Positions 1 through 64,000 of a stretch of DNA of 64,000 nt are shown here, in pieces (position 1 is the stretch's first letter; every line of letters starts with the position of its first letter). Location of the stretch: assembly GCA_963082975.1 (NCBI GenBank), contig OY720344.1:4079580-4143579 (forward strand). The letters are read 5' to 3'. The DNA comes from Labia minor. Lineage: Eukaryota > Arthropoda > Insecta > Dermaptera > Spongiphoridae. The notes beneath the pieces are model-generated. The model saw only the letters and a program-made list of their open reading frames with translations. It was not told where the DNA came from and did no database searches. Made by a program: the position numbers and the translations under genes.

Positions 1-119
1 TTATTTTAATTAATTTGTCCTATTTTAAGAAACAAATTTTGGATGTGTCACTTTTAGAAAAGTCATTTAATAACGTAATAAATAATTAAAAAATTGTATA
101 ACAATATTTGATGAATTGA

Positions 120-700
120 TCAACATTTGGTGTATATCGGAAAACCAGAAGTGGTATTATTAACTATCGATGATAGGAAGGGAAGGGTTATTTTCACACC
201 AAATTTCACACGAGGAGATTTTTTTACATATCTCCACGAATCATGCACTTTGTATTGGTTTTATCCTCGGGAAAAATCATCTTCATTAATCTTTTCTTAA
301 TTTAAAATTATATGACGTCACAGCCAGCGCCTCCTTATATAATTTTTTAGGCGCTCTTCACAGCTGGTATATTATAAATAAAATAAAATTAAAAATATTT
401 ATGTTAAATCCATCCAAATCTGTTTTTTATTACATTAATATATACATTTAAATTAAAATTATTTGAAATTGTTTCTGTAGATGGAAATTAATTTATTTCA
501 AACCGTCGATCGGTTCTGCGCCTGGCCCCACAGGTCAACTTATTTTTTATAAATTTATCAATCTACAAGGGCAGGACAAAAAGTCCGTGACTTTAATATA
601 AATATTTTAAATAATTCTTAATTAGTATTAATTAAATAAAAAATCAGTATTATTTAAATCAGTATTATTTAAAGCTCCGCCCCCTGTACCCCCGAGTGGT
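120..700 (+). repeat. Dispersed repeat family A, copy 1
   Basis: This non-coding repeat recurs at about 11675-11905 (reverse), 12857-14143, 16114-16490, 25838-26095 and 31415-31487 (reverse). Shared landmarks are GATAGGAAGGGAAGGGTTAT, CACACCAAATTTCACA, AAACCGTCG(G/A)TCGGTT and CAGGTCAACTTATTTT. This copy runs into a GC-rich tail reading GCTCCGCCCCCTGTACCC, which is also seen at 11880-11900. No open frame is evident. It is probably a non-autonomous element; its class is unknown. Confidence 0.75.
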
Positions 701-867
701 ACATAGTATTTGGTTGAAAGTAGTAAAAGGTTTTCATCCATTTTGTTTCAATCCGTATATCACATAAAACATTCATTTCTTTTTGTGTTCTTATTCAAAA
801 TCTATTTTAATTTAATCAGTAAATTAATTATATATATTATTATTATTCTATATGTTATATCTATCTA

Positions 868-1622
868 TCTATGTCGCTCAAAGATACTCGAAAGTTCTTG
901 GCCGCAACAACCACATTTCTCCAAGTGTCCCTATCCTAAGCCCTTGTCCCATCTCTCTTACGTCCCTTCCTACGCGTCATTGGTTTTCCAAGCGGACGTT
1001 TTCCAATCGGTCTCCCCACCAATATCTTTTTCCTCTCCCATTCTAGCCACGTGCCCTGCCTATCGCAGCTTTTTCCCTTTTATAACCCTAACTATTTCTG
1101 AAGATGCAGAGAGGCCATGCAATTTCTTGTTATGCAGTCTCCCCCATTCCCCTGTGACCTCATCTTTCTTTGGCCAATAAATGCAGGGAAGAATCCTATT
1201 CTCAAACACTCTGAATCTACTCTCATCTCCCAGGGTCATAGACCATGCCTCCCACCCATATAATGCAACAGGCAAAATAATTTTTTTATATATTCCCTTT
1301 GATAATAATTTTGAAGAGATAAGCCTCTTTATTGCAAGATAACCGGCGTTTCCCGATTGCAACCCCGATTTAAATTCTTCTCAAATATTATTATCCTTCG
1401 TGATTACATTCAATTTTTCTACATATTCAAATTCTACATTTTGTATCTTAAGATTTTGTATGTTAATACTCTTCCTCTTTGTTACTAAATATTTTTTCTT
1501 ATCACTATTAATTTCAAACCTCCATTAATTTTTCCTCGCTATCTGCAATTGCAATTTCCTAATCTCCTATTATATTTAAGTCGTCTGGGTAACCTAACAT
1601 TTTACAATTGATTTCCGCATCT
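868..1622 (-). mobile_element. LINE-A fragment 1 (non-LTR retrotransposon, C-terminal part)
   Basis: The minus strand encodes the C-terminal region of a LINE reverse transcriptase protein. Around 1060-1362 it reads YKKIILPVALYGWEAWSMTL followed by DESRFRVFENRIL and later EIVRVIKGKKLR, a pattern typical of the post-polymerase region of RTE/BovB-like LINE proteins. The same family occurs at 11906-12435, 20285-20410, 35165-35740 and 37240-37840. This copy is 5'-truncated, with frames broken upstream of 1362, and is dead. The family assignment is tentative. Confidence 0.8.
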
Positions 1623-2684
1623 TATTCTTTCTTTACTACCTTCAAGACAAATTTGAAGATCAAAATTTGAAAAAGTTTATGCTGATCTATATTGAGTCAT
1701 GTGTATGTTTTACTAAAGTCTACAAATAATTAGTGAACAGAAATATTGAATTCGCAGTTTTTTTCCTAATATCTGTCATAATGAAAATATCTTAATTAAT
1801 GTTGATCGATTTGGCCTGAACCCGCAATGATATCTCCTAATATTTCCTCCGCCTATGGTTCTTAAGTATTTTCTATCTTATAATAGTGAAATAGAGTATA
1901 TTTCTTGATCATTACATTTTGATATTTTATTTTCATTGCTAGATTATTATTGAATATTTTTAATTATAATGAAACTTGAGAAAATGCAAAAATAGAGACT
2001 TGAGACAATTTATAAAAATTAACGGCATAAAACTATAGATAAATTACCAATATATACATTCATAAATAGTATTAATTTAAATTAATTGATTTATTTGTTT
2101 TTTTATTAATTTTTTTAGATCATAGTTATTTTCCTCCCTTAAAAGAAACTTATCTAATTCTGTGGTGCTAGGGGATTTGAAAATTATTAGTCGCAATATG
2201 AAGATTTCGCTTACAGTTTCTGTCATGTCCGACCTCCGTCCAACAGTTATATTCTCTCAAGTTTCTTGCTTTTATTAATCATGTGATCTATATATTTAAT
2301 TTTTTTGATTCATTATAATAAAATTTAAACAAATGTTCACTTTGTTAATTTATATAAATTTCAATTTACACTGATTGTGAGTGATACGCTTTGCCAATAC
2401 TCTGAATAATTTGTGTATAGAAATATTGAATGTTCTTAGCGAGAGATTTTTTAACCTTTCACTTTCAAATAGAAAAGAAGAAATATTCAAATATATAGAA
2501 AGAATAAATAAAAATTAAGTTAATATAAATATGATCTAAATATTTTATTAAATTAATTAAAATGGGAACTTTTAGAATAAATGATTTAATTGAATTGATA
2601 TTTAAATATTAGAATTTAAAATAAAAAGTGAAATATTATAATAATTCTTCGATTGGGAATCGCTATGATAATTCATTGTTTAAA
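1623..2684. other. AT-rich intergenic stretch, no gene seen
   Basis: No coding region, RNA gene or clear repeat was recognised. The sequence is low-complexity AT-rich DNA with scattered poly-T and poly-A runs. Confidence 0.6.
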
Positions 2685-3035
2685 ATGATTCCGCTAGACC
2701 CAGTGGGCCACGCCAGGCTCTTGAATGAACAACACGGAGAATTATATAAACTTTAAAAAATTAATTTCTGCGGTAATCGTTTAGATATAAATGAAATCTA
2801 TAGCCTATGTTACTCTAGGGGTATATAAGAATATTGTGATGAAATTTCATAGAAATCGGTTCAGCCAATTCTGAGTCTATAAAATAGTAATTTTCCGGAC
2901 AGACAGACAGACAGACATGAAAAATTCTAAAGTCACTTTTGGATTCTAGAGGTCATGAAACGCGAAGATATGCAAAAAATTTTAAATTCTGAGCAATGTG
3001 CAGACAAAAACCTTTTTTTATATATATAGATGAAT
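2685..3035 (+). repeat. Dispersed repeat with GACA microsatellite tail
   Basis: A GC-richer stretch (CCGCTAGACCCAGTGGGCC at its start) leads to GAAATTTCATAGAAATCGGTT, then (GACA)n, then a TATATATATAGATGA-like end. A 'gaaat..cggtt' motif followed by a GACA array is a common 3' signature of insect LINE/SINE and Helitron-type repeats. No protein is encoded. The class cannot be assigned from one copy. Confidence 0.5.
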
Positions 3036-3193
3036 GAATGATATTTTAAACAACTTTTATAATATTTTATGGTGAAATGGTGATATTGATTGTATATTGT
3101 CTGAGACTCTATTATTGTCCTAGAATAAGCAAAATCAATTGAAAGAGTAATCTTTCATAATTTGATGATTTTTTTTTTTATAAAATAGCTCAC

Positions 3194-3335
3194 CTCTGCC
3201 TTGTTTCGGCGGTGCCATTGGAATCCATGGGACCAAGAGACAGAGGACCAAGTACAGCAACGAGAAGCCATTCTGTCGAGTGAGACACGCTAAAACGACA
3301 CAAACAAACAAACAATTAACAAGAGCACAAAACAA
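3194..3335 (-). CDS. Isolated exon resembling the Piezo N-terminus (putative)
   Basis: This short exon-like patch is much richer in GC than its surroundings. On the minus strand it encodes a hydrophobic segment containing RQNGFSLLYLVLCLLVPWIP followed by MAPPKQGR. It ends at a good donor (GGCAGAG|GTGAGCT, donor at 3192-3193) in phase 1. The spacing of Arg, Gly, Ser, Tyr-Leu and Pro-x-x-Pro recalls the first membrane segment of insect Piezo mechanosensitive channels. Either translation starts at the ATG at 3333-3335, giving about 20 residues before the Arg, or the exon starts after an AG at 3290-3291. Other exons would lie to the left, outside the window or beyond a long intron; none was found inside. 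The Piezo match is from memory of the family and could be wrong, but a real coding exon is likely. Confidence 0.4.
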
Positions 3336-4171
3336 AATTAGCGGAATTAATTACCATCCCATATTCATCATTATTATTATTCAATTAACTAAATTTTATA
3401 TTATAAAAAAATTGTATTAAGTATATCTAATTTGATTCACTTAACAGAATACCTAACCAAGTTTACTTACATTTAGAACAAAATATATGAATTTATTTAA
3501 TAAAGCATTAATATCAACGAACATTTATTCATATTTATCACAAAATTGCATAAATAAGAACTTATTTCTTTGCTGGTAGTTGAAAGAATCGTAGACTTCA
3601 ATTTATTGTAAAACACTTTACGTTTATATCTCGGTTTGGCGATTGCGTCAACAAATATTTGCTTTAATATTGACGCAATATTTATAAATTTAATTGTTTA
3701 TTAATATTTTGTTATTAATTATTAATTAATTTCTTTAATTTATTTTCTTAATATTCCCGGTAATTTTCTTAATGTTTTCGGAAATACTCTCAATGTTCCC
3801 GGAAATTTTCCCAATGTACCCGGGCATTTTTTTAATGTTTACAATAATGTCTAAACATTTTTTCTTTACAATTTTACATTATAATAACACTAATTACAGT
3901 AGTTATAATATATGGGAAATTTTCAACTTGGACCGCCGATTGGACCGATGTTCCCAACCGAATTTTAAAAAACCAACACCACTTTACTTTTACACTTTTT
4001 TAAGCTCTATCCAAAATTAAAATTTAAAAAATCGAAAATTTTTGGCGACAGACACACAGACATTTCCATTTTATAAACGAACTAAAAGTTCGTTGAAAAT
4101 TTAAAATTTATTGATTCATTGCTTCTGACGATTTTGATTAAAAGAACAGTGATATGTTATATATATATATA
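3336..4171. other. AT-rich stretch, no gene seen
   Basis: The AT-rich DNA contains a short GACAGACACACAGACA run near 4048-4063, next to AACGAACTAAAAGTTCGTT, which looks like the tail of a dispersed repeat. No open frame has protein-like composition. Confidence 0.5.
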
Positions 4172-4813
4172 TGTTGCAGTCAAAGCATTCATTTAGTAAA
4201 TGTATACATTTACTAGCCAATGCATACATTTGCTAAAATCCGAAGTTAAAGTATTCATTTTAACCGAAATGAACACATTTGCTAGTGGATGTATGCATTC
4301 ACGGACTGCTTCTAGTCAAAGTGGGAAGTGGGATAAATTTACCAACAAAATCAAACCAGTAATTGGAGTAGGTGACTGGATTATGTGCAGTTTATGAAAA
4401 ACCGTCTGACACTACCGTGACCCTACGAAAATGTGATGGATGTGACATTTTACTTAATTCGGAATGTAATAAAATGTGCGATATTTGTACGGTACAATCA
4501 CAGATCAATAATGCCCGAGCAGAATCAAAAGAAAACTTACATAAGCAAGCTAAGCGCATGAAATTAATTTCCGATGCTTCGCATCCTCCGGCGAAGGTAG
4601 GAATGACAGTAAGAATGGTCCTGCGCTTCATCAATTAACGCTTTGACTGCAGTTGGTTAGTAACTGCATACATTACCTAGGTAATGCATGCATTCACTAG
4701 TCAAAGTGTTCATTCTAATAGTGAGCGAACACTTTGACTAAAATGGGAAGTGAATGTATGCATTTGGCTAGTAAATGTATACATTGACTGGAATGTACAC
4801 TTTGACTGCAACA
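4172..4813 (+). mobile_element. Ginger-like DNA transposon remnant with inverted ends
   Basis: The ends are inverted: TGTTGCAGTCAAAGCATTCA at the left and ACACTTTGACTGCAACA at the right. Inside each end the motif AGTAAATGTATACATT recurs in opposite orientations. TGT...ACA termini are typical of Ginger transposons. The interior encodes a C-terminal domain with paired cysteines (KCDGCD, then KMCDIC) followed by KENLHKQAKRMK and HPPAKVGMTVR. That pattern is known from the tail of Ginger/KRBA2-like transposon proteins. The integrase core is absent, so this is an internally deleted derivative. The flanks are TATA runs, so a target duplication cannot be read. Confidence 0.65.
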
Positions 4814-4835
4814 TATATATATATATATATATACG

Positions 4836-5240
4836 AAGGTTACCTTTTAAGTTTTTACAATGGAACATTAAGTGTCATTAATGAGTTGTGACACCACTGT
4901 ATTTTGGAACATTGGCGTTTGTTATTGCGAAGCCAGTGACAATTTAAAAATTGACTGAGTAAGTATGTTGAAAGAAGCAAGTTTGTGCAAAAATTGAAAT
5001 CACTCTTGGATGATTTTTTATGATTTTAAAAAAGGCCTTAATCGAAAACAATGCATAGAATCGCTTCGTGAAACTTTTGGTAATGAAGCACACGATCAGA
5101 GAAGATTGTTACTGTGGGCAATATGGTTAAAGAAGATAGAGGCGTCTTTTAAGATATCGCAGACTACACTAAAATCGAGTTTGCATGAACATTTAGGTTT
5201 GAGAAAGATATGTTGCCTCCTACATTTAGATATTTTGTTT
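4836..5240 (+). mobile_element. Mariner fragment (transposase N-terminus)
   Basis: The plus strand at 5010-5110 encodes IFYDFKKGLNRKQCIESLRE followed by TFGNEAH, the helix-turn-helix start of a mariner transposase. Upstream lies about 170 bp resembling a mariner 5' end. The catalytic domain is absent and the frame decays after the motif. This is a truncated relic. Confidence 0.7.
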
Positions 5241-5289
5241 TTCCTATATTCATTTTTAGAATTCCTCAATTCACTTTCTGATCCAATAT

Positions 5290-5560
5290 TTTGAATCATT
5301 CTGGTCGTTAGATATGAGCACTTGATCTTCAATAAATAGTAGGGTGTACAAGCAGTCGCTGTCAATCTCTATTCCCAATCTTACTCATCTCTTTTTCATC
5401 CTGGATATAAATTTTAAAGAGAATAGGTGATAAGCAGCAACCCTTCCTCAACCCTTTACTAATCCCGAACGTTTCTGATAATTTGCTTCTCACTTTAATC
5501 AAAACTCTAGGATTCTTAAACATATTGAGGATTGTTTTGATGTATTTTAAAGCTTTAAAC
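5290..5560 (-). mobile_element. LINE reverse-transcriptase fragment
   Basis: Read on the minus strand, the sequence contains GLRKGCCLSPILFKIYIQDE, which matches the fingers/palm motif (R-x-G-C-x-LSP-x-LF) of LINE reverse transcriptases. Upstream residues such as FKNPRVLIKVRSKLSETFG fit the same domain. It differs from LINE-A, which has KQGDALSPILFNLVLEYVIR at this position. The copy is short and dead. Confidence 0.6.
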
Positions 5561-6124
5561 TATACTATAGATTCATTATTTATTGAATAGGTACTTAAAA
5601 CTAATATAAAGAATAAATATTATGGATATAGACTCGTTTAAATAAAAATTAGAAAAATTATTGTTACTATTATTTTATATAATAAATTATATTTTAATAT
5701 AATAAAAATTCATTTTTTTTATCATTTTCTTTCTGATTCATTCTTTCATTCTTTCCAAAAAAAAAAAAAAAAAAAAAAAAAAGTGAGATAATATCAATAA
5801 TGGCATGTGGATTTAACATTAAGATAAAACTTTCAACATGTGTTTTTAAATTGATCTCTTCTTGTTGTTTTGTTTGTATTAATTAGGCCGCGACGAATTT
5901 ATGGGACGAAGAGAAAAAAAAAATCAAAATCATAAATTTAAGTTTTTTTTTTGTTTAAATATAAAAATTATAATAATAACAACTTCTCTTTAAGATCAAA
6001 TCCCAAAGGAAATATAGATAGAGAATTGAGTATTGATTTTATTAAATAGAATTATTGACAATATCATGGATAGACAATGCGAACCATAAATAAAATTGCA
6101 TATATTTTTAATAGAATAATATAT
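5561..6124. other. AT-rich stretch with poly-A tract
   Basis: A pure A run of about 26 bases lies near 5757-5782. Otherwise the sequence is AT-rich with no supported gene. Confidence 0.5.
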
Positions 6125-6790
6125 AGTACCTGGAACACCGAGCTTTCGCTCGACCCTTTAACAAATTTATACAATTTATTATTATAAACTTTAAAAATTT
6201 TACAATTTTTTAATTATTTATTACAATTTTTAAATGAGTTTTCTAAAAATGACCCATCCAAAATATGTTTCCTAAAATGATACAAATTAAATAAAATAAC
6301 TTGATTTTTATTTCAAGATGAAAAATAAATGCAAATTTACTTGATAAAATATTTGATCCTATATTATATATATATGTTGTTATAATTAAATGGCTTCAGC
6401 TTTATATTTTTCAAACTAGCAATACCTTATAGACTGTTTCGACCAAGGATTACTACTGATAATAATATAAATTCTGAATTTATATTGACACTTGTCTTCT
6501 ATATTTTAATTAAGAGAGGAGGATTAAGAAAGGAGCTTATATTTTTTCTTTTTATTTATAATAATCAAATATTATTTATAATTTAATCTAAAAAACATTT
6601 TAATTAATATAATATAATATATTTAATATTATTAGATCAAATTATTTATTTATTTTATACCGGGACCCCGAGCCTCGGCTCGGTACTTAAGTTAAAAAAA
6701 ATGATTCATTATTATTGGATTTGGCTGGTAATATTAATACCTGGGACACCGAGCTCTCGCTCTACCCTTTAAAAAATATTGATACACAAT
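6125..6790. repeat. Short repeats with CCGAGC hairpin cores (family C)
   Basis: Three short similar blocks occur near 6127, 6658 and 6741. Each has ACCGAGCTTTCGCTCG or CCCGAGCCTCGGCTCGG, small GC hairpins in AT-rich DNA, and two are followed by ACCCTTTAA and a similar poly-T/A stretch. They look like ends of a decayed repeat family. No coding content was seen. Confidence 0.4.
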
Positions 6791-7039
6791 TCTTTAATTA
6801 TTTATTACAATTATTAAATGTTACACATTTGCATCAATCTGATTAAAATTAATGAACTTGTGCTCCTCAATAATACATAAATATATAATATATAGGTACA
6901 TATATTTTTTTTCTATAGTGTTTTTTTGAAAAACTGTTTAGCGCCCCAAGTGGTTATAAAACAAACTAAAGACAAAAAAACGTGCTTTGCAGCTTTTCGG
7001 AATTAAAAAAGCAAAATTGGCAGTCGTGGGACTGGCCGA

Positions 7040-7525
7040 CAGAAGTGAAAACTTCTGCGTAAGAAATTTTAAAACAGACGAAATTCGCGCTATTTCACGA
7101 GAAAGATGAATTTCATATGCATGTATATATATATAACTTATATATTATTTTAAACATATATTTTAAACAAATTTGTAACTTATATTTATATATATATAAA
7201 TACACAACTTTGTTTAAAATATTGCAATACGAACTGTTTTATAATTCTTATCTCTAACATAAAATATATATTTATTATGTGAAGTTCATTTCGTATAATT
7301 TTGATTATATATGTATATATGAAATGAACTTTACATAATAAATATATATTTATATGTTAGAGATAATTTATAAAACAGTTCTAATGACAATTCAAATTTC
7401 GCGCTCTGTTATAAGAAATTTGAAAGCAGATGGTTTCATGGTGTTGGTCACGATCACGCGAGTTCTATACTTTTTCCCCATCCCGCAAAAGTGCTCAACG
7501 CCGCTAAAGAAGTTTTCACTTCAAA
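7040..7525. repeat. Imperfect palindrome (MITE-like)
   Basis: The sequence at 7229-7290 (AACTGTTTTATAATTCTTAT...) is repeated in inverse orientation at 7320-7381 (...ATAATTTATAAAACAGTT). Outer elements also pair: CAGAAGTGAAAACTTC near 7040 with GAAGTTTTCACTTC near 7510. The centre is near 7305. This fits a foldback-type or miniature inverted-repeat element. No protein is encoded. Confidence 0.55.
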
Positions 7526-7904
7526 AATTATTTAATATTTGGAAATATATCTGACTTATAGAAAAAATGAATATTAATTAAAGAAAGAAATAGTTTTTAA
7601 AATATCCTGAATAATATGTAACAATTTTCAAGATAGAAATTTATTACAATATTACAATTATTAACTGTTGCATCATTGCATCAATCTGATTAAAATGAAT
7701 GGAACTTCGGGTACTCAATAATAATAAATAAAATAATATTAATAAATATATTGAATAATATTTTATTGAAAAAATATTAAAACTTATAAAACTATCTAAA
7801 ACTTTATTAATAAAAGAACAATGAATAAATAAATATAGAATAGTAATTTATTAAAAAGTAAACAATAGATAAAAAGAAAAAAAAATAACAAAATCATTTT
7901 TTTC

Positions 7905-8000
7905 ATTTTTAAATAACGATTCACCCGGCGAGTTTCGAACCGACGAAATCCACTCGTTAAAACATCAGTCCAACCGCTGGACTATATGTATTTAGATAAA
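7905..8000 (-). repeat. Degenerate tRNA-derived (SINE-like) head
   Basis: On the minus strand, TAGTCCAGCGGTTGG resembles a pol III A box and GTCGGTTCGAAACTC a B box, with spacing like that of a tRNA. The T-stem does not pair well and no acceptor stem closes, so it is not an intact tRNA gene. It is likely a SINE relic. Confidence 0.45.
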
Positions 8001-8399
8001 AAATTGTCATTTTTTTACTGTCTTAGCAGGCAGTATTAAAAATTTTGACGTTTTCCATATAATATATAATTTTCAATTAAGAAATTAATAATGAAGCTGT
8101 ATGTTTCAAGAGATATCATCAATAAAACTTAATTTTTCTTTATAAATACTATATCTAGTGTGAATTTGAAAAAAATCGTTAGAGCGGTTTTTGAGAACCA
8201 TGATATATAGATAAATACATATATACAATTTTAGCTAGCATAATAAGATAAGATTATATTTACCAATATATTATTATTTGTTGTTATTTTTAAATTAATG
8301 TTTTCATGATTTTAAACTATTAAGTATATGAATGACTTTAATAAAAAAATTAGATTGTTTTCAAAGTTGTTTTAATTTCAATAAATATCGATAGAGAAT

Positions 8400-9400
8400 T
8401 TTGTACTCTATATATTGATGTTGTTCATTTTTTTTTTTAAATTTTAATTTTTTGCTTCTTTACAGTCTATTACTTACTCTAAGTATATACTCGTATATCA
8501 TGTCAATAAGCAATTTTCGGCCTATTTTCCTTTATGAATTCAAATTGAACCAAACACCCCGAAAAATTAACCATGCATTTATCACTTGATAGAGTTAATG
8601 AACCCATGACACATTGGTTTGTGAAATTTCTTTCCGAAAACTTTAGCCTTAAAGATGAGCCCCGAAGTGGTCAATCTGGAGTATATAATCTAGGATGAGA
8701 ATTTCAGGACCCTGGTGGAGAATGATTCATCATAAACAGTGCGTGGGTTGGTTGAAGTACTGGACATCAACGTGCAGTTTTATTGGTTTAAAACGTATTG
8801 GAAAGGTCAAAGAGTTTGAAAAGTGGGTCGTGGGCCCCACGATTTAAACGTTTCAAGGTTTATTCTTCTTTGATTTTGTGCAACCAAAATGATGATCCTT
8901 TTTTGGATCGGATCCTTAAGTGTGATGAAAAATAAATGTTCTACGACAACAGGAAACGTTTAGAACCCAGGCAAAGCCTAACCAAAAATGTTCATGATTA
9001 CATTATAAGTATGGTGCTCAGCGACTGGTATGATTCTCTATAACTTTCAGAGTCCTGTTGTGAGGAGATCGATGAAATGTACCGAAAATTGCGTTAGCAG
9101 TAGCCAGCACTGGTCAACAGAAGAGGTCCGAACACCGACCGAAAATTAAAAAAATTGGATCCCACTATACGCCCCAGACCTCTCATCAACCGACTACCAT
9201 GACTTCCAAATATTACTTTGATAACTTTCTCACTGGTAGCAAGCACCTTTGCGAATCAGGATCTAGCAAAAACGACCTTCGTCGTCTTCATCGAATCCCG
9301 AACATCCAACATTTATTTAATGTGAATAAATATTCACTAAGATATTACAGTTTAAAGTAAACTTATAAAAATGGACAAAACATTTGAAACAACCCAATAA
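8400..9400 (+). mobile_element. Decayed mariner transposon
   Basis: Plus-strand pieces in shifting frames read THWFVKFLSENF, then LKDEPRSGQSG, and later HDNARPQTS-like residues near 9160-9180. These match the helix-turn-helix linker, the (D/E)P-R-x-G block and the second catalytic Asp region of mariner transposases. Frames and stops are broken throughout, so it is an old copy. The right end near 9385-9400 reads TTTGAAACAACCCAATAA, which may be a terminal repeat; the left end was not found. Confidence 0.7.
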
Positions 9401-9964
9401 TTAATTCAATTTGCATATTTTATAATATTCAAAAATTAACTAAAGAAAAAAATAAGTAAATTTATTTAAAATTTTAAACAAGACTTCAATGTTCTCTCAA
9501 TTGTGTTATCCATTAATTTTCAAAGTTTCTCTTTCTCTTTACAGTTACATTAAAATAAAAATTCGCCAATGAATAGTGGAATAATGTGTCCCTAACAGAT
9601 GATAATAATCTATCCAGATTTACATTAAATCTTCTTTTAACAGTCACCTGATAAAGGGAAGAGTAGGAATGACAATAAATCAATCGTTTCTTTTTAAAAT
9701 ATATAATCCTAAATATTCATTCATTCTATCGTAATTTTCAATTAACATAAAAAAACTTTGACAAAATCAACTTCTTTTAGGTTCTTTATTAATTTTACAA
9801 TTACAATTACAATGATAAATTAACTTTATTTAATTCTAAACAAATCAATGATAACTTGATATGTAAAATTTAACTTGTTAAATTAAAATATGATTTAAAA
9901 ATAACAATTTTAACTAATAAATAATTAATTTTTTGTCTACATAGAGTTATATTAAATTTAAAAA

Positions 9965-10500
9965 AATTAACTGGAGTGTCTCCACTCGACTATCTCGCAA
10001 TTTGAATTGGATTAAATAACATAATATATTATATTTAAATTAAATTTAATTAATTATAAATTATAAATAATAAATATTAAACCAACGCATGTTTGGCTTT
10101 TTATTGATGGCACCATTGCACGTGTTGGCGCGTGAGATTTGCAGTGTTAAAAAATTAATTCTGGTACTTTCAGCGATTCAATCAAGCTGAAATTCTATAT
10201 ATAGCAGTTTTATACAATTTTTAATCATGTGAAAAATTATCAAACCTATATCTTTATTTTTACGGTCACTTTAGAGGAAAAAAAATCAAAACGTTGTAAG
10301 TAATGGCCTTCTTCCGGTTGAGCTACATTTCTCAAAAGTTGATAGAAAACTATGAATTTTGAATAATGTCCATGTACCAAATTTCATGATTCTAGCTCAA
10401 ACCGTTTTTGCGTAATGTTGTCTACATACATACACACATACACACACACACAGACATTTTTCTCAACCTTAGTGAAGATAGTAAAAACAACAGTTATCTT
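9965..10500 (+). repeat. Dispersed repeat family B, copy 1
   Basis: It starts near CTGGAGTGTCTCCACTCGAC TATCTCGCAA and ends with an (ACAC)n array followed by CAGACATTTTTCTCAACCTT. The same unit occurs at 15464-15860 and 20569-21310. It has no open frame. The fullest copy, at 20569, suggests a non-autonomous element of about 740 bp. Its class is unknown. Confidence 0.7.
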
Positions 10501-11231
10501 CTCTTATGTAAATATAATATAAAATCTTGAATTAATACTTACCTACACTTTGTATTACTTATTATATGTAGTTTGAACAACTTATTAATAGTAATTATAA
10601 GATTCATAATTTTTATTTTTTTCTCACAGTGTTTCTTTTTTTAATTAATAATAAAAAAAATTACATCATCGCTTTGTATAGAATGCATTTCCGAGGGAAT
10701 TCTTTCAACATATTAATTTTGATAGTGAGTCAGAAATAGCTTGGTTGGTTAGCCGGCCGGTGCCTCCAAGGATTTTTTTTAACAAATCAAATTCCTGGTC
10801 GACCTTCAACTAAAGCACATTTCTATCTAATTAATTTATATTCTGAAGATTTGTTCACTATGAGAATGGATTAAACCCTCATTTTATACCTATATGTGTG
10901 GATATGTTATTTGTTATTAAAATTTTTTTAAAATGTTTGCAAAATAATTAAAAAAATTATTTAGATATAAATCTATTAATAAAATGATATTATAAACGTA
11001 TAACTATTATTATATTATATTATATTTGAATTATAAAATATACGACCTATTATAGGTACACTTTGGTAACTCCATTTCTGAATATTAATGAAGGAAAAAA
11101 TTAAAAATGATTCATTTATCAATAAATACAATTTAAATAGATATAAGAGAGTTTTTTAAATTGTTAAATTATATTTATTATTATTATAATCTCTATAAAT
11201 CCAGAATAGTTTTTATTTAAATTAAGATAGC
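10501..11231. other. AT-rich stretch, possible SINE trace
   Basis: A GC-richer patch near 10740-10815 (GGTTGGTTAGCCGGCCGG, then TCCTGGTCGACCTTC) weakly resembles tRNA A and B boxes. Nothing else was recognised. Confidence 0.35.
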
Positions 11232-11239
11232 TATATACT

Positions 11240-11539
11240 ATAATGAAGGCGCCATTGGGTGTGTGGGTAGCGAACCTGCCTCACATTCACATGGTCCCGG
11301 GTTCAAGTCCCGGGCCTGGCAAGGGAATTTCCCTAGTTGGGGTCTATGAGACGGAGTCAACCCAGCCTCCGGGAACAACATTGGGGAAAAGGCTACTTGA
11401 TAGCGCCTTCGTTCAAGAAAATCAAGGTAAAGGTGGAGAGGACCCGTTCTACTGATCATAGGATACATCATTGATATAACCGGCTTGATAGGCGTTGTCC
11501 TTGCGAAGGACGTACAAAGTCAGAGGTTTTTTTTTGTTT
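11240..11539 (+). mobile_element. tRNA-derived SINE with target duplication
   Basis: A tRNA-like head contains GTGGGTAGCGAACCTGCC and a good B box (GGTTCAAGTCCCGGG). About 200 bp of unrelated GC-rich body follows, then a T-rich tail (TCAGAGGTTTTTTTTT). The element is flanked by an apparent 8-bp target duplication, TATATACT, at 11232-11239 and 11540-11547. It is the cleanest SINE in the window and looks fairly young. Confidence 0.75.
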
Positions 11540-11674
11540 ATATACTTACATGTATCTAAATTAGTGATTCTCAACCTGGGCGATCGACATCTTAAAGGGG
11601 GCGATTATTTGACTATACGATTTTGGGGGGCAATAACTTATTTTTAGGGGGCGAAATCATTTTCAACTCTAAAA

Positions 11675-11905
11675 TAAGTTGACCTGTGGCCAGGTCCGAA
11701 CCGACCGACGGTTTGAAGTAAATTAATTTCCAGCTACAGAAACAATCTAAAATAATTTTAATGTATCTATTAATGCAATAAAAAACAGATATACATAAAT
11801 AATAAATATAAACATTTTTAATTTTATTTTATTTACTAGCTGCTCAGAGCTCCTTCGTCGCTCTTCACATCTAGACGGGGGCTCCGCCCCCTGTACCCCC
11901 CGAGT
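11675..11905 (-). repeat. Dispersed repeat family A, copy 2 (inside the hAT)
   Basis: It starts with AAGTTGACCTGTGGCCAGGT and AACCGACCGACGGTTTGAA and continues to CTCCGCCCCCTGTACCC. This is the reverse complement of the end of copy 1 and shares the same GC-rich tail. Confidence 0.7.
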
Positions 11906-12435
11906 GTCCCTATTCTGAGCTATAACCATCTAACTCCTAACCTGTCCCATCTCTCTCACGTTCCTTCCTACATTGTCCACCCTGTTCACAATTGGTCTTC
12001 CAAACGGACGTTTTCCAATCGAACTCCCCACCAATATATTTTTCCTCTCCCATTCTAGCCATGTGCCCTGCCGATCCCAGCCTTCTCTATATTATGACCT
12101 ATATCTAGAGATGCATAGAGGTCATGCAATTCCTTGTTATGCAGTCTCCGCTATTCCCCGGTGTCCTCATCTTTTTTTGGCCCATAAATGCTGGGAAGAA
12201 TCCTATTCTCAAATACTCTGAATCTACTCTCATCTCCCAGGGTTATAGACCATGCCTCTCACCCATATAATACAATTAATAATTTAATAATTTTGATCCC
12301 CTTTGATAATAATTTCCAGATTGCAACCTCGATTTAAATTCTTTGCAAATATTATTCTCTCTGATGCTAATTATTTTGTCTTATCACTTTTAATTTCAAA
12401 CCCCATCAATTTTCCTGCCTCGATTAATTTTTTTA
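11906..12435 (-). mobile_element. LINE-A fragment 2 (inside the hAT)
   Basis: It is closely similar to 940-1400 at the DNA level: CTGTCCCATCTCTCTCACGT, TTCTAGCCATGTGCCCTGCC, CATCTCCCAGGGTTATAGAC. It encodes a broken C-terminal LINE-A segment on the minus strand. The copy is 5'-truncated and dead. Confidence 0.7.
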
Positions 12436-12856
12436 TGCTACTTTAAATGTTATTAATTTATTTAAAAAAAAATCAGAGTAAACAAAATAAAAATAAAATA
12501 TAAAATTAGCATAACACTAAACTACTATAAAAATAATATTAAAAAATATATTATATATTAAAATCTTACGTGAAAATCCAATTATGAGATCAAATTTTCT
12601 TAATTAAAATGATTTACTCACATAATCTTAAAAATTAATAGTATTAAATTATAGCCGTAATGTGAATGTTTTCAAAGTTTAAAAGGCCAATAAGATCAAT
12701 TGAGATATTGTAAATATCAATAGATATATAAAAAGATTTTTATCTGCACATTGCTCAGAATTTAAATTACCGCCAAATTATCGCCACCAGCGCCTCTATT
12801 GACATATTTTTGTTCTACATAATTTCCACTACCTGCCTATGCTATATTCTTTATAA

Positions 12857-14143
12857 TTTTTACCGACCGACGATAGTAAGGGAGGTATTGTTTTCACACC
12901 AAATTTCACATGTGGAGATTTTTACATATTTCCACGAATCATGCATTTTCTTAACAGAAAAAAGTATTTTTAGCATGATGTCTGTCCGTCCGTCCGTCTG
13001 TCCGTATAGATGTGTACAGCCTGAACGGCTGAACGGATTTTGATGAAATTTGGTATATTTACTTAATGTATCAGTGGGATGAATTGATCAACTTTTGGTG
13101 CAAATCCGGAAACCGGAAGTGGTAGTATTAGCGATCGGCGATAGGAAGGGAAGGGTTATTTTCACACCAAATTTCACATGAGGAGATTCTTTTATATATC
13201 ACCACGAATCATGCACTTTGTATTGGTTTTATCCTCGGGAAAATCATCTTTATAGGTTTTTCTTAATTTAAAATTATATGACGTCATCCAGCCATTCATG
13301 ACGTCACAGCTTGGTCTTGCATATATATTATAAATAAAATAAAATTAAAAATGTTTATATTTATTATTTATGTATCCATATCTGTTTTTTATTACATTAA
13401 TAGATATATTAAAATTATTTGAAATTGTTTCTGTAGCTGCTAATTAATTTACTTCAAACCGTCGGTCGGTTCGGACCTGGCCACAGGTCAACTTATTTTA
13501 AAATTTTTCTAATTCAAAATCGAAAATCGGGCTTCGAGGTCTGGTGGCCAGCCCCTTTGTGCTTCCGTGTAAAAAATTCCAGGTCCCTGCGTGCGATAGA
13601 TTTGGCTGGAGACTCGGTCAGACAGACAGACAGACACATTACACTTGCTTTTATTATAATAGATAATATATATGCAAGACCAGGGTGTGACGTCATGAAT
13701 GGCTGGATGACGTCATATAATTTTAAATTAAGAAAAACCTATAAAGATGATTTTTCTCGAGGATAAAACCAATATAAAGTAAAGTGATTCGTGGTGATAT
13801 ATAAAAAAATCTCCTAATGTGAAATTTGGTGTGAAAATAACCCTTCCCTTCCTATCGTCGATCGCTAATACTACCACTTCCGGTTTCCGGATTTGCACCA
13901 AAAGTTGATCAATTCATCCCACTAATTCTTTAAGTAAATATACCAAATTTCATCAAAATCGGTTGAGCCGTTCAGGCTGTACACATCTATACGGACGGAC
14001 GGACGGACGGACGGACAGACATCATGCTAAAAATACTTTTTTCTGTTAAGAAAATGCATGATTCGTGGAGATATGTAAAAATCTCTACATGTGAAATTTG
14101 GTGTGAAAACAATACCTCCCTTACTATCGTCGGTCGGTAAAAA
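12857..14143. mobile_element. Foldback element of family A with ~475 bp inverted arms
   Basis: The left arm 12857-13330 is inversely repeated at 13664-14143. The outer ends read TTTTTACCGACCGACGATAG and its complement. Both arms include (GTCC)n/(GGAC)n arrays, CACACCAAATTTCACATG and TGACGTCATCCAGCCATTCA. The roughly 330 bp loop holds the other family A terminus (ACCGTCGGTCGGTT...CAGGTCAACTTATTTT) and a GACA array. No protein is encoded. The whole unit would form a strong hairpin. Confidence 0.75.
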
Positions 14144-14418
14144 GGTAAGATGATTTTGCGAACAGGCTTTTAAACATTTCCGCCTTTTTTCAATATGGTT
14201 CTTAAAAAAAAAATTAAAAAAAGGTCAGATGATTTTGCGATCTGGTTCTGAAACTCGATTTTTCAAAATGGCTCTAAGTATCACCAAGTGTACCTACCTT
14301 ATATTAGGGATTATCATGCAATTTTTATCTGTTAAAATTTATAGGGGGGCGAATTATGAACCCCGGTCTTACGAAGTGGGCGTTTGGCCCAAAAAGGTTG
14401 AGAAACGCTAATCTAAAT

Positions 14419-15463
14419 CATCAAAATAAGTAAAATATCTACTATAATTAACGATCCTTTAATTAAACAAATTGTTATCTTTATCAGAATATAAAAAGTT
14501 CAATGACTTTTTACATTTAAGATAAAATTATTTAAAGGAATAATACCGTAAAAAAAATAGTTCATTCAAGAATCCAATTAGTCACATATAATGAATGCAT
14601 TTTTTTTAAATAAAAGATAATAGTTTCACTTAGCCACAAGTCAAATAGTGGATTTTCTATCTAAGTATTATTTATAAGTGTATGGAATATAAATATTAAA
14701 TAAGTCAATATATAATATTATATTGACTTATTTTACGGACGGACAGACATGATGCTAAAAATACTTTTTTTTTTATTTTTATAAATTTCTATCAAAGAAT
14801 GAAGGTTTAGAATGAAAATAATAAAAAATAATATTATATAATTTATATATATATATATATAATACACAAATCATTTCCGATATAATTATCTAAAAATGGT
14901 CAGTGAGTTTTTATCTAAATAAAAAAAAGCAATGAGTTCATTTAGTTATTTATCGTGCCAGAGTCACAGTCAAAGGCTTATCATTTAACGAATGTTTAGA
15001 AAAGTGAAATGACATCAAAAATAAACTCATAAAACTATGAAACAGAAAAGAGAAAATAGAAGGAATATAAGTATATAAACATAAATATTAATTATTTATA
15101 CTTTAGTTTTTAGTATTAACAAATTTAGTAAATGATTTGCCTACATTTTAGATTTAGTATAAATTTAATGATAATTTTTATTTTTAACCCTAAAAATTTG
15201 TATAGAAACTGAATCTTGTTTGTTTCTTTTATTGTTTTTTTTTTTTAGTTCTAAATAAAATTGATTGTATATATTAACTATATACCTTTATATTTCAAAA
15301 TATTAAATACTTAAGAAATGAAGATAACCAGTTGGGGAAAATTGTTGATGGGATGCAGGTGTTTCAGGGGCAATAGATCTTTTTAGTCTGGAGAAAAATG
15401 AGAGAATAATGAATTTACATACCAAACAACACAAAACAATTTAAAAGACTATTTAAATAATAA
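14419..15463. other. AT-rich stretch, no gene seen
   Basis: A short piece of family A (GGACGGACAGACATGATGCT followed by AAAAATACTTTTTT) lies near 14738-14770. The rest is unremarkable AT-rich DNA. Confidence 0.5.
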
Positions 15464-15860
15464 GCTGGAGTGTCTCCACTCGACTATCTCGCAAATTTTA
15501 ATAGGATTAAAAAACATATATTTAAATTAAATTTAATTAATTATAAATTATAAATTAAAATTAATAGATAATATTTATTAAATCAGCGCATATTTGGCGC
15601 GTAATTTGCAGTCGTGTTACAAAATTAATTCCAGTACTTTCACAGATTCAATCAAGATGAAATTCTATATATAGCAGTTTTATACAATTTTTAATCATGT
15701 GAAAAACTATCAAACATATATCTTTATTTTTCCGGTTACTTTAGAGGAAAAAAAATTAAAACGTGGTAGGTAATGATACACTTCCGGTTGAGCTACATTT
15801 CTCAAAAGTTGATAGAAAACTACGAATTTTGAATAATTCTCTGGCGAGATAGTAAAAAGG
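15464..15860 (+). repeat. Dispersed repeat family B, copy 2
   Basis: It opens with CTGGAGTGTCTCCACTCGAC like copies 1 and 3. It lacks the microsatellite part and ends CTCTGGCGAGATAGTAAAA. The end GCGAGATAGT is the reverse complement of ACTATCTCGC in the start, so the family may have short inverted ends. Confidence 0.65.
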
Positions 15861-16113
15861 GATGAAGATTGGGGAATTAATAGTATCTAATTTGTATATG
15901 AGAACATAGACACAACGACTTGTAGAGAGCATGCATATCAGCAGAAATGGGGACTGATTAACAAATATGAACGTGTAAGAAGGACAAAGAACTGAAGAAA
16001 CTGAAAAAGACAGAAAGGAAAATGGAAGAAAAAAATCTATTAAAATTAACATAAACAAAGAAATATTTATAATTTCACCAGAAAATTAAACAACTATCAA
16101 CATTGATTGATTT

Positions 16114-16490
16114 TTACCGACCGACGATAGGAAGGGAAGGGTTATTTTCACACCAAATTTCACATGAGGAGATTTTTTTTACATATCTCCACAAATCATG
16201 CACTTTGTATTGGTTTTATCCTTGGAAAAAATCATCTTCATTAGTTTTTTCTTAATTTAAAATTATATACGTCACCCAGTCCTTCATGACGTCACAGCCA
16301 GCGCCTCCTTATATATTATAAATAAAATAAAATTAAAAATATTTATGTTAAATCCATCCAAATCTGTTTTTTATTACATTAATAGATACATTTAAATTAA
16401 AATTATTTGAAATGGTTTCTGTAGCTGGAAATTAATTTATTTCAAACCGTCGGTCGGTTATGCGCCTGGCCACAGGTCAACTTATTTTTT
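16114..16490 (+). repeat. Dispersed repeat family A, copy 4
   Basis: It runs from TTTTTACCGACCGACGATAG to CCGTCGGTCGGTT...CAGGTCAACTTATTTT and is the most compact two-ended copy, about 375 bp. Its ends are inverted versions of ACCGACCGACG, which suggests a terminal-inverted-repeat element. Confidence 0.7.
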
Positions 16491-17095
16491 TTTATCTCCT
16501 TAACCGAAAGAGAAATTATAAATTTCTATAAAAGGTAGAATTACCTATACGTACATTAGATATATTGAGTATCCATAATTGCAAACGACTTTCTAATATT
16601 ATTTCAGTTTCTAAGAAAATCAATTGTAAATTAAACAATTTTTATTTTTTTGTCCTTAAATTAATTAAAATTATCTTTAAATTTTATTAAAGGTAAACTT
16701 TTTTTATAATATAAATATAAATTTTCATTTTATTTATATTATTTCTTTGACGTTTATTTAAAATTATATTAAATCAATAAATGAGATATCAATGAATATT
16801 ATATAATTTTTAATATTAATTTTATATAAGTAAGTAATGTTTAAAAAATCAAAATTCATGTATTTTTACAGAGAAAGAAAAAGAGAAAAATAAAACCATT
16901 TTTTAAAAGGTCTAAAAGGTCTAAGAAAAATGACTTCCTCTTATTAATTGATATAAAATAATCTAATTCCATCATCATGTAATTTTGTAGTTACTTCGAA
17001 ATATCAACGTGGCAAATTTTTCTTCTACTTGGAATCCACACGCAGCCAAACTCAATAAGCGTTTTCTGATTCGTATATAAATAAATATAAATAGA
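16491..17095. other. AT-rich stretch, no gene seen
   Basis: Nothing coding or repeated was recognised in this AT-rich interval. Confidence 0.5.
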
Positions 17096-17580
17096 TACGA
17101 GGGTGGGGTGAAAATTTCCGGTCTGACCAAGAAATACAATGTTTTCAAATTTTTTGCTTTATTTTTCAACATTCAAGATAGCTGAGACCTGTACGATATC
17201 AGCTGAACGTGTGCGAAATATTTTGCACAATCCTTTGAACATGGAAAGCTGTGTGCAACGTGGGTGCCGCGTTTGCTAACGTTACACCAAAAACTGCTTC
17301 GAAAAACAATTTCTACCGACAATTTGGCGCTGTAGCCGTAATCCAAAAAAAATTTTTGTGTCGATTTATAACTATTGATGAGACTTAAATTAAATTAAAT
17401 CAAATTTAATTAATTAATTAATTAATTGAATGATTAATTAAATAAATTATTTAGAACACCGTTAGGAGACATGTATGAGTGTTGATGGAGATTAAGTTGA
17501 AAAATATAGGAAAATAAAAAAAATTTTTAAAAACATCGTATTTCTTGGTCAGACCGGAAACTTTTCACCCCACCCTCGTA
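17096..17580 (+). mobile_element. Mariner deletion derivative with intact inverted ends
   Basis: The terminal inverted repeats, about 40 bp, begin TACGAGGGTGGGGTGAAAAT and end TTTTCACCCCACCCTCGTA, with TA at both borders. A transposase scrap reading ERVRNILHNPLNMESCV lies near 17205-17260. The rest of the transposase is deleted and replaced in part by TTAA-rich repeats. At 485 bp it looks like a MITE-type derivative that a related transposase could have mobilised. Confidence 0.75.
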
Positions 17581-17879
17581 AATGCAAGAATCATCACAAG
17601 CATTCTGGTGATTTTTTTTTTCACAAACACCAATTTACTATAGCCAGCTGTTTTCTATTTTTAAGTCAACATATGCGGTTTTCATTTTCACTATCCACTT
17701 TTTGAATTAGTTATTTGAAATCGCCAATGATTTTATTTTAATTTAATTTTAATTATCAAACTGAAACTTTGGATTTACACTCAACATATACCAGTAAGTA
17801 AAATTTAAAAGTCAAACCTAGTAATAATTGTATATTTTCTATTACATGTAAATTGTTCTTATGGATGGCCAATAAAAAC

Positions 17880-18190
17880 GCAACGTCAACGTCAACCTTC
17901 ACAACGTTGATGTCAGGAGAAAAACTGTGGGGGTGGGAGGAAAGATAAGCTCACTCACGTCAACAGAATTAATTGTAAGCATGAATGGACGGGACATCTT
18001 ATGAGAAGAAGAGAAGTATGATGGGCCACCTCACTATAGTTGGGGATCCTCAGAAAATGAAAACAACAAAAAGGGAGGAGACCACCATTACACTGAAGAG
18101 ACTCACTAAACTTTAGGAACTCATTAAGATGGATAACCCTGAAAAAAGACCGACGAGCATGGAGTAAGTATTAAGTAAGAAGTATATATA
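17880..18190 (+). mobile_element. LINE 3'-end fragment (tentative)
   Basis: GC-richer sequence gives INCKHEWTGHLMRRRE in one frame, resembling the W-x-GH-x-x-R block near the C-terminus of RTE/BovB-like LINE proteins. A residue pattern like KKDRRAWSK follows, and the stretch ends in a TATATATATTTC tail. Frames are broken. Confidence 0.4.
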
Positions 18191-18287
18191 TATTTCTTAT
18201 ATAATAAAAATACAATCTTAAAAAAAATTTGATTGAAAATATCGCAATCTCATCGAGTTTATGATTTGGAGAAGCAGTGATCGTCCA

Positions 18288-19005
18288 ATGTCCGAAAGCT
18301 GTATGATAAATACCTGTGTTAGACAAGAAAACGTATTTTTTTATTTATTTCTCAATATAGTCTCCTTTCAGCTCGCTTTTAGTCCAGCCATATTCTAACT
18401 TTTTCAAGCCATCCAAAAAATATGATTTGTCGAACTCCGCCTCTGTGGTTGCGATGACTTCCGCGTTTGATGTGAATCGCTTTCCGCCGAGCCATTTTTT
18501 CATGTTTGAAAATAGAAAGAAATCACATGGGGCCAAATCTGGAGAATAGGGTGGATGAGGCAGCAATTCCTAGTGTAATTCGACCAGTTTTGCTGTGGCG
18601 ATTGTGGATGAGTGAGCTGGTGCGTTGTCATAGTGGAAGAGCATTTTTTTCTTCGCCAATTGGGGCTGTTTTTTCCTCAATTCATCATCGAATCGGTCCA
18701 ATAAATCAGCATAGTACTGCCCCGTGATTGTCCTTCCCTTCTCCAAATAGTCGGTGAAGATGATGCCTCGAGAATCCCAAAAAACGGTGGCCATGACTTT
18801 TCTTTCCGTTTTCGCCTTCTTTGGAGCAGGTTCACCAGGTGAAGTCCAACTTTCAATAGTTATCAAAACAAAACTACTCGATAGTTCTGTCTGAAATTTT
18901 GACAGTAATTGTTTCAAAGATGGTGTTAAATGATGACATCTACATTTTGCGTCCGCAGTGACATCAGTAGCCAAACACGTGTACTTATCATACAGCCCTC
19001 GTATA
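18288..19005 (-). mobile_element. Mariner transposon with 5' internal deletion
   Basis: The minus strand encodes the catalytic half of a mariner transposase: KVMATVFWDSRGIIFTDYLE, then LFHYDNAPAHSS, then HPPYSPDLAPCDFFLFSNMK. The D-x34-D signature is partly present (the second and third Asp are visible), split over two frames near 18570. The right border TACGAGGGCTGTATGATAAG matches an inverted AGCTGTATGATAAATACC near 18298, so both ends are present. The N-terminal DNA-binding half is missing, so the element is inactive. Confidence 0.8.
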
Positions 19006-20284
19006 TATAATACCATAATTTATTACTTATTTAACGATTTTGGCGTGACGATCTCTTTTGAGTGGCATAGACGATCGGCGTAACTAGTCTAGTCTAGTAT
19101 GACCCCAAGGGAACTCAGTAAACCACTTTTGAATCATTAAAATTGATGGTACAGAGTCCTATAAATTTATCAAGCTTTGACTTGGTTTCGGTGATTGCTT
19201 TTCTAATCAGAAAATGAAATTCACTTTTCTATTTTCGTTCAAATTAACTCAAATTAACTCAAACTAAATGACGCAGTTTTTCCAAACTTGAACAGTAGAT
19301 TAATAGATGATTAATAGATGACAATGTTTAATTAAAGTCACTGCACGCGAAATTCAAAAAAATACTAATTTATCAATAATTCAAATTAGTTTAACATCTC
19401 ATCGAGATTGTATTATAAAAAGTAAAGGCTAATATTTGGGGCTAATTATTGAGGTAAATATCTTCATACATTTTATTTTATTTGGTATTTGATGTTGAAA
19501 TATGCAATTGAGAAATAGTTGAGAAATAGTACTCATAGAATCTTTCAGGTAAATTGACATATTAATATAATAAATTTAATTTATAAATAGAAAATAAAAT
19601 ATTATCTACCTGTGCCAAGTGTTAATGGAAAAACAACTCGAAAAAGAAAACGACGCAGCATAGCCAACCCTCAGCCAGTTTCTGAAATCAAACAAAAGAT
19701 AATAATATATAAATATTAAATCCAATAAAAAATAAAAGATTAATTGGCACATTAGTTCTCTATTGCTTATAGTTACTTATTAAGTATCTAGAAAAAAAAT
19801 TGAAAAAATTTTCATGTACCATTATATTCTTTCAAAGATTCTGATAATGAATAGATAAAAAAATAAATAAATGGCAGTCAAGAAAATTGATAAAAGCATC
19901 CTAAGTTAAAAATATTTTTTAAAAAATTAATCACTAACATAAATTTTCTTTAATTATCACTATCATTTTTAATATAATATATATATTCATAATTAATATA
20001 TATTTCCTATTTCATTCTCAATTAAATTTGAGAGAACATACTTTATGTTAATGATGATATATGGATTTTTAAATATTTTTATTTATATTATAGGGGTCCT
20101 TTTGTTCTTATTTTTGGTTCAATACCTACAATAGATACAATTATAAAAAAAAATAGGAAAAAAGCCACATTTATTTGTTTATTTGTGGTAATCGATTAAA
20201 GTTAATAAATTTTCATAATTTTTTTGAAAAATAGAACAAACCAAAGTTCGTGTTATGATTCAAGTTTGTTTTAAATGTTTTATC
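19006..20284. other. AT-rich stretch, no gene seen
   Basis: A patch with more GC at 19030-19140 (TGGCGTGACGATCTCTTTTG, ACTAGTCTAGTCTAGTATGA) is not recognised. The rest is AT-rich with small tandem repeats such as the AACTCAAATTAACTCAAA run at 19247-19264. Confidence 0.45.
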
Positions 20285-20410
20285 TTTGTGGAACTCGAAA
20301 GTTCTTGGCCGCAGCAACTACATTCCTCCAAACCTCCCTATCCTGAGCCCCTCCCATCCAACTTCTATCTTCTCCCATCTCTCTTAATTCTTATTCTCTC
20401 CCCTCACGTT
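20285..20410 (-). mobile_element. LINE-A fragment 4 (short)
   Basis: AACTCGAAAGTTCTTGGCCG followed by CAACTACATTCCTCCAAACC matches the 5' side (on this strand) of LINE-A fragments at 868 and 37255. Only about 125 bp remain. Confidence 0.6.
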
Positions 20411-20568
20411 TCACTTAAAATATATATATAGTCCAGATCCTTAGTTTTCACAGTAAAAAATTTCTCGCTAGTCTTTTACTCACTCATTTTAGTTATGTCA
20501 AAGGTATTACTCTCATTTCAATAAGATACTAAATTGTTGAACATTTCTATATAAAAATAAAAAAAATA

Positions 20569-21310
20569 AGCTGGAGTGTCTCCACTCGACTATCTCGCAA
20601 TTTGAATTGGATTAAATAACATAATATATTATATTTAAATTAAATTTAATTAATTAAATTATAAATTATAATTAATTAAATTATAAATTATAATTAATAA
20701 ATAATATTTATTAAACCAGCGCGTGTTTGGCTCTTTGTTGATGGCACCACGACACGTGCTGGCGCGTGATTTGCAGTGTTAAAAAATTAATTCCGGTACT
20801 TTCACAGATTCAATCAATCTGAAATTCTATATATAACAATTTTATATAATTTTTAATCATGTGAAAAACTATCAAACATATATCTTTATTTTTACGGTCG
20901 CTTTAGAGGAAAAAAAAATCAAAACGTTGTAGGTAATGACCCTCTTCTGGTTAAGCTACATTTCTCAAAAGTTCAGAGATAACTACGAATTTTGAATAAT
21001 GCCTGTATACCAAATTTTATTATTCTAGCTCAAACCGTTTTTGCGTAATCTTGTCACACACACACACAACATATACATACATACACATACACATATTCCC
21101 ACACGCTGCTGAGTATGGGCTCAGCAGTGTCTATGAAGATTTCCACCGACTCTCGAAAAACAAAATACACACACACACACACAGAGAGAGAGACATTTTT
21201 TTCAACCTTAGTGAAAATGATTCAGGGACCTTCAAAACGTATAAAAACATCAAAATCTCGACATCAAAAATTTTCGTGATCGCAATACTATCTCTGGCGA
21301 GAATTCCTGT
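20569..21310 (+). repeat. Dispersed repeat family B, copy 3 (longest)
   Basis: It has the CTGGAGTGTCTCCACTCGAC start, then the conserved TTAGAGGAAAAAAAATCAAA and CTCAAACCGTTTTTGCGTAA blocks. Next come two (AC)n arrays separated by about 100 bp of unique sequence, and the end is near CTATCTCTGGCGAGAATTC. It seems to contain the full 3' part missing from copy 2. Confidence 0.7.
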
Positions 21311-24985
<3,675 letters not shown>

Positions 24986-25076
24986 TCATATTGTACTATT
25001 ATACTAGAATTATAAAAAAGAATCTGGATCTTTTAATTTAGATTTCACTTCTAATTGGCTACATATAAGGCATACA

Positions 25077-25092
25077 GACCCTTTTCAGTGTC
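25077..25092 (+). terminator. Degraded histone 3' stem-loop of H4
   Basis: GACCCTTTTCAGTGTC lies 92 bp after the H4 stop codon. It keeps the TTTC loop and most of the six-pair stem of the histone mRNA 3' signal. It differs from the perfect GGCCCTTTTCAGGGCC of the H2A genes: one pair is changed but still pairs, and one is mismatched (C opposite T). Confidence 0.6.
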
Positions 25093-25837
25093 ATCAAATT
25101 ATAAAATTATTGACTAAATATAAAATATTTTCGTATGTATAATCTCTTTGTGAATAATGAAATAATTAAACTACTATTATAACTATATTTTTTAAATGAA
25201 ACTTTATTTTATATAATATAATTAAAAATTTTAATATTTTTTTATAATACGAGTAAAATATTTATTACTTATGTTTGTTATTATCATATTATCAATATTC
25301 TATCAGATTTAATTTTAAAATTAAAATAATTAAATTAAATAATTTTTTCAAAATTACTAGGAAATTTCAACCTTTTTATAGTTTCTAATTCCAGTTAGTT
25401 TTTTTAATTTTCATAAATGGCAATATATATTGTAATGATTTTTTTGTATATGGGTGGATATCGAAGGGGAAAATCTAAGAAAAAGAAGGGTTGGTCTCCT
25501 ATGTGTAATGGAAAAGGGTGGACTTTGAATCGGCGTGAACTGACCTGGAGATCTGGACTACAAAAAATAGAAAAAATATTAAATTTATCATTAAGAATAA
25601 AATTTATAATAAGATTTATTATATTTCATGTTTAAATATAAATTTTTAAAACCTTTAAAGATTTAAATGTAAAGATTTTAAATTATAAAATTATATACAG
25701 TAATTTTATTATATTTTTTATAAAAAAAAGACGTTTTATAAAAATTATAAATAAACCAATATTTGTTTGGAAACAATTTTTTTAATTCTTTGATTAAAAA
25801 AATAAAAAAAGCAAACTTTATTGGAAAACAATATTTT
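25093..25837. other. AT-rich stretch, no gene seen
   Basis: An open frame at 25417-25635 has biased Lys/Ile composition and no recognisable domain, so it is left out. Nothing else was seen. Confidence 0.5.
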
Positions 25838-26095
25838 TACCGACCGACGATAGTAAGGGAGGTATTGTTTTCACACCAAATTTCACATTTGGAGATTTTT
25901 ACACGAATCATGCATTTTATTAACAGATATAAGTTGACCTGTGGCCAGGTCCCAACCGACCGACGGTTTGAAATAAATTAATTTCCAGCTACAGAAACAA
26001 TTTCAAATAATTTTAATATATCTATTAATCTAATAAAAAACAGATAGGCATATAACATAAATATTTTTAATTTTATTTTATTTTTAATATATAGC
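25838..26095. repeat. Dispersed repeat family A, copy 5 (two joined ends)
   Basis: TTTTTACCGACCGACGATAG...CATGCATTTTATTAACAG is followed directly by AAGTTGACCTGTGGCCAGGT...AACCGACCGACGGTTTGAA. The two termini known from other copies are fused with the interior missing, and the second part is in the reverse orientation of copy 1. Confidence 0.65.
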
Positions 26096-26100
26096 TGAAG

Positions 26101-28440
26101 CAGTGGCGGCTCGTGACCCAAACAACTGAGTAGGCGACAAAGAATATATATATATATATATATTACGGCAGTTCCACACTATATATATATATATATAACT
26201 TACGAAAAGTAGAAAAAGAAAGAAAAAAGATGTATTTATTTATTTTTGTAAATTAAATTTATTCGTCTATCTTTTAATTTAGAAAATAATTCAATAATTT
26301 GATCTGAGAAGTTATCTTGTTTTGAAATTTGAACTAATAATTCTTTTTCTATTGATAACAAAGAAAGAGAAGACCTTTCCTGCGACATTGAATTTCTTAA
26401 ATAATTTTTTATGCGTTTTAAACATGAGAAATTGCGCTCTATGGAAATACTTGTCATCGGAATCGTGCCTATCAATATGAAAAGTTTATATGCTTCTGCA
26501 AAAATTTCATTGTAATCATTTTCATTAAAAAGTTGTAGAAATTTATCAAATCTTATATTATGAAATTGTGTATCCTCATAAATTACAGTTAGTTCGTTTA
26601 TTAACTTTTGTTTTTCAAATACGTTTTGAAATTGATTGTGTAGAAGGATTACAAGATTTTTAGGAAAGCTTTTACTAAAATCGCTGAATTTCGAAGAATC
26701 ACCTAAAGCAAAGTATGATAACTGTGACATATCCTTAAATCTTATTTCCATTTGAAGAACAATGGTATCAATTATTTCGTAATATAGTGCTTTAATTGTG
26801 GTTGTATCAGATTTAAACCTTTTTGAATTCGAATTATCTAATTTATTTAACGCTCTGTCATAAAATTGGTCGAAAATTATATCCAACCTTAATAGTTTTA
26901 TTCTATTTTCGGCAATTTTTATTTGTTTTTGACAATAAGAAATGTCTAACGATTTCAACTGTAAAATTTTAAATAAGGGATCAGTAACATTATATATTTC
27001 ATTAAATATTACTGTTAAAAATGCAAATTCGAAATTATTGAAAAGATTTAAATAACCTCTAGCACCATTTACAGACTCAGAAGATGATGTAGCATCGTCA
27101 ACTATACATCTAAACACTTCTATTAAATTATTCCATTCAGATTCTACTATATGTACCGTCTTAAATCGTGAAGACCACCTTGTTTCGCACGAACGAGGAA
27201 TACGGTTACCAACTTTTGAATCAAGTACAAATGTTCTTTTTGCAGAATGATTAAAAAATGTAGGAATAGAAGTTAGAGGTGAAAAGAAAATTCTACATTC
27301 TTTAATACATTTTGTAGCATTTTGTAGGACTAAATTTAACCTATGTGCAGAACAATGCGTAAAAAGGGCGTGAGGTACTTCTTGTTTTAATTTCATTTGT
27401 AAGCCATTTAATGACCCTGACATAACACTAGCACCATCGTAACATTGTGCTATTAATTTCTGTTTAAGATTAAATGGTTCCAACAAATTTTTAATTAAAT
27501 TATACAAAGCATTAGCCGATCTATCTTCGCTTACATCATGAAAACCCAAAAACCTTTCTCTTATAACACCTGATTTATCTACAAATCGAATTGAAAGGTC
27601 AAATTGTGATTTTTCTAAAATATCTGTAGTATCATTTGCTATTATAGAGAAGAAAAGAGCTGAAGTAATTTCCGAATTTATATGCCCTTGAACTAAATCA
27701 GATATACAAGAAATTAAATCATTTTGAATAGTTTTTGATAACCCAGTGAAAACGTTTTCTATTTTTTTGATGTGTTCTTTCATTTCTAAATCTCGCTTTA
27801 TTAATACATTAAACACTTCGCGAAAATTGCCAGCATTTACAGAATCTGAACTTTCATTGTGGCTTCTGAAAGCTAATTCTTGTTTCGCCAAAAGAACAGT
27901 TACATCAATTAAATACCCAAGCAAAACTCGATTTTTTCGTACTTCTTCATTAAACATCTGAATTGATAAATGTGTGTATGTGTATTTAATAAATCATTTA
28001 TCGTAGGTGCATTTTTTTCTAATCTTTTTAATGAAACATAACTACACATATGTTGTTTTGATGTTTCATGTTTCTTTAAACCAGCTGACAAATTTTTTAA
28101 ATCAATGAAACCTTCTGAAACCCATGGACTCTTAATGTCTGCAGATAATAATAAACAAGGCCAACAAAATAAAGCAGTTTTGTAAACGCTCCCACATAAC
28201 CATTTTTTCGTTTCGTACCATGAAACATTAAACGATCGAACAAAACTAGTACCTTGCCTTTTATCGTTTGAAAATAACTGAATGTTTGGAAGAGGACGAC
28301 CAAGAGAAATTATTTCTCTCCTTTCCAACTCAGATCGCCTTGAAAAAGGCGTTTCAATTAGATTGCATATTATATCATGCAAAGGATTCATAATAAACGT
28401 AGGAAAAAAATCCACAATATATCAGACACACTTGCTCTAT
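26101..28440 (-). mobile_element. hAT transposon, almost intact
   Basis: The left end begins CAGTGGCGGCTCGTGACCCA, a typical hAT terminal inverted repeat. The body is filled by a long transposase coding region on the minus strand. The matching right end was not found, so that side is probably truncated near 28440 or diverged. The coding region is far better preserved than any other transposon here, which suggests a recent insertion. Confidence 0.75.
26236..28415 (-). CDS. hAT transposase (ZMYM1-like type), split in two frames
   Basis: This is a cut-and-paste transposase of the hAT superfamily. The first 168-residue frame (28415-27909) holds a TTF-type zinc-finger domain (SWYETKKWLCGS, then FCWPCLLL, later KKHETSKQHMCSY). 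The second frame (27957-26236, 573 residues) holds the RNase-H-like core with IIANDTTDILEKS and CYDGASVMSG, both with likely catalytic Asp. It also has CSAHRLNLVL, CETRWSSRF and the C-terminal dimerisation domain (MTSISIERNFSCLKRIKNYL). The frames overlap and differ by two bases at a short CACATACACACA tract near 27970-27985, so repeat slippage is the likely cause. I see no other break, so it was probably active recently. It also resembles host ZMYM1-like proteins, but the adjacent hAT end favours a transposon. Confidence 0.85.
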
Positions 28441-28607
28441 CCCAGAGAAAAGCTCTATACCAGAGGTCGTACACGGCAATTAGGGACTTAGAAAATGTGT
28501 TAAGCGTTCCGGAGGCACCAGAGGCGCTGCTGGCACTAATTCAAATCCGAAAGTTGTTCAGAAAACAACCAACAGATGCCGGACCAGGCTCATTTTTAAA
28601 TTCATGA
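28417..28607 (+). CDS. Orphan protein-like exon fragment
   Basis: Downstream of the hAT coding region, the plus strand reads LALSQRKALYQRSYTAIRDL, then ENVLSVPEAPEALLALIQIR, then KLFRKQPTDAGPGSF, ending in TGA at 28605-28607. The codons are GC-richer than the flanks and the composition is that of a helical soluble protein. A possible acceptor (AATATATCAG) sits at 28416-28425, within the start of this stretch. I do not recognise the protein. It could be an exon of an unknown gene, a captured exon in a transposon, or part of a repeat's first frame. No partner exons were identified. Confidence 0.35.
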
Positions 28608-28869
28608 AATCCATTTGAATCATTTTAAATATTGTGAAGTGTCGTAAACATGTAAACATCTGATTGTCTAACCTAAACAATTTGAAACAATTGTAAATAT
28701 TATATTATCTGACTGATCCAACATCCTCCAATTGCGATCAATATGAATAATAATAAAGTAAGTATAATTAATATAATTTTACTATTATTGATATTGATAA
28801 AGTTATATAACATATGTACATATAAATAAATTTTTGATTTTGCAGTTTTTAGATTGTATTCATAAGAAT
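28608..28869. other. Short AT-rich gap
   Basis: No gene was recognised between the orphan frame and the LINE. An ATG followed by a good donor-like GTAAGT at 28743-28763 was considered as a first exon but not supported. Confidence 0.4.
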
Positions 28870-31437
28870 TGTGTTACAAATTCTCAACCTGGAGAAGAAC
28901 GAGGACTTGTTCTGGTTGCCAACGAGTATTTTTTATCAGGTGGCTTTGTTGTGAATTCCAAAGCTCCCCTTCGTCGATTAGAAAAAAGAACCTTCTTAAT
29001 TGCCCTGCCCAGTTGTAATCGTCCTGGCTGTTCGCCTCGTCGTTAATTAAACTAAACAATTTGTCATAACAGGCCCTAGGCAATCTATCGGATTCAATGT
29101 CTAAAAGTTTACAGAGCCATAGGATGGCTCTTCTCACTACCTCTACAATTAGATTACACCTCTGAAATTCTCTCCTTAACGCGTATCCTGGCGTGGATCT
29201 GTCCAAAAAAAATATCGATTTGAAAAAGCCTGTCTGGATCCTTTCGATAATGTCGTGGTATCGGAGTGCCCATATTTCCACTGTCAAAGGCACGTTTGAA
29301 ATCAACGAAAGCTACATATAATTTCCCTCCACCCATCCTTAGCTTCATTCCTACCAACGAAGACAAAATAAACAGATTGTCTCGACATCCCCTTCCCCTT
29401 CTGAATCCCGTCTGACTTTCCGGGATCTTCTCTCCCTCCGACGCCCACAAGCTCAGTCTCCCCTTTAAAATTTGGGTGAAGATTTTGCTAAGTGCATTAG
29501 TAAGGGCAATCCCCCTGTAATTACTCTCTACATTGTAGTCGCCCTTTTTGTGAATCAATTTTAATATTGACTTCGTCCATGAGGAGGGGACCCTCTCCTC
29601 TTCCATTATCTTATTAAAACATTTCAGCAGAAGGCTCCTCCCCTTCTTCGACATATTCTTAAAATATTCCGAAGGAATACCGTCTATACCTGGGGTTTTA
29701 CCATTAGCACATCTACTTAAGGCTGTGTCAAGTTCCATGAGATCAATATCGTTATCCAAAAAGGGCTCGTCAATGGTCCCAACATCATATGGGATGTCCC
29801 TCGCTATGTCACTGCATCCAAATATCTTATTAAAAAAAAGTCACCCATCGGGTCAAGTCAATTGTGTTGACTCTGTTGGGCTTAAATCTCATCCTGCTTA
29901 TAGTTCTCCAAAAATCCGCGGGAGTACCAGGTTTTGAAAGCCATTTGTACCTCTTTTCATAATAAGTTTTCTTGCACTTAGCTATGTACAATTTAAATTC
30001 CCGTTTGGATTTTAAGTACTTCCCAGCGTGAATGTCTTGGTACCCATTCTTTCTCATTGTCCAATACGACTCCTTTAGTTTCCTTTTCATCCTTAAACAC
30101 CCATTATCAAACCAAGGCTTACTCCTTTTACCGGTCCAACCAGAAGAGTTCGACTCAACCACCGCCGCCCTTCTCACGCATTCAACCACATAGTCACACA
30201 ACTCCTCCCTCGACAACCCCTCCACCCCACACTCATCCAGCAACCCATCCAACCTCTCAACATAAACACCCCCAGCACTCGAGCACCAACGCAGCCCCCC
30301 TCGCCCAAACCGACACCGAACACCACCACCCCCAACATTTGAAGCGGCAGAAGCGCCATCCAGCAAAAGTCTATAGGGGACATGATCCGACCCCAAAATA
30401 TTCCCCACCACGACCGCATCCTTAATCGCCTCGATGTAAGCGGCATGGACCCAACATTGATCTATGACACACTTACCCGAGCCGCTTAAAAATGTATAAT
30501 TCGCTGGGCGATCGCTTGGTGTACGCCCATTCAAAACAATGAACCCCCCTCCTCCATAAATTTCACCAGCTCTCGACCTCTCCTGTTCAACACCGAATCC
30601 ATCGACACACGTGAACCGACCAACTCAGTCCCGAGCACCGCTCCCTCCTAGAGCTGGTTCAAGTCACCAATCCTACCGTTGAAGTCTCCCATCACAATCA
30701 TACAAGGAGTATTAGAGGCCTCAAGCGCAGCAATTGTCTCTCCCAGAAGACCCAAACAAACCCCAATGTCGCCGTCCGGAGGGAAGTAAAACATTTCAAG
30801 AGAGACCCTAGAGCCACCCATCCACAGACTCACGAAGATCCACAAATTGGTCGACTCCACCAGGCAGGCCCTCAAATGCTTACCAACCAACAAAGCGATG
30901 CCTCCACTCGGTCTGCCTCTCGACCTCGCCTTGACAGCATCAGAAAAGAACAAGTCATATCGTCCATCGACCACACCATCCAACACCGGTGCACCAGTCC
31001 ACCATGTCTCACAGAGACCAATGACGTCACACTCCCCCGACCGGAAGTGAGTCTCGTGGAACTCGATCTCTAAGAAATTAGCAAATCCCTGACAGTTCCA
31101 GGTCCAGTTAGAAATAGGCCGAGAAGGATCAACGAATTCCAACCCCGAGCAACGACCGCTACCCATAATCAATTAGTCTCGTCCTCGACTCAATCCGCCG
31201 CATGATTATCGGGCAACATTTATCTAAGGCCCTATGATTAACGTCTCCAAGACCCGCACTCTCACAATTAGCACATCTGACCGCCTTCACCCCCTTGCAG
31301 TCCTTGGCGTCGTGTCCCACCGCGCAGCGTGAACACCTGTCGCAGTTAGTCGATCTATGTCCGAACCCCAAGCATCTGTAGCATTGGACAATGTATACAT
31401 GGTCGCTAATGGGGCAGATATGTAAAAATCTCCACAT
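28870..31437 (-). mobile_element. R1/Jockey-type LINE, 5' and internal deletions
   Basis: This GC-rich non-LTR retrotransposon is read on the minus strand. From right to left it has CCHC zinc knuckles of a gag-like first frame (CYRCLGFGHRSTNCDRCSRC, 31437-31159) and an APE-type endonuclease (WTWNCQGFANFL, CDVIGLCETWW, MIVMGDFNGRIGD, then GSDHVPYRL). A reverse transcriptase follows (GKTPGIDGIPSEYFK, YRGIALTNALSKIF, GFRRGRGCRDN, FVDFKRAFD), then a C-terminal segment (YNWAGQLRRFFFLIDEGELW). The catalytic YADD region is missing: the sequence jumps from FVDFKRAFDSG near 29290 straight to the C-terminal part. Frames shift several times, so it is inactive. Its base composition contrasts sharply with the host DNA. 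Confidence 0.85.
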
Positions 31438-31487
31438 GTGAAATTTGGTGTTAAAACAATACCTTCCTTACTATCGTCGGTCGGTAA
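31415..31487 (-). repeat. Dispersed repeat family A, end fragment
   Basis: ATGTAAAAATCTCCACATGT...TACTATCGTCGGTCGGTAAAA is the terminal part of family A and abuts the 5' end of the LINE. The LINE and this repeat may have inserted into one another. Confidence 0.6.
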
Positions 31488-31957
31488 AAAAGAAGATCCT
31501 TCTGAGTATGGTTCAGAGGAAGATCATTTTTATATATTTTCTAGCCTAAAAGAAGAAAAATTCAAAAAAATTCAGATTTTGAATTTGTAGAGGCAATTTA
31601 AAAAATAATAAATAATAATATAGTTTTCAATGAAAAGATTTTCAAAAAAATAATTCTAGTCTTCTTCATGATAAACTCTTTAAAAGTTTTTAAATTTAAA
31701 AATATACCGCCATTTTAAATAAAATAAATTAATTAAATAACATTTATTTTTTGACATGCATATTTTAAATAATATATATGTATAAATATTAATTTTATAA
31801 ATCATAATTCATTTTCATTTTTTGTTAAAAAATTCAAAAATATTTATTTGAATGATTCTCAATATTTTGAACGCACCCATCATAATTTGAATTTTGTCTG
31901 TTATTTGAATTTTTAAACATTCTCATAAAAATAGTGATTGGTTTTAAAATTTTAAAA

Positions 31958-33180
31958 ATGTCAAAACAAGGTATTTATTTTTTTTTTTAATCATATTACA
32001 GTTTTATAATAAATATCAAAAATTATTTATCAATTTTTTAGGCATTAGACCAGATCTCATTCCATCAGCAATCGACAAAGAGAATAAATCACCATTTGAT
32101 TTAATTAAAACAGGTATTCATATTCAATCCAGAAAATATATATTTTTTCATATAACTAATTTTGATTTTTTTTTATTATATATTAAATAAAATATATTTA
32201 TATGAATGGCAATTTATTTTGATAAAAAAAACTTAACAAATCTTGTATTTTTTTTAACAAAATAAAGTTAAAAATTTTGACTTATAATTAAAGTATAATT
32301 ACCGTCTATATAATTTATTTTTAATGCATTTCGGATGGTTAATTAAATTCTTTTTTTAAAATACAATTAATACTTTTATTTCTAATAATTGGTTTAAATT
32401 TTTTTTCAGATTATTCTCCAAGAATAATAAACCAAAGGTATAGTTTAATTTTTATCTCATTTTATTTTCAATCATTTAACCCTATCATTAAAAAACTTAT
32501 TACACCTATAATGCATTTCCAATAGAATAGTCTTATAAATGATTTTTTTATTTATTTTTTTTTATAAATGCATGTTATAATTATAATATCAAAAAACAAT
32601 AAACTGTTTCAGTTATGACTATTCTTCTGAAGGCAGAAATTATTTATATGAAGAATCAAAAATAATTGCTAGAAGAAAAGAGGAAAAATTAAAGGTGATT
32701 TTACAAGAAGAAAAGAAAGCCCGTGAATTTAAAGCCAAGTCAGTGCCAAAGTGGGTTGGACTACTACCTTATAAAACAGAAGATAAGTTACGTGAAAATA
32801 AACCATCATCCCCATTCAAAGCCCAAAAAATACCTCAATCCTTGCGTATCCCATTTATGCCACAGCATGTGAATAAATTTACTCAGCCAAAATCACCAAA
32901 ATTTGCAACGGAAAGAAGATTAGAAGAACGGGAGGAATTTGAAAATGTAAAACGTCACAGGGAAATGCAATTAGAACAGGCAAAACTGGAGGCTGAAAAG
33001 TTGGAAAAACAATTAAATGAAGAGGAAATTCAAAGAATTAGAAAAAATGCTCAATTTCATGCTAAACCAATGCCAGCTTATAAAGAATTCCATATTAAAA
33101 AATCGGTTAAACCTTTGACTGTTCCAAAAAGCCCCAGTTTATCAACATCAAGTCTTGGACGATCTCCTTATAAAGAATGA
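31958..33180 (+). CDS. TPX2/mei-38-like microtubule protein, left copy
   Basis: The four exons are 31958-31970, 32042-32113, 32410-32437 and 32613-33180, joined in frame to give 226 residues starting MSKQGIRPDLIPSA. The N-terminal half is polar with short SP motifs. A charged coiled-coil segment (residues about 130-185) is rich in Glu, Arg and Lys. The C-terminus contains FHAKPMPAYKEFHIKKSVKP followed by LTVPKSPSL, which resembles the TPX2-type (mei-38-like) C-terminal motif of spindle microtubule proteins. On that basis a role in spindle or microtubule binding is inferred, with moderate certainty. It is tail-to-tail with H2A. The right-arm copy at 50658-51879 encodes the same protein. Confidence 0.75.
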
Positions 33181-34264
33181 ATTGAAGTCTAAAAGAAAAA
33201 AGGGTTATTTTGATTCATTTTTCCAGTGATCTTTTAAAATAAATTAAATGTGTAGGGTATGTATATATATATATATAAATATATAAATATTGAAATATTA
33301 TATCGTTTTTTAAAAAAAAAAAATTGTACAATTGAAATAAAATATAAATAAACAAAAAAGGTAGATAATTTTTCATAATCCTAGTGTTTTTATTTTATTC
33401 TTTTTTATAACATAATTCCCCGTTTAGATGCTATTTAACTGAAAATTTTTCAAAACGATGAGTCTTTTTATAAACCGATTTTCACAATAAACTAAAGAGT
33501 ATAATGAGAAAAAAAAGAAAGCTAATTGGATTAGATTTTTAAGTAATTTTTTTTTTTTTTATAATATAATATAATTTAATGTGATTGAAAATAAATAATT
33601 TGAACGCCTTAAAATTTGATCTGAAGCTGTTATTATAAAATCTATTCTTAGATATTATATTTGGACAAAAAAAGAATAATACCTAGAAATCTATTCCTTA
33701 GCACGAATGGGTATATAAAAAGAGATTATTAAAATTAATTATATTTTTAACAGAAAAACTCCTCTTTATCTTCTCCAATGTCCAATCACATGGATACTAA
33801 TAAACCAACAAGGATTAAAAGATCCCTAAACAATAAATGTTGATCGATTCTAAAAAGATCACAGACCATCCGAAAATATTAATCATTGCTGATAGGAGGA
33901 TTGAATTTTCTTTAAAAAAAACATGTTAAATTTTGTAGAATAGAAAATTTTAACTTGGATCAATAGAAATTTCTGTAAATTATACTCGTATATATAATAT
34001 ATATATATACATATATTATATGATAAATAAAATAGGATATTAGATTTCGAATAATACTTTAATGTATTTTTATTAAATAATAAAATTATAATTAAAATAT
34101 ACATATTGAATTCTAATTAATATCTTATATTTATGTGATCAAGAATATCGAAATAAAATAAAGGCAAAGATTTATTTCGCGAGTGACCCTTTATGTGAAT
34201 AACGGAAAAAGAACAGGAAAATATAAAAAATATCTTGTTTAATCAAAATGTATTTGTTTTGGGT
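33181..34264. other. Convergent intergenic DNA in left arm
   Basis: About 1.1 kb of AT-rich DNA lies between the TPX2-like stop codon and the H2A 3' stem-loop. An ATG frame at 33883-34104 is low-complexity (Tyr/Ile/Asn-rich) and mirrored in the other arm; it is not considered a gene. Confidence 0.6.
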
Positions 34265-34280
34265 GGCCCTGAAAAGGGCC
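34265..34280 (-). terminator. Histone 3' stem-loop of left H2A
   Basis: On the minus strand the sequence is GGCCCTTTTCAGGGCC, a perfect six-pair stem with a TTTC loop, followed by ACCC. It is the binding site of stem-loop binding protein on replication-dependent histone mRNA and lies about 100 bp after the stop codon. Confidence 0.92.
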
Positions 34281-34378
34281 GTTTTAAAACGAAAAATTAA
34301 ACAAAAGAAAGTGAAATGATGAAAGAAAATAAATAAATTTCTAGGAAAAAATGATAGAGAAAAATAAAGTAAGTGTGT

Positions 34379-34774
<396 letters not shown>

Positions 34775-34842
34775 TCAATTTCAATATGTCAATATAAAGA
34801 GAACACACTCGAACGAATGAGAGATTTGTCTAGAAATTTACT

Positions 34843-34876
34843 TTTTATACTCGTTTAAAACTCGCCATCTCATTGG
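34843..34876 (-). promoter_or_regulatory. Left H2A promoter (TATA and CCAAT boxes)
   Basis: On the minus strand CCAAT (34872-34876) is followed by TATAAAA (34843-34849), about 90 bp before the start codon. The order and spacing fit a replication-dependent histone promoter. Confidence 0.7.
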
Positions 34877-35164
34877 TTGTTGAAACGATCAATTCTTATC
34901 ATCTCTTTTAAATTGAAATTTAAATATAATAATCAAATATACTTATATTAGAAATATTATTATTATCATTTAATTAATATAAGTTTTAAAAATATTCTTC
35001 ATAATATTATATTAATTAAAAATGGATAATGAATTTTTAACTCGCAAGGCTATTGGTCACATAGTATCGCCATCTATAAGCTGTTTTCAAATAAATTGAA
35101 ATCTGTTTTCTGGCTTATTTTATTTAAGTGTAAATTTTTATTGATTTATTAAAATTTCACCAAT

Positions 35165-35740
35165 TATTATATTTAAGTCGTGCGTAATCTAATACTTGAA
35201 TTTTTGTGCCATATTGGATTCCGTTCGATTCTTCCACAATTTATACAATCACATATTCCAGTACTAAATTAATAAAATTGTTGAATACGCGTTTCCTTGT
35301 TTTAACCCAGGCCTGGCCAACCCGCGGCCTACCGTGAAAAATTGTGCGGCCCGCTAGTTAACTTTATATTTCTTTTGTAACTTTCATTTCTCGTCTGTAT
35401 ATTCAAAAACATAGACATCACGTTCTTCGCTAACTGATATTAATTTAGAAAATCAACTAATATGTGCAATATTAAACATAAATGTAGATTTAAAAAAGTT
35501 AAGTTAAAAAAAAGAAAAACAAATTTCACATTAGATACGACTCCAAATTTAATTGAAACAATAAAGAATTTATTAAGAAATTACTTATTTTATTTCTTTA
35601 ACATTTCTAAAAGCACGTTTCCCTAAAATGCGGCCCCTGTAGCATTGCTCCTAATCAAAGATCCCCATGGAGTCATTTGGGTTGACCAGGCCTGTTTTAA
35701 CCCATTCAGAATTTCGAAAGTTTCTAATAATTAATATTTT
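35165..35740 (-). mobile_element. LINE-A fragment 5, interrupted by a hAT MITE
   Basis: DNA at 35165-35307 (TTAAGTCGTGCGTAATCTAA, CACATATTCCAGTACTAAAT, CCTTGTTTTAACCCA) matches 37680-37830 of fragment 6. It covers the YADD to GDALSP part of the reverse transcriptase in decayed form. It begins about 70 bp inside the left arm's inner edge. A 387 bp MITE sits within it. Confidence 0.7.
35308..35694. mobile_element. hAT-type MITE with 8-bp target duplication
   Basis: Inverted ends CAGGCCTGGCCAACCCGCGG and GGGTTGACCAGGCCTG are flanked by a perfect 8-bp duplication, TTTTAACC, at 35300-35307 and 35695-35702. The interior is non-coding. The GCGGCC blocks near both ends resemble hAT subterminal motifs. 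It inserted into a LINE-A fragment. Confidence 0.82.
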
Positions 35741-36132
35741 TGCTTATATCATTATAAGTAATTTATTGAAATAAAATATAGATAATAAATTTTTTTCTTT
35801 TTCTATTCTGGGATCAGTGAATAAAATAAATGAACATAGATTTATTATTAAGAATTTTAAAATGCTGGTTTTTTTAAAAACTTTTTTATTCATGTTTATA
35901 TAAAATATTTAAAAATATTATGAGATAATCATAGAATTAAATTAATCAAATATGCTGAGAAGTGAACCTTTTTTTCGATTGTTTATATGTGCCTAAAAGA
36001 AAAATGAAAAGAAAAATATTTATATAGAATAAAATTAATAACAGATAATGTGTTTAAGAAATTTCAGCATATTTTTAACAATAATAAATTTGATTTTAAT
36101 TTATTTTTTTAATGTGTTGACCTTTATTTACT
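35741..36132. other. Intergenic DNA downstream of HPF1
   Basis: AT-rich DNA with no recognised feature. It should hold the HPF1 3' untranslated region and polyadenylation site. Confidence 0.45.
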
Positions 36133-39100
36133 TTATCGAAATATTAAACCTACTTTACTAATTTGAGAAAATTCTTCTCTTTGAAGTAAATTATATGAAT
36201 TTGTAAGAAATTGTAATGAAGTTTCATTTAAATCTTCACAACCAAATGAAAATAAATTGATTCCCAATTCTAGGCCAGTTCCAAAGTCACATTCGTCAAT
36301 TGCAATGTTAGTTGCTGTTAAAAGCATTTGTAAATCATTAAATCTTGCTGTTTTTTCTTCAGGTGTTGTTGCATTCTTTATTTTAGTTAACATTTCTCTT
36401 AATTTTTCTAAAAATTAATATTAATTATTTAATAATATTATTAATCAATGTTAAATATCATTTGACTTAAAATAATAAATTCTATACTTTCAGTTTCCAT
36501 CAATGGTCGATATCCAAGTTCTGTTTCTTTATTTACAGGAACAACGATTCCTGCTTGATGAAAAGTCCGTGAGACTACTAAACGTTTTCTCTTTAACATT
36601 AACGAAGATGACTCTTCTAAAGAAATATTATGCTCAGCAGCCCAATCTTGTAGTTTTTTTTGAATTCGATTTTGAGCCATTTTTTTAAATGGATCCGTTT
36701 TTTTTGATAATCTATTTATAATCATACTAAAATTGAATTGAATAACTTGACTTTATAATTCATATCATCTTACAAATAAAAAAAATGTAATGAGTTTATT
36801 TTGAAAAAGGAGCACATTCGATTAAAATCGTTATACTATATAAAGGTTAATTCAAACTTTTTAATATAAACTACCAAATATACTTACTTGACTGCACTAA
36901 AAATATTAGGTCCAATAGGTTTAATTATACAATCCTTTGCTGATTCGTTTTCAGCAACGAAACAAGGAATTTCTTTAGGATCATCCCTAAAATATCCTAA
37001 ATGTTGTTCAAATTTTTTATTTCCAATTAATATCGTCTAAAAAATTGAAATAAATCGTCTATTATATAATATATATATATATATAATATACATTTTTCAA
37101 ACTTATTCACTTGATTATCAATATGTACACTGGTAAATTAATAGCTAAACTATTTTATTATTTTGAGATAAATACAATATAAAATATGAATTATACTAAA
37201 ATTAATTTTGTTACTTATATATATGTATTAATCATTAATATCTATCTCTGTGGCTCTACGGAACTCAAAAGTTCTTGGCCGCTATTCTCAAATAATCTAA
37301 ATCTACTCTCGTCACCTAAAGTCATAGACCATGCCTCACACCCATATAATACAACCGGTAAAATAATTGTTTTATATATTTTAATTTTTATCCCCTTTGA
37401 TAATAATTTTGACGTGATAAGCCCATTTATTGAATAACAGGCGTTTCCTGATTGTAACCTCGCTTTAAACTCATCTCGAATATTATTATCTTTTGTTATC
37501 ACAGAACCTAAGTATTAAAATTTTTCTACATTTTTAAATTCTATATTTTGTATGTTAAGATTTTGTGTGTTAATACTATTCCTTTCTGTTACTAAATACT
37601 TTGTCCAATCCCACCTCTTTTCCTGCTTAAATTAATTTTTCTACGCTATCTTTAATTACAATTGCCGAATCTCCTATTATATTCAAGTCGTCTGCGTAAC
37701 CTAATACTTGAATTTTTTTGTTTAATTCGATTCCGTTTGACCTCTCCCCAATTTGTCTAATTACATATTCCAGAACTAAATTAAATAAAATTGGTGATAA
37801 TGCGTCTCCTTGTTTTAACCCATTCCTATTAATCATTAATAGAAATATATTAATCAAATAAAATTCGAAATTTCTTTATTAAGAAAAATATTTGTAAAAT
37901 TTTGATAAAATATTTTTTTTTACATATACAATTTATTTTATTTTATTTTTTTCAAAATTTTCGTAAAATATCCTATTAAAAGTAAAAATAACCAAACTTG
38001 TCTTCTACAGATGTAGTAACATATCACCACTTCTAACATTTCAACAAACTTACATGATTCTTTCTATAAATTCACTATTAATTAATTTTAAAGCTTTTTT
38101 TTAAATTGGACCGACTATAATATTTTATAATCATTTCATAAAATGTCTCAGCAATATGATTTATCTCAAGTACAAAAAGATTTTTTAGATATTGTAAGAA
38201 AATGAAAGGTCATAATTCTATTAAAGAATTAATAAAATGGATTTCTTGTAGTTGGAATTTTGCAAGCTGATGCTACTATTCTTATCGTTAAATTGTTAAA
38301 TCTTTTTATTAATTTTTTTCAAGTAAATATTTTTCATTTTAGCTTTTAAATAAATAACATTACTTGAAATTCTGCTGGATCGTAAAAGTATCTCCAATGA
38401 CACAAATATTGTTCAGGTGTAAATTTATTCAAATCTATTCCATTGAAATGGCCAGCAAGAACGTCAAAAGGTCCTGCCAAATATAATCCACAACTTTCTA
38501 AAGCATCTAAATTAATACAAATTTTATTAATCAAGATTTATGTTTATACTTTAGAACAAAAAAAATAATACCTTTTGGTTTTTTATTTGAAATACTTTTA
38601 CAAAATTCCCAAAATTGAAAGAAATCATCTGGCATTGAAACTAAAAATTTTGATTTTATGAATTTTTGACATTCTTCAACATTTTGGTCTTCAATATTTA
38701 TTATCTGATTGATCAAGTTTTCCTTTTGTGCTTTGACTATATTTTCAGCTTCTATTTTTTTATCCTTAGGTTTTTCCTCCTGTTTAATATCATTTAAATT
38801 AGTAATTTCATTATTTGGAGTATCTCTATCAGAATTTGTTGAATTATCCGATAATTTAATTTTTTTAATTTCTTTATTATTACATGGTTCATCCTAAAAT
38901 AAGAAAATATATATATATAGATTAATATAACTAATCCTTATAACCTAAATACAATCTCATTTAATTATTTTTCTTAAAATCAAAATTTCTTCCAATATTC
39001 TAAATAATAGCAAATAAATAGATTATATTTAATGCTGGTAATAGTTCAGCAATTTATTTTGAAATTGGATAACAAAAAATTTAAAATTGTATATGAATTT

Positions 39101-39434
39101 TCATAATTATCTATTAATTAGTAAAATAAATTTTTTTATATTATTCCTTGACTAGTAATAATTAATTAATATTTTTCTGTACTATTTTGTTTCATTTATT
39201 TACTTCCTTTGCTAGTATATGTATATAAAATATCTTTTTAAAATTGCTAAATTTTTCAAATAATTAAAAATAGAAAAATTATTAAATTTTAGTGATTATA
39301 TAATACAGAGAATATAAATAAAAAAAAATATTTACTGATTGACGTTTTTTATAAGAGTGTTTATATTTTTTATGATGTTCTTCATTCACTTGATAACATT
39401 TTGATCCATATTTGCATTCTTTTCGATTATCCAT
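36133..39434 (-). CDS. HPF1: Histone PARylation factor 1 (HPF1)
   Basis: The product completes the PARP1/PARP2 active site and directs ADP-ribosylation to serine at DNA breaks in the nucleus. Exons in transcript order are 39336-39434, 38572-38893, 38364-38506, 36888-37036, 36488-36726 and 36133-36407, all in phase, giving 408 residues. Residues 1-33 form a PBZ-type zinc finger (CKYGSKCYQVNEEHHKKYKH). A low-complexity linker follows, then the HPF1 fold: PDDFFQFWEFC, YLAGPFDVLAGHF, HWRYFYDPAEFQ, HLGYFRDDPKEIPCFVAENE, SRTFHQAGIVVPVNKE and IDECDFGTGLELGINLFSFG. The DE of DECD fits the catalytic Glu (human Glu284), so it looks functional. Intron 3 (37037-38363) contains a LINE-A fragment and a piece of the neighbouring methyltransferase gene. 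It is divergent from NPRL3. Confidence 0.93.
37240..37840 (-). mobile_element. LINE-A fragment 6 in HPF1 intron 3
   Basis: The minus strand encodes GLKQGDALSPILFNLVLEYV and VLGYADDLNIIGDS, the polymerase motif with catalytic YADD. After a deletion of the middle part it continues with IYKTIILPVVLYGCEAWSMT and GDESRFRLFEN. It lies in the same orientation as HPF1. It is the best-preserved LINE-A piece but truncated at the 5' end. Confidence 0.82.
37935..38262 (+). pseudogene. Decayed copy of methyltransferase promoter and exon 1
   Basis: This segment matches the reverse complement of about 48433-48740: the 5' flank (TAAAAATAACCAAACTTGTC, CACCACTTCTAACATTTCAA, TGGACCGACTATAATATTTT) and the first exon, starting ATGTCTCAGCAATATGATTT at 38143. 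It shows a roughly 40 bp deletion between two CTTGTC motifs, an insertion before GGACCGAC and a frameshift in the exon, so it is non-functional. Similarity stops at the end of exon 1 (GGAATTTTG). It sits inside HPF1 intron 3 on the opposite strand. Its start corresponds almost exactly to the point where arm homology ends in the right copy. Confidence 0.85.
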
Positions 39435-40368
39435 TTAAGAAAAAATATTAAATAATGCTATAAAATAATTAATATTATAAATTTAAAATTTATTTTAATA
39501 TTTATTAATTTATTTTTAGAACAATAATTGTAATGTTCTTAGTATATTTTTTTTACAAGGCAACACACAAAAATCTGTCTAAATAAATCAAAATAAAATC
39601 CTAACCTTCCAAGCTAAAATACGACGTTTATTTATTGATATGATAATTAGTGAGAGGAGAATTGAATGGCCATGGGGTGTGCTTGCAAAGTCAAAAGTTT
39701 GACAGTTATAATTAAAAATTATTTTTAGAAATAACGATTAATAAAACATCTTTTACAATTACTAATTATTTTTTAATTGTTTTTTTTAATAATGAACAAA
39801 TGTACATATATATATCCATATTTAAATGTCAAAAAAAAATATTTTAAACTCAATTTCCATCTATGTAAATATTTACTTAAGTAATCTATTTAAAATTCAA
39901 TATTTGATAAGTATATAATTATGACTTAACAAATATAAGATATTTTTGGTTAGAATAAAACATTATTGTGATTCTAGTGGACAAGTTATTTTAGTTTAAT
40001 GTTCGAGAGAATTTGTTTTACGTTAATTAATTTAAAATTTAATAATAATATTGAAATCATTGATTTGGTTATATAAGGTAAATATATATTTAAAAAAAAA
40101 TAATTAAAATTACACTATTATAGAGATTAATGAAGCAATATAATATATTGTTAAGAAAAAAAATTATATAATATATATATATATTATATAGGTTCATAAT
40201 AATTGAAAAATTAAAAAGCAATAAATCGTGGATAGAATGAATCAAATTAGGCCTTATCGGAAAGTTCTGAATTTAGCTCATATTTACCACGATAATAATA
40301 TATTTTATATATTTAAATAATTTAAGAATTTATTAATTTTTTATTTTCTCTATTACAGCTTAAATATA
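39435..40368. promoter_or_regulatory. Divergent HPF1/NPRL3 intergenic region
   Basis: 934 bp separate the two start codons, and the region should hold both promoters and 5' untranslated DNA. It is AT-rich. A GC-richer block near 39590-39700 (CTTCCAAGCTAAAATACGAC, ATGGCCATGGGGTGTGCTTG) is the likeliest HPF1-side core. I see no clear TATA box. Confidence 0.45.
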
Positions 40369-43286
40369 ATGGATTCTAATCCATTAAGTGTAATTTTAGT
40401 GAAAAGTGATAGTAAAGGAGATCGTCTTCTATTTCGTTATCCTTTTATTACAGAAATACGATCTGAACAATCCGGATTGAATAAAAGAAAAAATCCGTAT
40501 GCCTTAATCGTTACAGAGGATTTATTACAAAGTCCACCACCTCAAACATCAAATATTAATATTAAAGGACAATTAACAGGCTTTGCAGATGATGTTTTAT
40601 CAACGTTATTTGCTGTTAAACAAGAATTATGTGAAAGAAAATTTGAATTAAAAGTTAATGATGTTAGGTTTGTTGGACATCCAACATTATTAAATTCAAG
40701 TAATTATTAAATTTCATTGTAAATCTTATTTTTTTCATTTATTCATAATTCTAAATTCATGTACTTCAGTAACAACTGGAAGATTTCCTAATTATTAATA
40801 TATTAGAATTTAATCCAATTTTTTTTACTTTGAAAAATTTTTATTTATTGTCGTTTGTTTTAACAATTTAAATTTGTTTAATTATTAATTCAAAAATTCA
40901 ATTATCCATTTTTATACAATTTCTATTTTATTTGATTAAATATATTTTTTACTAATTCGTTCTTACTTAAACATTAATTCGAATTTTAATTCAAAATTTA
41001 TAGCTCGCCATCCTACAAATAATAAAGAGAGTCAGGGAATGATTCTTTTGCATATTGTTTTTGCACTACACGCTACTGCCAGTCATTCTATTGTGAAATG
41101 TTATTATGATTTAAGTAAACGGCTTGGTGTTGCATTGCGACATGAAGAAAGACGTTGTGGCTATGTTTCGAAGGAAATTAAATTAATGGTGACGGCTCAT
41201 GATGAAGTTTCTGCCAGGTATAATTTCTTTTTAATATTAATAGAAATTAAATAATAATATAATAGAATAGAATAGAAATTGTGATATTGAACTATTTTAA
41301 ATTATGTTTTCTAGACCTGAAGATGGAACCTCTGAAGGAGTTGATTCACCTTTTGATTTAATTCTTCGAAGAAGCACTCTTGCAAGAAATCTTAAAATAG
41401 TATATAATGAATTAATTGGGTCTGGATTAATCCATGTGAGAATCAATAAATGGATTGAAATTAGTTTTTGCCTACCACAAAAAGTACATCAATTTCATAA
41501 AAAAGATTTTATCGTAACTCCCGAAACTATAAAAAAGTAAAATACTATTCTCTAAGCAATAATAAAGAAATATCAATTTAATATTTTAAATTTACATAAT
41601 TCTAGATGTTTACAAGCATTAAGGCCATATCATGGTCTACTCTTATTAGTTGAACCTAATGAGCTGCTCAATTTTTTCCCACCTGATTCATCACCAGCAT
41701 TAGTCCGTTTGGTTCGAATTTATACCCCACTTAAAAGTTTACAAACTTTATCAATGGATGCTGATTTAACTTTATCTCAGGTTTGAATGTGTTTTATTAT
41801 TCTTATTTATATTTTAAATACATATTCAATTATGAGCATTAAAATAATCTACAAAATTTCAATTTTACACATTTGATTTTAGGTATTTCATTTGGCCGGT
41901 CATCTTCTTTATTTAGCTAAAGCTACTGTAATTTATCCACTGTGTGAAAGTAATGTATATGTAATAGCACCTGATGCACAAATTGATATTCATTCACCAC
42001 TTGTGGAACGTTTTTCTGAACAGTTTCCTGGAATGTCTCTTCTTCAGGTAAACATTTTCAATACAATCATTATTATAACAAATTTTTATATTTTGAACTA
42101 TCAAAATTATCATAGTGGTAACATTTCTTTTAGGTTTTATCTGAATTTTCTCTTCCCACATCAATTGGACAAAAATTTAATCCAATGCATTATCCTGAAC
42201 AACAACAACAATTAGTTCAAATGATTGTTTGGATGTTACAACATCATCTTCTTTTGCAATTGCATACTTATATATATTTTGTGTCAACTAGTAATGGGCC
42301 TCGCTTTTCACTGGTTCAAACAAATGTGATAAATTTATATTAAGAATTTTAAACAAATAAATAGATAATATTTATCTTTTTAGCATTCTAGTATACGTTC
42401 AAACTTACATTTACATTCAAATCAATCTGCTCTTTCTAATATATTAAATATATCTACAACCCCTAAAGAAACTATCGGAAGTTATCAAAGTAATTCTGAA
42501 GATACATGTTTATTGCCCAACACTGCTGCTAGTGAAAGTGATTTAAGTTCAACACTTAGTGATGAGGGTGCCTCAAAACCAACACCAAATAATATTTTAC
42601 AATTTGGATCATTGCCTTCAACTGATACAGAAGTTGGTGGACCCTTTATAAATAGTATAGAGGAGGAGAAAACGAGTCTTAAAAATTCATGTAAGTTTTT
42701 TATTTTTATAATGATTTATATAAATCTTTAAATTTTAAAATTATATATATATGTATATATATAAATATTTTAAACAAAAAATTATATAAATATATTAAAC
42801 ATATAATGTATAAAATTTTTTCAATCAAAATTAATAGATTATAAAATAAATATATACTGAATTGTAAAAAGATTTATGTCAGATAATTAGCACAATTTTC
42901 ACATAAAACTATAATCTATATTTATCTAATCATTCTATTATTTATTTAATATCTATTTATTTCAGAAATTTTATTATTAATAGATCATAATTTTATAATT
43001 TATAGGTTTTAGTTTATTACCTGAAGATTTTTTGGCTGATTTCACCGATGAAGAAAGAGCCGCAATATTTCGTGTTCCTGCAGCTTCTAATCCTGAAGAT
43101 TTAGGATTACTAGTTAGATTATGTAGAAATGGTTATTTACAGGGAAGTCATCATCTTGAAGAAATAATGTATCTTGAAAATTTGCGTCGATCTCAATTAT
43201 TACAACTTTTAGATAAATTTCGAGATATATTAATAACTTGCGAAACAGAAGACCCATCAATAGCTGTATTTTATAGTCAGTCGTGA
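40369..43286 (+). CDS. NPRL3: NPRL3, GATOR1 complex subunit
   Basis: NPRL3 forms GATOR1 with NPRL2 and DEPDC5, which acts as a GAP for Rag GTPases at the lysosome and shuts off TORC1 when amino acids are scarce. Exons are 40369-40699, 41004-41217, 41315-41536, 41606-41780, 41883-42047, 42134-42325, 42384-42690 and 43006-43286, in phase, giving 628 residues (human about 570). Family landmarks in order are [120 protein letters not shown] and [20 protein letters not shown]. The extra length is mainly a Ser/Thr-rich linker in exon 7. It looks complete and functional. Confidence 0.95.
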
Positions 43287-44071
43287 TTTATTTTTTTTGT
43301 TTTCTCAAATTTTTACTTATATATAAAAATAAAATATATATTTTTTTAATTATATCTATTGTAATATGTCAACCAACTCACTTAAATATAATTACGATCT
43401 GCCTTCCTCGTCTATCACAATTTGGCTATTAAAAACTGAAAATATGAATGTTGGAAAAGAAGTAAAAAAAAAATATACAATTTTTAACATTAAAATATGA
43501 TTACAGAAATATAAAGAAAGTATCTATAAAAAAATATGAATCTTCTTGATCTTAATCTTATTCTTTTTCATCCCAATGATTAATACACAAAAAGATAATA
43601 CCAAAACTCTATTCCTTTCACTTTGATTTTTCGCTCCTTCTCTCTCTCTCTCGCATCCATGGAAAAGACCTTAAGAAAATGAATTTCCATAATGATACAA
43701 CCAAAATATTTAGGCACGAAGGAGGCTCTCCAATAGATGGTGCAGGTTTCCCTGACGAGTCCCAACATGCCACATTATACATATAAAATATATAATATAG
43801 ATTCAATTATTGCTTAAACCTAAATATTATTTATACCGTTGAATAGTACCCTCTTAAACTTCTAATATAATGAGGGGTTTGTTAATGAATAAATTGGCTA
43901 TATGGGCAAATTCTCGAAATTTTATTTAGTAAAAGTAAACAAGAAAAAAAATAAAGAATGCATTAATTACTATATAACTACTATATTCTCCAAATATGTG
44001 ATTTCTGAACAACAAAATAATATATTATAATTATGAAAATAAAATTACTAGTTAATCTAAATATTTTCAAA
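43287..44071. other. Convergent intergenic DNA after NPRL3
   Basis: AT-rich DNA. A GC-richer patch at 43610-43770 (CGCATCCATGGAAAAGACC, AGGAGGCTCTCCAATAGATG) gives short open frames on the minus strand but no known motif. It may be 3' untranslated sequence or an unrecognised repeat. Confidence 0.45.
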
Positions 44072-45236
44072 TTATTGAATTAAAATCTCTTCATTTGATA
44101 AAACAGGAATATCCAAGTTTTCATATATTTCCATTCTAAAAAATATAAAGATAATGAGGGATATAATATAAATCATGTAAAAAAATATAAAATATAAATA
44201 AATAAAAATACTCTTTAATTGGTTGTTCAATAAAAACGATTTCTTCGACTTCTATCATAGATGAGGGTATTTCTTCATGTGAATTATTAATATTGTTATC
44301 ATTCTTATAAATAATATCTTTTTTCCATTTACGTATTGTAGTTAGAGTTGGTAATTTTAATTTAACATGTTCCCGAAGAAAATTATATAATTCGGGAGAT
44401 TTATAGTACATTTTTAAAGCAAGCTCACGTTCTTCAGATCGCCATTGACCTGGATCTATATGCATCAATTGCATTTGCAAAAAAACAAAAGCTTCATCTG
44501 TAAAATAATTTCTTATTTGTTCTAAAAGTTCTTCCCGTGATAATTGACGATTTCTTATCTTTTCATTCTTTTTTTTTAAATGTGAGATTTTTGCACGCAT
44601 TCTATTCATTATTACCGATCTTTTATAATTTTGTATATATATTTTTTGATTATTAAAAGTAGTTTGAGTTGATATGTCTTTATTTGATTTTGAAATTGTT
44701 TGTTTGGCATTTAATTCTGAAAGTTCCTTTTCAATATTGATATATATAAGAGGTGATAAATTTGCACTATATTCATTATTCTGTTTTAATGATTGTATAC
44801 TATTATCTAAAGTAGGAATAGCATAACCATTCAACTTTTGTTTTAATGTATTTACAAAACAATGCGATTCAAAATGTAGTTCACAAACAATTCGTGATGA
44901 TAATTTTTCAGGTGGAAGTTTTCCTAACATAGGACGTTGGCAGTTTATTAGCCATTCAATACATCTGAAATCAAACATTTATTTTTAAGATTTTTTAAAG
45001 AAAAATAAATTGCAATAGAATAGTATTATGCATCAATTATTTTCTATAAATTTATATTACATGATAATTCCTTGTTAAATTAATGATATTATATAAATAT
45101 ATATATTTAACTAAATAATAGCAATTCTTAAATACCTTTGTTTATCTTTAACAGGAAAAGAAAAAAAATGTAATTCAGGATGGGCTGATTTTGATAGCTC
45201 ACACTTCCTAAAAGAACATTTTACTCTACTAGACAT
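44072..45236 (-). CDS. THAP-domain protein with P-element-like helix-turn-helix region
   Basis: Exons in order are 45136-45236, 44212-44964 and 44072-44135, in phase, giving 272 residues. The N-terminus is a THAP zinc finger, a DNA-binding C2CH module: CSFRKC, then RCIEWLINCQRP, then CELHFESHCF and YAIPTL. A Lys-rich coiled coil follows (MNRMRAKISHLKKKNEKIRN). The C-terminal part (WRSEERELALKMYYKSPELY, NFLREHVKLKLPTLTTIRKW) resembles the DNA-binding/dimerisation region N-terminal to the catalytic core in P-element and THAP9 transposases. No catalytic domain follows. It may therefore be a domesticated fragment of a P-element-like transposase, or an ordinary THAP regulator. It is divergent from the FAM177 gene, 258 bp away. 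Confidence 0.8.
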
Positions 45237-45494
45237 TTTTATAAAAATCAATATTCAGTCAAATCGCAGTAGAGATTATTAAATTAATTTTAGAAAATTA
45301 ATAAAATCTTTTCTTAATGTCAAATATAACCGCTTTTTAGGTTATTTGTCAAACGAATAAATAGAAAGGGTAGTTAACCTTAGACAATCGATGACGCATA
45401 TGACAATATATTAAATGTCAAAATTTCATACATTCAAGCATAATAATTTTACAAAATCTCTCTTTACTCTCTTTTTCTAATAAAAAATTTAAAA
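45237..45494. promoter_or_regulatory. Bidirectional promoter, THAP gene / FAM177 gene
   Basis: Only 258 bp separate the two opposite start codons, so a shared promoter is likely. It contains ACCGCTTTTTAGGTTATTTG and AACCTTAGACAATCGATGAC, the latter with an ATCGAT (DREF-like) motif. Confidence 0.55.
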
Positions 45495-46270
45495 ATGAAT
45501 AGTGAAACTGAAGATTCAAAGGTGATTGTATAAAAATTGAAAATGAATTAGATATTATTTTGATGTTTTCTCAATTTATTTACTAATATGTATTGTTTTA
45601 GATAAATTCTGAATATAAAATGAGAATTAAAGTTCCTAAAAAAGTTCTTCATTTTAGTGATGGGACCCTTGAAGAATACAGTAGTTCTGAAGATGAAAAA
45701 ATTAAGGAAGATGAAGTGAAAAAAATAAATCCTGTAAATATTTATTTTTTTTAAATTAAATTATTTAAAGTTAAAAATTATTAAAAACTAAATTTTTACT
45801 TTTTAGAAAACACTAGCATGGGGTGCATGGTTCTGGTATCAGAGTTATGAGTTAGGATCTTCTTCTCTTAAAGTATGTGATTATTTAGGTGAATCGTTAG
45901 CAAATTTCTTTGGTATTACCACACCTAAATATAATTTTGAAATTGAGGAATATAATCGCATAAAAAAAGAGGTACTAATCATTTTGATTAAAACTTTTTA
46001 TCATATTACTGTAATTAAAAATATTTATTTTCAAAGAAAATTCAATATATTTTATAAAATGACATACTATTCAAAATCTAACCAATTTTTAAATTCACTC
46101 TTAGTAAATCTATCAAAATAATAAAGAAAAGTAATATTTTAATTTAAATTATTTGTGTATTTATTCAGGAACAAGAGCAAAAGGAACAAGAAGAACTACA
46201 AATGGGTGGTTGGATAATTTCTAAAAAACAGTTAATATCAATGAGCCCTCCGAAAAATGAAGAATTATAA
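45495..46270 (+). CDS. FAM177 family protein
   Basis: The four exons 45495-45521, 45602-45733, 45807-45971 and 46169-46270 are all phase 0, giving 141 residues. The family signature KVLHFSDGTLEEYSSSEDE lies at residues about 22-40. It is followed by LAWGAWFWYQSYELGSSSLK, VCDYLGESLANFFGITTPKY and NFEIEEYNRIKKE, then a Glu/Gln-rich helix. FAM177A1 in vertebrates is reported as a Golgi-associated protein of unclear function; that is family knowledge and not visible here. It is convergent with the methyltransferase gene, with 95 bp between stop codons. Confidence 0.88.
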
Positions 46271-46365
46271 TTATTAAAATTGAGATGCTATTATTAATAA
46301 ATTTAAAATAAAAAAATGAAATAGAAACAAATATTTTTATTAAAATAATTTTTATATTATAATAA

Positions 46366-48553
46366 TTAAATAATTTCATATAATTTAACTTCATTTATTT
46401 CATCTTCAATATCTTCTATACCTGTCGCTTCAAGATTATATGGTTTTAACTCTTTTAGCCAATTATTTAATTCTATATCACACTAAAACAAATTAAGATT
46501 ATGAAAATTGTAATTTAAGAATTATTTGTTGCAAAAATAATTTATTAACTTGTAAAACATGCATTTAAAAAAAAAAAATAAAATTTTTGTAAATGATTAT
46601 TATTATTAAATAAAATAATAATGATAAATTATCCGAGTATTTAGCTATTATTTTTTTCAGATTTTATAATTCCATAATTTTGATTAATTTTTATGTTTAA
46701 GTGAGATGGAATTTTAAAATTTGATAAAAATGTGAAAAGTAATATAATGAATAAAAACCAAAAATACGGGATGGAAGAGGACATGATATGCTTTGATGAA
46801 AAAACGTAGATCAGAAAATGACAACTTTCGTGTAAACTAAAATTAATATAAAAATAAAGATTCTAAAATGAATTTAAAAATAAAATAAAAATTATTAAAT
46901 AAAATTAATTTTACAATTATTATTAATTAATTATTAATTATTATTATTACTTCAATGGAAGAAAATGTTTCTTCCAAAGATGGAATTGTTATTAATAGAG
47001 ATTTCTTTTTAAGTGTATTTTTTAAATATTTCCATATTCTAATTTCTGAATTTTTATCAATAAAATATTCAAAGACGTTGTTCAAAATAATAATATCTGC
47101 AGAATTAACAATATCCTTGCATGATGTTACGTCAGCTTCGATTATTTTAATATTATCCTGAAAAAAGTAAAGTGGTAAATAAAGATTAAGAGAAAATCAT
47201 AATTATTAGGTAATTTTATTTATTTATAGTTTAATTACCTTAAATTTATATTTTTCTATTATATTTCTTTGTAAATCACATAATTCTTTATTCATTTCAA
47301 TTCCAATTATTTGACAACTAGTAGTATTTAATAATGCCTTAACAATAAATAAAGTATAAAAATATAAAATATATACTAAATTAATGTTAATCTTACCCCA
47401 TAAAGTACCACACCAATTCTTGAACCGATATCTAATATAATTTTATTTTCAAGTGGTGGAAGAAGTGCTTTAAAAATAAAATTAATTCTATTTTTTGATA
47501 TAGAATGCGAAATAAATGCTAAAAATAATCATAATAAAAATTCATAATTGAATTGTCAAAGAGAGTATTGTTAACTGATGAGATAGTCAAACTTTTGAAA
47601 TAAATTTAAAAATAATTTAAATTTGTTTCTTTAAAAAATAATTTCTTTAATAACCTTGAAAAAGTATTTAATTTAAAAAAAATTAATATTGTTATTTACT
47701 TAGAGGTTTTGTATTATGACTATCACAATCTACACAATAGTTTCTAGATAATTCGCCTTTTTCACATAATTGATTAATTAAATCCTCTTCATATAAAAAT
47801 GAATCAACATGAATGGTGTGCTTATCAATGTGATTCTAAAATAAATTTAATATTTAATTAAATAAAGAAACAAAACCAAGATAATAATAAAAATAAAGTG
47901 ATGTTTTACCCTTGCAATGATAGCTGATTCTGAAGGCAGTATACCATTTAAAGGCAATTCATTACGTAAATCATTTGCAATTGAATCTAATATATTATCA
48001 TACAAAGATGATGTGGATTCCATATCTATAAAATAATTATTAATATTATTAATAGATAGGAAATAATTTTGGTAATTTATATAAACATATATATTTAGCT
48101 AGGAGTGATTAATGAAAATTATATTTTTTTAATATAATAGGGTATTAAAAAAATGTAATTTTCGGTGAAAATAATTTGAAGTTAAGATTGCTATAATTGT
48201 ATGAAACCATATGAAAATGAGAAAACAAGAAAGAAAAATCATATATTAGATTATTAAAGGATATAATTATAAAAGAGGGAAAATATGAGATAAAACAAAA
48301 AAAAAATGATTTAAGATAGTTGTGAAATATTTTAAAAAAATTTATATTTTATATTATAATATAACAAAAAATAACGAAGAGATATGTTTCACTTATAATC
48401 ATAATAATAATGATATATTGATATATAGATACCAAAATTCCAATTACAAGAAATCCATTTTATTAATTCTTTAATAGAATTATGATCTTTACATTTTCTT
48501 ACAATATCTAAAAAATCTTTTTGTGCTTGGGGTAAATCATATTGCTCAGACAT
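46366..48553 (-). CDS. SAM-dependent methyltransferase-like protein
   Basis: Seven exons, 48433-48553, 47910-48025, 47700-47835, 47397-47518, 47239-47337, 46951-47157 and 46366-46482, join in phase to give 305 residues. Residues 80-125 contain a Cys pair (YCVDCDSH). The Rossmann-type methyltransferase core follows: motif I KIILDIGSRIGVVLYG, the acidic post-I strand IIGIEMNKELC, DNIKIIEADVTSC and the motif IV-like ADIIILNNVFEYF. A short acidic tail ends the protein. The substrate is unknown and I do not recognise a named member. Its 5' flank is shared with the right H2A gene (532 bp apart). A broken copy of exon 1 and its promoter lies in HPF1 intron 3. Confidence 0.85.
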
Positions 48554-49460
<907 letters not shown>

Positions 49461-49558
49461 ACACACTTACTTTATTTTTCTCTATCATTTTTTCCTAGAA
49501 ATTTATTTATTTTCTTTCATCATTTCACTTTCTTTTGTTTAATTTTTCGTTTTAAAAC

Positions 49559-49574
49559 GGCCCTTTTCAGGGCC
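49559..49574 (+). terminator. Histone 3' stem-loop of right H2A
   Basis: GGCCCTTTTCAGGGCC followed by ACCC is a perfect histone mRNA 3' stem-loop about 100 bp after the stop codon, mirrored in the left arm. Confidence 0.92.
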
Positions 49575-50657
49575 ACCCAAAACAAATACATTTTGATTAA
49601 ACAAGATATTTTTTATATTTTCCTGTTCTTTTTCCGTTATTCACATAAAGGGTCACTCGCGAAATAAATCTTTGCCTTTATTTTATTTCGATATTCTTGA
49701 TCACATAAATATAAGATATTAATTAGAATTCAATATGTATATTTTAATTATAATTTTATTATTTAATAAAAATACATTAAAGTATTATTCGAAATCTAAT
49801 ATCCTATTTTATTTATCATATAATATATGTATATATATATATTATATATACGAGTATAATTTACAGAAATTTCTATTGATCCAAGTTAAAATTTTCTATT
49901 CTACAAAATTTAACATGTTTTTTTTAAAGAAAATTCAATCCTCCTATCAGCAATGATTAATATTTTCGGATGGTCTGTGATCTTTTTAGAATCGATCAAC
50001 ATTTATTGTTTAGGGATCTTTTAATCCTTGTTGGTTTATTAGTATCCATGTGATTGGACATTGGAGAAGATAAAGAGGAGTTTTTCTGTTAAAAATATAA
50101 TTAATTTTAATAATCTCTTTTTATATACCCATTCGTGCTAAGGAATAGATTTCTAGGTATTATTCTTTTTTTGTCCAAATATAATATCTAAGAATAGATT
50201 TTATAATAACAGCTTCAGATCAAATTTTAAGGCGTTCAAATTATTTATTTTCAATCACATTAAATTATATTATATTATAAAAAAAAAAAAAATTACTTAA
50301 AAATCTAATCCAATTAGCTTTCTTTTTTTTCTCATTATACTCTTTAGTTTATTGTGAAAATCGGTTTATAAAAAGACTCATCGTTTTGAAAAATTTTCAG
50401 TTAAATAGCATCTAAACGGGGAATTATGTTATAAAAAAGAATAAAATAAAAACACTAGGATTATGAAAAATTATCTACCTTTTTTGTTTATTTATATTTT
50501 ATTTCAATTGTACAATTTTTTTTTTTTAAAAAACGATATAATATTTCAATATTTATATATTATATATATATATATACATACCCTACACATTTAATTTATT
50601 TTAAAAGATCACTGGAAAAATGAATCAAAATAACCCTTTTTTCTTTTAGACTTCAAT
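49575..50657. other. Convergent intergenic DNA in right arm
   Basis: AT-rich DNA mirrored from 33181-34264. No gene was seen; the 49735-49956 frame is low-complexity. Confidence 0.6.
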
Positions 50658-51879
50658 TCATTCTTTATAAGGAGATCGTCCAAGACTTGATGTTGATAAA
50701 CTGGGGCTTTTTGGAACAGTCAAAGGTTTAACCGATTTTTTAATATGGAATTCTTTATAAGCTGGCATTGGTTTAGCATGAAATTGAGCATTTTTTCTAA
50801 TTCTTTGAATTTCCTCTTCATTTAATTGTTTTTCCAACTTTTCAGCCTCCAGTTTTGCCTGTTCTAATTGCATTTCCCTGTGACGTTTTACATTTTCAAA
50901 TTCCTCCCGTTCTTCTAATCTTCTTTCCGTTGCAAATTTTGGTGATTTTGGCTGAGTAAATTTATTCACATGCTGTGGCATAAATGGGATACGCAAGGAT
51001 TGAGGTATTTTTTGGGCTTTGAATGGGGATGATGGTTTATTTTCACGTAACTTATCTTCTGTTTTATAAGGTAGTAGTCCAACCCACTTTGGCACTGACT
51101 TGGCTTTAAATTCACGGGCTTTCTTTTCTTCTTGTAAAATCACCTTTAATTTTTCCTCTTTTCTTCTAGCAATTATTTTTGATTCTTCATATAAATAATT
51201 TCTGCCTTCAGAAGAATAGTCATAACTGAAACAGTTTATTGTTTTTTGATATTATAATTATAACATGCATTTATAAAAAAAAATAAATAAAAAAATCATT
51301 TATAAGACTATTCTATTGGAAATGCATTATAGGTGTAATAAGTTTTTTAATGATAGGGTTAAATGATTGAAAATAAAATGAGATAAAAATTAAACTATAC
51401 CTTTGGTTTATTATTCTTGGAGAATAATCTGAAAAAAAATTTAAACCAATTATTAGAAATAAAAGTATTAATTGTATTTTAAAAAAAGAATTTAATTAAC
51501 CATCCGAAATGCATTAAAAATAAATTATATAGACGGTAATTATACTTTAATTATAAGTCAAAATTTTTAACTTTATTTTGTTAAAAAAAATACAAGATTT
51601 GTTAAGTTTTTTTTATCAAAATAAATTGCCATTCATATAAATATATTTTATTTAATATATAATAAAAAAAATCAAAATTAGTTATATGAAAAAATATATA
51701 TTTTCTGGATTGAATATGAATACCTGTTTTAATTAAATCAAATGGTGATTTATTCTCTTTGTCGATTGCTGATGGAATGAGATCTGGTCTAATGCCTAAA
51801 AAATTGATAAATAATTTTTGATATTTATTATAAAACTGTAATATGATTAAAAAAAAAAATAAATACCTTGTTTTGACAT
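50658..51879 (-). CDS. TPX2/mei-38-like microtubule protein, right copy
   Basis: Same structure as 31958-33180. Exon 1 is at 51867-51879 and exon 4 at 50658-51225; exons 2 and 3 are the mirror of 32042-32113 and 32410-32437, at about 51725-51796 and 51401-51428. The 161 residues of the open frame in exon 4 are identical in both copies. The C-terminal FHAKPMPAYKEFHIKKSVKP motif supports the tentative TPX2-type assignment. It is head-to-head with YPEL5, with about 700 bp between start codons. Confidence 0.75.
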
Positions 51880-52139
51880 TTTTAAAATTTTAAAACCAAT
51901 CACTATTTTTATGAGAATGTTTAAAAATTCAAATAACAGACAAAATTCAAATTATGATGGGTGCGTTCAAAATATTGAGAATCATTCAAATAAATATTTT
52001 TGAATTTTTTAACAAAAAATGAAAATGAATTATGATTTATAAAATTAATATTTATACATATATATTATTTAAAATATGCATGTCAAAAAATAAATGTTAT
52101 TTAATTAATTTATTTTATTTAAAATGGCGGTATATTTTT

Positions 52140-52250
52140 AAATTTAAAAACTTTTAAAGAGTTTATCATGAAGAAGACGAGAATTATTTTTTTGAAATTT
52201 AAAAACTTTTAAAGAGTTTATCATGAAGAAGACTAGAATAATTTTTTTTT
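52140..52250. repeat. 55-bp tandem duplication at outer edge of right arm
   Basis: AATTTAAAAACTTTTAAAGA...TCATGAAGAAGAC occurs twice, starting near 52141 and 52196. The left arm has one copy and aligns with the first. The second copy lies just outside the arm. Confidence 0.8.
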
Positions 52251-52578
52251 CAAAATTTATAAATATAAATGTTTAAGTTGGCAGAATGGATACACGCTCC
52301 ATTATTTGCACTGTTCAGGAACCTGAATGTCAAATCTGTTGACTAGACTAAAATTACATTTGTATCCCATCTTGGAACGTAATAACTGGTAATAACTTTC
52401 CTCCAATAAATTTTTAATTATTATATATCATCAATTTGTCCTACATTGATATACATTTCTTGGTAATATTATTTTTATTATCAAATAATTTAATGTTATA
52501 ATTAAAATATGAAAATATTTTTCTCTAAATATCACTAAATAATCCTTTGTTTCTACATTAATCTTTTAGTTATACAAA

Positions 52579-55500
52579 ATGGGTCGCATATTTTTAGACC
52601 ATATTGGTGGCTTAAGACTTTTTTCATGTGCTTCTTGTGATACGATATTAACTAATCGAAGCGAGTTGATTAGTACAAGATTTACTGGAGCCACTGGAAG
52701 GGCATTTTTATTCAACCGTGTGGTTAATCTTAACTACAGGTAATATTTTCGAATACTTTTTTTTTTTTTAATATAATTCATTTCGTGTAAATTTAAAATT
52801 ATAAATTTTTATTTTTAACTTTCTAGTATTTAATTTAGAATGGTATATTTTTGTGAAGAAAAATATTAATAACTAAACTTATTTAAAAAAAATAATTAAA
52901 TAGATTAACTTATTGTTAGATTTGATCTTAACAATTTTTTATTGATTGAAAATTTTCTAATGACAAACATCCATTTTAATTTTTTGTTCCTAACTCCTTT
53001 TTATACGACATTTAATTTTACAAATTTAATACTAATTATTTTAAATAATAAAATATGAAATTAATATTTTTTTCTTAGGCCCTAGAAAAAACATTTTATT
53101 ATGTTATGTAATTTAAAATAATTTTTATTAAAAAAAACACTGTCAAGTTTCAAGCGATTTTAAAAACGTTTCTGATCATGGTGTTGTAATAGTATGTCGG
53201 TGATAATGGAGATGAATTGTTTAGATTTAATTCATTTAATTACATAAGATCAGGATTTATATAAAAATGTGGTACAGGATATATATGTAGGGAGAACTCT
53301 TGAGCTTGAATCCATTCATTAGGGGAAAGTTAACGATGGAATGGGAATACAGGTGATGTATTTTATATAATAATAAAAAAAGAAATAATTCAAAATATAT
53401 TTATTATTGAGTCAGTCATTAAGATTTAAAACAAGTTGGGTGAACATCCAATAAAATATATTTAATTGAATATACTAATAATTGGATCATTAAAAATTAA
53501 TGGACATATGAAAAGTAATAATAAAATATATTCACGAATATCACAATATACTAATATGGAGTCGATGTAGCTATAACATACCGGATAATCTACTAATACA
53601 CTCATGGACAAAATTAGAGGAACTAGTACAATAAAAGCTAAAATTTCATTTAATTCGACTCTTATCTTTTGGTTTCTTATTAAATTCTTAAAATATAATT
53701 TTTAAACTTTTATTAAATAATTCATATAAATATTGAATTTTTCCAAAATTTCACATTTTATTTAAATTTTATAAAATAATTATTAATCTGTATCAAGTTA
53801 CTTATTCGCTTAGAATTGTTTAATTTTATTTTATTTTTATTCATTTTATTTAAATTTTATAAAATTTATCATTTGATATTGGTTCGTCAGAGATTAAATT
53901 CGAGATTAAATGCAAAATCAATGACCTAAGCGAAGTTGATATTGCCAAAGCTGTTACTTTAATTGATAATTGCAATAGACGTATCAAGAAGTAGCTGAAG
54001 TATCAAAATCTATAATAATTCGTGTTGTTCAACGATATCGGAACATTGGGCGATATAAGAGACTGGAAGGACAAGGAAGAAAAAGGGCTACATCTGCTAG
54101 GGACGATAGATTTATTGTCAGTTCTGCTCTGAGAAATTGTAGCCTTACCGGAAGTGACATCCGAAATCAACTTCAAGAAGTTAGACAGGTGACAGTGGCT
54201 GTTAAGATTGTTAAAAGAAGATTAGATGAAGCTGGAATATTATCACGCAGACCGGCCCGGGGTCCCCTTTTAGAGACACGTTATTGAGTACAACGCCTTG
54301 AATTTTGCAAAATCCATGAGAATTGGTTTGGGATGGATTAGAGCCATGTTTTATTCACAGACGAATCAAGATTTTGTCTGAGGCCAGATGATAGAAGGCT
54401 AAGAGTTTGGAGACGTCGCATTGAGAGGTATCACCAATGTAATATCCTTCCGTGGCGGCTCAGTTATGGTTTGGGATGGCATTTAATGCCCGTACGGAGC
54501 TAGACATCGTAGAAAATGGATAATTGAATAATGAAAGGTACATTTCGGACATTCTGGAATATTATGTAATGCCTTTCGCACCATACATTGGCGAAAAGTT
54601 TATTTTAACGCCCGGCCCCAGGAAGCCCTGAAAGTTTGTCGCTTTTTGTCAGAAGTGAATTTGTCGCCAATGAATTGACCTGCACGCTCTCCAGATTTAA
54701 ATCCTATTGAGCATGTCTGGGATAGGTTGGGAAGAGCATTAAAGAAGAGATCGCCAACTCCTGTTAACCTTGAGGAATTGAAAAATGCACTTCTTGAAGA
54801 ATGGGATCGAATACCTTAAAAATTAATTGATAACACAATTGAGAGCATGCCTAGAAGAGTTAAATATGTTATCAGAGCACGGGGAGGGAATACAAATTAT
54901 TGAAATGATTAAATGATTTAAATTTTGTATAAAGTAAAAAATTACAGAGAAACAATAACTCACTTTACACATTAAATTTAAGATAAAAATTACATTTTAT
55001 TAATTTTCGAATATTTAAAAATATTACAATTTATTTAATTATTTCATTAATGTCCAAATTAGTTTAAAATTATATAAATTACCTAAAAAAAACAAATGAT
55101 AAAAAAATTATAAATAAATTAAGCAATTTTGAAGTCATTTTTTCGTAGTTCAGGTAATTTTGTACATGAGTGTAGTTCATTGGATGATCAGGGAAGCACC
55201 TTAATTAACCTTATCACATTCACTTGAAATCTTATTCAGGTTTAATTAAAAAGTATTCTTATTTTTATTTTTATTTATTCCATATATTCTTTCTCTTTTC
55301 GAGAGTTAAAATTATTATTATTAAATTTTAATATTAATTTATATAACAATAAAATTCTAACTAGTAAATATTTAAATAATATTAACCTCATAATAATTTT
55401 CTGCTCCCCTTTAATTTAGTATCTTCTATTTTTTTTTATCTATTTTGTTTATTATAAATAATATAATAAATTCGGTTTTATTGTTATTTAAAATCGATTC

Positions 55501-55758
55501 TCTTAAGAATGTTTTCTTTTTCAGTAAATAATTAAATTGTATATATATTTTTTTAGTGAAATACAAGATCGTGTAATGCTAACTGGAAGACATATGGTTC
55601 GAGATGTTTCTTGTAAAAATTGCGATGCTAAATTAGGGTGGATTTATGAATTTGCGACGGAAGAAAATCAACGATACAAAGAAGGAAGAGTTATTTTGGA
55701 ACGAGCTCTTGTTACTGAGAGTGATGGGATTGATGAATATATGGGTGACGACCATTAA
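52579..55758 (+). CDS. YPEL5: Yippee-like 5 (YPEL5)
   Basis: Two exons, 52579-52739 and 55557-55758, give a 120-residue Yippee protein. It starts [20 protein letters not shown], continues [19 protein letters not shown] and ends after a second zinc-binding pair, [17 protein letters not shown]. The two CxxC pairs bind one zinc. The near-identity to vertebrate YPEL5 makes the assignment firm. In mammals YPEL5 binds the CTLH (GID) ubiquitin ligase; the same role is inferred here. The 2.8 kb intron is unusually long for this window and holds a Tc1-like transposon. Confidence 0.95.
52740..53598. other. YPEL5 intron, first part
   Basis: AT-rich intronic DNA upstream of the Tc1-like element, with no recognised feature. 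Confidence 0.5.
53599..55172 (+). mobile_element. Tc1-like transposon in YPEL5 intron
   Basis: Inverted ends CACTCATGGACAAAATTAGA and AATTTTGTACATGAGTG are bordered by TA at 53597-53598 and 55173-55174. Length is 1574 bp, normal for Tc1 elements. Inside, a plus-strand transposase reads [60 protein letters not shown] and [20 protein letters not shown]. In-frame stops and frameshifts are present (for example after LLETRY and before SHVLFTDES), so this copy is inactive. Confidence 0.88.
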
Positions 55759-56288
55759 AGCATGAGATATTCATACTACATATATTTTATATATAAAATC
55801 AAATCAAATAACATTCATTAGCTTATAAACTATCAATAAACGATCTCCTATTTGAACAAAGAATTTTTAAGGATTTTTTCTACTATAAAATAAATTTAGT
55901 ATTTTTAGATAAATAAAAATACATATATAAAGGTGTTCAAAAAGTAGTTTATTTAGAAGATTTTTATCATGGATAATTTTTTTTTATTGCATTATATATT
56001 ACTATAATAATAGAACATTTATAGAATTTGAAAGAAAGTGATTAATTTTAAAATGAATATTTAGTTTTTTGTTAATATTAAATTAGTTTTAAAGATATAT
56101 ATATATATACAAAAACTTTGGCACGAAGTATTTATATTAGTTAAAATTACAAGATACCTGCCTATTAAAGATAAAATTTGAAATATGATAGTTTTAGTGT
56201 TTAGGCCTTTTACTTTGCTTCGTATATAAGAATATTTATATATCTAGATATAATGTATCACAGAAACTACATTTTTTAAGATTTCATT
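55759..56288. other. Convergent intergenic DNA after YPEL5
   Basis: AT-rich DNA with no gene. It should hold the 3' ends of YPEL5 and of the HEAT-repeat gene. Confidence 0.5.
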
Positions 56289-59200
56289 TTAAAATGGAGC
56301 AATATAAATATTAGCGTCAAGATGATGCAAATACCTGAAAAAAAAAGAAAAATTTAAATATGTTCGTATAGTTTATATTATTCTTATTTTTTAAATATTT
56401 GGTATTTATATAATAGATATATGACATCTTAAAAATAAGGTTTTTTATTTCCAAATGTATATTAAATTTTATAATCAATAAAATATATTCTTATATTCTA
56501 AAAAATTTTGAATTATTAATTTTTATTTGAATATATAATCAATAAACTTAATATTTATTCGTGTATATTTCTTCTAAAAAATAGTCTGAGTGAGAGGGGG
56601 TAGTTCATATTGATGTGACCCTATATTTCAAGACGAAGTAATAAAATTACAATACATATCATCACACAAATTGACATTAATAAAAATAAATTTTTCAAAA
56701 TAATTTATTTAAATATATCTATTTAATTTTTAAAGTCCTCAAAAATAATTGTCAGGAGGGGCATTATCTATAATATATTACTTACTTGGAATTATGGTTT
56801 TCAACCTTAGCCCTTAAAATGCTAGGTCCAATATATGTACTTATTTGATTTAGACATTGACTTGCTGCACTAGATGTTAAAGCATTTTCGCATTCCTAAT
56901 TAATAAATATTAATTATTAAATGATATAAAATCAATTTAAAATATTTATAAAAGATTTAATAAATTTTACAATATATATATAATTGTCATAAAACAAAAA
57001 TAAATAATTTTAAAAATTTGCAAAAGGATACGATTTGTCTCCAGAAATCTTATACATTGTAAATTAGAAAATCTATCTATCTGAACTACTCCATCTAATT
57101 TAAATTTACTCGCAATTTCCTTATAATTATATCATTCCAACATGTCCTTTGTTTCTTAATTATTATATTATATTTCCTCACCCATTCAAATCATGTTTTC
57201 CAAACATTGTAACCTCCTCAATTTTGGGATTCTAACTATATTAATATTATCATTATTAATATTATATTATTATTATTCAATATATTATATTTTCATTTTT
57301 ATTTTGTAAACGAGTATACTCACTTAATTTTTAAATTTAATATATATTCTTTAATAATTTTGGAAAATTATTTCAATTAACATTTAAGTCAATTAAAGTT
57401 TTTACAAAAATATCTAAAGGTGTTTTTTCCATTTTAAAAAATAAATAGAAAAATTTAAAAATTCTATAAAGCAATAAAGAAATATTATATAAACTTAATT
57501 AAAATACTTAAAATATTTTTAAAAAGATTTTTGTTTTATGATAATAAAAAAAAACAAAAATAATTTTACGTACCAGTGCATAAAAAATCGCATCAAAAAA
57601 TTCTTCTACCATTGATTTAAACATTTTTTTTCCCACTCCTTTACATATAAGTGGTAAATTTTTACAAACAGTTTCTAAAAATGTGTAATGTGCTGAATAA
57701 TGTCGATAAGTGCATGCAGTGGCCAAATAGGGTAAAGTATTGAAAACACTATTAATTGCTTGAGGAATCAGAGCTAATTCAGATAAAAGGCAGACACAGC
57801 TAAGGGAAAAACAGAAAAACAATTAAAAATAATAAAATAATATAAATGTATACATATATATATCCAATTATTTTTAATTTGGTAATATTTGTTCTAATTC
57901 TAATAAATTTTGAAAATGCAAATGGATTGAAGTAATATAGTAAATTAAACTATCTAAATCATAAGGAAAAAATGCCCCAATTATTTAAATTTGAGACTAT
58001 TTATTTTTTTGCATTAATCAATTTTCGTTTTTTGTAAGCAATTAAAAGTTTGCTTTTTAATTGATAAGACTAGAAATATTTTAGAAATATTAATCAAATT
58101 GAAACGGTGTAGTTTCCATTTTCAACTAAATTAGTGATCTTTAATTAAAAGTAAATATAATTAAATAATAAAAATATTTAAACCAATTTAAATTTAATAT
58201 TTACGACATTAAATAAATAAATTAAAATGATAAAAACAATATTTACCCATCAGCAATTTCCCATGGTTGAGAAGGACGAGGCGGGAAATTTTGTTCTAAG
58301 CCTGAAATTGATTTTTTCGAACAGTACATATTGTCTTCATTGCAATGATATTCACGGCCTCTTTTAATAAGTGTAGGTGGAGTTATAGATATAGGAGGTG
58401 GTTCTGATGAAAATGACGTATCCGATGCTGGTTGGTCACGTAAACCTTTAAACCCTTCTAAAGCTTTCTCGGTTAAATATGTAATTGCTTCCGGACCATA
58501 TGAACGAGCCAGGTTTCCTAATGAAACTGCTGCTCCATGACGCACCGTTGCAATTGAATCACCGAGATTTGTAAAAAACATTGGATATAATAAAGGTATT
58601 GCATATCGGGTTTCTTCAGAAAATCGTAGAACAAATGCACCACATGCCAAGCATGCCGCTAAAAAAATAATTTTTTATTTAATATATTATTGAAATTATA
58701 ATAAAATCATTTAGACTGGTTTTTTTTTTTATTTCAAATGAAATTTTCAGTTTTTAAAAGATATCAAATTTCGTTAAAATAATAATTATATAAATATAAA
58801 TAAAATTAATATATAAATTTGAAAACAAAGATTTAATAAAATAGGTGTATTTTAATATTTATTTATCTAATATTTTCATTACCATCTCTTACTGCCCAGC
58901 AATGATCTTTACAGCATTTCAGAAGACTATGTAATAAATGTTGAACATGAGGGCGTACAACATTTAATTCTATTTTACTAGCAAGTTCCGCTATACAATT
59001 ACAAGCTGCTTCTCGAATTTCAGGACTTCCACTTTCACTAGCCTCAATATAATAATCAACTGTTGAATTTATATACTTTTCAACAAGTTCTTTGCCCAAA
59101 GATCCTGTAACTTGTCGCCAAGTTTCTTGAGAATAATTTCGTACACCTTCAGCAACATAATATCTAAAAAAAAGTTTTCAATTAAATTCCGTAAATTAGA

Positions 59201-61364
59201 TTGTAATAAATCAAATATATATATTTTATATTTGTGTCTGATATACAAAATATATATAAAAACATTTCCACACAAATGGTTTTCCAACATAACTTTGAAC
59301 AGTAGAATCCAAATATGACTAGAATTTTTCATGTCTGTCCATTACTATGAAATTACACTACAATATTCATAAATACCCTATCAATTTAAACATTTTATCA
59401 ATATCTAATCTTAAAAACCGAGAAATTAATTTTGAGAATTTATAATATATTAAGCTCCGCATTGCCTTGATGTCTTAAATAATGAAAGGATTTCTTCAAA
59501 TATTAAAAGATATTTATTTAGGCAGATTCTGACCAAATAGGTCAACATTAAATCATACATTATTCGTAAATATAACAGGTCATATCACTTAATAGAGTAG
59601 GAAAATAATAAAAACGTACCTATTTAGACACATTCTAGGTAGGAGTTGATTATACAATATTTCCCTTACACCATCATGTGGTAGAGACATTAAAAATTTC
59701 CGGGTCGCAATTGAAGCAGCTAATCGTACAGAACTCCATTTATCCGAAAGTCCATCCGCCAAATGTTTACTAATAACAGAGCCATAGGAAAATATTGGAT
59801 TTATGTCATTAACACAATCTTGACAATTTGACTCTAAAATAGATATTGCAAATAATTATTTATTATTTCTCAATAATTTTAATAACGATAATAAAAATTA
59901 TAACATATATATAATACCGTCAATGTTATTTCCACAATTTACTAATGAAGCACATAAATAAAAGCCAGATTCTCGAACAAAATGATTCGAATGACTTAAT
60001 ATTTGAAATATTAAGTTAAATAATTCTTCATCAGCGAATGATTGAAATTTTGATCCAGAACCTTCAATTATCGCTTGAAGACATTTTATGCTTGTTTCAA
60101 GATTTTTCCAGCCAGCTGTATCATGAAATATTTGAGCAGCTTCTGAACTATTTCTCTATAAATAAATAACATTTGCTTAAATCATTGAAATAAATATATT
60201 TAAATTATAAAAAAAACTTATGTAAATGGATACATGTATATTAAAAATAAAGTTTAATGATAAATTTATACATTTAAATATTATATAAAATTTAGTTTCA
60301 AAAAATTATTTATACTTTTTATTAAAACAAAAAAAATATTTTATTTTTACTCTTGGATATGTTCCAGCAAGCTTTTCCATGAGTTTTTCAGTTTCCATTT
60401 GTTCATGTTTAGAACCATCATCATCTGCAAATTGCCGTTCTAAATTATTCTTTATATGATTTAAAATAGCATCACGGTATTCTTGGTATAGGATTGGTCC
60501 AACTTTATCACAAAGAGCACCAAGTAATTCTCCTTTAAAATAAAATTATTTTGAAAATTTCTATATGAATATATGGTTTTACTTAAATTAAATTACTTAA
60601 ACCATTAAAAATTTAAAGAAGCGAACAGAAAAGCATTAAAAATAAAATTGTCCTAGTAATTAGTTAAAAAAAAATCAGGATTCATATTTCTAAAATATAT
60701 TGAATGAAGCAAAACATGCATCTTTGCTTTATAAATTGTTGCATTTTCGGAACATGTATAAATGGTTTATTAGTCATTGGCATAATTCTTAGTTCGAGAA
60801 TTAATTTTCATTTAAAATATATATATTGACAAATTATAAATATTAAGCTCAACCGTTAAAATTCAAATAGATTTGAATTTCATTAGTATTTATTAACAAT
60901 TGTTGATTATATATTATACAATGTATCTATAATCATTTTATTTGATCTAAATATATTTAAAAAGTTGTTTTATTATTTATATAATTTTATAATTGATTTC
61001 AGCATTCTTATTAAATTATTGACACAAATATAATTTAAATAACAATATTACCAGCTGCTATCCGCACCCTTTCTTCAATATCAGTTAAAAATTTAACACC
61101 AATTGGTTTTATAAGATTTAAAAATTCAATTTCTTGTTCATCTTCTAAATCCAATTGGGCAACAAGAGATTTCGCTGCAAATAAACAACCAAGTTTAGCC
61201 TCCCATGGTGATATTGAATCATTTAATAATCGTATTAGATGATGTTCAATTTTTATCCTATCAGCCGTTGTTGAATTTTGTAGATATTTTTGTAATTCAC
61301 ATATGCCTTTATCCCTTTCTAATTTCATTGAACTACATAATAGATCCAAAACATCAGTTGTCAT
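56289..61364 (-). CDS. HEAT-repeat protein of unknown function
   Basis: Nine exons, 61052-61364, 60351-60532, 59918-60155, 59620-59833, 58883-59163, 58247-58658, 57574-57799, 56786-56895 and 56289-56334, join in phase to give 673 residues. The start is MTTDVLDLLCSSMKLERDKG. Repeated helical pairs rich in Leu/Ala look like HEAT repeats: SPWEAKLGCLFAAKSLVAQL, ERVRIAAGELLGALC, SDKWSSVRLAASIATRKFL, PEIREAACNCIAELASKIEL, HCWAVRDAACLACGAFVLRF and ATVRHGAAVSLGNLARSYGP. A polar linker with EPPPISITPPTLIKRGREYH separates the last repeats. HEAT proteins are scaffolds; no enzyme motif was seen and I do not recognise a named orthologue. The last exon is less certain: exon 8 could instead end at an immediate TAA after NHNSK. 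Confidence 0.85.
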
Positions 61365-63064
61365 GACAAAAAATAGATATCCTTTTATGTAAAATGATAT
61401 TCGAAATACTTGAAAATTCCAAAATATATATATATATTCAAATACAATGTAATTGTTATAGATTTTTCAGGGATAATCTTGTTCCTTTGTCAAACATTTG
61501 AGAGAGTTTGATTGGTATGCCTGATATAAAAAAATCTAAAAGTAAATTTAAAGCCTTCTATAAAATTAATTAATAAATTACATAATAAACAAAAATCACA
61601 CACTTTTTTAATTTAATTAAATTAAAACACTTTAAAAAATATTTATATATAATTTTAAAAAATAATTTATATTATTAAAAAAACACTCGGCCTCTCGTAG
61701 CTTCAATATCTACTTTCTTTTACTTTCTTGTAATGTTTAGTATCTCAACATCTTCTAGTATTTCTTTAATTATGTATTGAAAAATTAAAGAGAAAATTAT
61801 TGAAGAATTTAGGCACTTTTAATAAGCAGATAAAAGATAAAACAGGGTGGTCGTTAATGTGGTAATTTTTCAAGAAAAAAGTCAATGAAACCAAAACTAT
61901 ATATAAAGTTAAAGTTTAAGTGATTACATCCTTACAATCTTACAATGGCCGTATTAAAGTTAATGGATCATCTTATAAGAACATGGGGCGATTGCACTTC
62001 GGTATGGCACTAAACTAGGAGGGTTCAGGAGGGCCAATACTTTATAATCCGCTCATTTTATGGCCTGGGTATAACCCAGTAGGTGTTACGAAGGATTAAT
62101 TAAATAAATTAGTTGGATTCGCGATGAAAAGAGAGTGTGTACATATAAAAAAAGACTAGCTGGCAAGTATGTTTTACAATGGTCATCTGGGAATTCCCAC
62201 AGGTTGGATGATCCAGGGGACAGTATCATTTGTAACCTCAATTCTCTCAGAAGCATTGTTCCATATAGTTAGAGAAATTTAGGAAGGATAAAACCTGTTA
62301 ATAGGAATTTGAGCTCATTTCTGTATAAGTCATTGGGGGTTTTATGAAATTTGATTCAGTCTTTAATTTAACTGAAATTTAAAATTAACTTTAATTTGTT
62401 TCTTTACTAAATTGAGAATTAAGAGTTATTAAAAAGAAAAAAGTTGAGTTTTGTAATACATAAAATAAAAAAAAAGATATTTAAGTGATAAAATTCAACT
62501 TTTATAAAAATATTTAAAAATCATTCAAATTTGAGTAAAAAACACACTATAATATGTAGGGATGGTCAAATGATGTAGACCATAATAGTATATATACTTT
62601 TATTATTAAACATTTATGGTTTAATGTAGAATAAATTATTATTATAACTAAAAATTAATGAATGGAAATTATTTAGCTCTTAAGTTAAAATTTCGCTCTT
62701 TTCGTGCACGTTCATCTTGGATAAACTAATTTTATATTTCATTATTCTTAATGTAAATTTTAAAAATTATAAATTAAGATTAATTTATTAGAAATAATAT
62801 TTATTTAAAACTAACTACATTTATATTTATGTAATTATTTGATTTGGTTTGATTATATATATATTCAAACCAAATAGAGAAAAACTTTTTATACATATTA
62901 TTATTAAATATATATATTCTATAAAATTCATTATTCTTATTACAAATTATTTACAATATATATATATATATATATATATATTTAGAATTATATATATAAA
63001 TATATATAAATTGTATATATATATTTAATTAATTTTAGTAAAATTAGATTTCATAATTTGATCA

Positions 63065-63114
<50 letters not shown>

Positions 63115-64000
63115 GAGAAAACGTTATGGCAACTCTTGTCATTTGTACGTCACTTGAATGCACAATTCAAGCCATTAATACCTAATTTTAAGTAACTTTT
63201 TTCATTAAATAGATTACGAACTGAAATTAATATTTCAAAAAGACATCAACTTGGTAATAATTTTACATTTTAATAACTTCTTCTTTCTATAATTATATAT
63301 GTATAAATGTTAGACATTCAAATTGACATTACACTTTCAAGACTATATACAAAACTTATCAACGCAACTTATTTATTAAATTTTCCAGAATTCATTCCTT
63401 TATTTATTTATTTATCATAAATATTTGAATAACATTTCGTAATAAACATATATTATTGGTCGTAAATTCAATATATTTAACCACAATTATAGATATCTAT
63501 TTATTTTCTATGATAATTTCATATATTTTTAAATATATAATTTAAATTTATTTAATATAAAAAATTTTATTATTCTAGCTTGTTTACATACAAAATAAAT
63601 TTTTTATTTCATTGATGTTTAATTTCATTATTGTTTTTTTATTATTTTCTTTTTTTTTTTGAAAATAAATAATAATAACTAATTCTTTTTTAATTTTTAG
63701 CAAATCTAGTAATAAATTAAATTTTTTCTTTTATTTTGGAATAATGTTGATTATGTAATTGTTTTATAAATTGATTAAAAATTAAATTATATAATTTATT
63801 CATTTTTATTTTCATATTCTTTATTTATTGACAATAAAGATTTTATTTTTTTATTTTTTTATATAATTTTATAATAAATTTATAATTGTAAAATTATAAT
63901 GAGACTGAAATCAATAAATAAATAGAGATATATAATAATGAGTTATTCATTTAACATAAACGAAGAATTATAAGTCATATGATTTTTTCATTAAGTTTAA
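61365..64000. other. AT-rich terminal stretch with microsatellites
   Basis: No gene recognised. Long (AT)n arrays lie at about 62958-62980 and 63066-63108. A GC-richer patch at 61840-62300 (GAACATGGGGCGATTGCACT, GGCCTGGGTATAACCCAGTA, GGGAATTCCCACAGGTTGG) has no open frame and may be a decayed repeat. The first few hundred bases should include the HEAT gene promoter. Confidence 0.5.

What the first reader, a model, noticed from the sequence alone, without database searches (positions are those of the whole stretch)
31640..52197. Large inverted repeat with near-identical 3.45 kb arms, each carrying H2A and a TPX2-like gene
Paired coordinates sum to 83837-83839 along the arms. Coding and non-coding sections match, with only a few small differences seen by eye. 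The 13.65 kb spacer holds five unrelated host genes. Non-coding AT-rich DNA would be expected to diverge quickly, so the duplication is very recent, or gene conversion between the arms keeps them equal, or the assembly is wrong. Palindromic pairing that preserves gene pairs is known from sex chromosomes and a few histone loci, but this gene combination is not one I know.
Basis: partly seen in the sequence, partly recalled or inferred. Interest (0 to 1): 0.8.

Follow-up and report, generated by a model that had tools for sequence, protein, structure and literature searches.

The report
Near-identical inverted H2A–TPX2 gene pair
Two mirror-image 3.45 kb copies of a histone H2A and spindle-protein gene pair flank five other genes in an animal-like genome; a worn piece of neighbouring DNA near one copy suggests that the duplication is old and that the two copies have since overwritten each other, a known process seen here at an unusual gene pair.

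Summary
Arms 31640-35093 and 52197-48746 align over 3454 columns with one substitution (19th base of the arm) and two one-base length differences, in a T run and a TA repeat. Each arm holds a complete TPX2-domain gene and a canonical H2A with a histone 3' stem-loop. The spacer holds HPF1, NPRL3, a THAP protein, FAM177 and a methyltransferase-like gene.

New here: the right arm's inner neighbour (48745-48433: upstream region and predicted exon 1 of the methyltransferase gene) has a broken inverted copy at 37937-38262, in an HPF1 intron near the left arm. Its homology begins where the arm homology stops, yet 18 of 278 aligned sites differ, with six gaps, against 1 of 3452 in the arms (Fisher p about 5e-20). 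If one event copied both, the duplication is old and the arms were later made equal, most simply by gene conversion. This is indirect: 2843 bp holding HPF1's last three exons separate relic and left arm, and the relic's far end falls on a predicted splice donor. A recent duplication remains possible; an assembly error is unlikely but untested. Ordinary in kind, unusual in genes.

The parts
31640..35093 (+). left arm of the inverted repeat (3454 bp)
   Evidence: self-BLASTN, 99.913% identity to 52197-48746
48746..52197 (-). right arm of the inverted repeat (3452 bp)
31958..33180 (+). TPX2-like gene, left copy: four coding exons, 226 aa, GT/AG introns (splicing read by eye)
   Evidence: Pfam PF06886 E 9.6e-15 on the last exon; phmmer to PDB TPX2 chain 6bjc_T E 1.7e-7; splicing
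50658..51879 (-). TPX2-like gene, right copy
   Evidence: mirror of the left copy; long exon ORF; ATG at 51879
34379..34753 (-). canonical histone H2A, left copy, intronless, 124 aa
   Evidence: 122 of 123 aligned residues identical to PDB 6dzt_C
49086..49460 (+). canonical histone H2A, right copy
   Evidence: same translation as the left copy
34244..34285 (-). histone 3' stem-loop of the left H2A
   Evidence: RF00032, 34.8 bits, gathering score 34
49554..49595 (+). histone 3' stem-loop of the right H2A
   Evidence: RF00032, 34.8 bits
48433..48745 (-). upstream region and predicted exon 1 of the methyltransferase-like gene, abutting the right arm; counterpart of the relic
37937..38262 (+). diverged, frameshifted inverted copy (relic) of 48745-48433, inside an HPF1 intron
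   Evidence: 278 aligned sites, 18 mismatches, 6 gaps of 83 columns; 72.3% of 361 columns identical with gaps counted; no other match in the window at E up to 1e-3
35094..37936 (.). 2843 bp between left arm and relic: hAT-like MITE, HPF1's last three exons, reverse-transcriptase fragments
36136..39434 (-). HPF1 gene in the spacer, apparently intact
   Evidence: Pfam PF10228 hits on four exons, together profile positions 1-251 of 251; ATG at 39434
40369..43283 (+). NPRL3 gene in the spacer (extent approximate)
   Evidence: PF03666 and PF24064
44136..45254 (-). THAP-domain / P-element-HTH gene in the spacer (extent approximate)
   Evidence: PF05485, PF12017; further ORF, not scanned
45602..46118 (+). 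FAM177 gene in the spacer (extent approximate)
   Evidence: PF14774 E 1.9e-21; upstream ORF, not scanned
46644..48553 (-). methyltransferase-like gene in the spacer (3' end not fixed)
   Evidence: splice model by eye; Pfam PF13847 E 1.5e-8
52131..52248 (.). direct repeat with 54-bp period across the outer edge of the right arm; the left arm has one unit

Best explanation
A real local inverted duplication of a convergent TPX2-H2A gene pair, together with a stretch of the neighbouring methyltransferase gene, formed some time ago, plausibly as a by-product of an inversion of the 13.65 kb spacer with staggered breaks or template-switching repair. The short copied stretch of the methyltransferase gene, cut off from the left arm by 2.8 kb of other sequence, then decayed, while the 3.45 kb arms kept converting one another and stay all but identical, so that both copies of both genes remain intact. 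Shown: arm identity, open genes in both arms, the relic's position and its higher divergence. Inferred: one common duplicating event, gene conversion as the equalising process, the inversion origin.
For: Arms: 1 substitution in 3452 aligned sites, 1 in about 2393 non-coding sites. Relic against its counterpart: 18 of 278 aligned sites differ (95% interval 3.9-10.0%), 12 of 158 before the ATG and 6 of 120 in the exon; Fisher p 5e-20 against the whole arm, 2e-17 against its non-coding part. The BLAST ends abut on the right (48746 and 48745), and the relic has the orientation and lies on the side expected if arm and relic were copied as one block. In the window it matches only its counterpart (E up to 1e-3). 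Its frame is broken by a one-base gap, while the counterpart exon joins in frame to six further predicted exons with a methyltransferase domain, so the right side is the working one. Mirror-image gene pairs are known to convert one another: Hsp70 and amylase in Drosophila (PMC3924832, passages), Attacin AttA2 (PMC7584159, passages). Staggered breaks leave inverted duplications of originally single-copy DNA at both ends of an inversion (PMC3355041, passages).
Against: The relic is not next to the left arm: 2843 bp with HPF1's last three exons lie between, and I found no simple series of steps from one block copy to this order. The relic's other end is the last base of the predicted exon 1 (48433), and no homology was found past it (159 of 300 shuffles score as high), which hints at an RNA-derived or separate origin. 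No diverged homology lies next to the outer arm ends: two tests gave nothing (109 of 300 and 54 of 100 shuffles as high), a third scored 50 against a largest shuffle of 49 (0 of 60), but its match is an AT-rich stretch at 16720-16825, far from the arm. No GC rise from biased conversion: arm non-coding GC 19.0%, spacer 22.9%. No relatives or population data.
Confidence: 0.58

Rival explanations
1. Very recent inverted duplication: the arms are alike because they are young. The relic in the HPF1 intron is an older, separate copy of the methyltransferase gene's first exon and upstream region.
For: It needs no conversion; one substitution and two repeat-length changes fit a young copy. The relic ends at a predicted splice donor and lies 2843 bp from the left arm with HPF1 exons between, as a separate event could give.
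Against: The relic's start, on the right, coincides with the inner arm boundary; my own rough arithmetic puts two independent ends within 5 bp of each other in a 13.65 kb spacer at about 0.001. It also has the expected orientation and lies near the left arm. Exon 2 does not follow it (reading), so it is no ordinary processed copy.
Confidence: 0.3
2. Assembly artefact: one arm was placed twice, or two haplotypes were joined wrongly.
For: Two of the three differences are in a T run and a TA repeat, as sequencing error would give. No read data were available.
Against: The sequences on the four sides of the two arms differ, the outer edges differ by a 54-bp repeat unit, and a diverged relic of the inner neighbour lies near the left arm. 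Arms of 3.45 kb are shorter than usual long reads (general knowledge).
Confidence: 0.1
3. A sub-question of the best explanation: no inversion took place; one copy of the pair was inserted in reverse near the other by replication template switching, then converted.
For: Same arm and relic evidence. The word TTTTCAAA occurs at both ends of the left arm (read by eye), as microhomology joining could leave.
Against: Such words are common in DNA of 27% GC; gene order in relatives, which would separate this from a staggered-break inversion, could not be seen.
Confidence: 0.3

Closest known systems
Drosophila Hsp70Aa/Ab and Amy-p/Amy-d palindromic gene pairs under ectopic gene conversion (PMC3924832, passages)
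   Same: linked paralogues in mirror orientation, highly alike
   Different: here two unrelated genes per arm with their non-coding DNA, a 13.65 kb spacer with five genes, and no species comparison; for amylase the passage says the pattern is confined to coding sequence
Inverted duplications at inversion breakpoints, D. mojavensis 2h and 2q (PMC3355041, passages)
   Same: [quoted passage not shown] in 2h one side is reduced by deletions
   Different: those copies had diverged enough to be used for dating; these arms are nearly identical, and the ancestral order is unknown
D. subobscura AttA2 inverted duplicates, with a spacer inversion polymorphism and concerted evolution (PMC7584159, passages)
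   Same: inverted duplicates around a spacer, evolving in concert
   Different: an Attacin gene in each copy; concerted evolution shown there by a phylogenetic network and not testable here
Mammalian sex-chromosome palindromes (PMC6790999, listing and start of abstract only)
   Same: gene-bearing inverted repeats kept alike by conversion between arms
   Different: far longer arms (recalled); chromosome type unknown here

Membership tests
Palindromic gene pair homogenised by gene conversion | arms in inverted orientation with near-identical coding and non-coding DNA | tested here: met
Palindromic gene pair homogenised by gene conversion | duplication older than the divergence of the arms suggests | tested here: inconclusive
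   relic 18 of 278 against arms 1 of 3452, but a common origin of relic and arm is inferred
Palindromic gene pair homogenised by gene conversion | paralogues more alike within a species than orthologues between species | not testable with these tools
   no genome held for the window; scans of viral and prokaryote collections gave no relative of use
Inversion with staggered breaks | inverted duplicates of originally single-copy DNA flank the segment | tested here: inconclusive
   the arms flank 35094-48745 and no third copy lies in the window, but single-copy origin could not be checked outside it
Inversion with staggered breaks | segment between the arms is inverted relative to the ancestral order | not testable with these tools
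   no relative available
Replication-dependent histone H2A | intronless H2A with 3' stem-loop | tested here: met
Tandem histone gene cluster | H1, H2A, H2B, H3 and H4 in one repeated unit | tested here: not met
   in this window, reading the ORF lists by eye (at least 100 aa in 29000-55000, 90 aa in 52000-64000, 110 aa in 1-31640), only H2A twice and one H4 were seen; other parts of the genome could not be searched
TPX2 family | TPX2 domain | tested here: met
   PF06886 54.7 bits, cut-off 25
Sex-chromosome palindrome | location on a sex chromosome | not testable with these tools
   organism and chromosome unknown

The most novel reading that the evidence does not exclude
A long-lived mini-palindrome in which continuing conversion between arms is kept by selection for dose or sameness of two cell-cycle genes (histone supply and spindle assembly), and in which the arms let the five-gene spacer flip back and forth.
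Probability: 0.12. Interest if true: 0.6.

Novelty: new member of a known kind. Interest (0 to 1): 0.4.

Why it matters
If right, it is a compact natural test of conversion between arms: a homogenised tract and a copied piece outside it, in one locus, give the equalised and the free divergence side by side. It would also show a histone gene, in a stretch without a tandem cluster, kept in two identical copies with a linked spindle gene. If the arms are simply young, it is an ordinary recent inverted duplication.

Tried and rejected
A transposon insertion as the cause of the 2843-bp gap between left arm and relic: rejected, since that stretch holds HPF1's last three exons, in order with the HPF1 exons beyond the relic; transposon pieces (a hAT-like MITE with an 8-bp target duplication, reverse-transcriptase fragments) only lie within it.

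A tandem duplication by exchange between the two reverse-transcriptase fragments (35165-35309 and 37675-37822): these are about 82% identical, less alike at aligned sites than relic and counterpart, and a search with the HPF1 end found no second copy in the window (only six short hits of 41-54 columns). Dropped.

Arms as a mobile element: by eye, no terminal inverted repeats or target duplications beyond short T-rich words.

Processed copy of the methyltransferase mRNA for the relic: the 3' end lies at a predicted splice donor, but exon 2 does not follow; a partial RNA-derived piece is not excluded.

Left-over arm DNA beside the relic (37836-37936): no signal (64 of 200 shuffles reach the score against the inner 400 bp of the arm, 73 of 200 against the whole arm, 199 of 200 against 35094-35164). 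Continued homology at the outer ends: see evidence against.

Relatives: viral-contig scans for H2A and TPX2 gave none; a prokaryote-genome scan for H2A gave five loci, all in records titled MAG (L001-L005), which I did not study. A paper search for autosomal palindromes returned nothing; those served for comparison only.
Full report
Observation. The window is AT-rich (26.7% GC), and no genome is held for it. Intron-bearing genes, hAT, mariner and LINE remnants, and an H2A identical at 122 of 123 aligned residues to PDB chain 6dzt_C (I recall this as a Drosophila protein) suggest an arthropod, probably an insect; the species is unknown. The claimed inverted repeat is real: 31640-35093 against 52197-48746, 3454 columns, one mismatch and two one-base gaps. 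The only substitution lies at the 19th base of the arm, inside a unit that is doubled (period 54 bp) across the right arm's outer edge; the left base agrees with the outer unit there. The two gaps are in a T run and a TA repeat.

Contents. Each arm carries two complete convergent genes. The TPX2-like gene has four coding exons with GT/AG introns and 226 aa (splicing by eye), a Pfam TPX2 domain and phmmer matches to two PDB TPX2 chains (E 1.7e-7 and 2.3e-6). The H2A is intronless and followed by an Rfam histone stem-loop just above the gathering score (34.8 against 34). A TATAAAAAG word and CCAAT words lie upstream of H2A (read by eye). By coordinates the arm reaches 318 bp before the TPX2 ATG and 340 bp before the H2A ATG, so both promoters may be inside. 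The spacer holds HPF1, NPRL3, a THAP protein, FAM177 and a methyltransferase-like gene.

The relic. On the right it starts at the base next to the arm and covers the upstream region and predicted exon 1 of the methyltransferase gene, whose model reads in frame into six further exons with a methyltransferase domain (splice sites by eye, last exon not fixed). On the left it lies in an HPF1 intron, is frameshifted, and is 2843 bp away from the left arm. It differs from its counterpart at 18 of 278 aligned sites and by six gaps of 83 columns in all; with gaps counted, BLAST gives 72.3% identity over 361 columns. Of the mismatches, 12 of 158 sites are before the ATG and 6 of 120 in the exon. The arms differ at 1 of 3452 sites, or 1 of about 2393 non-coding sites (exon limits there were set by eye and are a few bases off those). 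Fisher p is 5e-20 and 2e-17. Sites are treated as independent, so these values are only a guide. The relic has no other match in the window at E up to 1e-3; its counterpart has one further hit of 33 columns at 23098-23130.

Reading. If relic and left arm were copied in one event, the event is as old as about 6.5% divergence and the arms have been equalised since, most simply by gene conversion. For one event: the ends abut, the orientation fits and the relic lies near the left arm. I put the chance of abutting within 5 bp by accident at roughly 0.001, a figure of my own arithmetic. Against: HPF1's last three exons lie between left arm and relic, and I found no simple path to that order; and the relic's far end is the last base of predicted exon 1, with no homology found beyond (159 of 300 shuffles as good), which an RNA-derived or separate piece would also show. 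I give gene conversion after an old duplication 0.58, a recent duplication 0.30 and an artefact 0.10. How the copy arose (template switching or inversion) is a sub-question that overlaps the first of these.

Origin. [quoted passage not shown] models discussed in PMC7584159, passages). The present layout fits that pattern, with the methyltransferase-H2A junction kept on the right. An H4 gene lies on the left flank at 24671-24985 (phmmer to PDB H4 chains, best E 1.2e-61; its Pfam core-histone score is just under the cut-off). The inversion is not tested, because the order in relatives is unknown.

Comparison with what is known. Mirror-image paralogues that convert one another are known in Drosophila Hsp70 and amylase (PMC3924832, passages) and Attacin (PMC7584159). 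What differs here is the pairing of a histone with a spindle-type gene, the inclusion of non-coding DNA, and the five-gene spacer. Paper searches for histone or TPX2 with inverted repeats, duplication and conversion listed nothing on this gene pair by title or abstract start; 58 of 117 listed-or-held rows were shown (20 of 42, 20 of 24, 10 of 16, 8 of 35), some papers counting twice, and the library lacks most subscription journals. I file it as a new member of a known kind.

Limits. No reads, no relatives, no named organism. Two viral-contig scans and one prokaryote-genome scan found no useful relative. Function of the second copies, and selection for them, are untested.

Noticed in passing
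window 24671-24985 (+): Complete histone H4 gene about 6.7 kb left of the left arm, without an Rfam histone stem-loop within 24600-25600 at E up to 0.1, so perhaps a replication-independent H4.
   Followed up: partly
window 12857-14143: Compact element with inverted ends of 488 and 495 bp at 94.7% identity and ACCGACCGACGA tips; related pieces at 156-548, 16110-16490, 11670-11835, 25833-26097 and 31416-31497.
   Followed up: partly
window 25834-31490: Same tips in opposite orientation enclose a DUF4371/hAT transposase ORF (26236-27993) and LINE pieces (29154-31172), perhaps a full-length parent with a nested LINE; its end lies about 150 bp from the left arm.
   Followed up: partly
window 35308-35694: 387-bp hAT-like MITE with CAGGCCTGGCCAACC tips and 8-bp target duplication TTTTAACC.
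   Followed up: partly
window 52131-52248: Direct repeat with 54-bp period crossing the outer edge of the right arm; only one unit at the left arm.
   Followed up: partly
window 18570-19019 and 53979-54287: Mariner-type (Pfam PF01359) and Tc3-like (PF01498, below the cut-off) transposase fragments.
   Followed up: no
window 58243-61466 (-): HEAT-repeat protein gene on the right flank (HEAT hits at 58863-59177, weak at 58243-58674, none at 61035-61466), not named; that these ORFs are one gene is a guess.
   Followed up: no
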